Shown: positions 1 to 64,000 of the stretch, in pieces | How the letters are laid out: each line of letters opens with the position of its first letter | Position numbering within the stretch: position 1 is the stretch's first letter | DNA from: Physcia stellaris | Taxonomy: Eukaryota; Ascomycota; Lecanoromycetes; Caliciales; Physciaceae | Assembly (NCBI GenBank): GCA_018902385.1 | Contig: JABSSW010000080.1 | Span: 62,001 to 126,000 of the forward strand | DNA: 64,000 bases | Reading direction: 5' to 3' | Translations under genes and position numbers: made by a program | The notes under the pieces: generated by a model | The model's database searches: none | What the model was told of the DNA's origin: nothing | Seen by the model: only the letters and a program-made list of their open reading frames with translations

Positions 1-1204
1 TTTTGGTCCGTTTGCCCCATAAGAATGCAATTCTTCTGCAAAGGCTGCACCGCCTTGGATCAAGATTTGAGATTGCTCTATCTGCGGCATGACATCCATT
101 TAGGTAAGTCCGTCATCGATCTACGGGACAGATTGCTGGAGTATTAGCTGACTTGCCGATCAGCAATAGCGTTGATGGCGGTATTGATGAGGAGGAAGAT
201 GAAGAGATGATAATGAGATGAGGAGGCGGACAATCCGAGAAAATGAATCTGGAAGGTATGGAAGCCATGGAATCCAGTTTGAAGAGTGTAGTCGAAGCTA
301 GGTTACCTTGTACGCAGCTGCGAACGAGACGAACAATTCCCAAGCATATTTCAAACGTATGGTAGCACTCTTGGCAAGGCGAGAAGCACTCCCACGAAAG
401 CCGGCGACCCCATCTAGAGGGTGTAGTCGGCTCCAGCGAAGACAAATCCGAGAAAGACGAGTCCGAAAACGAACCGTGCCCAAAAGCGACCTTAGCAGCA
501 AATGGACCGACAATGCAACACACTGCCCGGTTCTTGTCGCAGATGACTGCAAGTGGCTTTCATCCGACCTTCCATGGGGACCAGGCATGGCTTCGTCGAA
601 GAAAATTCTCACATCCACCGGCCTGATAGCTATCTTTACGTTGTGAGAAGCCCTCCTCTCCGCGATACCTACGAGTTGTTGCATCCAGGATAATCACTAA
701 TGCGGGAGGTTGTCTACTGTCAAACGATTTCCCAGATCCTGTTCTGCGTGGATCGTATGGAGCACGAGTCTTGAACTATGTCCGCCGACGGAGCTCGCAA
801 GTCGAGAAACCTTAACCCAGACTATCACTACAAGGTTGCTGCTGGTTACATCCGCGGAGGAAGCCGACCTGTCTCCTTCGCGATGGCGCTCATAGAGCCA
901 AGAAGACCTGCATATGGGAGATCCACGGTGGGATTGCGTACTCTGTCATTGTTGTTAATAACGAGCATTCCGATGTCGACAATGGAAGTCCACCAGAACC
1001 AAAAGCAACCTTCGGCAAATACACAATCCGCGGTCGAGAAAGCATCCTCCTGGCTTCTTTGCAAAGTCACTGTCGACCTTGGACAGACAGCGTCTGAGTG
1101 GTCCGGTGGCAGCTTTCGCAGCGAAGCCTACAGCCCAGACAACGCTAGTAGTATATCAAATTCAGCATTGACTGCAGTGGATTCTAAAGGTCCAAATCCG
1201 CGCC

Positions 1205-1275
1205 GAAAGGCCCTAACGCTTAATGGGGGTGCCGCTGTGGTTTTGGTTTATTGCAAACCGGGACCTAGTTTTCAA
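1205..1275 (+). repeat. Direct repeat, copy 1 of 2
   Basis: The stretch begins with CCCTAACGCTTAATGGGGGTG and runs into TTTATTGC. It is repeated about 222 bp downstream (1427-1497) with scattered substitutions. Both copies share the core CCCTAACGCT-AATGGGGGTGC. The function is unknown. Confidence 0.7.
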
Positions 1276-1426
1276 TATATGTAGTCGGAGAGTATCTGTT
1301 GACCGAGCCATTGAGGAAATGCACGCCATAAACCTAACGGTTATTGCAGAAGCTTGTGGCTTTTCTGTTGCAAGGTAGTTGCTTGATCAACTACACCTGT
1401 TCTATCGATCAGGCTGATCATCGAGC

Positions 1427-1497
1427 ACAAAAGCCCTAACGCTCAATGGGGGTGCGGTCGTGGTCGTCGTTTATTGCGAAAGCCCGTAGTTTTTACC
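1427..1497 (+). repeat. Direct repeat, copy 2 of 2
   Basis: Diverged second copy of the 1205-1275 segment. It shares CCCTAACGCT, AATGGGGGTGC and TTTATTGC in the same order and spacing. Confidence 0.7.
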
Positions 1498-1994
1498 ACT
1501 TCCTTGGCCTCTGCGAGGAGTTGACTCTCAGGGAGGGTTCACCTGTGCTTGCGGAGTTCAAAATCGACTTCCTCATCTCTGGCGACACATCATCGACAAA
1601 ACTAGAGCGGTCCTTGGCTGGCGATCTGGTTGTTCTTTTTCTGGACGGGCGGCCGCCGATCAATACTTTCCGCAACCAGTCGGCGAGAACTCGGCAATTC
1701 TCCAGCTTGGAAAGATACGGGGATCCAAGGACATCGACTCCAAACCTGTTTCCAATATAGATGTCGTTTGTAGATGCTGATTGCGAGCGACGGCGCACCG
1801 CCCCGACTCTTCTTTTGGTTTTGTGCTCCTGGGGTTCTGAGCTTTTTGTTGAGTGCCGAGACCGGAATCTAGGTTTCAACATGTGCTGTTCCGGTTTCAA
1901 GAAGAGGAAGTCAGATAATCATGATTGACATAGCAATCAAGGAGTGTTGGTTGAGCGGGCAGCTGAGGATACTGCACGCCACGAAACTATCCTT

Positions 1995-2200
1995 GCTTGT
2001 GCTCGTTGATTCCTCTGGTGGGAAGCGTTATGCGGCCCACGGCGCACCACAACCTATCCTTGTGCTGTCCCTGGGCTCCTTCAGCGGATGCAAAGCGTTG
2101 TGCGGCCCATGGCACATCACAACCTATCCATGTGCTGCCCCTGTGCTCCTCCATCGGATGCATGACGTTGTGCGACCTAAGAGGCACCGCAGCCAACGAC
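1995..2200 (+). repeat. Minisatellite, 69-bp unit, about 3 copies
   Basis: Three head-to-tail copies start near 1995, 2064 and 2133. The shared blocks are GCGGATGCAAAGCGTTGTGC-like, GGCCCACGGCGCACCACAAC-like and CCTATCC. The unit is a multiple of three, so a 23-residue periodicity shows in every frame. No surrounding gene is recognised, so coding status is unknown. Confidence 0.8.
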
Positions 2201-2404
2201 GCCTGATCAAACTCCCGTCGATGATGAAGTCAATGAGGAGTCTAGGTTTTACGGAACTCCTTCACAAGACGACGCCAAAGAGCACCAAGCATCAAAGCGG
2301 GAAGGAAGTATCTGCTCCTGCCTATTTTCTCAAAGGGCAATCATTGGGCACCTATCGACCAGCGCCGCCATCTGCGCGGGTGCCGTCTGGTTGCGGATAT
2401 TTGG

Positions 2405-2615
2405 CCCGTTGGCACATCAACTTCACTTCCTGGGTCGTGTGTCTGCTTTTCGGACGGAACTAGCTCGCTGGCACGTCAACTTTAGTGCCCGGTTCGTCTC
2501 TGGTCTCCGGACTGCCCAGGCCTGCTGGCAGGTCAACTTCAGTGCCCGGGTCGTCTCTGGCCGTCGGACTGCCCAGGCCTGCTGGCAGGTCAACTTCAGT
2601 GCCTGGGGTTGTGTC
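2405..2615 (+). repeat. Minisatellite, 57-bp unit, about 3.5 copies
   Basis: Copies contain GCTGGCAGGTCAACTTCAGTG followed by CCGGGTCGTCTCTGG and CGGACTGCCCAGGC. The unit of 57 bp is a multiple of three. Read on the minus strand it would encode repeats of about 19 residues around ALKLTCQQAWAVRRPET within an open frame at 2423-2884, which resembles no known protein. The two right-hand copies are nearly identical, so expansion is recent. Confidence 0.8.
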
Positions 2616-5600
2616 TCGCTCTTTAAAAGGTCGAATGGCAGCAGCCTACTCGAATGGCGAACGGTGAGTCCTCTGTTTTGTTCTCGGCTTTCCCACCTCT
2701 TCCCTCCCCATGAGTTGTAGTGTGCGGAGCTGATACATTGTGGCTTGTAGATGGTTGTGTGCCTGGGTCTGGCTGTGCTGGATTTTATTGGGGGATGGGG
2801 GAGGCGGGAGGGAGGTCTTTGGGTTTTTGGCACTGGGACTGTTGTTAGCGAAGCCACTCCAGCTGAGGATGCGTGAGTACTCATCTGCCTTCCGTCCCTG
2901 AGTCCCTAGTACATCCTCATCGATACCGCCGATGGTGTAGTAAGGTAGTGTGGTGAGCTGACCCCGACCGGTCTTAGAGATTTGCGCGCCCGCCCTCGGT
3001 CAGGACAGATTCTGTCGACGGTCTAGTGCTGAAGTATGATGCTCCATCGTGTCGATTCGATACTACAAAGGAGGTGTACAGCAGACCGCTCTCGTCCTTG
3101 ATTCTGCCATGGTGTGTGGGTGTTGGAGAGGGGGTGTGGTGATCGTGGGTACAATAAGTAGCCCGAACCAGTGCTCGCCCATGGGCAACAGAACACCTCA
3201 GTTAGTATCTTTGCCCGGTAGAGAAGCTAAGGCAATAAACTCCTTCAAACATACATCATTGCCCTCATCTCATTTCAAGGACTCAAATCGTCGTTGAAGA
3301 GCGTTGCACATGGGGAGAAGAAAACTAATCTTAACCTTGGCGAAGGCAAGCTCCGTAGTGACGTTAGCGCGCCTTGCTCAAAGCAATGACAGTCTCACCA
3401 ACGCCTCCCCTTCGATTGAGACTTCTGCACGATGAGTACCTTGTGCTTACTACTACTGACTCCCATCAGCTAGTGTACAGGAGTCAAAGATGGCATAGTG
3501 GCTGTTTCCGGTGTTGGTGCAGGGCTGCCTTGGTTGTGGTACAGGGTTGCTGCTGTGGTGCTGAACGAGATCCAAATAAAAGCAAAGCAAACCCCTTTAG
3601 ACACACCAATCGGTTCCCTGGATCCATCTAAATTTCTCAGAGCTGGACTACTCATGATGGGATTCTGGGATGGCAACCGGTCCTCTGCTTGGGATAGAGG
3701 GTTTGGGAGATGCTCTCGGGTGTTTGCATTCAGTACAAGGGCCCGGCAGCTGATTTGGCCTACAGGAAAGAAGGGGGTATCGGACGGTTTTGAGCTCATA
3801 CTTGTGATTTGGGGGGAGACTTTGGAATGCCAACTTGGAGGGCAAGATTGGGTCAGTAGTCACCCTCCTCACCTCTTGAGAGAGAAATCACTGCTGATTA
3901 CTCTCGGATAGGTCTTGAAAGTCTTCCCAGCAGCGCACAAACAAAAGGCAGGCTTTCAGAATTCAATCGGGCGGATTCTTCTGAGTTGGACTTTTGGACG
4001 ATATTGTGGCAGACCTTTGCGGCATTTGGGTTCTGCATCTTGTGAAAGAATCTTAGGATGAGGGAGGGGGATGGGTTTGTGAATGTCTGGGACTAGGTTG
4101 AAGGGGGCTTTCTGGATTGGGGGGACTGCATATGCGGCTAGGATATTCACAGAGGTCTGGCGCCGACTTTGTGCATTTTGAATTCTCGGATACCTACTTT
4201 TATGTTTATTCTTGTGCACTTTGTGCTTACTCTTTCTTTTTGGCTGAGTTTGGGCAGAAGAAATCAGCTCCCAAAGGATATTTTGAGATGATCTCTCTTT
4301 GCTTAGTCTCATATCTCATACTCATACCCACACTTGTGAACCTTGAGCATGCCTATCAATGAGATGCGGAGTTTGTGGGGGGTTCTAGGGATGCGGTCTT
4401 CAATTTTGGACATTGATGCTATCGTCCCGACGGCTTACTAAATGTTGAAATCATTTACTTTATCGATGGCGAGTATTTTCGCTTTTGGATAGTTTTCCTA
4501 TGCTCCTTGCAAAATAGGATCATCACTATCATTTTCTATGCTGTAATAGCACATGAGCATAACTTCTTACCCACATTATCAGGAAATGAGTATTAAGAGA
4601 AAATTAAACAGGTCATTCTGGAAAGTAAAGAATCTCTAAGAAAAAGCTTCCACCAGATTCTTGATATATCAACTGCTGTAAAGTCCTTCAAGAGATCCGA
4701 TCTCGAACAATTCACCGTCTAGTTTGGTCTGGTTTCCCTAATCCTTCTCATCCTCGCTACAGTAATTATGGAGTTTTCTAGATTATTCTTTCATCCTGAT
4801 ATCGATATATCCCATCTTCATCCACCACCCTATCTTATGAAAACAATGCACCAATTGCCCAGTCCTCCAACCCTCTCTACATGGTCTCGGCGTACAAGAG
4901 ACTGTAAATTGGTGAACGATCCTGCTTGCTTCATGATAATGGCGAAACTGAAGAATTAACTTGACACATGTCTATCTGATAACCTTTGCGAAATTGGCGC
5001 GTGATTCCTGTTCCAGATGACATTTAACTGAGAGATAGCGGGAAACAGGCCCGGAAGAGCCCCTAGCCTTTTCCGCTGCCCGGGAACCAACCCCTAGGCG
5101 GAGAATGAGAATCGGAAATGCTAACCTTTATCAGGGCATGGGTGGAGAAAATGTGCTAAAATTGGGCTCTCAGCAGCAGATAAAAGTATCCCTGGGGAAA
5201 GAGGGAGGAGAGCTAGCTCACACATTCTACAGGTCAACGAATAAAAATGATAGAATCACGATAAGACCAAAGTCAATCGACGATTCGACAGATGATCAAT
5301 CACGTTTAGTTGGCCTTGCCGAATATGGCAGTCTTACTCTCCTCATATAAGAATGTATGTTTGGGTACACGCAAATCGGTTTACAAAAGAACCACCGCAC
5401 GCGTTGCCTACTCTGGAAAACGAAGACATAGTCATTCCCATTTTTCCTCATGAGTGAGCACTGAGTAGACGGGCTGAATCGCGTTTCCAGCGCGAGCTGC
5501 CTTCATGTATGAAATGAAGGCTATGAACAAACGCGGGAGTTGGATCCACCATTAACGGCCCCAGTATTGTTAACCCCCGTATTCATGATGAGCCGAGAAC

Positions 5601-6304
5601 ACTTCCCAATAAAGCACTCCACACTCCTTAGCATCTTGAAATCCCCGCCCCTAATCAACCTCCCTCCCGCGAAGTTGAAGCCGTAATTGTAACTTCCTAT
5701 ACCCAATTCCCCCATCCAATCTCCCATCCCTGGCCCGCTTTTGTGCCTCATCAGATTGATCCTATCAGTCAAATCATCAAGACACTTAGACCAAGTCAAA
5801 CCCAATCAATTTCGCCGACTCCATCGGTTTTAGGATAGTGCCCCACCTCTGCCTCCCACCCGTCTTGAACAGTATGGCAATGCTGAAGCCGATATCACGG
5901 CGCGCGCGGCTATTCACTTTTGGTCTTTTTTTTAGGAAGGGGGGCTTTCCAGTGGCTTTTGATTTGCAGCATTTTTGTCTTGGGATCGTGTGATAGGGGC
6001 TTTTTCATGGAACTTGTATAAGGAGAAGGGAAGGAGGAGACTGGGGGAGAGATGGGTCGTTTGGTTCGGAAGAGGGGGAAGAAATGATGGTTGAGGGTGT
6101 TTGGACTCGAAGTTGGGATAATAATTTGAGATATCCTTTTTCTTCACTTGTTTCTTGATCAACGGGGTTATATACAATTCTCGTGACCGCTATACGCCCA
6201 ATAGGCGGCTCTCCAGACTAGTTGCGTGTAACGGGATGGGGAAAAAAAGTCGCCGAATGTGGAGAAAAGGAAGTTCCAAATATACTTAACACCTATACCA
6301 ATAC
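2616..6304. other. No recognisable gene (3.7 kb)
   Basis: Open frames are short, overlap one another on both strands and show no domain. The lower GC near 4380-5000 does not reach the level of the AT-rich blocks. A few purine- or pyrimidine-rich stretches occur at 5930-6180. I see nothing supported here. Confidence 0.5.
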
Positions 6305-7542
6305 TTATCCTCTCGCGCTTTTACCTTTATCTGGCTCCTCTTTGTTCTTGTTCTGGTGCTCTTCCTGGTGTTTCTTGTGATGCTTGACTTTCCCCGCCTT
6401 CTCGTCTCTGAGCGCCTGCTCGTGGGCTTCTTGTTCTCGTTCCTTCATTTTTCGCTCTTCGGTTTCGATCATGTCTGTTGTGGCTTTAGCTTGGGAGCTT
6501 TGCTCTTTTGAAGGGATGACGCATATGTCGTATCAGAACAGCTAGAGAGTACAAGAGGATACAAGAGAATACGAGAGAATACAAGAGAAGACCGGATGAA
6601 ATAAAGCACCTACCCTTCCACTGATCCTCCCCCGCATACTCCTCCTTATGAATCCTCTTCTCAATAATATGCCTATGCGTCGGATCCTCCGGATCAACAA
6701 CCTTAATCGTCTCATACCGTCCCTGCTCCTTATTGCGATCGCCAATCTCAAATATCGCCGTCGCGATCAGCACCGCCACCGTCAGCCCCTGCGCGTACAC
6801 CCTCGCTTGCACCAACTTCTGCTGCGTGGAGAGATAGGGGTTGCGGCCCACGAGCCCGAGCGCGATGGCCATCGAGGCTACCCAGGACCCGCCCACGATC
6901 TTGTACCGCTGCTCGCGGCCGAAGTCCATCATTTTCTCGTAGGCGCTGCGGCGGGAGAGGGCTTCGGCGCGGGCGCGCGAGGTTTCGTCTTTGAAGCCTT
7001 CGTCCGGGTGTTTGGAGGCTTCGTAGGTGCGGGAGTAGTGGTCTGCGGAGACGATGGCTGGATGGAGAGAGGGGGGTATTAGCCGAGTTCTTGAGATTCT
7101 GTGCTGACGTGCCCGTTCCGCGACTATGGAAGCGTCGATAGTCATTCTTGATATTTTACTTTTCCCTCCGTGCCTTCGACTAAAGCTCTTTAGAGAGAAG
7201 CATAAATTCTCCCAAAGTCGGGTATCCGCTTTCCCATACTCTCCCCATATCTCACTCATTGACTCAAAATCCCAAAGAAAGGAGAGTATCCCATACCGCT
7301 AAACGTCCCCGCCGAAGTGATCAAAAACGCCCGCAACGGCACCGTCAACTGCCTGAAAGCCGGATATCTCGCGCCCGCGGCATAGACGCCCACAGCGCCG
7401 AGCGCAAGCCCAGCGAATCCGCCACCGATTCCACCTATCAAGGTAGCCCTACTGTGCATCAGCATGCCCCTTCTTTTCGCAATGGACGGTTTGAAGTCTA
7501 CTTATAGTGCTCCTGCTCTTCCTCCTTCGTGAGGATCTTCAT
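6305..7542 (-). CDS. RCF2: Respiratory supercomplex factor 2 (HIG1-domain protein)
   Basis: Mitochondrial inner-membrane protein of the HIG1 family, expected to associate with cytochrome c oxidase and promote III-IV supercomplexes. Four exons: 7542-7502, 7451-7297, 7057-6614 and 6489-6305. All junctions are GT-AG and phase-consistent, giving 274 residues. The N-terminus MKILTKEEEQEHY is the typical Rcf2 start and comes from a 41-nt first exon, which fixes the start codon. Residues about 15-65 hold a glycine/alanine-rich membrane segment and RYPAFRQLTVPLRAF. VSADHYSRTYEAS follows the second junction. The HIG1 domain, about residues 100-175, has two membrane helices around GGSWVASMAIALGLVG and ARVYAQGLTVAVLIATAIFE. 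The C-terminal exon is a charged K/E/H-rich tail. It lies in tandem with SEY1, which ends 533 bp upstream of this start. Identification rests on recognised family motifs. Confidence 0.92.
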
Positions 7543-8075
7543 TGCGGCGGCTCGCCGAGGAGTGAGAGGGGGTTGAAGAGAGCAGGAGCTTTAGGGAGGG
7601 GTTCGCGAGGTTTGTGGATGGTAAGGGGTGTCAGACAGGGGGCAAGTTATGCATTGATCTCGTCTGATAGCAAAGAAGTAATTCATGACGGGATGTGAGG
7701 ATCCCCATGTGGATGCGGGAAGTTTGGCCGGTGACGTCGCTGCTTGGCGCCTCGGCATAGGGCTGGGAGATAAGATTGGATGTCCTTAGGGTTGAAAGGG
7801 TATGAGGTTGACGGGATGATCCAGAGTCTGAAGGTCTGGATGCTAAAGGCAATCTCGGTGATAATGATACCTTCGGCCCTCGTCTTCCTTCTTGCATATC
7901 TTAAATAAAGCTTCTCTGAACGTGTTACGGGGGATGAGTGGATTTCGAGTCAATAGGAATACCTCTGTGAGAACAAGTCCAGAGCAGCTATTGAATCCTA
8001 CTTAGGCTGGAGTAGTCATGTACAAGAAACAAATTCAAACAGACCAATTAGGTATCCTACACACACTTTCTCTCG
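7543..8075. other. Intergenic RCF2-SEY1, presumed RCF2 promoter
   Basis: This 533-bp gap lies between the SEY1 stop and the RCF2 start, both on the minus strand. It should hold the SEY1 3' UTR and the RCF2 promoter. No specific regulatory motif can be assigned. Confidence 0.5.
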
Positions 8076-10910
8076 TCATATCTCCTCATCCTCTCCGTCC
8101 CCGACTACAGCTTTCCCATGCCCGTTCAGCTTCTGCATCCCAATGTCGTCACGCCCAGACATTGCCATCGCCTGCCTGCCCGTCTCACTGGTTTCCAAGA
8201 ACTCTCTGAGACGCTTCTTACCTTCCTCGATAGCCTGCGCCGAGGCTGCGTTGGCCATTTGGAACATCGGGCCCCAGAGATTAAGGGTGTATGTTACATA
8301 GGCGCCGGCCCCCAGGAGGAGGAGAGCTGTGAAATAGAGGGGATTACGAAGGACTTGGAAGATAAGTTAGTAAGAACATTCTACTCAACGGAACGTTTGG
8401 GATAGTAAGGAGTGTGTAGGAAGACTTACCTGCGATGATCTCATTCCATCCGAGCAAGAGGAGGAGAACGTAAAAGTAGACTGGGACTTGAGTCATCCCT
8501 CCAATGGCACTGCGCTTGGCTTCCACGTAGACGCCGTCGGCGGTCTTCTTGAAGCGGACTGTGATGTCTTGGCGTTTGGCATCACTGAGCACTGTCATTT
8601 CTTCCTCTAGACTCTTGCCTTCGTCTTCGTCAACGCCGCCTATGGGTGTAAGATCTTCTTCGTCAGCGGGCGTTACAGAAGACGGAGCATTCCCGATCCA
8701 GTCATCCAGTGGTGGCGGATCACTAGTATGTGAGGATTGGAATTTTGAGAGAAGCGGTATCAGCGTCAACGTAGACTCCCGTGCCTTCGAGTAGATTCCT
8801 TCGATGTCATCTGTCGGCCGCCATATGCGCGGGACTCCAGCTTCATCGTACCGAAACTTGTCCTCAAAATTCTCTCGCAATTTGAGTAGAAGGTTCCCCT
8901 CCATCATCTCTTCATCGATCTTAGCTCGAAGGACGCCCCAAGCCTTACGGCGCAGGCGCCAGAGACCGACGTCAACTTCGGCTGAGCTAGCATCGAAGCT
9001 TTTTGCTCTATCGGTAAACCTTCGCTCGGCTTCTTGTACAGTCTTGGTGAAGACAGCCCAGATGCGATCCCAGATCTCTTTTTCAGGTTGTCTGTCGCCG
9101 CTTTCAGGAGCACCAGACCCACCTCGGCCAGAGCCTAGAGCGTTGAACTCAATACCGATAGATTCACCTAATCGCGATCGCACCCAGCGCTCGACACGTG
9201 TAGCTAGACGGCGCATTTCCTCTCGCCGAAGGCGACCGCTTACTTCGTTGAGATCTTTTTGGTAGAGCGACATCTCTTGTCTGTAGTTGCTCCATGGGGC
9301 ACCCTCAACCAGCACGCCTCTAGCTTCTTTGTCATACTTTGACAGCGCGGTTTTCTTCTCCCGATCTACAATCTCTGCGAAATCATAACTTGCACCTTTC
9401 TTTTGTCCCGCCTTGACGGCTGAACTGACCGCTTCGCTGAACTCGTTGACTCCAGACTTGTGGGCTGCCGAGAGCTGGCCCTGGAAGAGGATCTTCAAGC
9501 GGCCATCAATCTTGTTTTCAAGTTCTGCGCGCTTTCGACCGTAGACACCCTTGTGATATCTACTTGCTTCGGTCTCGAAGTTCTTGACTGTCTTCATCCT
9601 AGCGGATCGCATTACTGCGCCAAGCCCCCCCAACACTTGCGGGTTCCCCAATCGAATTCCTTCGGCTTGTTTATTCTCGAAGGGCACGATGGCTTCATCG
9701 AATGCGACTAGAACTTCCCTTGAAATCTCGTCGCACCGAAATTGCGCCATCAATTCTTGTTGTGTAGGCAAGTCCAGATCTTTGTTGTTCACTATTTGAT
9801 CCCAGACGCCCTCAGCATAAATGGAGAACCCGTCGGCCGGTATTCGACGATGGTACTCCGGTAAGAACACTCCTCGGTCTAGTTCCTCAGCGCCCTGGAG
9901 TGCCTCTCTTCGTGAATCTCGTTGCCCTTCTCTGAATCTAGTACGAAGCTGCGACACTTCTGACACGAACTTTTCTGGCTGTAAAATCTTATGTGGTAAG
10001 GTTACAAAGGCTAAGTCAAAGTAATCTTCGAGCTTTGACCTTTCCAATCCAGCAGGTTTGTTGAGCCCAGCCCACAGTTTTGTAAGATCTTGGATAAGCG
10101 TATTCCGAAGGTTGGCGAGAGGAGTAGTTCCTAAGTGATCGCGGATGACAAAGAAGAGGAGTGAGCGAGGGTTTTGTCTGTAGATGTTAGCAAGATTTTT
10201 GCGGTAGCCTGCAGGGTGGCTCACTTGTTTCCCTTTATGAAGAGTTCTAGGTTTACCTCAAACACGACTTTGAGCAAACCCATATTAGCGCCGTTATATA
10301 ACCCAACGTTGGTCTCCCACATATTGATGATTAAGACCTCGCTAGTCGCCAACGCGAACAGGGCACTTTTCCTCTCAAAATCTTGGTCTTCGCCTCTTTC
10401 TCGGCCATCGGTTCCTTCTACATCCATGACCAGGATGTTGTCGGCCATTTGTTTTGTTGCCCCGTCGACGCTGCCCCTCTTGTTGTTGGACATCCATGTT
10501 CCTTTGGTGGTCTGCCTCCGCTCGGATTCCGACATGACACCAAATTCGGTGCCAAAGAGGTGGTTAAGTAATGTGGATTTCCCGGTCGACTGGGAGCCGA
10601 AGACAGAGATGAGATGGTAGTTGAAGCCTGCCGAAGCAACTTTCTCGAAAGAGAGGTATTTGGGGAGGGAGCCACTGTTCACAGAGTATCAGTAAATGTT
10701 AAGGGCTGCCGGTTGGGGAACGCACTTGAATTCTTGTACTTCGTTGATGACTTGGATACCATGCTCATATTGTTCCTTGGAGGACTTCTCTCCCACACTG
10801 GCAAAATGGCCGTTGACAGTCATTATGGATGGCGCTGTAGGATGTCGAGTGCTGGAAGGAGGTCGATCGCCCCTCTCCGCCCGCTGCGGGGATAATTCCG
10901 TGAGGGTCAT
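8076..10910 (-). CDS. SEY1: Sey1 (RHD3/atlastin-type ER membrane-fusion GTPase)
   Basis: Dynamin-like GTPase that mediates homotypic fusion of ER membranes and maintains the tubular ER network. Exons 10910-10726, 10674-10225, 10177-8430 and 8353-8076 join with GT-AG sites in consistent phase to give 886 residues, close to the usual fungal length. The G1 loop GSQSTGKST is at residues 88-96, switch II/G3 [12 protein letters not shown] starts at residue 146, and G4 is VIRDHLG with RD at 224-225. A long helical middle region follows. Two membrane segments lie close together near the C-terminus ([13 protein letters not shown] and [15 protein letters not shown]), then an amphipathic cytosolic tail, as in the family. 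The first ATG encodes a 29-residue extension; a second ATG before [10 protein letters not shown] matches more usual fungal starts, so the exact start is open. It is divergent from TMA64 across 413 bp. Confidence 0.95.
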
Positions 10911-11323
10911 GATGAAGAGTGACTATCAGGCACAAGCAGCCCTAAAAAGCAAGAGAGGGTGTGTGACTATTGTTGTGTGCCAGTTGTAGTAGAGACTCGA
11001 GACTCGTGATGCGTTGGCGACCTCGGCGAAGAGCCAAACAATGTCATTGGGCTTGGCGCGCTTGAACGTTCCCCGGACCCGAGATTCTTTGAACAGACGT
11101 CACGTCATAAAGAACATGACTCGAAACTTAGGTACGTGTTTTGTGAGAAGTGATGTGCCTGAACATTTAATGTGGTAGACTCCGAAGCTGTTCCTTGGAG
11201 TTATGCCCCTTATCACACCTTCTGCATTCAACAGCTTGTTGACCTGGCGGGACTGACAGGATTAGGTGGTTTTGTTCGGACCGGATGTAGTTTTGATATT
11301 CTCCATCCCGATCGATAATCGCA
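10911..11323. promoter_or_regulatory. Shared divergent promoter region SEY1/TMA64
   Basis: The 413 bp between the two start codons must contain both promoters unless an unseen gene lies within. No TATA box or named operator can be assigned with confidence. Confidence 0.5.
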
Positions 11324-13583
11324 ATGTTCAAGAAGAAGCCAAATGTAGGAGTTGTTTGTCCAGGTTGCTAAAAGTCTGACAGCAATTTCAGATCAAGCCG
11401 CTGTCTCCACTGCGATCATCTGATCGAAGAAAAATCGCCGATCAAATCATCTCTAATTTTCAGATCGAGATACCAAAGACCGAGATCGACGACCATGGCG
11501 AGAAAGCCGAGGCTGATCAGGCGTCAAGTAATGCTGGCGTCGGTGCTCTCCGCAATTCACTACTGCCTGACGGCTCGCAATCTGCGCGGTTTACGACTAC
11601 TGCTGGACCAAATCTGAAGCAAGTCTCTGGAACAGTCTACGTTGGTACCTATCCGGGAGATGAGCAGCGGGTCTTATGGATCAAGCTCGATGATAGGCTC
11701 TTACCAAGTGTGTATACGCTTTGGAAACATCCCCGGCTTGTACCCTTGCTCCATACTCCTGATATTGTGCTCCGGAAACTACAGGGTGGGTCTTCTCTGC
11801 CTTTTAAATAACGTTCCGTCCAGTCAGGTGCTTCATGTGTAGATTAGAGGTATGGTAAGATTCGCAAATTCTCTGGTTTGGGTTATGATATCATACATTA
11901 TGGGTAATCCGTCTTTGTGCTAGTTTCCCAAATGCTTATAAAATGTGTCAATAGGTGGAGCCGATCTGATGACTCCAGGATTGGCTGGTCCACCGTTCCC
12001 ATCAAAAGCAACTAAGGGTGCAGTAGTGGCCGTTGCAAGCCTTGAAAAGCCCAGCGTACCTATGGTCGTGGGTATATGTGAGATTGACATTGCTTCGTTA
12101 CAGAGTGTTCAAGGTGCAAAAGGTCACGCTGTCAAAGGCCAGCATTGGGCTGGAGATGAGATCTGGGTTTGGAGTCCATCGGGAAAGTCTGGGCGGGATG
12201 CTCCTGATCAGATCGATGGATGGGACGTTGATGAAGATGCCATTAGTGCAGGTGCCAGGAAAATTTCCCTTGATGATGATGATGAAGATGACTCAGCGGG
12301 GGGAGTTGCCCTTGACGTTAGCGAGGAGCGACAGTCGCAGAGCGAGCCTCGTAACCAGCACGTAGAAGGCGAGGAAGCCGAGCCATACGAGAGAGTTGAT
12401 GTAGAAGAGAAAGAACTCACTACAAAAGGTAAGATACTGCCAAAGCGACTATGAGCAGAAGCAGACATGAAGCAGATTGAGATGTCAGCTAAAATCAAAT
12501 GCAGAAATCGATGACATATTCTGGAAAGCCTTCCTTTACGCAGTCCACCATAACAAAACCACTAACAAGAGCGATCCAAATCACGGCGTCAGCTTCCCAC
12601 TACATCAATCACTAGCTATCTCCAACTTCGTCCTGCCATACCTACCGATTACAAGCCCATCCCAAGCAAGCTCCTTACAAATCAAGAAAACAAGTTGGAA
12701 GAATACCAAGAAATTCATCAAAGCTCTGGACAAAACCAAGCTCTTAAAATCAAAAGACCGCGACGGCGGCGAATGTGTAATTCTCGACATTGACTGGGAC
12801 AACGCTCAAGTCACCACTTTCGTCCCGTACAAGCTCCCCAAGAAATCCACCCCAGGCGGCGAATCCAGCGGAAGCGGCGGCGGAAAAGCCATCGCAGCGG
12901 ACATCTCCCCTCACGACAATTGCATTGGCCAAGAACTAAAAATGATCAACCTATTCAGGCCCAAATCCCAACTCGCTCCCATCTTTGAAGCCGCATCCTC
13001 AGATCCCAAGGGACTGTACCTCCCCAGTGAACTCCGCTCCCTCACATTAGCCTACATCGACTCCGAGCAGCTAGTCTCCGATACGAACAAGCGCCTCGTG
13101 AGAATCGATCCCGTCCTCGCCAATGCTGTCTTCGACGGCTCGTCACCTCTCGACGCCGAGGTCCTCGCCAAAGGCTCAGTGCCCCGCGACGCCCTCGTCG
13201 ACCGCGTCACCACCCTCTGCGCCCCATTCTGGGCGCTCTTGCGCAACAGCGAGACTAGAGAGGAAGTCAAAGCAAAGGCAGGCCAAGCACCCAAAATCCA
13301 CATTACAATGGAAACCCGCTCGGGCAACAAGACGGTAACGAAGCTCTCCGGTGTCGAAGTATTTCATATTAATCCACAGCCGCTGGCGGAGGAGTTGCAG
13401 AAGGCGTGCGCGGGCTCGGCGAGCGTGAATCAGCTGGTTGGCAGTAGTCCGAAAAATCCAGTGCAGGAGATTATGGTGCAGGGTCCGCAGAGAGATGCGG
13501 TTGTAAAGGCGTTGGAGAGGAGGGGCGTGAGAAGGCAGTGGGTTGAGGTGCTGGATAAGACCAAGGGGAAGAAGAAGGGATAG
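11324..13583 (+). CDS. TMA64: Tma64 / eIF2D-type translation factor
   Basis: Ligatin/eIF2D family, involved in tRNA handling and recycling of post-termination 40S ribosomes. Exons 11324-11344, 11392-11785, 11955-12428 and 12505-13583 are GT-AG and phase-consistent, giving 655 residues. The first exon encodes only MFKKKPN; the next continues IKPLSPLRSSDRRKIADQI, the typical family N-terminus, and fixes the start. Order of regions: N-terminal domain, PUA domain (about residues 100-190, with VYVGTYPGDEQRVLWIK before it and GAVVAVASLEKPSVPMVVG within), an acidic linker with a run of D/E near residues 245-255, a winged-helix segment starting IDDIFWKAFLYAV, a SWIB/MDM2-like region, and a C-terminal SUI1 domain ending in KALERRGVRRQWVEVLDK. 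A basic KGKKKG tail closes the protein. It shares a divergent promoter with SEY1. Confidence 0.93.
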
Positions 13584-14208
13584 GGGTGCCGAATGAATCG
13601 AAGGAGAAGACAAAGGAAGCCATGGTTCAAAGAGAGATAACATAGAGGTCCTCTTGTCGAAGCATCATGCCGAGTCCAGTATCCATAGATCCATATCAAT
13701 TCAATGGGACAGCTCCCAGCTTAACACAAAGGACTCTGTATTTCTACACGTTGAAGGCGCCGAGAATAATGCTTGATCGATGCTAAATTAGGTGTCATCA
13801 TGCAATTCCAGAGAGTAAATGCAATGCTCTAAGTCCAATTAATCTGAAATAGGGCCGAATGTATAAGAGGACTGATGTTCTCTCCGTGCGTTAGACGGAG
13901 TAAAGACACCAATGCAAAGCAAGCCAATCAGAGCGTGCTTATGAAACACCTTTGCCGTGGCATAAGGATCTTTTTTTTTCTCTGCACTCATCGCCAAGCA
14001 TACTACCATAGCGATTTCTTTAGGTCTTGATTTCGCAGCTCGTGGTCATCCATTAGATTTCCTGGTTTACTACGTTCAGAAGCGTTAGGACGCTTGTGCA
14101 GAAACGCCTCCGCTGTGTAATTCACTGAGAGACTCGACTATCCGATGCCTAACCGTGGCGCTGCGATATCTACATGGCCCATCGTCCTCAACGAAGAGCA
14201 ATAACCCA
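13584..14208. other. Intergenic, nothing recognised
   Basis: This 625-bp stretch lies between the convergent ends of TMA64 and the HET-like gene. It holds a T-run near 13970 and no gene-like frame. It probably contains both 3' UTRs. Confidence 0.5.
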
Positions 14209-15501
14209 CTACAATTCATACTTGATCCCGCGATATTCACAATACCTCAGTAATTGGGCCTTTTCGCTGGGGTAACTGGTTTCGATCCAATTTAAGCCCT
14301 CTTGCAACCCACATCCAGAGACCCACTTCAAGCCCAGAACGGGAAACAGCGCTCTGGCTTGATCTATCTCGACGTCACACTGCCGATTCTCGCATCCCCA
14401 GAAGATTTCTCGAAAGATGTCTGGCTCATACGAGCCTGGCCGACAGAGATATCCCAGCCAATTACGAAAACCAGGGGGTACGGGTCTCAGCGGGACAATG
14501 CGAGCGAAGAGGTGAAAATAGCGATGATTCTCATTATTGACGATCTCGTAAAGAAAGGTGATAATCTCGTCCAGATCGAAGGAGGCGTCCTCGGTCTTTA
14601 AAATGACTCGCTTCGCAAGCTTTGCCTCGGTGAATGGCCAAAGGCGGTTAATCCACCGACCCAGTGAAAGGGTCACAGCAACGTCGATCATACTACCAGA
14701 TCGCAGCCGCAAAAGAAGACTGTCAAGACACACGACCTTGTCTGCCCGTGTGTATATCTTTTGTAGGCAGTTGATAATGTCAATCCGCAACGATTGTGTC
14801 TTAGCTTTCTCGGCTGCTGACATGTCTTCATAGACTTCTGGCATTGCAAGAACATCGACCCAGAGCCACTCTGCATCGCATCGATGAAAGAACTTCTGGA
14901 AGTGGTGGTATGCGATTCCCTTCTTCCTTAAATCGAGCTCTACCGGACCCCATGCGTCCTTGGTCATCCAACCCATCGTCTCGCCCCAAACGTGCGAGAG
15001 GACGGCATAGCCGTCTTTTCGAAGCATGAACTTTCCTCTCGCATTGACGCAAAGCGCTTCTTCCCGTTCTATAGATTCTCTCACCATCGACATTGGGGGT
15101 TTCACAAATGAGTCCAGTCCGGTGAAGAAATCGAAGAGTAGGACTGTGGGCTTGGGCAGTTCCCGCCAAATTGCCGAAAATTTACAGCGGAGAAGCAAAC
15201 TCACGGTGACCCAAATTTGGATGGGCATGAGAAATCCAGCGGTAGTTGCAATTATGGCGTAGATCCCAAGTCGACTTTGTAGCTTACTCCTTAGATTCTT
15301 GGAAATCCGATTAAAAGCTGGTCCGCAAGGCTCATCGGAGCCCAGCTGGCCACTACGTGGAACAAGTCGGTCCATGATACCTTTTACTTCTTCAACAGTC
15401 CAACTGTTAAGCTCCATCTTCGATACACGCCTTGCACGGACTGCAATGTTGCGCTCATATTCCTGGATGAGTTCGGCGACCGCTGCGCTGTCTCTTGACA
15501 T
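14209..15501 (-). CDS. HET-like protein with membrane segment
   Basis: Single-exon, 430 residues. The middle matches the core of HET-type (heterokaryon incompatibility) domains: YAVLSHVWGE at residues 165-174, EWLWVDVLAMP at 211-221, then RIDIINCLQKIYTRADKVV followed by a Leu-rich stretch. This order (SHVWG, W-W/I-DV, IY-RAD) is the HET-domain signature, though diverged. A hydrophobic segment at about residues 78-104 could be a membrane anchor, which is unusual for the family. The closest relative in the window is the HET-like/ankyrin gene at 34853-37708, which shares PVLGLKW and the whole HET block. This protein stops about 40 residues after PVLGLKW and lacks the ankyrin tail. HET proteins trigger programmed cell death on non-self recognition. 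That role is inferred from family only. Confidence 0.75.
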   Translation of the reverse strand: MSRDSAAVAELIQEYERNIAVRARRVSKMELNSWTVEEVKGIMDRLVPRSGQLGSDEPCGPAFNRISKNLRSKLQSRLGIYAIIATTAGFLMPIQIWVTVSLLLRCKFSAIWRELPKPTVLLFDFFTGLDSFVKPPMSMVRESIEREEALCVNARGKFMLRKDGYAVLSHVWGETMGWMTKDAWGPVELDLRKKGIAYHHFQKFFHRCDAEWLWVDVLAMPEVYEDMSAAEKAKTQSLRIDIINCLQKIYTRADKVVCLDSLLLRLRSGSMIDVAVTLSLGRWINRLWPFTEAKLAKRVILKTEDASFDLDEIITFLYEIVNNENHRYFHLFARIVPLRPVPPGFRNWLGYLCRPGSYEPDIFREIFWGCENRQCDVEIDQARALFPVLGLKWVSGCGLQEGLNWIETSYPSEKAQLLRYCEYRGIKYEL

Positions 15502-15760
15502 TCTGGGCCGCAGCGATTCGGTGGCGTTGATGTGATATTATGCAGGAAGCGAAAGGTATACGTGCAATGTTTCTCGTTATACGGAGTCGTGAGACCTCAT
15601 CATCTCAGACATGGAGGCATTCAAGGTTGGGAGAGGTGGTTATTATTATTTGAACCTGATTGGACGCCACATCCAGTGTAACCCCTCCATTGGGTGATCG
15701 TCCAAAGACGATCAGGACAGCCTCGTGAGACAACTCCAAAACTAAGGGCGATAAAACCCT

Positions 15761-16132
15761 TTGAAAGTCACTTACGAAGGCAGTACCCAACTAGAAGGAA
15801 ACTACGGTCGAGTCATAGACATCAGAATATTAGAAACTACCATAACAATGCCGGCATCCTCCTGGCTACCCGTATACGAAGTATTGATCCGTCACGGCAT
15901 CAACCACACCACAGCCAAAGATATTGCGAAGAACGATCTTCGCTTTTGGGAGCTCGAGAGGATAGACCTTCTGCTCAAAAAGATCAAGGCTCCCCATCGC
16001 GGCTATTGTTACTTTCAATCTCCCTTCTTCAAGCCTTCTCAGTTTAACCCAGTACAAGAATTCTTCCTTAGCGTGAGATGCAGAGCTTGGCGTCCGAAAA
16101 TTAGAATTACAGCATTATCGATAATTGAATGA
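15761..16132 (+). CDS. Possible gene fragment at the edge of AT-rich block 1
   Basis: The open frame is 123 codons with ordinary composition, ending a few bases after the transition to AT-rich DNA near 16110. A better start may be the ATG at 15848 (MPASSWLPVYEVLIRHGIN). The predicted protein is rich in aromatic and basic residues and resembles nothing I know. The last codons (ALSIIE) already lie in the altered composition, so this may be the 5' part of a gene cut by the transposon block. It may also be chance. Confidence 0.25.
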   Translation: MKVTYEGSTQLEGNYGRVIDIRILETTITMPASSWLPVYEVLIRHGINHTTAKDIAKNDLRFWELERIDLLLKKIKAPHRGYCYFQSPFFKPSQFNPVQEFFLSVRCRAWRPKIRITALSIIE

Positions 16133-16316
16133 TCATGATGAATTCAACGAAAATGAAAATAATCACGATGTTTTCGAACAAAAAATTGATAATTCAATTG
16201 AGCGAATACAAAATAATTACGAAAAGCAAATTCACGATTGTAAAAAATGTCTGAATTGCAAATTGTTAAAGTGAAAAAGTGAAAAATTGACGAAAATGCG
16301 ATTTTGACTGAAAAAA

Positions 16317-16640
16317 TGTAAATATGTTTGAATGTCGCATAGTGTATATATATGCAAATAAAAAATCAATATTTTAATGAAACGAATTTGATTGAATGAT
16401 TTAACGATTAAAATTGTAAATAAACATTTTTTATTCAAAATTATTTGAAATTTCGAATTCGAATCGCGATAATAATTATTTGATTTTGAAATTTATAAAA
16501 ATTAATTAAAATTAAAGTCAAATTCAATTGAACGATTGAAAAATTTTCAAAATAATCGCATTGATAATTTGAAATTCATGTTAACATGTGAAATGTAATA
16601 AACAACAAACATCATTTTTTTGAATTGTTGTGACAACGTT
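16317..16640 (-). repeat. LTR-like segment, copy 1 (homologous to 59815-60160)
   Basis: It shares with block 3 a series of landmarks in order: TATATATGCAAATAAA, AATCAAT, TTTAACGATTAAAATTG, a TTTTTATTCAAAA run, TGTTAACATGTGAAATGTAATA and AACAACAAACATCATTTTTTTG. Read on the minus strand it would start TG and end CA. The block 3 copy sits just downstream of a minus-strand gypsy integrase/chromodomain remnant, as a 3' LTR would. Boundaries are approximate. Confidence 0.5.
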
Positions 16641-18936
16641 GAAAATTGATGTTGAACGCAAAACAAAAAAAAACAATAATTGAAATGTTGACGAAACAAC
16701 GACGATTGCACAAAAAAATGATAAAACAAAATCGTGACGAAATAATGTACGAATCGAAAAAAAAAAATTGAAAACGTCGATCGAAAAAATAAAAACGATG
16801 TAATGATATTGTCGAAACGAATAATGAAAAAAAAAAACGAAAAAAAAAAAAATGAAAAAAATCGAAAAAAAAAACGAATCGAACAAATGTTTCGACAAAT
16901 TTCTTGATTTGAATTGTAAAAAAAAAAAAAACGCAACAAATCGTAAAATTGTTAATGATTAAAAAAAAAAAATTGAAAAAAATCGAAAAAAAGCGATTTC
17001 AACAAATGTTTCGACAGATTTTTTGATTTGAAATGAAAAAAAAAAAAAAAAAACGTAACAAATCGTAAAATTGTTATTGATTAAAAAAAATTAATTTCAT
17101 GTATTGATGTCGAAAATTATTCATTTCGTCGTCATCGAAAACACGATCGCACGATCACAATTAAACGTGTATGAAATTTACGACGTGATAAAAATTCAAA
17201 AACGCGTTGAATCGTGTCAAAAATACGTTTTTCAAATTCAGAATTTCGTATTACAATTCATCGTCAAAATGTGAAAAATGAACGATTTTGTATTGTGCTG
17301 AATGAAAAACAAAAATTGAAATAAATGAAAAGAAAATTGCGAAAACGACGATTTTTGAATTAAACGAACGTGCGAAAAAATTTTTTTTCGATTTCGAAAC
17401 ATCAATTCACGACATGACGATCATGAAACAACAATTGAAATAAAATGTTTGTTTTCAAATTGACTTTTGAATTTTTTTTTTTTTTCATTCATAATTGACG
17501 CTGTATCGATGCGAAAAAAAAAATGTGATTTTACGAATACATACATTATGACGTTTTATTTGAAACGATTATTTTTGACAATTGACGCAATTGTGTGAAT
17601 TGTGCAATTGTCATTGTTGAAACGTTTTTTTTCGCGCAAAAACAAAACGTTTTCATCGTATCATTTTTAATTTTCGAATTGTCATCGCAAAAATTTATCG
17701 AAATGCGATCGTCGTAATGATTTTTTATTTCATTCAAATATTTGTTCGTTTTTTTTCATTCATTTTGCGTCAAAAATATTCAAATATTTGTTTTTCAAAT
17801 TTAAATTCGTTTCAATCATGTTCATTTTCGATCGAATTTTTTTGAATAATGTGTTTCGCAAATAATTTTTTCTTGAAATTATGATATCATTGTTTAACGT
17901 TTTAACAATATCGTCAATTTTATTCATTTCATTTAAAAAATTTCGCTTTTCATTTTGAAAAAGTAATCGTAAATTTTTTTTTCGTCGTTATAGATTTTAT
18001 TTTTCAAAATTCAAATCATTGTTTTCGTTTTTTGCATTTGAATTCAAACGTGTTGTCGAAAACATATTCGAACAAATGAATTAAAAAAAAATCGCGATGT
18101 ATGTGATCAACAACAAAAAAAACAAAATGTACAAACGAATGATAACGACATTGTTATAAAAAAAAATCGACGAATTTTATGACAAGAAAAAAGAAAAAAA
18201 TCAAATGAAATTTGAGCAAACGTTTCAAAAAAAGAAAAAAATAAAATTTGAACAAAATACGCAAAAAAATGAACAAATTGATTCAAATTAAAAACAACAA
18301 TGCTCGACAACAAAAATAAAATGATTTTTTCATAATACATTGCAAAACACGTTTTGTCGAAATTTTTAATGTTTTATTTCAACATTGTAAAATATTGTAC
18401 GTAATCAATGACAAATGTTTATAAATGTAAAAATTAATTTCTATGTGAAAAATTTGTTGTCAATGTGATAAAAACGTTTGTTTCACGATTAAAATTCGAA
18501 ACGACGATAATTTATTTCAACGACGATTCATTGTAAAAATGAAAATAACGTTTACATCATTGATTGCAAAATTTTTTTTTCGACAACGTTGTTCATTTTG
18601 CATTTCAATTGCATAACATTTTGTACGAAATCAACGACATATGTGTATGAATGTCAAAATCAAATTTCGTGTGAATAACATGTTGTCACAACGTTTAAAT
18701 CGTTCGTTTTTTGACGTTTTACAAAATTCGTCATCATATTTTTAAAATTGTGATTAACATTTTTCATTATCAGTTATATCGATTTCGATGTTTAGTTTTT
18801 ACAAACAATTGCAATTTTTGAATTTCACGAATTGAAATTGATAATTTTACGTTTCAAAATGTTCATTTTTACGTTCAAATTGCAAAAATCAAATTTTTCG
18901 TTCAAATAAATATCGTTTGATTTTTGATTTGATCAT

Positions 18937-18993
18937 TGTTGCAATTGCAATTGCAATTGTTCATTTCAATGCAATTGCAATTGCAATTGCAAT
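18937..18993. repeat. Microsatellite of TTGCAA/CAATTG units
   Basis: Two runs of the 6-bp unit GCAATT (three and four copies) are separated by TTCATTTCAAT. The unit is close to palindromic. No function is inferred. Confidence 0.8.
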
Positions 18994-20995
18994 TTCTAAT
19001 AAAATGTATATACAAGAATTTTTTTAGCGTGCATTTCATATTAACGCATTTTTAAAAATTTTTGTCGTTGATTGATTGCAATCATTTGTGTTAAAATGTT
19101 TGATCGAAATGATCGTATTCGTGAACAAAATTCAACGATTCAATCGTCGTTTGTCGCATATCGCGTACATGTATTAACGCATGAACGTAATTTATTTTTC
19201 AAAGTTTTTTGATCATTGTTTATTTCAAAATAAAAAAATTCAAAAATTGTTATTTTTTTTTCAATGCGAAATTTTTTTCAACACGTGAATTACAAATTGT
19301 GAATGATCAAATCATTCAAAATCGAAAATCGAACGATTATTTTCGAATTTTTAATGCATAAACGTGTTTTATTTTTCAACGTTCGCTAATCGTTATTTAT
19401 TTCAATATAAAAAAGTTCAAAAATGATCAAATTTTTTCAAATGCGAAAATTTTTTAAACACGTGAATTACAAATTGTTGCGATGAAATCATTCAAAATCG
19501 AAAAATCAAATTTTCATTTTTCAATATATAATTTTTTTTTTTCGAAAAAATTGTTTGACATTCAGATAAAGTTTTTGCGCATTATTTTTCATATAATTTT
19601 TTTTTTTTTTTTTTTCGTTCGCACAATTTTTTTTTTTTTGATTTCATTGTTTCAGATTTGTCGTTCGCATTTCATTTCAATTGTAAAAATCGACGATCAA
19701 ATCGTCACAATTAAAAATTATCGAAAATTTGAAATGATATATGTTCAGAAATGAAAAAAGCGAAAAATGATTGATTGTTATTATTATCAAAACACAAACA
19801 AAAAATATTCAAACGATTTTATTATGAATTCAAAATGTACATATTTGTTTATCGATAACATATTGTTCAAAAACAATTTCATTTGTCAAATTTGATTTTT
19901 ATCGCGATTTTTTTGATATTTTTATTAATGTCGTTAATTTTTTTTTTCGTCGACGATTTTGTTTGACGTTCGTCAAAACAATGAAATCGATTTGCAATTG
20001 AATAATTGCGTTCGAATGACAAATTTCGTCGAAATTCAAAAAAATGAAAATGCAACGTTTTTTGTTCAATGATATTTTTACGATTTCGATCGTGATAATC
20101 AACGTGTTGTTTCACGTGATAATCAAAATGTCAATAATTCAATAAAAATATTGTATTTTGTTTTTTTTAAGTTTATTACATCATTGAATAATTGAATAAC
20201 AAATTTTTTTTTTGAATACGTTTACAAATTTTCGAAATACGCTAAAAGAAATTTTTTTTTCGACGAAATCGATAATCATTTTTTTGTTGACAAAATTTTT
20301 CACATAACGATCAATTATATTATTGTATTCGATGAACAATATTAATGATTCATTTTATTGCGTTTTCATTTACGATTTATAATTAATGAATCGATTTGAT
20401 TTTTAATTTTCGATCAAATTGTCAATTTTAATTTTATCGATTTCACGACACGTTCGTTTACGATATTTTCATTTTCGTTCACAAATCGTTTGAACGAAAC
20501 GATATCGATTTCAAAACGTTTTATTTTTTCGAATTTTTTCAAAATTCAAATTTTTTTTTTCGACAATTTTTTTTTAAACATTATTTACATCGATTATTTT
20601 ATTCAAACTAATTGTCGTCAATCGAACGCAACAATTTTTTTCGATTTTTTTTTCAATCTGTTTCAAACATAAATTCAGAAAGAAAAAATTTTCGAAATCA
20701 CGTTTTTCAATAGAACACAACCTATAAAAAAATATCTATCGTTCCCTCTACAAAAAGTTTACTTCCTTATTGGGTTAGACCAATCTTGGCGAAGAACATC
20801 AAAGTTTTGGTGCAGCTTTTTCGCACTTTGCACACCAACCAAGAACTTGATATGATTTTTGTTTATGTAGTCAAAGTTGTAGAGTTTAATGAGGGGAATC
20901 CAATACTGTAGCGTTTGTTAAATTCTGACGTGGGCGCATCGAGTTATTGAATTGCGGAGTTTTGATCGCATACAAATTGATGGATTCGGGGTTCG

Positions 20996-21739
20996 ATGAT
21001 CCAAACACCAACAACAACATCAACTTCAACTCCATATCAACTCAACCACGAGAATTTCAACGAATCCCAACAAATCATGCAGCTGACGTTGGATTTAGGC
21101 CTTCCTACTACGGCGCGTTCGCGTGGTGCAGCAAATCGCCATGCCAAAGAGCGAGAGAAACGGGGTGCTCTCCAGAAACTTACTCTTACTCCTACTTCTA
21201 CCTTTACTTCTGCTGCTGCATCGATCGAAATCAGCGCTCCCTACGAATGTCATTCAATGACTGTTACACCTCAAACACCCGTCGAGTTTCGAGAGCCTCA
21301 CTACACAATCAATGGCCGAAATGGAATGATGTTGGATAGACAAGAGCCTGGAATCTACCCGGTCCCACAGCCAGCTATTATTCAGGATCCAATGACTAAA
21401 GCACGTCCCATGTTTGACGTTGCATTCGATGTTTCAAAGGTTAAGACACATACGCGTTCTCAAGTGGAATCACAGCAAAAACAGCTGCAAAAAGATCAGG
21501 AAGCTTGGGAGGGTCAGATCTTTCAATACTTTTGGCGACTGGAACGATCTGAAATCATAAGAATCAATGGAGAACTTTCTTCGGATCTCGAATATCGTCT
21601 AGCGCGTTCTTTAGGTGTTTTGTTGGAAGATCATTGTCGTTTTCAGGCTTGGGTAGCGTTCTGTATGGAGTGGATACGCTCATTGCAAATGGAAGACGCA
21701 TTACTCTTCTCTTTCTACCGCTGTTCGAGCCAACGATGA
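20996..21739 (+). CDS. Hypothetical protein, 5' part of a broken or spliced gene
   Basis: An open frame of 247 codons with ordinary composition, set in a 2-kb island between two AT-rich blocks. It begins MIQTPTTTSTSTPYQLNHEN, has a basic stretch (RSRGAANRHAKEREKRGALQ), then a helical Q/E/K-rich segment (SQVESQQKQLQKDQEAW), and ends ...EDALLFSFYRCSSQR. The next frame (21753-22175) is coding-like and extends upstream of its own ATG past the stop of this one. The two are probably one gene split by an unrecognised intron or a frameshift near 21715-21735. The family is unknown. Confidence 0.4.
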   Translation: MIQTPTTTSTSTPYQLNHENFNESQQIMQLTLDLGLPTTARSRGAANRHAKEREKRGALQKLTLTPTSTFTSAAASIEISAPYECHSMTVTPQTPVEFREPHYTINGRNGMMLDRQEPGIYPVPQPAIIQDPMTKARPMFDVAFDVSKVKTHTRSQVESQQKQLQKDQEAWEGQIFQYFWRLERSEIIRINGELSSDLEYRLARSLGVLLEDHCRFQAWVAFCMEWIRSLQMEDALLFSFYRCSSQR

Positions 21740-21752
21740 GGACGGAATTCGC

Positions 21753-22175
21753 TTGCATATGAGGGAGGAAATAGTCAGACATAGCAGCCGTTTTCTTCTT
21801 AAATCGTTGACGAAATACGCCTGCAATGCAATGCAAAGAAAGAGATGGAAACTTGATCCTCCACACAATATTCCAACTCGCCAAGAAATTCAGCTTGCAA
21901 AGGATATGAAGCGGGCGAAAGAGGCGAACGAAAGAGTAGATGCGGAGGCAGCAAGAATAGAAAGGGAAAGGCATTCAGCTTGGCCAGACGAGTCGAATGA
22001 TTCTGATGAGTCGGACGATACATATATGACCGACGAATCGATCGATTCTGACAATCGTTCTGACGACGACGAAGGAGTGCAATGGAGCGAGTTGGTTGAA
22101 TTGAGAACCGAAGCAGACGAGCATAAATGGAAGCAAAAAAGAGAGCTTTACTCGAGTATGCCATGGTCGATATAA
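21753..22175 (+). CDS. Hypothetical protein, 3' part (acidic, Ser/Asp-rich)
   Basis: A 140-codon frame reading VRANDEDGIRLHMREEIVRH upstream of and through its first ATG. It has a basic/helical region (QEIQLAKDMKRAKEANERVD) and a strongly acidic stretch of D/E/S residues around DESNDSDESDDTYMTDES. It ends SMPWSI 12 bp before a 12-bp minisatellite. Most likely this continues the frame at 20996. No domain is recognised. Confidence 0.4.
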   Translation: MHMREEIVRHSSRFLLKSLTKYACNAMQRKRWKLDPPHNIPTRQEIQLAKDMKRAKEANERVDAEAARIERERHSAWPDESNDSDESDDTYMTDESIDSDNRSDDDEGVQWSELVELRTEADEHKWKQKRELYSSMPWSI

Positions 22176-22187
22176 CCTCCACGAATT

Positions 22188-22278
22188 GCCTTATCAAATG
22201 CTCCACCAAATGCTCCACCAAATGCCTCAGCAAATGCCTCACCGAATGCCTCACCGAATGCCTCACCGAATGCCTCCA
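22188..22278 (+). repeat. Minisatellite, 12-bp unit, about 8 copies
   Basis: Tandem copies of AATGCCTCACCG with variants AATGCTCCACCA and AATGCCTCAGCA. The last three full copies are identical. Because 12 is divisible by 3, one plus frame gives repeats of MPHR and the minus strand gives repeats such as EAFG. It lies just after the stop codon at 22175 and before a repeated 50-bp element. Confidence 0.9.
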
Positions 22279-22285
22279 TGCGCGG

Positions 22286-22345
22286 ATCACTTCCGCAGGC
22301 ATACACCGATGCAAAGACTGCAGATTCGAGCTTTTGGGGTCTTAA
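22286..22345 (+). repeat. Dispersed short repeat, copy 1 of 3
   Basis: The segment GCATACACCGATGCAAAG followed by CTGCAGATTCGAGCTTTT recurs at 52776-52832 with two or three substitutions, and a weaker copy lies at 52354-52400. In both main places a GC-moderate, tandem-repeat-bearing patch adjoins an AT-rich block. Confidence 0.75.
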
Positions 22346-22921
22346 TAAGCCAGAAGACCTCGCTGGAGAAACAGGCCCGATTTGTATGGCATATTCTCGA
22401 TATCTCCGCCGCAGATGGCCAGGCCAGTCAGAATTCTGGGACCAGCATATGTACATAGTATCCAGAATGGCCAATATCAGGGCAAATACATCCTGATACC
22501 CTATTGCGCTATACCCAATCGAGAACCATGATATGCTTCGAAGATGTGGTCAAATGACTGCAATTTCTGCAGTTCAGACTCCATGCCTGGCATTCAGACT
22601 CTCATTCAGATTCTCAAGTTGATTTGCGGCACTCTTTCCTGATCTGGCTAGCTCAGGGTCTACTTGGCGCCTCATCATCGAACGTAATGCGCCATACAGT
22701 TGCTTCGCATCTTGCACCCCAATCAACAACCACTTATGATTCTCACTTATCTAGCCAAAATTGTAATACGAAATGAGCGCATTCCAACGCCGTAGAAATA
22801 ACAGAAATCGGTTCATTATCGCAATAGTTCTGGGGCTTCGAAAACTACGTCGTTGCCAACTTTGTGCCCGCTCCGGATTCTGCAATCTTATCAGATCTGG
22901 CCCTAACCCTGAGATTTCCCG
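22346..22921. other. Ordinary-composition spacer, no gene seen
   Basis: About 575 bp between the repeat and AT-rich block 2. No frame stands out. The transition to AT-rich sequence is abrupt near 22922, where AAGTTTTTTT/AAAAAAACTT forms a perfect inverted repeat. Confidence 0.5.
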
Positions 22922-23999
22922 ACAAAGTTTTTTTTAAAAAAACTTCCGGGCCTACTTGTGTTTTTAATGATAATCAAACAAATTTTGTGAAAATGAATAT
23001 TGAAAATACAATTGCGAAAACGTTTGCAAAAAAATTGAATTTCGAATCGTCGATTTTCAAAAAAATTCGACGACAAAAAATTATTTGATGACAAAAACAC
23101 AAAAAATAAATTCGTTGAAACATTCATTGAAAAATTGCATATTGAATTTTCTGCAAATTGCAATGCAACGAAAAAAAAATTGACGATTTCAATGATTTTT
23201 TCATGTGACGTTTAATTTTTTATTAAAAATAAAGTTTTTTCGCATTGATTTGCATTTCATTGTTTGAATTCGTTTCATTGTCAAAACGTCATACATTTAC
23301 GTAAAAACGTCGAAATTATTATTTTTTTGCATTGAACGAAAGTCATTTTCATCATCATTAATTCGTCAATGTTTTTTTTTTAAATTGACAACGTTTTCAC
23401 AATGAATTATCAATGTTCGTATAACATTTTTGTTTTCAAAAATAAAAATCGTTTTCATTATAAATATTGTAACGATTAATTGAGTCGAGTCATAATCACG
23501 TGATTTTTCAATCGAAATGAAAATTATTTATTTCATTTTCATTCAAATTATTTTGTTTTCATTTTCAAATTTCAACACAATGACACAAAAATAATATCAA
23601 ATATTTGTTCACAAACATTTTTTCGTTCGTATTAAATTTTTTGTTTTCATCGAAAACAAATCAAAAAAATACGTTGAAATTTTTTCAAATTGAAATTGTT
23701 TGATTTTTTATTAAAATCATTTTTACATTTTTTTCATTGACACAAATGAATTTTTATTTTTCAAATTGTTTGAATTTTTTTGTTTAATTGTCATTATCGT
23801 TTTTTTGTTTTACATAATTTGACAAACAATCAAATCGTTTCGTATCACAAACATTGTCGTTTTTTCAATCGAAAACGATTTTCTCAAAACGTCATGAAAT
23901 TTAATTCGTGTTCATTTCATGTTGTTATAAAATTTTCGCTTATCAACGATTCATTGTCGAATCGAATTTTTTTTATTACAATTTTATTTGCGTAAATTA

Positions 24000-26900
24000 T
24001 CATGACGATTATTGAGAAATTCGATTTTATCATTGCAATTTACGATATTCGAATTGCAATCAAAAATTTTAACGTTTAACACGCGATCAATGTTCAACGA
24101 CAAAATCGTTACGTTTGCAACACATGTGAAATTGTTTTTCGTAAAAAAAACGTCAAAACAAAACATTTTTTAATTTATATCAACGATCGATTTTGAAAAT
24201 GTCAACAATATAATCGTTTTTTTCGACGTCGAAATCATATGAATAAACATATATTAATTCATCAAAAAAAAAATGAAATTTCAATTTATCGTTTTTCACA
24301 AAATTGCATATGTGTGTAATATCGACGTGTCAATGTCGCAATTGTATTTACGACATATCGTTTTTCAAAAATTGTTACAAAAATTTCGAACAAAACATAA
24401 TCGTCGTTTTTTCAAAAATTTTTGTTCATTTTGCGACGTTTTCATGTTTTTGAACGAGTCGAAATGATTTATTTTCGACGAAATTTTGCAATACGATTTT
24501 TGCATTGTGTTTTATCAACGTTTACATAATAAATTCGAAATTAACGAAAAACGTTTCGTGATCGTATGCGATTCATGTAAAAAACATTCACGATTTATGT
24601 TTCGAATAAAGTTTTGACTTGACGAATTAATGTTTTTTTTTCATCGATTTCGAACTTTTTTATCGTTTTTGAAATTCATGACGAATTTGAAAAAAAACAC
24701 AAAATGTTGACGATTTTCGAAATAATTGAGTCATTTACAGAATCGTTTCAAATAAATTGTCACAATTTATATTTTGTTCAATTCAATTCACGTTTACGTC
24801 AAGATTTCATGTACGTTTTCAAAAATTCGCGAGTTTTGATTTTTTATTCGAATATTATAAAAAATTTTTTTCAATCATTTTTTCAAATTCTCGATAAAAA
24901 TCAAAATGCACAAAATTTCACAATTGCAACAAATTGATTGAAAATTCACAATCGATTTTTGCAAAATTACATTGTTTCGATCATCGACATTTTCATTGTC
25001 AAATTTTCAATTTTCGAAATTTTCGATTCAAATGAAAAAAATCATGTCACAAATTCGATTTGATCGTAAAAATCGATTAATATGATTCGAAAATTCATGA
25101 CGAGAATTTTCGTTTCGATCGATTTTTTGAAAAACAAAACATAATTAACAACGATCGTTGATATTCAAAAAACGACAAAAATTTTAAAATTCGCATATTT
25201 TTTTGATTTTATTTTTACGAAATAAAACATTTTCGAAAAAACGAATTTTTTCATTTTAAAATTGTTTTTAAAAACGCACAATATAAATTTAATTGAATCG
25301 TTTCGCATTTTCGTGACGATCATTATTAAACAACATGAATGTACATGCGTGCGAAAACATTTCGCATTTTTCAAAACATTAACAAATTGATGATCGAACG
25401 AAAAAAACGTCAAATGATTGAACGTTTGTTCACGACGAAATTATTAAAACAAAACGTTTATGAAATTCACACAATTATCAACGAAAATTTAACAACAATC
25501 ATTTCAATTCAATTTCGAATCGATGTTATTTATTGAATATAAACGAAACAGAAAATCAACATCATCATGAAAACAACATATCGATTTCAATTGTTTTTCA
25601 TCACAATTTTTCGAAAAATGATTTGAATACGTCGAAATTTTTGTCAACACAGACAATCGCGACATCATTTCGAAGTAATCGATTTTGAAAATTGTAATAT
25701 ATTATCATTTTCGATGAAAAGCATTTAAAATTTATTTTTTGCGAAATTCGAAAATATTCGATTTCGAAAAATTGAAAAAAATGATAAAACGAATGAAATT
25801 TCAATTGAAAAACGTCATTCATATTCATGTTTTATTTTGAATTCAAAAATTCATATTTCAAATAATCGTTGAAAATTTCATTCGAACAAACGTTTCGAAC
25901 AAAAACAAAAAATTTGAATTACACGTTTTAATCATGAAACATCAAATTCACACATGTCGTTCGAATATGTGTCGTAAAAAATTGATTTTCGAAACACGAT
26001 GCAAAAGTGAATTTTTTCAATCATTGTCATTCGTAATCGAAATCGTGAATGATAATCAACGTTACATTTACAAACGATTCAAAAAAGAAAATCGTTAAAT
26101 TTTTTCATATAACGTTCAAATGCTTTTGATTTGAAACGCACACATGAATATTCAATACATCACGAAAATTTATTTTGTCGTTTATGTCAACAAATATGTC
26201 ATCAAAACAAAATTCAACGAATTGTACAATTTATTAATTCAGAACGTCATCAAGAAACATCTAATGATTCGAAAAATGAATTTCATGAAAATCATAATGT
26301 TAATGTTAAATTACGAAATGTTTCGATGCAATAAAGTTGTGAAATATTTCGATACGACGTTGTCGAAAAAACGATTCGTTTTCGTGAAATTTCTTTGACA
26401 ATTAAAAAAAGATTTATTTGAACAAGAAATAAAAAAAAATGAAAAATTTGATTTTTTTTACAAAAATTCAATCGAAAAGTATTTCGTTCGTTTTTCAAAT
26501 ACGTTTTACGATCAATTGACGTATTTTGATTATCATTCGCAATACAATTTGACAAAATCGATTTCAAATTTTCGAAACGAAATTATGAATGATGTAAAAA
26601 ACATTGTGAAAAAAAAAACAAATACGATTTTTTCATTGACATTTCATTCAATATAATTTGATTATATTAACATGTTTTGATTCGAAACATCGAACGACGT
26701 TTAACAAACGACGAAACGTTTTTTTACGAAAAGTTTTTCATGATTCGATCATGACGAACAAAAAACGAAATTCGAAAAATTATATCGAATTTCACAATTT
26801 CATGTTATCGAAATCATTTCATGACGTTTTATTCAAACGAATATCGAAATTTACATTTTTGAATAATTTTTCAGATAATTCGACGCGTCGTAAAAATCAA

Positions 26901-28290
26901 CAATCTTTATTTAAAAATCGTACATCGTTTGTTTTTTGAAATATCACAAAATCAAAACGATTGCATTCGTCAAAGATTTTTTGAAATGCAAATCAAAATT
27001 CGATCGATTTCAATGTTCGACGACAATTTAAATTTCGATAAAAATCAATACGTAATATATCAACGAATTATCAGCAATTTTTTTTCGTTTACAATTCGAA
27101 AATTTCGAAACACAGATTTTTTCGTTACGAGTTCAGAAAAAACGAAAAAACTTTTTTTATTACACATTCTCGTGACATGATGCAATGATCGTAAATTAAA
27201 AATTTTAAAAATGATTTCGATCGATATTGTCGTTGAAAATATAAAAAAAAAAAATTCACAACAATTTGCACATCAATTTTCAAAAAATTCAAATTATAAA
27301 TCATTGTTGTCGATATATTTTGCATGAAAGAAACGATGAAAAATTTCAAAAAAATCAAAATTTTCATCATTGATGAGATTTTCATGATTAACAATGAAAT
27401 GTTCAATTTTGTTTCGAAATTGTTCGTCAAAATACACAAAAATGTATTTGCGTTTGAAAATTTTCATGTTATTGTTTTTGACGATTTTTTGCAATTATTT
27501 TCAATTCGAAAACGTCAAATTTTTCATTTTTTTGTTTGAAAAATTTTTATTTCGTTGTTTTTAAAACGTTCGAAAAAACACGATAACGATTCGAAATTCG
27601 AACGTTTTTTAAAAACAATTCGATTCGACAAAATTATTGACGAAATTATGAATATTTTTCATCGAAAAAAACAAAAGTTTCGAATCGAAAATTTCATTCA
27701 TATGTGTATTTTTTTTTTCATTTTCGAAAAGACGAAATTTTTCGTTTGAACGCGTTATTATTACAACGAATTTGCAATTTCAATGTTGTCGTTCACAAAG
27801 TTGAAAATAAAAAACGAAACGAAAAATTAACAAAATCAATTTTCAAACAATTCGTCAAAAAAAGCAATTTGCTCAATGAAATTGTAATGATGTTTGAAAC
27901 ACGAATGATGTTTCTAAAAAACAATTTTATATCACGAAATTTGATCAACGACAATTGCGAATTGATCACAAAAATGAACGACAAAGATTTTTTTTACGAT
28001 CGTTTTTTCATTGATCGAACGCATAAAAATTAAATTATTTTTTTCGACGAAATATGATTACTAATTTTTTTTATTCAGAAATTGTATGTAATTTTTCACA
28101 CAAATTACAGAATTTTATATGAGATTTTTTACATTCGAATTCAATTTTCGATTTTAAACGTTTTCGTTTTGATCGTTCACAAAATTCAATCGTTCATCAT
28201 GATCGACATTTTCATCAATTTTGACAACAACATATTCGTTTTAAATCACGTTTACACGATATTAAACAAAATTCAACGATGAAATCAAAT
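24000..28290 (+). pseudogene. Decayed Helitron (Rep-helicase transposase)
   Basis: Fragments in shifting plus-strand frames follow the order of a Helitron RepHel protein. The HUH motif is seen as HIH at 25820-25828 (context KNVIHIHVLF). The conserved AHMNIQY block is at 26138-26158, followed by YVNKYV. The Walker A region is degraded to VTSSEKTKKLFLLHIL at about 27120-27175, where family members have G residues. Walker B reads FIIDEIFM at 27363-27386 (family IIDEISM), then HVIVFDDFLQLF. A helicase C-terminal block VHKIQSF lies at 28175-28195, followed by YTILNKIQR ending at 28282. Losses are G-to-E/K and S/P-to-F, as expected from C-to-T change on both strands. Several stops are TGA where the family has Trp, for example just before the NAHMN block. 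The termini (5' TC, 3' CTRR hairpin) were not found. Confidence 0.8.
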
Positions 28291-30994
28291 GTTCATTTTC
28301 GTCGTATGCAAAGAAATTTTCAAAATGAACGAAAAAACAATATCGAAATATAAACGTCTAGAAAATATTGTCAAAAAAATGTTTGACGTTTAAATGAAAT
28401 CGCAATTTTCATTTTTGACGAATCGTTTTCAATTTTTTCAATTTTTCATTAATTTTGTTATTATTTGATTGTTTCATTTCAAATTTTGCTTCATCATTAA
28501 TACGAAACACATTTATGATTCATTAAATTTCAAAATCTTGATTTGCGATTTTGATGCAAATTTGAACATAATGAAACAAATTTGTCGAAAAAACAAATTT
28601 CAAAACGAATGATTACAATATGTGAACATCAATATTCAAATGCGAAATTGTTTCATTTATAATCATTTTTATGTGACAATGTTTAAAGTCACGAATAAAC
28701 ACAATTTTTACATTTTTATATTTGAATTGCATATGTTGTCAAACGATTTTTCGCAAACAATCATTAATCATAAATAAAAAAAAATTCTATTAAAAAAAAT
28801 TAAATTCGATTAAAATTCATGTTATGTTTCAAAATTGATGTCAATCGATTGCGATTTACGAAATTTGATCATTCATTTATTTATTTCGCGACATTTTTCT
28901 CATTCAATTTTTCGTTTTTTTATCATTTTTAGTTCGCATTTTGTTTTTTTTGCATTTATCTTTTTCATTCAATCAGTTTTTCGCATTTTTCAGATTTTTC
29001 GCAACATTTACAAATTGTTTCGTCGTTGTTTTATTGCATTCAATGTTTGCTTTTCAGTTCATTTCGCGAAAATTCGTATCAATTAATCAATATTACGATA
29101 CGATCTGAATACGAATTTAGTTTGTTTGAAATTTTCAAGAATTGTTTCATCGAATTTCTATAACAAAATTCAAAAAATTTCGATTTGAAAAGTTTCGTTT
29201 TTCGAAATTTATGTTCAAAAATCAATGTTACGAAATTATTTTAATTTTTGAACGTATTACGTTTAGTCAGATTTAATATACGAGACATGCGCAATCAGAA
29301 TCAAAAAACAAATATTAAAAATGATTGAAAAACGACGAGACAATTTGATGTTGTTGCGAAATTGCAAAAATTCGATTATTTGATCGACATGTTGTTGTGT
29401 GAATTATTTTTTCATATGAAAAATACATGTATATGATTATTAATTTCGACATGTCATAAATAATTTGTAATTGACGTGTAATGATCGTCGTCGTCGTCGA
29501 TAAAATCGAGTTTATTTGAAATTTTGTCATTTTCGCAAAGAAATTTTTTTTGCAAAGTTGATTTTCGCGACATTATTGTTTAATTAAATCAAAATCAAAA
29601 ATCAATTTTGCGTTTTTTCGTTTTTTCAAAAAAATACAATTTGAATCAAATGTCACGATCATGCGCATTTTTCGAATTCGATTGCAATTAAAATTTACAA
29701 ATGTTTCAATTCGTACGTTGTAAAATTTTCAAAAAATAATAACGTATTGTTCGAAAAATTGTGTAAATACGAAATATTGATTGTTCGATTGTTGAAATTT
29801 CGAATTTCAAAAAAAAAAAAGTTTTCGCATTCGATTTCAAAAAAATCGAAAATTTTTTTTCAAATTGCGTTGAAATGATATGAATCAATTTTGAGAAAAT
29901 AATTGTGACATATCATTTTGTTTTCAGTATTTTTTATGAAATCAATTGATTTTTTTTTTCAATTTGACTTTAACATTGATACGAAACATATTTATGTTTT
30001 ACGATTTTTTCGAAATCAAATCTGTAATCGTGATGAAAAATTGAATTTAATAAAACAAATTCGTCGTGAAACAATTCGAATTTGAATATGACGAATTTCT
30101 TAAAATGTGTGTGTTGATGAAATTTACTCAAAACGTGTGCATTATTTCAATTTCGTATTATTATTGATATTTTCAACAAACATATTTCGATTTTCATAAA
30201 TTTTTATACGAAAAAGTTGTAAATAATGTGTCAATTTCGATTTTTAAATGCAAATACAAAATGTTCAAATATTTCGTTCAAATTGCTGTGAACTGAAACG
30301 AGTAAATTTCTCAAACAAAAAATATTTTTTTTTTCTTTTTATGTCGTATTCGAATTTTGAGATTCTGCTTGTAAAATATTCAGATTTTTTTGTAATTATC
30401 GAAAATTTTTTTAATATCATTATTTTTTTTGAAATCAGATTTGTACGATTGCAATGAATTATCAAAACGAATCGTAAATTTAACGTATGTAAAGTTGATT
30501 TCATCGAATTTTGAATAAAATAATTTTTTTAATCGCATTGTGATTGAAAATAAATTTTCGATTGTTTGTGTTGTTCATATTCATTCGATCAATGATTCAT
30601 TAACGTGTTTTCACGATCACATTTGATTGCAATTTTTTTTTTTTTTTTTTTTTTCATGCATCACGATGTTTAATCAAGCGAAATTTTGAATCATTTGTAA
30701 ATTGTATTTTTATCGTATTTATGAAATGTGTGTTAATTGAATCAATAAATCACAATGAAATCGCGATTTTCGTCAATATCGCGCAGATAAATAAAATCAC
30801 GAAAAATCGAATAACACAATTTGACGATGAAATAATTAAAATTTCGTTTTTTTTTTTTCGATCGTTTTCAATTAATCAATTTTTATGACACGCGTTCGAT
30901 GATTTTGCATTTTGCGAATCGAATATTCGTCGATTTAACGCATTTTCAACAATTGCAAACGTTGATCATTCAAATACGCAAATTTATTTGAGTT

Positions 30995-31258
30995 TTGAAA
31001 AACAATTGTTTTGACGTCAAAAAAATCGTTGAAAATTCAACATTGTCGTTTTGCGATCGATACGCGATCACGAAAAAAAACAAAATCAATTTCGTTTTTT
31101 TTCGATGCGTTCAAACACGACATCGTTTCGAAATTTGCGAAAATTGCGTATTCAAACACAAAACGTCGAATTGTTCATTCAATAAATGTTTTCAAATTTC
31201 AACGTATAAAATATTGAGATTTTTTCAAATTCGATGCGTGTTCGATTCGAAATCGTGA
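30995..31258 (+). pseudogene. Possible decayed Cys-rich frame
   Basis: The frame contains CENCVFKHKTSNCSF and an upstream FRCVQTRHRF. This spacing of cysteines (C-x2-C-x8-C) resembles the C-terminal zinc-like motif of a family common in fungal accessory genes (DUF3716 type). The resemblance is short and the frame lies in hypermutated DNA, so this is only a suggestion. Confidence 0.2.
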
Positions 31259-32432
31259 AAATGATATTTTAAATCATCGTCACAAACGTAAAATTCGTTG
31301 ACGAAAAAAAAAATTAAAATTTCGATCAAAAATGATGAAAATCATTTTGTCGCAAATTTGTTTTTTTCGCGACGATCATTTAACAAACGTCGTCGATTGT
31401 TGATTTTAACAACGATCGCGACAAATGATCGCGCGCGATTCAATGAAAACGATATCGACGACGAATTATTAAATAATCGTTCGAACGTCGTCGACGATTC
31501 ATCATTATTTTTGTTTCAAAACGAAAAAAAAAACGAAAACGAAAATTTTCAATTTGAACAACATCATGACGATTACGACGTTGAATTCGATTCTGATATC
31601 GAATTTAATTCAAATGATATTGTTTTTATCATCGAAAAAACAAAATCGACAGAAACATTTTTTTCAAAACGAAATAAATTTTGAATTTCAATTTCACGAC
31701 GATCAATCGTCGTAAAAAAAAATTTATTTTCGTTTTTTAAATGTTTTCGATTCGAATGAATGCGTAAAATTTACGCGACGTCGAATCGAACTGTGACGAA
31801 AAAAAAAACGAAAAAAAAAAAAAAAAAAAAAAAAAACGAAATGAAAAAATAAATATGTCGAATGAAAAAATAAAATCATGTTATGAAAATTTTTGTATTG
31901 AAAAACGATTTCATTGCAAAAATCGTTATATACGATGTTGCAAAAAAATTTCAACAATTTTTGAAAAATTTATTTTGATTTTTTTTGTCGTAATCATTTT
32001 CATTGTTTTTTTTTTTTAATTTTTGCAAAATTTATCGAATTGATACGATTAAACATTTTGTTTCATTGATTCAACGAAAACAAAATTTCATTGTTTGAAA
32101 TTCAATTGATTTTATCAAACAAATGTTTTTTCAATATCATGTTTTGACAGAAAAAATTTATGAAATGATTTCGATTGCACATATTTTTCGTTTTTATTTT
32201 TCGAATTAATCACGTTTTAACGAATTTTCAATCAACATAAATGAATTGTACGAATATTTTTTTTTTTCATTATAACAATCATTGATTCAAATTTCAAAAT
32301 TGATACACGTCAATTGCAATCAAACTGATTTTTTCATTCATTTTGTTTCAAATCATGATGTTGACAAAGTGAAATTGATGCAAATATCGACGAAAATAAA
32401 TTTTATTTCGATATCAACTTTATCAATTCTAA

Positions 32433-32584
32433 TGTAAAACTGAATGATCGAATGATCAATTAGAAATCGTCAAAAACTTAATCATTAATACGCATTTCAA
32501 TGACATTAAATGTTAAAAATCATGTAAATTAGCACTCGATAAAACAACATGCAATCAATGATTTATTTATTCAAAAATTTTACA
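32433..32584 (+). repeat. Left LTR, 152 bp, heavily mutated
   Basis: It aligns without gaps to 34631-34782 with 18 differences, all transitions. In 17 this copy carries the T or A. All 18 sit at CpT/CpC or the complementary ApG/GpG sites. About 14 CpA, 9 TpG and 4 CpG sites are unchanged. Confidence 0.9.
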
Positions 32585-33266
32585 ATTATGAATTCGAATC
32601 ACGCTTATTGTTGCATTCAATACGTGATTTAATTGATTATCAATATTTTCAACATTCGATTGTTTCGACAAACTAACACGAGAAATCAAAACATCGCGAA
32701 AACATTTTTGTGTTTACATTCTTTTACAATCAACAACAATCAAAAATTTTTTTTTATTTATTCGTTCGTTTAACACGATGACGAATACGAAACGAAAATT
32801 CAAATTGAATTTTTTCAAAAATTGAAACGCGTGATTTTCAATCGTAAAAATTAAAATCATCGAATATTCGATTTGAAATTTTATCGACTCATTCAAAAAT
32901 ATTCGATCAACGAGCAAATTTGAATTCGTGAAATTCAATTTTGACACACAACAAAATGTAAATTTCAACGAAAAACATGTTCGATACAAAATAGCGACAT
33001 CGAAATACAAAAAAAAACTTCAAAACTGAAAAAAACAAAAAAATTTCATGACAAAAATAATCGATCACATCTACGATACAACAACGATTACAAATTTCAA
33101 CTTTATTCAATTCGTTGAAATTCATTCATGAAACGTTTTACGCGCTTTAAAAGCACGTTTTGCATTCATCGATTCAGTTAAAAATTTGAAATTGAAACAA
33201 CAATACAATCGCATGATCAAAAATTCATTCAATCGTTAAAACATCGATGTTTGACTAGACGAATAT

Positions 33267-34073
33267 TTGAAAATGTTGATTTTCGTTAAACAAACGAAAA
33301 TTGTTGAAATCATCGATAACAAACGAACGTATCGTGATTTTTTACACGCAATCGACAAGATCGCATTTATTTTCGTTGAAATACAATTATTTCAATTAAA
33401 CATCGTAACGAATCACGAAACACGATTTTTCGTTTTCATCGAAATCTTTCGTCAACACATACGCATGAAAAAAGTTCGAAAAAAAAAAACGATATTCAAT
33501 TCGACATTTGTTGTTGACGAAAAACGTCAAAAAAAAAACGAAAACAAAAACGATAACAAAAATACAAAAATCGTAAAATTTTTCGTCGTCATTCACGTCA
33601 ACGTCGATGTCATAAAATCAGATTATTTTTTTCGATTTTCATGAATTTTGAATCATGATTTCGACATTCACGTGATCAACAAAACGATAAAACAACGTTT
33701 TCAAAAAAAACGAAATTGTACAAACGAATCGTCGATGATGTCAAACATGAAATCATTTTTTATTTTGACATATGATCGAATACGTTTTAACGTCAACATT
33801 TTCACAAACAAAAGCACGATGAAATTATTGAACGTGTGTTACGTATTTGATTTCATGATCAATATCGTTGCAAACAACATTTTTGAAAATAAAAACGTGC
33901 ATTTCAATGCAAAGCATCGTCATTTATATCGAAAAAAAATTCAACAAATTTTTTTTGTTTTCGTGTCGAGAATAAATGCACATTACGTTTTTGAAAATAA
34001 TAGATTTAAATTTGAAAAAGTGAACATTTTCGCAATCATCGTGCGAAAAAAATTACTGTCGTTGAAAAAATGA
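33267..34073 (+). pseudogene. Decayed Copia-type gag/protease region
   Basis: Two adjoining open frames (33267-33644 and 33648-34073). The second contains LLNVCYVFDFMINIVANN followed by NVHFNAKHRHLY and NAHYVFENN. This matches the order of the Copia protease-to-pre-integrase region, where L-x-N-V-LYVPDF and an H-rich segment are typical. The upstream frame is basic and could be the end of gag. P-to-F and G-to-E/N replacements fit the mutation pattern. No integrase or reverse transcriptase follows before the right LTR. Confidence 0.55.
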
Positions 34074-34135
34074 AATTTACTGTCGTTGAAAAAATGAAGT
34101 TTATTGTCGCTGAAAAGATGAAGTTTATTAACAAA
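34050..34135 (+). repeat. Tandem repeat, 24-bp unit, about 3.3 copies
   Basis: Units read TTACTGTCGTTGAAAAAATGAA, then TTACTGTCGTTGAAAAAATGAAG, then TTATTGTCGCTGAAAAGATGAAG. G and C contents rise from the first to the third copy, so the mutation load falls towards the right end of the block. Confidence 0.8.
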
Positions 34136-34159
34136 AATAAAATGTTTACATCAGCAACA

Positions 34160-34560
34160 ATATCAAGAAAGTCGATATTCTGAACAGAAATAATTTCGCG
34201 ATCAATAGTTTCATCAAAATTTATATCAAGAACGTTGAAAAACGTTTCGCTTATTTTTTCATCTATTTTATTTCAAAAATTTGCTCAAATGCAATCAAAA
34301 CTCATCAAGCAATTTTGTTTGATTGTAAATGATTTACATCGCATGTTTGTTGAAAAATCGAAATCATTAAATTTGCAACAACATCAAAATCATCGTTTTT
34401 TTTCGCACATTTTTGACATTCGTCAACGAAATCTCATACAAATTCGCATCATTTTTATTTTTCATCGAAAAAATCGATCAATCAGAACGCATGAATTACA
34501 AAGATTGCGAAAACGTCGAAAACGAAATTTTTGCATCAATGCATGATTCGATCAAATGAT
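34160..34560 (+). repeat. Segment shared with 53806-54240 in inverted orientation
   Basis: The plus strand here matches the minus strand of 53806-54240. Shared runs include GAACAGAAAT, CGCATGTTTGTTGAAAAATCG, TTTGCAACAACATCAAAT-like and GCATCAATGCATGATTCGATCAAA. In translation both give IVNDL-RMFVEKS. It could be part of the transposon coding region or captured DNA. Confidence 0.7.
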
Positions 34561-34630
34561 CGATTCGCATATTCATAAATGCAACATCAAGAATAAAATG
34601 AAATATCAAATATTTTCTTTTAAAAAAATG

Positions 34631-34782
34631 TGTAGAACTGAGTGATCGAATGATCAATTAAAAATCGTCAAGAGCTTAGTCATTAGTACGCATTTCAATG
34701 ACATTAGATGCTAGAAATCATGTAAATTAGCACTCGATAGAACAACATGCAATCAATGACTTACCTATCCAGAAGTCTTACA
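34631..34782 (+). repeat. Right LTR, 152 bp, lightly mutated
   Basis: Same length as the left LTR and followed by the matching TCTAA. It retains CpT, CpC and ApG sites lost in the left copy. It ends 70 bp before the start codon of the HET-like/ankyrin gene. Confidence 0.9.
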
Positions 34783-34852
34783 TCTAATTTTTTGTTTTTC
34801 CCGCTTAGAACGCTGTTGCGTATTTCACGTCAATGTCTTGTTTGACTCAGAA

Positions 34853-37708
34853 ATGTTTGATCTAAGGAGATGGTGGCCAAGCTATTTTGCTACTGAGAAA
34901 GACCTCACTTGGGTATCGCCACCTCGAGAGCTTATGCACCGATCCGCCAAGGAACAGCTCGCGCTGTGCGTCAATAAGAAAGCCGAGTGGTCTTCAAGGA
35001 AAAGCGGCTATGTCGCGCTTTCTCATGTGTGGAGCGATGGGTTACAACGAGATAACGAGCATAATGGACTGTTGGGTGAGAAGTTCCGTGCTATTTTTGC
35101 ATTGCTTGACAGTCGACATATTGAGGCCGAATGGATATGGACGGACGTCCTTGTGATTGTACGTGTTCTCGAAGTCTTCTTGGCCTTCTCTAGGTTATTT
35201 ATTTCGGTATAAGACATGTTGCGACGTCGTCTCTACAAGTTATTTGTCTCATGTAATTCAACGCTTACACAAGTTTGGAACATCTGACTCGGAAGTTTCA
35301 CAGCCAGGTGGAGACCCAGCCAAGGCGAGTTCGGCGGATGAGATACTGACTATCGATATCATAAACACCCTCCCCCTTGTCTATACCCGTGCAGATGCAG
35401 TTATTATCGTCGATGCTCTGGTGCTTCAGCTCCACTCAGATTACTTAATTGACGTTGCAGTTGCTCTGGTCTGCGGCCAATGGACTACCCGAGTATGGAC
35501 ATTTCAAGAGATCAAGCTGGCCCAACGGGCACTTGTGCTCACCGCTACTGGACATCATACGTACAGCGACATTGTGAATCAACTCAAAACCCTGGCAGAT
35601 GCGCAACCTGATCACTATCGTAGTCTGTGGCTTCGTTTGGCAACTCTTGAGAAGAATGAGGAAGTCGGACTATCGATCCCAGATATAGTCATGGCGTGCG
35701 GCACGCGTCGTTCTGGAAACGATATTGACTACGCTCGAGCCTTCTTTCCCGTCCTTGGCCTGAAGTGGGAATACGGCATGACTCGAGAAGAAGGCATGCA
35801 AATGATTTACAGGTCGCAGAAGCACCATGCTGCACGCATTGCATGCTTTTATGGCGCTCCTCGCATGAAAATCAACCTTGCGTGGGCCCCTTCCTACTTA
35901 AATGGACTGGAAGGGGTGGTGACAGACTCGCTCGAGTGGGATGATCGAGGTATCAGGGGTGACTGGTATCTAGTCCGGATTAAACATGTTTTGAAGAAAT
36001 TTCCACATTCTCGGAGGACAGCTTTGAATCTTGAGCTAGATTGCTCAGGAGACACAAGTATGGAGTGTGCCTTGGCTGCTAACGAAGATCCAGAAACGAT
36101 CAAGGCTATGGAGTCAGCCATCGAGCGAGGGCAGACATATGTCATCTCACTTGTGCCATCGGAAGATGTAATTGCAGCGGAGTGGGTATGTCTTCTCGAC
36201 ACAATCCTTCCTGTTTGAAACTTGTCTAGGCCTCATAATCTGCATATGATCCGTGCCTTAGGATTGAGATTCTTCTCGAGATTAGAAAAGCTGATCCTAA
36301 AATTCACTACAGGCTCGTCAAGCTTTAATAATCGAGAGGAATGAAGTTAACGAGCACGACGGATTCGAGGGAGCTGTCTATTGTGCAGCAGTAATCTTGA
36401 GTCAAAATCGACATCAGGAAGATAAGAAGTCCATACTACTTCGACATGGCAGTCCAGTGCATGACGATGGCTTGAGCAACGCCCTACGATACTTCTGGCA
36501 CACTCAGAAAGAGTCAGGTCTCCCAGCTACTTTGACACGTCAGGATGGGGAAAGTGAATTGCATGCAGCTGTACGCACTGGCAACGTTTCGATAGTCGCG
36601 AAGGCGATGGAAGAAGGTGCTTCAATTGGCGAATTCGACAAAAGGGGCTTGACACCAGTGCACACCGCCGCTGCAAGAGGCGAAACCGAAATTCTCGAGT
36701 ATTTGCTGAAGATAAGCCCGGATACAGAGATCAAAGGCAAATCTAACAACGGAGACACACCCCTCGCTCTAGCAGCCAAACACGGCCAAACTGGCTCCAT
36801 CCAAATCCTTCTTAAGTCTGGTGCGAACATTCACGCTCGCGACCAGTCCGATTACACACCCATATTTTACGCCGCCCTCGAACGCCATCCAGAAGCCGTG
36901 AAAGAGCTTAGTAAGTGTTTCCGGTAGTTCGCTCTTTCAAGGTTGTATCTGTTTCCAGACATGGAGTGGCAGTCGTTCTTTCCAAGAGACACATCTTGTC
37001 ATAGCACAGCACTTTACCTAAGACTCGAATCGCTGACTCCGGAACATCTCTCCAGTCTCCAAAGGAGCGAACCCAAACGACTCCACCCGCCTCGGCGAAA
37101 CCCCACTCCTCCTCGCCTGCAGCGCCGGCTCCCCCCGGCTCCCAACCATCCAAGCCCTCATCGAAGGCGGCGCCTCCCCAAACCCTCCCAACCCCCTATC
37201 TCATCGCACGCCGGTGCACGAAGTCGCAGAATTCGGCACCGTAGAAGACCTAACCTATCTCCTCTCCCACGGCAGCGCCCCCGACGCGCGGTCCTCTGAC
37301 TCCTACACCCCGCTCTTCTACGCCATCCAGCGCAGTAAAGCAGATTGCGTCAAGCTCCTCCTCGACGCGGGCGCCGATCCCAATATCCGCTTCCGCGACA
37401 TGGCGACTCCTTTGCATTATGCTGCCCAACAACCCAACTGGCAGATCATGCAGCTGTTGTTGCAGTCTCCGAAAGGCGTGGATGTAAATGCGAGGACGGA
37501 GAGGGGGGGGTTGACGCCGTTGCATGTCGCTATGAAGGAACAGAAGACTATGACGCTGGTGAAATTGCTGCAGGAGGCGGGTGCAGATGGCGATATTGAA
37601 GACAAGACGGGGAAGACGCCGGCAAGGTATCTGCTTGAGAATAGGGAGTTGCTGCAGACGGTGCCGGAGTTGACAGTGCCGGAGTTGGCGGCGGCGGTGG
37701 AAAAATGA
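34853..37708 (+). CDS. HET-like domain protein with C-terminal ankyrin repeats
   Basis: Four exons (34853-35158, 35304-36185, 36313-36910, 37056-37708), GT-AG and phase-consistent, giving 812 residues. The N-terminal HET-like block contains YVALSHVW (residues 53-60) and EWIWTDVLVI (ending at 102). Exon 2 starts PGGDPAKAS and continues with IDIINTLPLVYTRADAV, colinear with the HET-like gene at 14209-15501. PVLGLKW is also shared. From about residue 470 to the end there are eight or nine ankyrin repeats (for example GLTPVHTAAARGETEILEYL and ATPLHYAAQQPNWQIMQLLL). HET plus repeats is the layout of non-self recognition/cell-death proteins, though no NACHT or NB-ARC domain lies between. The relative at 14209 has about 110 more residues before the HET block. 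Here that part would fall in or beyond the LTR element, so the 5' end may be truncated. Confidence 0.8.
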
Positions 37709-38283
37709 TGGATTTGGGTTCTGGGCAGCGGCAGGACTAAGACGTTTTCCTGTTGTGGCTTCTGGGTTTCAGCTTATCGGTAGGTACGAGAAGAGAAAGA
37801 CTTCGTCTTGGGGTTTGGGTATAATAGACGGATATCATGTTGCGGTGTTACAGGACAGGAGGACTCACTCCATGTAGCTCTTTTCACATCCCAAAAACCC
37901 CCTGCCAAGTATACCAACAAGCATACCAACCACTATACCAACCACAGAAAAACACAGAATTGGATTCGAAAACCTTCGTTTCCTCCGATACTACGACATT
38001 GGGGGTAGCTATATAAAAGGGGGATGGCTCTAACGGAAATGAGGGGTGCCTGCATGAGTCCTCTGCCTTATCAAATCAAAGCACCAACACCATCACCACC
38101 ATCATGCATGATGTGCAAAAAAATAGCTGCTGACATCGGACCGATACCGCAGAGAAAATTACGTCAGAACAAAGTGCAGCAGAAACAAAAATTCTCTGCT
38201 ACAATTTCATCTACCATTAGTTTCACGTAGTAAGGGCGGTAATCTGGTTTTCTTTCTGGTACCTTGCAGAATTAATTTATACC
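37709..38283. other. Intergenic, nothing recognised
   Basis: A 575-bp spacer between two plus-strand genes. It should hold the promoter of the methyltransferase gene. A short tandem TACCAACAAGCATACCAACC-like motif occurs near 37910-37945. Confidence 0.5.
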
Positions 38284-39409
38284 ATGGCCATTTCGGCTGC
38301 CAGTCAGGCTGAGAATGCATCAGAATTCTCCCAAGGCTGTGGCCCAGAAACCGCCTTCACGGTAACCTTCCCACAAAAAGATGACTCGAGTTCTCCACAA
38401 CAAGATGAAGAATACGCAGAGGTACACATAGGAGCGAAGAAGCAGATATTTCGCATACACGACTACAATGCCATGTACTCTCTGCCGGGGCTTTACAAGT
38501 AAGTGAACATTTTTCGAGCACATTATTGCCTGCTGGATTAGAACTCTGTCACAGGCACATCGTCTACGAACAGCTAGCGTGCGACTCCCCCAGAGTCCTA
38601 GTGCAGTTCCTGAAGGAACATGTAGCTGCAATCAATGTCTCTTCGGCTATCATTGATCCCCTGGACATTCTCGACGTCGCTGCGGGCAACGGCATTGTGG
38701 GCGCGGAGCTCCGCCAACAACTCGCGGAGAAACCTGGAATCCGACGTCTCATCGGGACCGATCTGCTCGATTCAGCTCGCTCAGCTGCCCTCAGGGATCG
38801 GCCAGACGTCTACGACGACTATGTCGTTGCCGATTTGACTCAACCACATGGATCAGGACTTCCCTCGTCGTTGGATCTCGTCACTATCTGTGCGGCGCTG
38901 GGCCCTGGCGATGGCGACTTGCCGCTCGAGGCCGTCGACGGAGCCATTATTCTGTTGCTTGAAGGCGGGCTGCTCGCGCTGACCGTCAATGCAAGAGGTC
39001 AGAGTGCTGCGACTTCCCTTCGGTGGCAAAGATTTTTCGACAGTGTCAATGGAAGCGGTGGAAGCCATGTAAGACGTTTTTCTTATTCCTCTCAGTAGAC
39101 TTCTCGTCTTCAAGCTTACTGCTCTATATCAAATCTAATATACAGTGATGCTGACTTGGAATCGTACCAGTGGGGCTGTTTGGAGGAGGTGGCGCGGAAG
39201 AGCTATAAACACCGGAAGAATGTGCAAGGGAAATGGATTGAGTACGTGGCGCTCATATACAAGAAGAAGGGACCAGAGGCTGTTGATGGTATGTAACATG
39301 ACTAAGAAGAAATTTAACGTGCCTAGAGCTTCAAGAGCGACAGATCCAAAAGATGATGGCTGCGGTCTCAAGATTTCTCAAACTACCAGTTCCTGTGGCT
39401 TGTGCCTGA
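38284..39409 (+). CDS. Class I SAM-dependent methyltransferase
   Basis: Proposed exons are 38284-38498, 38555-39068, 39171-39288 and 39327-39409 (309 residues). Motif I is ILDVAAGNG at residues 110-118, and GTDLLDSAR supplies the post-I acidic residue. The predicted strand order follows the Rossmann-like fold (ADLTQPHGSG, LDLVTICAALG, GGLLALTVNARG). A C-terminal block KSYKHRKNVQGKWIEYVALIY closes the domain. Substrate unknown; it resembles small-molecule methyltransferases near secondary-metabolite or accessory genes. The junction between exons 2 and 3 is uncertain: the CAG at 39145 would put coding-like residues DADLESYQ in the wrong phase with the GTAAGA donor, whereas the CAG at 39170 is in phase. 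Exon 4 is inferred from a GTATGT donor and an in-phase CTAG acceptor. Confidence 0.75.
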
Positions 39410-40657
39410 TTGAACTAGAGCGATTGAGTACACATGGTTCCTTTGTCACGTGTTCCCGCAGTCCGGCTCAATTGACTCCAGGCCATGCATTACTTCTGGA
39501 TCGCCCTCATGGGGTGTTCCAAAACTAGTTCCATTCGAAAGTTGTGCACATCTTCGACGACAGTGTTGAGAACTACTTGATGAGCTTGGAGTTAGCAAGA
39601 GGACTGATATTTAGCAGGACTGTGCTGTTCTAGGATTGCATCGGCGAAAAGTTCTTGCTCGAACATAAAATGCTAACATCGCGTGATGACTCTATCCATC
39701 AGACAACATGGAGGCTTTCGCGAGCATCCTGCAAGCTATGATGGACCGGTACAATAATCATAACAACAGCTCCTTTCTCGGGCTGCTGGTCGCTGTGCTA
39801 CATTCTATGCTTGTTTCGGAGAAAGTCATTGCGGATCCCGGGCACAAAAACCTGCGTTTACCGAGCTGAATTTTGGCCAATTACGCTATCATTGCTTAGA
39901 TGACGCATTATCGAAATTTCGAAAAATTCATCCTGTTTTGCCAAAGAAAAATCCCAGAGCCCCAAGTTGAAGGCTTCACGCTTCGGAGCGTGGGTGCGCA
40001 TACCCTGCTGGGAGGTGCGCGTACCAGGAAGGGGGGCGACTGGCAGTCTACTTGTAACCACTCCAGCGCCATTGGCCGATGGGAAAGAGATGCCGTAAGC
40101 ATCCTCCCGCACTTGCACAGTGTCATAATGCATATGGATGTCTGGCGTATCCCTTGCTCGCCCGTCTGGCCGCACCTCGGTATTGAACCATAATTTCGCT
40201 TATACAACAAGGTAGATATAACCAAAAGTATGAGGCATGTCCGGGTTGCTACCAGACTGACGAGCGACAAAGGGATAGGTTAGTTCCTACATTTCCTTGT
40301 TTCAAATTTGTTTGTACTTGTTTCACCTTGAGAGATTGTTGGAGGAAAAAACCGTAAGTGTGCCCTCAGGACAAGAAGATCTACCACGGCTGATAAGCAA
40401 TTGTTTGAGGGCTTTAGACACTCGCGAATTTTGAGAGGCCCCGACTCACGATTAGGGCAAAGCCAACGGCCCTGACATGAAACGGCGCATAAGCGATGAT
40501 GACAGCGCATAAGCGATAATGGCGCATCGACTAAAATACACATATATCTCCGAAGGAAAATCTTACAAGAACAAAATGCGCCTGCACTGATCCCCTGAAT
40601 CCAAACCCATTTCAGAGTCGATTTTAAGCGCCATCAAGTTTCATAGCATCCGCGCTC
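39410..40657. other. Intergenic, nothing recognised
   Basis: This 1.25-kb spacer has overlapping short frames on both strands only. A small tandem motif, GCGCATAAGCGATGATGACA-like, is repeated at about 40485-40530. Confidence 0.5.
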
Positions 40658-41199
40658 ATGTTCCTCGCCTGCGCACGCTTCTTCACCCTAGCGACATTCC
40701 TGCTATTCATTCAATGCGCATTTTCACATCCAGCCAATCATGTGGGTCAACCACTAAGAATCATCGTCACCGGCACCCAGTAAGGCCCTTTGCTACTTCC
40801 CATATCTAATTCCCTAACAGCCAACCTACCCACAGCTCCAACACAAGCCACCACCTCACCTCCTTCCGCCTGCAGCTAGACTACGCCCGCTTCTCCCAAC
40901 AGCGCTCCATCTCCCCCTCCAGCGGCTCAGCATGCATCGCCGCCACCATCACCGCAGCGCGCCGCCACAGCCCCAACGAACAACTGCCCGCAACGGGCTT
41001 CAAGATCGTGGATCGTGGCGTGTGGCTCGAGGCGGGCGCTTACCATCATGATTACACCTGGGGCATCCTTGTTGATACTGTGGAGTTGGTCGAGGCGGAG
41101 TTGGAGGCGAGGGGCTGGTTTAGCTGTCGGTGGAATATTGAACGGGTCGGGAATGCGGGGAGTCCGGGGTGGTTGATTGGGTGGGGACGTATGAGGTAG
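40658..41199 (+). CDS. Putative small secreted protein of unknown family
   Basis: Exons 40658-40779 and 40836-41199 give 161 residues. The start MFLACARFFTLATFLLFIQC followed by AFSHPA is a good signal peptide with cleavage after about residue 22. The donor is GTAAGG. Two in-frame acceptors exist (CAG at 40820 or 40835), differing by five codons. The mature part contains KIVDRGVWLEAGAY and EARGWFSCRWNIE and no known domain. Near the 3' end the alternative frame stays coding-like beyond this stop (VGTYEVDGGEGMAGVFLMEA), reachable if one G were missing from the GGGG runs at 41156-41172. The true C-terminus may therefore be longer. The next gene, 41608-42198 on the opposite strand, may be a distant relative. 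Confidence 0.55.
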
Positions 41200-41607
41200 A
41201 TGGTGGGGAGGGGATGGCGGGCGTGTTTTTGATGGAGGCCGAGCTTGGGGAGCGATGGGGGGTGGTGCTGGTAGGAAAACTATGTCACACCGCGATTTAA
41301 GTCTTGAGGGTACTACCAAAACAATAGATTTCACGCATGATACAATAATATTCTGTAGCTTCACGAGAATAATATCGCGGTGAAGGTGCAAGTCTATATT
41401 ACAGTATACAGTAGAGAGCTGGCCCCGGAGATGTTTCAAGCCTCCATGGTGCCAAGACGGGAATTCCCGCTGATTAGATAAGGGTGCTGACCCTACGGGT
41501 CCTGAACACAGAGCTGCATAAATAGATTTTCTGAATCCCAATTGGAAGACACTCCATTGACGCAAGCCGCGATATACAGCACGGACCAAGACCAATTCTC
41601 AGATCAT
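41200..41607. other. Intergenic between convergent small genes
   Basis: About 400 bp. The first part (to about 41300) may be coding in another frame, as noted for the preceding gene. The rest shows nothing. Confidence 0.4.
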
Positions 41608-42198
41608 TTATTCATCAGACACCGACTCTGATGCACTCTGCACGTACTCTTCTCCGATCAAGTTCCCAAAGAACGACCATCCACCCGCGGCAGCCATGTA
41701 TAACCACAACCTCACCCAAGCCAACCCATCCAGACCCAATTCATCCACCATCACCCGCACCCCCTCCCCTCTCACCTGTTTCCAAGCCCCACTCATCAGG
41801 ACCCTCACCAGCATATCCATCACCACAAACGCAACCTCAAAATACGCCCCTCCGCTCCTGATAAACATTCCTAGACCCTCTATGATCGCCCCCAGCAGAT
41901 CAACGCTCAACCCCGCGCAAGGATGCACGATGATCCTCGCCCCCGGCGACTCCGCATGGCCCTTCGAGTCCCAGTGCAAAGCGGTTCTTGGGGCGGAGGG
42001 CAGCGCGCGGATGTGCTGCGCCCATTGCCAGAAGCGCTCGAACGCTTCGATGAGCCAGATGCCCTCGGCGTAAAAGTCTGCGCCAAATGACCCGCAAATG
42101 GCATAGTACGCTTTGTCTGGGATTTCAGCGATTTTGGAATCGCCGCAACTGACAAGGAAAATATGGAAGTGCTGATAACATGGGTGTACTAGTTGCAT
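41608..42198 (-). CDS. Hypothetical protein, 196 residues
   Basis: A single open frame of ordinary composition and high coding appearance, convergent with the gene at 40658. It contains GADFYAEGIWLIEAFERFWQ, ARIIVHPCAGLSVDLLGAII and ARVRLWLYMAAAG-like hydrophobic stretches, with an acidic end SASESVSDE. There is no classical signal peptide at this ATG; an upstream exon could supply one. The pattern of a polar N-terminal half, then I-V-x-G, D-x-x-(G/E)-x-(I/L)-(I/V)-E and an aromatic segment loosely resembles 40658-41199. Paralogy is only a guess. Confidence 0.5.
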   Translation of the reverse strand: MQLVHPCYQHFHIFLVSCGDSKIAEIPDKAYYAICGSFGADFYAEGIWLIEAFERFWQWAQHIRALPSAPRTALHWDSKGHAESPGARIIVHPCAGLSVDLLGAIIEGLGMFIRSGGAYFEVAFVVMDMLVRVLMSGAWKQVRGEGVRVMVDELGLDGLAWVRLWLYMAAAGGWSFFGNLIGEEYVQSASESVSDE

Positions 42199-43813
42199 CC
42201 GTGAACGTATGACTCAAGTATGATGCAAAAGGAGGCAGTCAAGAGACAATTGCTCAGATGCAACGGAATTTTGGGTTTCCCAAAGTAGCGCCCCCAACCT
42301 CTGATCGTTGAAAGTTTGGGAAGATTGATCACCGAGAGTGAAATCTCAGCAAGACATGATATATTTCTGCGTAAGTGCATAGTTATCGGATGATGTCTGA
42401 TCCGATTAGAGCATGATGGCCCCTTATCAGCTCTCTCCTTGGGCAGGCAGATTGTACTTTACAGCAATCCGGTAATCAGACTGATAGTCGAATTGAGCTT
42501 CGAACAACATATTGGGCTCGACGCCAAGCTTCGAACATAGCTCGACACTTCTATCATGCCTTGTTCCTGTTGTTCTGCTGAGCAACGCGGTTAGCGATCA
42601 TGGGTCCCGTTTGGAATTAGCGGCAGACGCTTATTATTATTTTCTGCAAATTCTGCACCGATAACATATCACAGTTGAGACCGCTATACATTGATTTGAT
42701 CCTTCCTATTCTATAGGCCTCAAATTCGGACCTCCAGCTCGTGCGCTAATCATCCTGCCTTTGGCACGTTGCAGGCCCATAGGTAAATATCACTCCTAGC
42801 ACTTCCACCTCTGGAGTTCCAGCACTAAGACTAATCGTGGGTCAGGACCTCACTAAAACTCGGGGCAACCATGACATTCCAACAATCAGATACTGGAAAG
42901 CGTAGTCCTTGAGTTGAACTTCGAAGACAGAGAAGAAGACCAAAAAAACGAATCAACTAAATTTCGGAATGGTATCTAGCATTTTGACGATGAATGATAA
43001 CTCTTTCTGATGAACGGTTCCAGAAACTATATCAGAGCAGAGAATCATGAAAACCATTCCGTAACCAACATTTGTCATGTTACCTGCACATGCTAGGATG
43101 GTATGGGCAAGGTCTCAGGCGTAGAAGTGCCCTGGGAAATCAATGGTGCAGACACAATCATTAGGCAATCACACACCCCGCACAAGCTGAGACATGGCGA
43201 GTGGCTATCGGCAGCTCGCATTCTCTAACAACGCCTGGTTATCAGAGCTCGGTGTCTGATCCAAATATGCCCTATCTTTGAGTCCCGGACCCGCACCGTC
43301 CGTGCCGCGTATGTAGTGCTGCAGCGGAGAGACGCCTTGCCGTCTTTGGATTATGATGCATACCTCCAGACTGCAAGTGGAGGTTTCAGAACTTCTGATA
43401 GACCCAGATTTGGCCTGAGCTTTGTGGCGTAGAGAATTTTTATGCAACCACCACTGCAAAGGACCTCCAAGACTAGAAATATTAAGCGAGGTCAAAACGG
43501 TGACCGCGAATGGGCCACCTACCAACAGGGAACCGGACAGAAAAGCCCCGGTACGTATGGCTGCATCCAGTACCCTAATAAATTCGAGAAATTTCGAGGT
43601 ATCTGCTTGGTATCTGTTGTGGGTGTGAATCTCACAACGATGATTTGAATTGACTTGCACCCTCAACCTCTTACCAGTATTCTTTACCGTCTCCGATCTG
43701 ATCTTTGACTTGCTGAGCCAGAGACCAAAAATCGGGATGTAAGAAATCCACAAGTTGATGAATCCAATATTTGAACCCCGCAAACTACGAAGTAAGAATA
43801 GAAAACCAAGAGA
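42199..43813. other. Intergenic, nothing recognised
   Basis: A 1.6-kb stretch. The longest frame (minus, 43205-43897) shows no domain and overlaps the first exon of the next gene, so it is not called. It probably includes the promoter of the 43814 gene. Confidence 0.5.
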
Positions 43814-45108
43814 ATGAAGACAGTATCCCCCCTTGAACCGCACACGCCGGCCAAAGTTGGCAAGACAACTTTTCTTGTACGCAGATTCACTCCACACATG
43901 TCTTGCTACACTAAGCTAAGCTTTGTCCATAGGCATTTCTATGGACCGGCGTCGGAGTATCGCTTTGCTTTCTAATATTCCGTTTGCTGGTCAGATTCAA
44001 ATCATTCCGGACGCTGTACCTCGACGATTTCCTGGTGATCTTGGCCTGGGCCATGCTGCTTGCATTTAGCGTTTCCTGGCAAATCGGATCGACAGGGCTT
44101 TATGATCAATACGCCGTCTCATCTGGGCAGAAGCCATTCACGCCCGTTTTCATCGAGAGCGATATCCATTTCCTACACGCAACCATGGTTCCAGCCATCC
44201 TCCTATTTTACAGCTGTCTTTGGACTGTCAAACTCTCCTTCATGGTATTCTTTCGAAGACTCTTCACACATGTCAGGGGTCACAGGATCTGGTGGTGGTG
44301 TATTTTGAGCTTCACAGTCCTTACCTGGGCTGCTTGTGTCGCCGACTACAACTACCAATGTTCTTTGGGCTCTCCTGAAACAATTTTTGGTGAGTCTTGA
44401 TCTATTATCACATGTAAGGCTAATCGGGTAAAGGTTATTGTGCTTCGCTAACTGCAATTAAATGGTCCAACCATGCCTTTTACGGAAATTGTGCTGCGGA
44501 CGTTCTCACAGATTGCCTTAGTGGGTTTTGTTCTGTTTTGTAGAGTAATACATAGGCTTACTGAATTATAGTAATCTCGATCCCTGTTATGATGCTGTGG
44601 AACACCCGGATTGCTCGCCGGCAGAAGATCTTACTCATGGCGATCTTTTCAATGACAGTGGTGGTAATGGGAGTCGCCATCGTCCGGGTTGCCGTTGTGG
44701 ACTTTAGAAAACGAAATGCAGATATCAGCTGGCTGTATTTCTGGAGCAGCATCGAGATGACAACCGGTGCGTTAATCCCGCCTCTATAGCTGATCAAAGT
44801 CTGTTATCTGACTTCTACCCATGATAGCTATTGTAATCGCATGTATCGCTTCATTTCGTCAGCTCTTCGTGCACGCCAACAGTCAACGAAAAGTTCGAAA
44901 GCCTAGACGCAGCAAACCTGATTCTCGCAAGGGTTTTCTCTCCTACTTTGGCTTACGCAGCAAGACAACGAACAAGAAGCGGACCGGTGATGACAGCGGA
45001 AGCAAACATGATCCTGATAATTGGAGTAGTCGTACTCATATTGTCCCCTTGGATAGTATTCATATCGACTACCATCTGTCGGTTCCCGTCAGTAGACTCG
45101 GGCAGTGA
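43814..45108 (+). CDS. Rhodopsin-like (PTH11-type) integral membrane protein
   Basis: Five exons (43814-43876, 43933-44389, 44434-44520, 44572-44766, 44828-45108), all GT-AG and in phase, give 360 residues. The first exon encodes MKTVSPLEPHTPAKVGKTTFL and joins FLWTGVGVSLCFLIFRLLVR. The signature RFKSFRTLYLDDFLVILAW is typical of the fungal 'rhodopsin domain' family related to PTH11. Hydrophobic segments follow at SDIHFLHATMVPAILLFYSC, WWWCILSFTVLTWAACVADY, ADVLTDCLIISIPVMMLWNT, LMAIFSMTVVVMGVAIVRVA and IAIVIACIASFRQLFV, so about seven spans. The C-terminal tail is basic and cytosolic. No CFEM domain is seen. Family members are putative surface receptors; ligand and pathway are unknown. The short first exon, with an intron containing CTAAGC just before its AG, decides the start. 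Confidence 0.82.
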
Positions 45109-45685
45109 AGTCTAGCCTAGTATAATAGTCTCTTCTTGTGTACACAATTAACGACCCCCCTGCAGTAATTCAGGGACTTGAAAGCTAATAACAGGTTAAG
45201 AGAGACCCGTTTCCACATTATGACTATGGAGTATGGACTGTGTAGGTGTAGGATACATCGGATGAAAGTGGGGATTGCTCGCTAACATACAGAGGCAATA
45301 AGCTAGCCCCAATGGGGCTCTGGCTTGGATTCGCAACAATCTATTGGCTTGGCAAGGGGGCTGTGCAATCTGGTATGGGTTTTCTTTTGCCCAAGGTTTG
45401 AATTTGAAGCTCCGCAGCAGCTGTCTTCTACCTACATGTATTTGACCTTATTGTGCTCGAGGATCATCAACATTTAGTGTTTCAGTAATGTCGCTTATCA
45501 CACTTCACATCCTGGCACATTCTGACAGAGACACCTCTTATAAGTGCGGCACTGTTGCCTCAGTCGGCTAGCCTTAGTATTGAACCGCCGTAATCTTTCG
45601 CAGCAGCAGTCATTGTCCCAAGTCGGTTGTGACGCGGTCATACCTCATCTGTGTTTACATGACTGTTTTGACAAAACAGAAACCA
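45109..45685. other. Intergenic, nothing recognised
   Basis: This 577-bp spacer is expected to carry the 3' end of the rhodopsin-like gene and the promoter of the HET gene. No specific signal is seen. Confidence 0.5.
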
Positions 45686-48600
45686 ATGGCTTCGGAGTTC
45701 AGATCGAAGCTTTGTCAGGTGTGTAGAGAAATCAATTTTGCTGCCATTCTGACGCCCCGAGAATGGGATGCGACCAGCCCAAAAACAAAAGCTTTGTATC
45801 GACCAGAGCTCAGTGGCAATGGTGGAGACCCGTCCATGGATTTTGATAAGTTTCCGAAATCGAAGCGAGCAGCATCGGCGGCGGACTATCTGCCCCAGAT
45901 CCGTACCGCCTATTACGACGACTTGAGCGAATCTGAAACCAGCATGGACATGGACATGGAGAATTCGCACGGACTTACACGGTCAGAGATAGATGTGGAA
46001 GGAGATGAGACGACATCCGGAGTCATGAAAGAAACCTTAGACTCACTGGAAACTTTCTCGCTCACAAGTGTTGGCTCTGGGGAAGGGCAGAAGCTCGGAG
46101 AGTTTGTCGATGACAACGATTCTGGAATTTTCAATAAGGACGATAGCAAGCACGAGGGCGACGAGAATCATCCTTCTGGATGCAGCCTTGAAGCCGGGGA
46201 AAATGAAGCTTATCAATCCAGTCCCGAAGATGACGAAGCTGACGCTTCTGAATACAGTTCCGAAAGCGACGAAGATGTTGCCTCTGGACACAGTCACGAT
46301 GATGATGAAGATGACATTTTAAGTACAGATCCGATGAAGACGATGATTTCGGCTCTGAATACCGTTCCGAAGATGAAAGAAATTCATCGACGTCAACCTG
46401 GAGTGGTGATAGCCATTTTACTGAAGTTGAGCGAATTGATCTTGTCAAACAAGCTAAGGGAAAGTGGGACTACCGTCATGGTCACCTATACTATCTTGGT
46501 TCGATCTGGGATTTGAGATCAAGAAGGCATGATTGCGATCTCTGTCGCTTGCTGTGGCAAAGGATTCGCTCCAATCCACACATAAAAAAATTGTATCTCA
46601 CCAAATCACGATGCGTTTTCCGGTTGATTGACTTGCACCGCCAAGGGTCAACCACTTCCCATAGGGAGATACATTTATTTAATCTCCTCTTCATTTATGC
46701 ATACAAAGTCACGGTGAATCCGAGAGACAGTCAATGGATTGTCAAGTATCCGTACATCTTTCAGGGCATACATCGAGAGAACGTCGATCGAGATTCAACA
46801 AGGATGGATCCCTTACCATTCTCCAATTCAATGTATGGACAAGCGCGACTTCGAGATGAAAAATGCAACTATGATCTTTTTCGCGAATGGCTCAGAGTTT
46901 GCGAGACCAAGCACGAACACCCAACGACTGTCTACAGTGGTAATTTGTCTCTTCGGCTAATAGATGTGAAACAAGGGTGCCTCTTAGACTGGGATGGACC
47001 TGTATCTGAGTTTCCCAGGTATGTCGCTCTTAGCTATGTGTGGGGCAAGTCACAGCAGCTGGTCGTTCTAAAAGAGAAGCTCCTCAACGACTTTAAACGA
47101 CCGGGGTACCTGAATCATTGTCTATTAGATCAGACCATTCGTGACTCGATCGACGTATCAGCCAGGATCGGGGAAACATACATATGGATCGACGCTTTGT
47201 GTATTATCCAAGACGCAAGGGAAGACAAAGCCAAGCAGATCACCCAGATGCATCATATTTATGGACAAGCAGTACTTACAATAATTGCAGCCTCGGGTAA
47301 CGATGCAAACTCTGGCTTGCCAGGGGTCAGCCTCCCACGACGGCCAAGTAACCAAATAAGGCTGGAATTGGATGACATCAGTCTCACAACTAGAACTAAT
47401 CGCACATTGTTTCACACTGAGCGTGACATTGGCTTCGCTGAGAACTATCTTACGTCATCGACCTATATTCGCAGAGCATGGACTTTCCAGGAAAGTATGT
47501 TGTCAAAGCGCTTGCTGATTTTTGCCAAAAATGAAATCCACTGGGAATGCAGTAGGTGTACATGGTGTGAAGAAACGCATTTCGAGTCCGACTCTATCGA
47601 CTTCATTGGATGGAGATCGCTGAAAAGTTCAACGCCCATTGACGTTTGGGCCGACACATTTGATCGCAGAGCCTACGACATCTCGTTTGAGGAACCGACA
47701 AGGAATCCCCAGATACAATCTTATGCCAATCTGATTCGGGAATATACGAGTAGGGATCTCACTCATGATGAAGACATTTTAGATGCTTGCACTGGTGTGC
47801 TCTCCTCAATACAAGAACGTGACCATTCGGAGTTCCTCTTCGGCCTCCGCACTAAGCATTTTGGTAATGATCTCCTATTCAATGTCCTTCAATTTACAGT
47901 AAGACGGTTTCCCGACCAGCAGTCGATGAGGAGTGCAATCCCCACTTGGTCTTGGGCATCATGGAGGGGTAAAATTGAGATCGCGAATGAGCCAAGGTAC
48001 AACAGCTATGACCCTGTGGAAAATTTGATCCCTTGCGATGGTGTTCGATGTCACATGCTGGAAATCGATCGATTAGGAACTAGGCATCTTCGAACAATCA
48101 ACGACAAGGGAGGATGGAGATTTACGTCAGACTACGTCCGAAAAGGTGAGGGAATCTGGGATCCATCAATGTTTCTTCGGGGGAACAAAGACTATCCTCC
48201 CGCTCATGAGAAGAACCCAGAGATACCTAGTTACCCTCAGGACCTTACACTGATCGATGTTGAGTCCCATCCGGCTTTTCTTTCCATGGTGCCACGATTT
48301 CACATTCTTTTCTACACATTTTCTACCACGGTCGTACTTCGAACAGATCATCAACAACTCGACGATATGACAGGGACTTTGATTGACAGTTTCCGCTCTG
48401 CAGATACAGAAATCAAGCTTGAAATAGCTGCTGAGGTACTGCAAGACAGACGAAAGATACGGCGCAGCTTATACATCTGTCGTGAAACCCCAGCTACAAC
48501 TACTGCTGTCGAAACAGCAGGCGAACATCCGCTTCAAAGTGAACCAAGGGATTCTGATACAACGTCAGAAGACCAATCGACGGATAGTGAAGCCGACGAT

Positions 48601-48917
48601 GTTTTTAAGCTGCCCCCAACCTCCAACAAGACGTAGAGCTAGGCCCACTGATACCTAACCCAGACTTAATGACCTATCCAGAGCACGTTGCTGCGATTCC
48701 AGATGGCGTGTATCGTTTTCTATGGATGAATAATAACCAAATACCTACGTTTCAACACCTCCTGTGTAGACCAGTCTCCTCTTCAGCATCGAAAGATGGC
48801 AAATGGGATGGCGAAATATTAGAACGCGTTTCCGGAGCCATGGGACCAATTGACATACTTGAGAAGGCGCAGCAAGAGAGATTCGCCGCGGAATGGAAAC
48901 TTCACATACTTGGTTGA
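45686..48917 (+). CDS. HET-domain protein with two apparent 1-base frameshifts
   Basis: Classical HET (heterokaryon incompatibility) gene, about 1,075 codons, in three successive frames. Part 1 (45686 to about 46318) has LCQVCREINFAAILTPREWD and a long acidic S/D/E region. Part 2 (about 46318-48615) begins with the rest of the acidic region, then YYLGSIWDLRSR and HDCDLCRLLWQRI, and holds the HET core: YVALSYVWG (47020-47046), YIWIDALCIIQD (47179-47214), an IYGQAVLTIIAASG block and RAWTFQES (47470-47496). Part 3 (to 48917) ends FAAEWKLHILG, a typical HET C-terminus. Each shift needs one extra base, at TTTT (46317-46320) and CCCCC (48613-48617). Either the copy is a recent pseudogene or the assembly under-called two homopolymers. 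ATG 45686 was chosen; 45659 is an in-frame alternative. Confidence 0.8.
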
Positions 48918-49173
48918 TTCTTTCATTGGGGGTACTCTTTGACTTCCGTCCTTGTTTCGACAAAATGTCATGCAAACAAAAGCTGGAGAGATGGATCCTG
49001 GATTCGGGGCGGAAAGACTTACTGAGCTCAGCGTATGACGATCTAATATACCCGTCACTTGTATGCACTGCCTATCACATTGGCACTTCTCTACAGAATA
49101 AAGGGGACCCCACTAAGGATTCGAGCAACCAGTTAGCATCTTCCTCCGAAGCGTATCCAAGGTATCCACCTAC

Positions 49174-49620
49174 CTAGGAGGCTTTGCAAGCCCCATTCTT
49201 GCAGCCATGCGGGCATTCTTTGAATTTCTTCCACGTGCCGGCGTCGCATACGATCTAGATTATAAACAGATCAGTGACTGTGGCTGAATATTGGATGTCG
49301 ATATCCACCATTCGGCTCCGGCAGGAAGCTATGAGGTTGAAGGATAGATGATATATACAGATAGGGAAGAGAAAAAGAATAGGAAGCTAAAAGTAAAAGA
49401 TAGATGACATTTATAGATAGGGATAAGAAAGAGAAGCCGGTAAGGAATTCAGGGAGGGGAAGAGGTTTCGCAGACGCACCACATTCTGGCCATTGTTGGA
49501 GCACCGGTGCGCATCGAGGCAGGTGCCACCGCAGCCGGAGCCTTGTTGATACGGGCCCTGGTCACAGGCCAGAGCAGCAGCCGCTAGGAAAAGGGGAACA
49601 ATGATGGAATAAAGCTGCAT
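49174..49620 (-). CDS. Small secreted cysteine-rich protein (8 Cys)
   Basis: Two exons (49620-49480 and 49254-49174) with a GTGCGT donor and CTAG acceptor in phase 0 give 73 residues. The start MQLYSIIVPLFLAAAALA is a clear signal peptide, with cleavage expected before Cys19. The mature part of about 55 residues has eight cysteines (19, 30, 34, 40, 50, 61, 65, 70), including GCGGTC and ECPHGCKNGAC, which suggests four disulfides. Gly-rich spacing and length fit the broad class of fungal secreted effector-like or defensin-like proteins; no named family is claimed. The intron is 225 bp and contains an imperfect internal duplication (AGATAGATGA...TAGATAGGGA, twice). It is convergent with the HET gene, whose end lies 257 bp away. 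Confidence 0.7.
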
Positions 49621-51709
49621 GATTATTAATAAAGCGGTTGAGATTGGGGTCTGCCTTTGGTGTTTTCGAATGTGCTTGTTCTCTTTTCTCTTCGAAGTCG
49701 GACTGATGAACTGAGAATCAAAATATAGTGGAATATAGACTGTGTTTTATGTGTGGGACCACCATGTTCGACGCCGTGCACGTGAGCGGAAAGTTCAGAT
49801 GATGCCGAGAGATGGGTTACAGTGCATCAGAGCTGCAGATGAGAGACCGCATGGTTTGCACTTGCTGCGGGGGCGATTTGTCTCCGCAACCAACTCCGCC
49901 GAGCTGATCCCCACCGAATGCCAGCAAAAAGAGCTCGAAGAGATGGAGATTATGGTGTGCCATTGTTCCAGGCGTGGTGTACAGCCATTAGGTAATTGGC
50001 GAATCTACAAAGGAGGAGATCGATAGGCTAGAGACAGATCGTAATAGCAAAGAGGAAGTGACTTACTGGCGTACTTAGACTTTGTGCGGTGAGCTCCAGA
50101 AAGGAAATTGTAAACAAATGGTTGCTATCGAACACCCCTATGGCTCGGCTGGCTGGACCAGGGTGCTGAAGCAAATGAGACGAAATTGCAGTGGCTGGGG
50201 CTTGGCACGCCTATCTATATAAGCGATCTTCCCCCCCGAGCTTCTGGCTTCTGCATCTTTCGTTTCTTCTTCTTTCACTCATTCACGCCTCAATGACCGT
50301 TCTTTTGCGTATCAACTCCAGTCCGGCAGAAGACTCTGTCGCATAGATAGAGGGAGTTTGGTTTCCCGACACAGTGGCAGCTCCAGTTTGGCCCATTTTG
50401 GTTCCCCGTGGGCTACTGCTTTTGCTAGGAGACTACCCGCCAACACACCCATTGTATAGTATCGTTGTTCTAGCAATCAGGCGAATGAGGCTTTAGCGTC
50501 CTGGAAGTCAATTCCGTTTCATGATCTCCGAGGAAGAACGCTATATCAGTTGAGCTATATGTTTAAAGTTCGAGATGAGCCTAGCCAAGCTCAGAGACTG
50601 ATCGGACATAACTGCATAAACCGATGCATCAGCCTCGTGTACCTCGTACGCTGTATGGCTGCTCTAACTCAATGTAGAGAATGATCGACCTTGTTGGGCA
50701 CCCATATCGGCACAGGAGCGTCTGTACCTTAGTCTCCTGTACCCCACAACATGGTGCATGAGCCAATAACAATCCCATACAGTCGGCGCATGGGTAATAC
50801 AAGTGGTGTCTCATCGAACTTCAGCCGTACCTCAAATTCATCTGGCCCCCGATTCCGATTTTCTTCGGACTTCCCCAATCAATCATCGTATCCGAATCGC
50901 CCCGTGGTGCTCTGACAGATCTACCGCACAGGAGCCAGGCACAGTGCCCTAGTGCAGTAATCACGCCATGACTAAGCAACCCGAACCAACCAGCGTGACG
51001 TGAAATGGCTTGCATAGCTCGGTCTCTCTTCGGGGAGGAGCCGTATATGCCGCGGTGCCTCCAGATGTCGACTTGTTGGAACATTCTCATTGGTGTTCAG
51101 ACAGACTTGACGAATAGCATAGCACCGAGAGAAAATTTCTGGCAGAGTAGAGCCGCTCTTGCAGAAAGATGTTTCGCGGTCTCTGAGATTGTACAGGGCC
51201 TATATGAAAGCTGGGATCGGCGACCATGTATGTCGGTCTTGTGTGTGCAGATACGAAGCCAATGTTCGGTGACTTGGGTGTTAGGCTGATACTCCATTGG
51301 CAGCATGGGCTAGGTGGGGGAGGGGCAACCCGCTGATCGAGACACCTGCTTAGTTGGCACCTTGGGGATGTGGTTATATCGAACCCCACGCAGGCAGACA
51401 TTGTTTTGTGGAAGTGGACCTACTGAATCATTGAAGAAGGACAGAAGAGATGCGAGAAGTGATCTCGTACCGTGAAGTAGGTAGCTCTAGGTATGGCCTT
51501 GGCTCTACCCAGCTACGGGCCGTACCACTTTCCAAAGGCTTGAATTAACGCCTTTGAAGCCGAAATTTGACGATGGCACCATAGCATCATGGCCAACTCC
51601 GTGCAGTCCAATCAGACGTTTGAGCCGTAACCTCATTAATTCCCTCCCCACTAAATGGCAGCTTCACTTTTCCGAATTCTATTTGCAGATTGACAGTTTC
51701 GAAGTTTGA
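49621..51709. other. Intergenic, nothing recognised
   Basis: 2.1 kb of ordinary composition. Frames are short and overlapping on both strands. No domain, no clear splice chain and no RNA gene that folds convincingly were found. The first 600 bp should include the promoter of the secreted-protein gene. Confidence 0.5.
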
Positions 51710-51996
51710 AAATGCAAATCGCGCGTGGCGTTTTTAACGTCACGCTATAGTATAATCAATAGACGTTCGACTTCTATTGATTAATTTTGACACGTGTAAT
51801 CGCGAAAATGAAATCGCGTAAACAAATCATGTTGTGATGATATTGTCGTTTCATTTCTCGTAATAAACATTTTCGTTTTTATCGCAATATCATTAATTCA
51901 ACAATCAATGTTTTGTTGATTTTGTCAACATTGTATAATTGACGTACGATGAAAAATGTTTGAAATTAAATCGATTCAATCACAATTTATCGATTT
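51710..51996. other. Short AT-rich patch with copy of a block 3 repeat
   Basis: Composition drops abruptly to AT-rich near 51715. The stretch GACGTACGATGAAAAATGTTTGAAATTAAATCGATTCAATCA (51940-51982, key ends GACGTACG and TTCAATCA) recurs at 55597-55639. It marks the start of the mixed region in which mutated and little-mutated segments alternate. Confidence 0.7.
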
Positions 51997-52195
51997 TATT
52001 GAAAGAATCATGGGTGACTACCATTCTATTGCTCTGAATCTCGTTATTTTGGTAAGTTACATGCAGGTGGGAGCACAAGAAATGTGCGGGTGCCAAGGCA
52101 CTAGTTCCAACAAGGACGCACTAGTCCTTCTTTCGTCAGGTTATATCAACTGGATCCTGACTGCAGCACATCTGCGGAGGCTGTATTTCCAACAC
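51997..52195 (+). repeat. Dispersed repeat, little-mutated copy
   Basis: It aligns almost base for base with 55238-55432. This copy keeps CC, CT, GG and AG (for example GGTGGGAGCACAAG and TCCTGACTGCAGC) where the other has lost them. It therefore serves as an internal reference for the mutation context. The original identity of the repeat is unknown. Confidence 0.9.
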
Positions 52196-52270
52196 TCTCC
52201 CACAGCAACCGCTTGTGCCATCTGCTCTGTATCCTAACGAGCTCAGTCTGGCCTAGAGCTTCCGTGCAAG

Positions 52271-52346
52271 CTCTTTCAGCGATGTAGCTTTCTCAGCGAT
52301 GCGGCTCCCCCAGCGATGTGGCTTTCTCAGCGATGTAGATCCTGTA
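52271..52346 (+). repeat. Tandem repeat, 18-bp unit, about 4 copies
   Basis: Units of TTTCTCAGCGATGTGGCT with small changes (TAGCTT, CGGCTC, TGGCTT). It ends just before the short repeat at 52354. Confidence 0.85.
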
Positions 52347-52353
52347 GGGCCAG

Positions 52354-52400
52354 GCCATACACCGATGCGAAGGTTGCAGAAACGAACGAATCGAGGTCCG
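52354..52400 (+). repeat. Dispersed short repeat, copy 2 of 3 (diverged)
   Basis: CATACACCGATGCGAAGGTTGCAGA matches the first half of the repeat at 22286-22345 and 52776-52832; the remainder has diverged. Confidence 0.55.
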
Positions 52401-52775
52401 ATGAACCTGTTGGCTCCAGATATGACGTAAGGTCGAATTGTAAGGCGTGCGATCGAGCATCTGAAGGATTGCGACGTTCTGGATATGCATCTCCATGAAG
52501 TGAAGCATCGATGTGGGTATTGGTACCTAGAATTGAGTGGAAGGTACACCATGGAGCAAGTATCAATTGTCTGAGTAGTGCGATATTGACGAGAGTGCGG
52601 GTCACACCATGATCTGGTAGCATCATTGTGGATCTCAGGGTTCTCAGGTACTTCTTGCGACATCAATGGTCGGATATCTATGCAATTTGGCTGTACGAAG
52701 TCCATAAGGTATGCCAACGATGTGGGGGATGGTCGAGAAATCGATAAGGAAGATAGTGCATCGAATGCGGGCAGG

Positions 52776-52832
52776 CTTCTGCGGGCATACATCGATGCAA
52801 AGAGTGCAGATTCGAGCTTTTCTGATCTGACT
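52776..52832 (+). repeat. Dispersed short repeat, copy 3 of 3
   Basis: GGGCATACATCGATGCAAAG followed by TGCAGATTCGAGCTTTT is nearly identical to 22286-22345. It lies about 100 bp before the hairpin array. Confidence 0.75.
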
Positions 52833-52934
52833 ATGATCTGCCAGAGAACCAGGTCGATTAGTATGCGAAAAGGTCAGATATCTTCAGCACTATTTGTTCT
52901 TCTTGATCGAGTTCTTGTTCTGCAAGATCGAGTG

Positions 52935-53290
52935 TGTAATGACTGCATAGTACGCTCCCCCGAAGCGATACTATTTGGCATCAAGTCTCTGTTGTAATAG
53001 ACTCAATACGCTTTCTCGAAGCGATATTGACGTGACTTCTAGCAATGACTGTATAGTACGCTTCTCCGAAGCGATACTATGTGACTTTTTGTTTTACGAG
53101 ACTGTATAGTACGCTTTTTCGAAGTCATACTATCTAGTCTGCTTCTTCTCTTCTAACGAACAGCTGTATAGTACGCTCTCTCGAAGCGATACTATGTGAC
53201 TTCTTGTCTTACGAGACTGTATAGTACGTTTTTTCGAAGTCATATTATTTAGTTTGTTTCTTCTCTTCTAACAACTGTTCGTACAGTACG
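52935..53290. repeat. Tandem array of about six hairpin-forming units
   Basis: Units of about 55 bp each contain TAGTACGCTTC, a 3-4 nt loop and GAAGCGATACTA, an imperfect inverted repeat that can form an 11-bp stem. Copies start near 52943, 53001, 53049, 53104, 53167 and 53219; a degenerate seventh (GTACAGTACGTC) follows. Copies 3+4 and 5+6 form a higher-order duplication of about 115 bp with distinct tails (TGTGACTT... and CTAGTCTGCTTCTTCTCTTC). The last copy shows CpT-to-TpT changes (TTATTTAGTTTG for CTATCTAGTCTG). No coding frame is associated. Confidence 0.85.
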
Positions 53291-53805
53291 TCAAGTACGA
53301 CGATTGTATTCATTCTTTTTCTCTCGTATTTATCGGGCGACTAAGTCTCAAAAGTAGTAAAGAAAGAGATCATAATTAGTCGTGTTAGATCAAGACGAAG
53401 TCACAACAAAGATAAGTTTCTATCATATTCGTTAAACAATAAAACAAAGCATACAACAACTTTTAAAGTTCTCTCAAATCGATCAACGATTAATAGAGAA
53501 GACGAGCGAGTAAAACAACAAACAAACAACATGTTAACTTTCTCAAAGTAATGACTCTTTCGAAGAAGAGTCAATATTTTCTCAAAGTAGAGCGAGAAAA
53601 AGCGAAACTTCAATAGCGTTGTCTCATGAGTATTTCATTGTTTTCAACTTTTGAAACATTTCGCATGACTCAATCAGTAAGTCAATAGATGACGAAACGT
53701 TTTTGACAATGTCTGCAAACAGAAAACGAGCGAGAAATTCTTGAAAAAAAGAAACGCATCGAAGCAAATCGAGAAATAAAACGAAACAAAAAAAATGACG
53801 TGCGA

Positions 53806-54240
53806 ATCGACTGTTTGATCGAATCATGCGTTGATGCAAATGTTTCGATTTTGAACGATTTGAAAACAGATAAAATCATTGCATGAAAGTATGACGTAAT
53901 GCGACTTTGTACGAAATTACATTTGTTTGCAAAATTGCATTTGTCAAGATCGCGAGAAAAAAACGAGCGCATTTGATGTCGTTGCAAATCAAATGAATTC
54001 GATTTTTCAACAAACATGCGAAACAAATCGTTCACGATCAAATAGAATCTCGAAAATGTAAAATTTCGTGACGAAGTAAACGAACAAACAATATTTGCAT
54101 TCTTCGAAAATTTGCACATCGATTTGAATGTCGCAATCGAGAAACGAAAAAGCTTCGATGCAATGATTGATCGTGAAACGATTTCTGTTCAGAATATCGA
54201 TTTTCGTGATGTTGCAATCGACAAGAATTTTGATGAAATA
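53806..54240 (-). repeat. Inverted copy of the 34160-34560 segment
   Basis: The minus strand reads YLIVNDLFRMFVEKSNSFDL then QRHQMRSFF, against CLIVNDLHRMFVEKSKSLNL then QQHQNHRFF at 34.3 kb. The DNA match extends from the GAACAGAAAT end to the GCATGATTCGATCAAA end. The plus strand of the right part also lies in an acidic open frame (54112-54489, many D/E/N). Confidence 0.7.
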
Positions 54241-54489
54241 ACTGATGATTCGATTATTGATTTCGATAATACGCTTTCTGAACGCTCGCGTACAATTTCT
54301 GATGTAAACATCGAAAAAAATGAAATTTTCGATGAGATGAGAAATGACGAGAAGATTATCGATCGAGATGACGAAACAAACGAAATAAAAAATGAAATCA
54401 TTGATTGTTACGAAACAAATTTCGATTTTGAAGCAGATGAAACAACAAATTTCGATTTTTTCGCATGTCGAATGCGAATATGCTCGTGA
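54112..54489 (+). pseudogene. Acidic open frame of unknown origin
   Basis: A 125-codon frame rich in Asp, Glu, Ile and Asn (for example DEITDDSIIDFDNTLSERS). Composition is intermediate. It overlaps the inverted repeat and is antisense to the frame conserved between the two copies. Probably a transposon remnant. No family recognised. Confidence 0.3.
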
Positions 54490-55237
54490 AATTTGATGTT
54501 GTTATCGAATTTGATCGAATGTTTGCAACGTCTGCACGTATATTTTTCAATTCGTTTCGTTGTTATGCGAATTTTTTTTTTGTTTCAACGATTTCTTCGT
54601 TTTCTGTCTGAATTTGTTTTTCATTTTCGATTCGTGTTTTCGCATCAAATAATTCTTTTGTACTTTTTTTGTTTGAACGAATCAAACGCATTTTTGATTG
54701 ATTTGATTTTGTTGATGTTGCTCGTACAAACATCGAAAATTTTGCGTTATTGATTCATTCGCGAATATGTCATTGACTGAAATGCAAATGCAAAAAAGAA
54801 ATAATCAAAAAAGAAAATCAAGTTTCGAAAAAGTAGAAATAGATGTCGTCATTCTGATTGAGTGTAAAATTCGCGAGAAGATTCGATATCGTAAAATATT
54901 CGTAAAAAGTCTCGATAAATAGACGAATTCGTAAAATAAATAAATAGATCGAAAGTTGACTGTTTCGAAAACTTCGTAAATAAATAGATAGATGTTATCG
55001 ATGTAATTGAAAATGTATTAATTGTATTGCGTATCAAGATACTGAATGTTGTCAATGCAATTGAGTCAATTTTGATTTGACAAGATTGAATATTTCATTG
55101 AATTGATATTGTTGTTGTATTGCAAATTTGCTGTATTGTTTGCGACTAATTACTATTGTTCATGACGTGTTTCGACATGTTGTTGCTGTAATTGATATTA
55201 AATGTAGCGAAAATTGTTAATTCGATTCTCATAATCT

Positions 55238-55432
55238 ATTGAAAAAATCATGAGTGATTATCATTCTATTGTTCTGAATTTCGTTATTTTGATAAATTAC
55301 ATGCAGATGAAAACACAAAAAATGTGCGAATGTCAAGACACTAATTTCAACAAAAACGCATTAGTTTTTCTTTCGTCAAATTATATTAATTGAATTTTGA
55401 TTGCAACACATTTGCGAAAATTGTATTTTTAA
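55238..55432 (+). repeat. Dispersed repeat, heavily mutated copy
   Basis: Counterpart of 51997-52195. Substitutions are C-to-T and G-to-A throughout. With one clear exception (ATCAAC to ATTAAT, a CpA site) they lie at CpC/CpT or the complementary sites. The sequence GAAATCAACG-ATACGAT that follows (55439-) is itself repeated at 55660-55730. Confidence 0.9.
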
Positions 55433-56999
55433 CAGATTTTGAAATCAACGCGATACGATTATATTTAAAAATATTATTTAAAAAAAAAAACATACATCAA
55501 ACGAAAATATTTTCTGTAACAAACATTTTCGATTTTATTGTATTACAATCAATTTCGCATATAACGTCATTTTGTTTTCGTTTAAAAATCATTTTTGACG
55601 TACGATGAAAAATGTTTGAAATTAAATCGATTCAATCATCGTTTTTAAATTTTGAAATCAACGACATACGATTTTTTTTGAAAATATTATTTCAAACAAA
55701 AACAAACATCAAACGCAAAATATTATTATCAATTTTTTTTATCATCGTTGTTCGAAATTTCAACAATTCGATTTTGTTATTGTAAAATTATCAACAATGT
55801 ACAATTGAATTCGTTTTTACAAATTTCGATTAATTAATCGTTGACAATTCGTTGTTTTTGTTCATAATGATTTAATCACATCAAAATAACGAGCAATTAA
55901 TTTTTCGCAATTTTCACAATCGTCGAAACATTTCATTCGAACGAATCAATTGAATTTGTTGTATAATATTACATTTTTGAAACAAAACATGACGTTTTCA
56001 TAATTTACGTTTGAAATCATGATTACAACATCAAAATCAAAAAATCAAAATATCGTTCAATTATAAAAAATGATTCAATTATTACGAAACGTTTTAAAAT
56101 TACGTTTAAATGCGATTAAAATTATTTATAAAAAATTACATGTTACAAAAACGTTCGTGCAACGTTATGAAAATTCACGATTAAAACGAAATTTTATAAT
56201 CATTCGTTCGTTTCAACGAAGAATTTTCGTGTACATTACAAACATTAAATGACAAACGAAATTTTGAAAAAAATCGCAATTGCAAACGACAAAAATTAAT
56301 TTTTTAATCGACAAATTTAATTTTCAATTTAACAAACATAAACATAATTTCGATCGAAATTTTAAATGATTTGATCACGAATCATTTCAATTATTTTTTC
56401 ATTTTTCAAAACATTTACAATGCGAAAAAAAAAATCAAAACGCAAAAATTAAACATTGACATTTTTATAAAAATTTTGCACGACGTTTTCGATTTTATTA
56501 ATTGATTTTAAAATCGTCGCGATATGAAACATCACGATCGTGTAAATAAATTTTTTTTTGTCAACAAATATGTCGTCGATTTTTTATTCAAAAATTTCGA
56601 ATTTTTCGTGTTAAATAATATTTGCAAAATTAAACAATACAAATTGTCGATATTTGTTTTTTTGAAACAAATTTCATTAAACATTAATTTTTATTGAGAT
56701 TTGATTTTTGTTAATACGAAAAATAAAACGAATTTGACATGAATGATGTTTAATATCGATCAATTGTATCGACGATTAAATTTTCAATTTTTTTTTGTAA
56801 TCGTTTTCATTTCGAATTGAATATTGTTCGAAATTTTCGAATTTCGATATTCAACAACAAACATTTTTCTTTTCATTCATCATATAAACAAGAAAATTCG
56901 AAAACATTGCAAACATTTTTTCAACGATAACAAAATCGAACAAAAATAACAAAAATTCATGAAACATTGATTCGAAATTGTTCACGTTTTCATTTGTGA

Positions 57000-58350
57000 A
57001 AATTACAATTTAATTTGAAAAAATTTGAAAAATAAATACAAACGTTTTTATCGCGACGAGATTTTGTATTTGCACAAAATTTGATTTAATATTTTATAAC
57101 GACGTTGTTTTTGCAATTACAACATTAACGACATATTGCATTTCAACGTTCATAAATTTTTTAATTGAAAACGATCATCGCATTTTGAAACAAATGATTA
57201 AATATTTCATTGACAATATGAAATTTGTAATCAAACGTTTGAAAATTTTCTTTTTAAAACAATATGAAAATTATTTCGAAATCGTTGAACAAATTCGAAC
57301 GAAATTAACAATTACGAAATTTAATCGACAATTTTATCGCGATTTGTTTATTTTGATTACATTTCACGTTTTGCATAAAATCGAAAAACAATACAAACGA
57401 TTCATCAAAATAAAAAAAAAATTGAATACACATTTTTTTGAATCGTGTATTGACATTCACAATATCATAACAAATATTTCGTGTATTCACAATATACGAG
57501 ATTTTTTGAAATAATTCGAAATCGATCGATTTGAAAATGCATCGCTGTTTTCGTTTCAATTGTTTTATTTTCATTTGAAATTGTTAAAATTTAAATTCTT
57601 TTTCATTACATCGAAATTTAATATCATTCGTTTTTGAAATTCATTGATCACGCACGTCGACTCGAACTCGAATTCGAATTCGATTATTTTTGATAGAAAA
57701 AAACGTTTTTTTGACGTAAAATACGTGTTATAAAATAATCGCAATCGATTTCAATCACGTTTCGTTTTTTTCGTTTCATCGATTGACGATGAAAACGATG
57801 TTTTCAATTTTAATCGTGTTTTCGAAAATAATGATGTCGTCGATGTTGATCGAAATGACGATTTTATTGTCAATAATGACGATGTTTTCGATATTGACGA
57901 TGTTTCAATTGTTAATCATGTGAATAACGATGATTTTTCGAATTCTGTTCGAATTTTCGATAATGATAATGTTTTCAATTTTGTTCACGACGAAAATAAT
58001 GTTTTTAATTTTGATCACGTCGATAATATTGACAATGTCATGAATATTGATCATATTTTCGATATTGACGACGTCGACGTTATTGAAAATATCATAAAAA
58101 TTGACGATATTTTGACAAACAAAAAATTTGCAATTATCGAATTGAAAAACAAACATCGAAAATTACAAAACAAAAACGACACAACAATTCGAATTAAAAA
58201 ACGAAAATCAAAATTCATTGATCGAAATTTTATTGATTATGAATCGAAATTTTCAAATATGACGATTCGAAACAAAAAGACGAAATTGATCGAAATCAAA
58301 ATTACACGAAAAAAAATTGTCAAAATGACGCAATCGATTGAAATTTAAAA
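57000..58350 (+). pseudogene. Decayed MULE-like transposase (C-terminal part)
   Basis: The frame to 57514 reads NRQFYRDLFILITFHVLHKI then EKQYKRF and ends CIDIHNIITNISCIHNIRD. The final C-x9-C-x-H spacing with hydrophobic context resembles the SWIM-type zinc motif at the end of fungal Mutator-like transposases (C-G-x...-G-x-PCAH). Upstream, DHRILKQMIKYFIDNM fits the 'H-x-x-LK' stretch of the family. A second frame at 57920-58348 has an Asn/Asp-rich part and a basic tail, as found after SWIM in such proteins. The catalytic DDE domain was not identified. Confidence 0.45.
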
Positions 58351-58362
58351 TATATTAAAACG

Positions 58363-58422
58363 TGATCGAAATCGCGATAATCGAAATCGAAATCGCGATA
58401 ATCGAAATCGAAATCGAAATGT
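58363..58422 (+). repeat. Short tandem repeat of CGAAATCGCGATAAT/CGAAAT
   Basis: The unit ATCGAAATCGCGATA is repeated with ATCGAA insertions, about 2.5 copies of 21 bp ending in a run of GAAATC. Confidence 0.8.
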
Positions 58423-59814
58423 CACACGCAATAAAGTAATGATTGAAAAATCAATAAAAATGTTCAACGACAATTTCGATAATTTTGACAATGTTTTCGA
58501 AAAAAATAACGATTTCGATCATTTGTTCAACGATAATGATTATGAAAACGCGAATGACGAAAATCATGATTCGAAATTAAACATGTAATAATTCAACTTT
58601 TTCAAAGAAATGAAAAATATAATTGTTTAACTAAAAATTTAATAAAAAGCAAAATATTCAAAAACAATCACGTCGACGTTGATAATATTATAACATGTAT
58701 TTAAATAAATTTCGATTAAAAGATATTTTTTTCAACAATTAAATTCATCAATACAATTATTTTTTCGACGTTCGATGTTATTATTTTTTGAAAATGTTAA
58801 AATATACGATTAAAATTATACATGTATGCGAATTTCATAAATCATTATTGATTTTACATAAAAATGCAAAATGCGTGAAATAAATTTACATCATGATATT
58901 TATTTTTCGTGTTATTTGATGTTTCAAAACGAATTTTCTTTTTCGTTGAAATTCGTTATTTCGAAAATCAAACATCATATATTTTATATTCGCATAACGT
59001 TATCAACAATAAATTATTATTTTTTGAAAATTTAAAAAATACGATATCAAACATTTTTACATTTTAAAAAATTATCATTGAAAACGATGCACATGATTTT
59101 CGCATATAATTCAAATTGTTTTTTTTTTACGAAAAAATGAAAAAATTGAAAAAATTAAAGTTGCATGAATGTGATTATCGAAATTTTGAATAAAAAAAAT
59201 AAATTCAAAAATTCAAATATTTGAAACATGAATGAAAATATTGATCACAATGATTTCGTCATTGATGATTTAAATTTTGATATTATTATTTGTGATATAA
59301 ACATTTTGTATAAAAATGAATATATTGTTTTGTAAAATACAAAAAGTTTAATATTGAATGCAAAAATTATTATTGAAAACATATTTAATATATTATATAA
59401 TGTTTACATTTTAATGTTAAATTCAAATATGTTAATTTAAAATTTGAATATTAATATTACAAAACAAATGTATTTCATTTTATTTTTTTTCGTTTAAAAC
59501 AATCATTTTGTTCATTTATAATTCGATTAATTCGAAAAACAATTTTTCAAAAATCAAATCATGCATGACAATTATGATAAAATTTTGAATATTTTATGAT
59601 GAACAAATTTCAAATGATTTCGATGAACAAATTCAAAAAAATTTGAAAAATAAACATTATTTTTGCGAAAATGTGACGATAAAATAAAACGATTAAATAA
59701 AAATTAATAAATATGTTCAATGTTAAATGTTGATTTTCGTAAATCGATAATTGACACAAATGCAAAAATTTCGAAAAAAAAAAAGAAAAAAAAAATGAAA
59801 AAAAAAAAAAAACA

Positions 59815-60160
59815 TGTAGAATTTTTTTGAATGACGTATTGTGTTTATATATGCAAATAAATAATCAATGATTTAACGAAATAAAATTGATTTGTTAATT
59901 TAATGATTAAAATTGCGATTTAAATTGTAAATGATAAATTTTTATTCAAAAAATGTTCGAATTCGATTCGTGTGATGAGCATTTGATGTTACAATTGAAA
60001 AAATCGAACAATAACAATTTTGAATTCAATGAAAACGTTATAACAATGTTTAATTATCGAATTCGCGTTTCGACATCTAATTAATTAATTTGAAATCAAT
60101 GTTAATATGTGAAATATAACAAACAACAAACATCATTTTTTTGTTGTTGTGATGACGATG
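59815..60160 (-). repeat. LTR-like segment, copy 2 (probable 3' LTR of minus-strand gypsy)
   Basis: Homologous over more than 300 bp to 16317-16640. On the minus strand it starts TGTTATATTTCACATATTAACA and ends ...AAAATTCTACA. It lies downstream of the minus-strand integrase/chromodomain remnant, where a 3' LTR is expected. Confidence 0.5.
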
Positions 60161-60789
60161 TTGAGAATTCGTGAATATTTTGCGCAAAATACGAAATTGA
60201 AAAAAAAAATTGTCGATTGATTTGATTGAAAAATGATAAACGCGATAAAACAACGATTAAAAATGACAAAAAAGAAAAAAAAATCATGACAAAATAAAAA
60301 CGATATGATAATATCGTGAAAAAAAAAATCATGATTGAATAAAAATGAAATAATCTGTTAAAAATAATATTTATTGCTATGAAATTGTAAAATGATTGAG
60401 TAAATACAAATAGAAAATTTGTTTTTATGATCGACGTCAAGTCGATTAATTTTAATCAATTAATTTTTGCAAGCAAATAATCATGACAATATGTTATCAA
60501 AAAAGAAAAAAAGTTAACGATTTCGTTGATACAAATCATCATTTAATCAGTTCATTTTAGTTTCGAAATTTTAATTCTTTTAGTTTTCAAATTCTAATTT
60601 TTTTAGTTTTCAAATTTAACTTCTCGAGATCTATTTTTAGAGCGATTTTTGTCTCGTTTTTCACGTTCTTTTCTAATCGATTGTTTAGTTAATTTCGTGT
60701 TCGATGAAACTTTCAATAATAGTTGTTCGATGACAACAAATTGATTAATTGCGACAAATTGAATAACAATAACATCGATAGTTTTAGTC

Positions 60790-61769
60790 GAAATTCTAAT
60801 TGAACGAAAATGTTGACGATCATAATCATCGACGAAATTCTTGAATGAATCGAGAACATGAAAAAAATATCACACATTGTGTTTCGAATCATAACTTTTT
60901 CATTTCACTAAATAATTGATTTTGTTTGTTGAAATAATGCGTCGATTCAATAAACGTTCAATTTCGTAATTAGATGTTTGCGTAAAATCGTCAAAATCAT
61001 CGTTCTCTGTAATAATCGACGACGAATTATTCGATTTTGAACGTTAATATGAATCATTATTCGATGATGATGCAAATTTCAATTGTGTTATGAATATGAC
61101 GAAATGTATTTGCATAACAAATGATAACTCGAAACGATACGTCAATGTGTCAATTTTTTTCGTAATCTTGAAAAAATCGACACGTTGTTGACTAAATTTG
61201 TGATTGTTTAAATCAAATATGATGTAGTCGAAATATAATTCAAAAAAAGCGTAATTTTCAATCTTTAGTTGTATGTTAATGTGAGTTTGATCGTAACGAC
61301 GTTTATGCATGACATTAACAAAAACGATAATTTTTTTCGCAAATTCGCGCTTGATTTGTTTAAATTTGAAATAGTTTTCAACAGACAAATTTTTCAACAT
61401 ACTCAATGTATCATTGATTTTAAAATCGTAAATCAACTCATTGAAAACAAAATCGATTGTGACGTTGATAACATTGTTGTAAAAAATCGTTAAATAAAGC
61501 AACATCGTTAATCAATTCGTGTTTTTCGAATTGAATAATCAAAAACGTAACGCAATTTCAAACGTTTGATTAATACGTTCAAACTATTCGTCAATTTGTG
61601 AATGATAAACAGTAAAAACTAACAACGCTATTTCTATTCGATTGAATACGATTCGTCAAAACAATGACATGAATTTTCGATCACGATCGTTGATAATTTT
61701 TCGTGACACGTCTCAATCGCGCGTCATAAAAACAATAATAAACATATTGATTCAATTTTTCGCGTTGTA
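60790..61769 (-). pseudogene. Decayed Ty3/gypsy integrase and chromodomain (chromovirus)
   Basis: Read on the minus strand: integrase core remnant IINDRDRKFMSLF then YHSQIDE and INQTFEIALRF, matching the second Asp and Glu blocks of gypsy integrases. The integrase C-terminal region follows with ANVMHKRRYD-like VNVMHKRRYD, LSQQRV-like FSQQRVDFFKI and DTLTYRFEL-like text. Then comes a chromodomain reading NYEIERLLNRR, INYLVK-stop-KSYDS and HNV-stop-YFFHVLDSF. Both chromodomain stops are TGA at positions where the family has Trp. The 5' part of the integrase stops at about 61769, exactly where a new LTR-like sequence starts, so another element probably inserted here. Confidence 0.8.
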
Positions 61770-61997
61770 TGTTACGAGCATGTCTGACAGATAGATTTGA
61801 CAAATAGATAATTGATATGATATGTGATCGAACAACGAACTATGTTTTAATTCTACGTCGAAACTAACGTGATTTGAAATTTGACGTGCACATTGTTTGC
61901 AATTTCAACATTTTGTATCTATTTGTTTTTGCAAATTTATTGTTTTCGTCTAATTAGTCAATAATACGTCTATTCAAACACGACTTATGATATTACA
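61770..61997 (+). repeat. Candidate 5' LTR of plus-strand gypsy element
   Basis: The 228-bp stretch begins TGTTACGAGC and ends TATGATATTACA, between the cut integrase remnant on the left and a gag frame starting at 62025 on the right. The second copy would lie outside the window, so this is not confirmed. Confidence 0.4.
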
Positions 61998-62024
61998 ATA
62001 AATTTTCAATTTTTATCGTTCGTC

Positions 62025-64000
62025 GTGATACGCGAGCGTTCAAAAATAAAATTTCAAATCGATCAAATTTTTCGTGAAAGACAAACGACGAAAAATTCTT
62101 TTGACGAGACAAACGACGAAAATCGTGTAATTACAAATCGAATTTACACGCAAACGACGAAATTTTCGACGATAAAAAACGACGAAACGACGACGATTTT
62201 CTATTTTTTTTTTTTATTTTCTCGAAATGATTCGCAATCATCATGAAACAACTTCATTCAATTCATTTCGTCAGAATTTGAATATCGACGAAATACAAAA
62301 AAACGTTGAACAAATGTTGAACGAAATTCACGAAATCGATGAAAAATTCACGATTCGTTACAAATTTCGTCAGTTTTTTTTTATTTCAAACGTTGTGTCG
62401 AATCAGAACGACGATGTCACGCATTCTCTGAACATAAAAATTGTTCGTCAATTGAAATATTGAGTTCAATATCATTTTGACGATTTTTTGAACGTGTTCA
62501 ATAATTTACGCATCGATCGAGACAAATATTTGATCGTTCTAAAAAATTTTCACGAATTCGTCAAGTTGTTCAAGACTCAGAAAAAAAATCTATTCGATAT
62601 CGATAATATTTTTGAACAAATACGCGACAAATTTAAAACGTTCGAAAAAAAGAAAAAGCGAATGATGAATTAACTCGTTGACAAACGTATTAAATATGAC
62701 GATTTGATCAAATTGAATAAAATTCGTCGTTTTGAACGTGTTTTCAATTTCGATTCAAATGAAAATTCAAACAATATCGATGATGACGAAAAAAATTTGT
62801 TGTTGACGACTCGATCGCTACAAATTTTATCAAATTCTCGAAAAAGAAACGCACGAACAAGCATTCGAATTTCGATAAATTCACGAACGATGTGAATTTT
62901 GATTGATTCACGTGAAAAATCAACGTTCACGATAAATTCACGATCAACAATGATTGATACGAAATTGCTCGCTTCATGATCACGACAATAATTGACTGAA
63001 TTGAAAAAAAAACAATTAAACATATTCAATTTCGTCGATACAACAATTTGAACTATTTCGAAAATGAAATAATGATGATCAATTTTCTCGAAAACATTTA
63101 TGAAAATTCAAATCATCAACGCAACGTACGTCGAGAATATCGAAATTTGATCATGTTCGATATTCAGAATTTTCAGTTTTTCTATTCGAATTTTCATCGT
63201 TTGAATATTCAAATCAATTTCGATCAACTCACGTTGATGAAAAATTTAATTGACAAATTCATTATGTCGTTGAAACAAATTTTGAACAATTCGTCTCGTC
63301 ATCATTTTATTTTGCTCGCGTGAAAAAATGACATTCAACAAATGTACAACGATTTGATCAACATTCGAAAAAAAAAAATTCGAATTCGAGTTCAAAAATC
63401 AATTTTAATATTTTTCAAAACGATTTTTGTTGTTTCGATTGCAATTTCGTTTGTCAAATCAATTACGTCGACGTTTTTCGTCAAATTCAAAAACGATCGA
63501 AAATATGATTCGATCATCGATCAATTGATTGTCACGAACAAATGTTTCACGTGTGAAAAACTCGATCACGATTGAAAATTTTGTTTCAACGTCAACAAAT
63601 TTCAAAAGCGTCAATGACATAAATTACAAATACATCAATTGAATTTTGATATCGATTCGAGCGAATTTGATTCGAAAAACTGACAATTCACGTCAAAAAC
63701 GCGATTGATGAATGTTTAAAAATTTTTTTTATTCACGATAATAATATGTTTGATTTTTTCATCAAACGATTTTTAATCATCATTTGTACGTTATCATTCA
63801 ACGATAATAAACATAAATTAAAAATTTTAATAAACATTGATGCAATCGATTATGCGTTCATTGATAAAAAAATCGCGCAATTTGTGTGCAACATGTTGAG
63901 CATGAAGCTCGTATTTTTATTGAAATCGAAATTATTGATTGAATTCGATAATCGTCATGTTTTTTCTATAATTCACGCGATATATTTCAAATTGACGATA
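62025..64000 (+). pseudogene. Decayed gypsy gag and protease, running off the right edge
   Basis: Successive plus-strand frames. A gag-like basic region (62025-63330) is followed by a zinc knuckle CFTCEKLDHD-stop-KFC (C-x2-C-x4-H-x4-C, near 63542-63583) whose internal stop is TGA. Then comes a retropepsin-like block at about 63820-63960: LINIDAIDYAFIDKKIAQ, where the family has D-T/S-G-A, followed by LLKSKLLIEFD and HAIYFKL. Reverse transcriptase should lie beyond position 64000. Orientation is opposite to the integrase remnant at 60790-61769. Confidence 0.75.

Follow-up and report, generated by a model that had tools for sequence, protein, structure and literature searches.

Probable RIP-like mutagenesis of transposable-element copies directed at CpC and CpT in the lichen-forming fungus Physcia stellaris

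Results

Copies of transposable elements in Physcia stellaris carry dense C-to-T changes, for which RIP-like mutagenesis with the 3′ specificity CpC > CpT >> CpA, CpG is, on the sequence comparisons given here, a highly probable explanation. The hypermutation is present in repeated elements and not in normal-GC DNA (three families and 20 sampled stretches), the distribution by which RIP is recognized. Alignments of mutated with unmutated copies show the C-to-T direction, changes on both strands, a rule set by the 3′ base with a mild 5′ effect, and the order CpC > CpT >> CpA/CpG.

The genome searched comprised 44.0 Mb in 147 contigs; the published assembly is slightly larger, at 46.57 Mb (184 scaffolds), its mean GC is 43.3%, and the words RIP and repeat-induced are absent from the main text of its description (PMC7513301). 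The window, i.e. the whole stretch of 64,000 nt that was analysed, is G000:C80:62001-126000.

The LTR element in the window

A complete LTR element of 2,350 bp, with TG...CA LTR ends and a 5-bp target-site duplication at both flanks, lies at 32433..34782 (Table 1). Between its two LTRs, each 152 bp long, there are 18 differences, every one of the C/T or G/A type, and by the 3′ base 16 of these are CpT and two CpC; the first-pass annotation had reported the same 18 transitions, every one at CpT or CpC. If the 53 LTR cytosines were equally likely to change, the probability that all 18 differences fall on a C followed by a pyrimidine (CpY) would be 1e-10. The unchanged Cs, both strands counted, are 23 CpA, 8 CpG and 4 CpT, in agreement with the ∼14 CpA, 9 TpG and 4 CpG given earlier, where the four unchanged CpT went unmentioned. 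By itself the LTR pair reads mainly as a CpT signal; that CpC is hit as well, and faster, is apparent from the wider comparison below.

Table 1. Features of the window (positions from its first nucleotide; dinucleotide counts are for both strands)
Feature	Position	Strand
Normal-GC control block, CpY/CpR 1.09	1..15900	
AT-rich block, CpY depleted: CpC 3, CpT 49, CpA 560, CpG 458	16250..20750	
AT-rich block, CpY depleted: CpC 0, CpT 167, CpA 1466, CpG 1296	23000..34630	
Target-site duplication TCTAA, upstream copy	32428..32432	
Upstream LTR (TG...CA), heavily mutated, 5 CpY left, T state at 17 of the 18 differing sites	32433..32584	+
Internal region of the 2.35-kb LTR element, mutated	32585..34630	+
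Downstream LTR, adjoining normal-GC DNA, less mutated, 21 CpY left	34631..34782	+
Target-site duplication TCTAA, downstream copy	34783..34787	
Normal-GC control block, CpY/CpR 0.97	35000..53000	
AT-rich block, CpY depleted: CpC 0, CpT 196, CpA 1155, CpG 1046	54500..64000	

Three of the five full copies (L001, L002 and L004) have one AT-rich flank and one flank of normal GC. The LTR at the normal-GC flank keeps more CpY than the other LTR in each of them (21 versus 5, 26 versus 6 and 27 versus 4, respectively). In L003 and L005, with normal GC at both flanks, the two LTRs keep 16 and 20, and 15 and 24 CpY. Judged by the CpY kept, the asymmetry tracks the flanks, and LTRs bordering normal-GC DNA have been mutated more weakly.

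Direction and context of the mutations

Positions 36–1085 of the element were found in all 27 copies chosen from 72 matches. C/T variation occurs among these copies in 97 of 141 CpA columns and 73 of 141 CpG columns, mostly in few copies, and the CpT columns are nearly all T; from copy to copy the number of CpT ranges over 3–88 and that of CpA over 119–141. Since such column counts are unclear on direction, they were replaced by a comparison with normal-GC references: copia1 (C8 and C42, relatives of the element at 32433..34782), copia2 (L068) and a PF00078 family (L056). Three further reference loci, L057–L059, had no matches. Out of 46 mutated loci given, 36 yielded 50 segments (300 columns or longer, 62% identical or more, and without overlap on the mutated locus) and the remaining 10 had no passing segment.

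In these 50 segments from three families, where the counts are non-independent trials as copies within a family share history, the reference C had become T at 7711 of 8223 CpC (94%), 8445 of 10252 CpT (82%), 930 of 10644 CpA (9%) and 550 of 9900 CpG (6%) sites; the opposite change, T to C, was seen at 686 of 40532 sites (1.7%). The order CpC > CpT >> CpA > CpG holds in each family. Thus, CpA, the preferred site of Neurospora-type RIP, is not the main site in the three families compared, and neither is CpG, the main site in the methylation decay of truffles and basidiomycetes. The rule proposed initially, C followed by a pyrimidine, holds in all three families and in the AT-rich DNA sampled elsewhere in the genome and is absent from normal-GC DNA. 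The same annotation had quoted CpC as usually the least favoured context in other fungi; here it is the most favoured, ahead of CpT.

CpC is a direct target, because CCA (2557/2700) and CCG (1672/1756) equal CCT (2219/2333) in mutated fraction; it is lower for CCC (1221/1385). Loss of CpC as a by-product of CpT targeting was thereby ruled out, the second C being spared in CCA and CCG. In L032, which has the fewest mutations among the 27 copies, the counts are CpC 207/244, CpT 154/324, CpA 10/346 and CpG 13/328. Expressed as rates, −ln(1−f), CpC exceeds CpT 1.6–2.6-fold and T-to-C 74–259-fold in four copies.

Ordinary CpA-type RIP, in which CpA is exhausted and the remaining variation between copies lies at less favoured CpT sites, deserves virtually no credence. 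CpT-rich signals of that kind do have precedents: CpT changes outnumber CpA changes in Neurospora Tad1 as described for RIPCAL (PMC2621366), CpT-to-TpT dominates alignments of RIP-capable fungi in a 2021 study (PMC7882544), and CpT signatures are reported for Magnaporthe and Botrytis (PMC4352252). Saturation of CpA is contradicted, however, by the normal-GC reference copies, relative to which 91% of CpA sites are unconverted; in addition, in the window bins of 20–30% GC CpA stands at 1.30–1.38 and TpA at 0.41–0.42 times expectation.

CpA is not fully immune: its changes rise in the most mutated copies, to 31 of 119 sites in L021 (the most mutated of all) and 62 of 427 in L066, and a short segment of L002 that aligned poorly has 17 of 61. 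The slow CpA mutation depends on the next base, with CAC 276/2180 and CAT 315/2852 against CAA 186/3204 and CAG 148/2332. CpApC and CpApT are therefore mutated about twice as often as CpApA and CpApG, perhaps by a second, minor activity.

The 5′ base has a small influence over all copies (0.91–0.97 for CpC, 0.80–0.86 for CpT), whereas the 3′ base shifts the mutated fraction from 0.06 to 0.94. A mild effect of a 5′ T is visible in L032 (TCT 61/106 versus ACT 22/60; TCC 65/71 versus GCC 55/71). Both strands are mutated, as illustrated by CpT in L032 (48/111 and 82/148). Strand-run tests on four copies with light mutation gave weak, mixed clustering, the same-strand concordance being reached in 36 (L032), 5 (L033), 119 (L035) and 91 (L028) of 1000 shuffles.

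These figures bear on a further alternative, an APOBEC/AID-like deaminase editing element cDNA or single-stranded DNA, which we regard as very improbable. Enzymes of this type select their target by the 5′ base, and no strong 5′ preference was found over all copies; mutation of both strands also argues against them. Retroelements, C-to-T hypermutation, the 5′-T effect in L032 and 11 matches to the PF00383 deaminase profile in the genome are what such editing has on its side. A separate C-deaminating activity, one of two agents named in the first-pass annotation, is accordingly disfavoured, since the rule reads mainly the 3′ base. One of the PF00383 matches (G000:C64:178666-179121) holds four TGA within the match and could be a mutated duplicate, contain introns or use another code.

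Three loci of intermediate composition were left unaligned: L060 (CpC 5, CpT 45, CpA 69, CpG 48), and L061 (CpC 20, CpT 45, CpA 46, CpG 62) and L069 (CpC 57, CpT 85, CpA 98, CpG 82, yet four TGA in its match), the latter two being less clean than the other loci.

Composition of the window and of the sampled genome

In the 23 window bins (500 bp) at 20–25% GC, CpC is zero on either strand and the ratios of observed to expected counts are 0.12 for CpT, 1.38 for CpA and 3.65 for CpG. Bins of at least 40% GC are near expectation (CpC 0.91–1.06, CpT 0.99–1.12). Composition was similarly analysed in 20 other contigs, with one 2-kb stretch from each: all four 500-bp bins below 30% GC lack CpC and have one CpT in total, two bins at 30–35% GC hold 8 CpC and 39 CpT, and bins of at least 40% GC have CpC at 0.93–1.21 and CpT at 1.01–1.14 times expectation. 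CpY depletion is thus confined to AT-rich DNA in the DNA sampled. A finding that would have spoken against the proposed rule, CpY depletion in unrepeated gene DNA, was not seen in the normal-GC DNA of the window and the 20 stretches, normal-GC DNA being a stand-in for gene-bearing DNA inferred from GC.

A genome-wide mutation bias, or an old composition with no targeting, has hardly any plausibility in view of the values near expectation at 40% GC and above. Normal-GC element pairs (see below) also show little or none of the CpY bias, and beyond the low GC itself we found nothing in favour of this explanation.

From the mean GC of 43.3%, with ∼49.5% for normal and 25% for AT-rich DNA, roughly a quarter of the genome may be of the CpY-depleted kind. 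A normal-GC island at 20750–23000 of the window, inside AT-rich DNA, escaped mutation; it carries an open frame of 252 aa, for which there was no Pfam match.

RIP indices based on CpA, with thresholds as in PMC7882544 (product > 1.15, substrate ≤ 0.75, composite > 0), scored one of 128 bins (500 bp) of the window as positive, so by this measure Neurospora-type RIP was not detected there. The AT-rich blocks have product indices of 0.40–0.48 and substrate indices of 1.34–1.42. The CpY/CpR ratio, with a cut-off of 0.35 of our choice, flags 52 of the 128 bins.

Stop codons and amino acid composition

By the genetic code, TGG is the sole codon that one CpY change can turn into a stop, namely TGA, the CpC lying on the opposite strand; CpA changes would yield TAG and TAA. 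Stops in PF00078 reverse-transcriptase matches (150 rows of 527 candidates) are TGA 250, TAA 33 and TAG 3, and in PF07727 reverse-transcriptase matches (137 rows) TGA 401, TAA 101 and TAG 3; TGA makes up 651 of the 791 stops taken together. Out of 39 mutated loci given, 33 were aligned to unmutated frames, and all 33 contain stops: TGA 229 (188 facing Trp), TAA 28 (15 at Trp) and TAG 5 (1 at Trp). TGG is kept at 3 of 254 Trp positions in these loci. As the TGA stops mostly face Trp, CpC targeting is needed, and the stops derive mainly from TGG-to-TGA changes.

In 14 mutated loci, the longest open frames, which need not be the coding ones, contain at most 2.6% Pro, 1.3% Gly and 0.6% Trp, against 4.4–7.2%, 4.9–7.9% and 1.3–2.3%, respectively, in five unmutated frames. 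A protein search with one mutated open frame returned five proteins, four of them without Pro and Gly and the fifth with one Pro and four Gly; such proteins are at most suggestive of the same pattern in other lichens. Two metagenome proteins (P0236 and P0237) lack both Pro and Gly but contain 5 and 9 Trp, respectively; TGA in AT-rich contigs of this sort may have been translated as Trp during gene prediction.

Duplicates without mutations

The mutated families are multi-copy. Among the normal-GC loci that match reverse transcriptase there are nonetheless two near-identical pairs: the C8/C42 pair (L071/L072; 90.7% identical over 2.0 kb and 97.0% over the next 3.1 kb) and the L057/L058 pair (94.9% over 3.5 kb). 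CpY bias is almost nil in both, with a slight CpC excess in the 2.0-kb stretch of C8/C42 (47/378, other contexts 17–25 of 501–530). Hence, not every duplicate is hit. In Neurospora-type RIP such 95–97% identical pairs would be expected as targets, and their escape is hard to square with an efficient process. Their insertion may postdate the last sexual cycle; otherwise, the process is weak or no longer active, or it has triggers besides similarity. The sequenced culture was derived from ascospores (PMC7513301).

A normal-GC Copia-type element of the copia2 family (G000:C69:112437-117947, covered in part by L068) has two end matches of 264 bases with 100% identity; other long copies of the family are 68–75% identical to it. 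With the second match at the place of the other LTR, the identical ends indicate that at least one element moved recently.

The unmutated pairs would also be compatible with a slow process, namely passive decay, where repeats are methylated at CpY (e.g. by DIM-2) and methylcytosine deaminates slowly with no active RIP step. Passive deamination of methylcytosine usually raises the rate about tenfold, and the CpC to T-to-C ratios reported above (94% converted against 1.7% in the same alignments) are far higher, which disfavours this explanation; CpG, moreover, is hardly mutated. A DIM-2-type gene is present, and according to a 2026 review DIM-2 of Neurospora methylates mainly non-CG sites with a CpT preference (PMC13297926). 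All in all we consider passive decay unlikely.

Methyltransferase genes

A PF00145 profile search identified three genes: a DIM-2-like gene (C3, ENV motif), a RID-type gene (C5, EQT motif) and, on C6, a shorter gene with an EET motif. A 306-residue part of one of these methyltransferases is 100% identical to a P. stellaris protein. The C6 gene is of the DmtA type (513 residues, L009:850-2505). The RID/Masc1-class gene, with introns placed by eye, is open across its catalytic motifs, as are the DmtA- and DIM-2-type genes. Homologues of RID and DIM-2, for which the first-pass annotation suggested a search, are present, together with the DmtA-type gene, a single Pre-SET match and the PF00383 matches.

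The methyltransferase tree has 49 rows (6 of 55 chosen rows were dropped, the catalytic domain being missing or short), an arbitrary root and open deep forks. The C6 protein shares a clade with Eurotiomycetes DmtA-type proteins (support 100/96), beside Heterodermia and metagenome proteins. Proteins of Teloschistes and Xanthoria group with the C5 protein (99/88), and the short paralogues from Lecanora, Psora and Teloschistales have a different position (98/93). Among the matches listed for the DmtA-type protein there is no identical Physcia protein, the best named match being from Heterodermia (72%); the gene may be missing or differently predicted in the public annotation.

We know of no CpY RIP in DmtA-bearing Eurotiomycetes, so the DmtA class alone is no explanation of the rule. 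From the presence of the genes, we infer that a cytosine methyltransferase-type enzyme encoded by the RID-, DmtA- or DIM-2-type gene would be responsible, with the extra DmtA-type gene as the first candidate. Of the two agents proposed initially, the better fit is the RID/DIM-2-like enzyme of altered specificity, given these genes and a rule that mainly reads the 3′ base.

Discussion

The process that we propose would convert C to T on both strands where the next base is C or T and leave CpA and CpG nearly untouched. Repetition would be its trigger, and by analogy with Neurospora it may act before meiosis. A more specific scenario, which we offer tentatively, is that a RID paralogue of the DmtA type, retained or acquired by Physciaceae lichens, turned the 3′-base reading of the RIP machinery from CpA to CpC > CpT, that transposons are broken chiefly by TGG-to-TGA changes, and that such non-CpA RIP is perhaps widespread in lichen fungi, where it is scored as absence of RIP because the indices count CpA.

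RID-dependent RIP of Neurospora crassa is similar in converting C to T on both strands to near saturation of element copies, and a RID-type gene is also found here. The context order there is CpA > CpT > CpG > CpC as given in PMC5496416, in contrast to CpC > CpT >> CpA, CpG in P. stellaris. In Trichoderma reesei, too, the dinucleotide preference is unlike that of Neurospora, as seen in cross progeny, but it is described there as CpA ∼ CpG with CpC the least (PMC5496416). CpT is frequently mutated, as here, in Magnaporthe oryzae, Botrytis cinerea, Sclerotinia sclerotiorum and Anisogramma anomala (PMC4352252, PMC10998396); these reports place CpT beside CpA, however, whereas P. stellaris spares CpA and CpC leads, and the term CpC is absent from their main texts. 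Monilinia has CpC-to-TpT double mutations reported beside CpA-type RIP (PMC8959702), and sparing of CpA is not described in the available text of that paper or of PMC7882544.

The lichen fungus Cladonia rangiformis resembles P. stellaris in its sharp ripped and unripped compartments and its RID and DIM-2 homologues; its ripped DNA has a local GC peak near 16%, compared with 20–30% in P. stellaris, and the terms CpA, CpT and dinucleotide are absent from the main text of the report (PMC12542154). The DIM-2 methylation and DIM-2/DIM-5 mutation pathway of Neurospora is paralleled by the DIM-2-type gene and the one Pre-SET match, and its methylation is likewise described as favouring CpT (PMC13297926). 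It differs in that here CpC comes first with little CpA mutation, and the Physcia pattern is known from DNA sequence. A 2025 survey of 1,239 fungi presents CpA preference as shared by RIP-like defences (PMC12543289). Among the open-access papers listed in our searches, we recognized no report of CpC-first or CpA-sparing RIP.

A near-complete reversal of the CpA preference would show that the specificity of RIP can evolve, and enzymes of the DIM-2, RID and DmtA types make a natural set for finding the residues that read the 3′ base. A practical consequence is that CpA-based indices can label a strongly hypermutated genome as RIP-free. A rule sparing CpA and CpG would create single-change stops only from Trp codons, an unusual constraint on the disabling of elements by a genome defence. 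The pattern reaches beyond the window: in old element copies of this lichen-forming fungus CpC and CpT have mostly been converted, and CpA and CpG largely spared.
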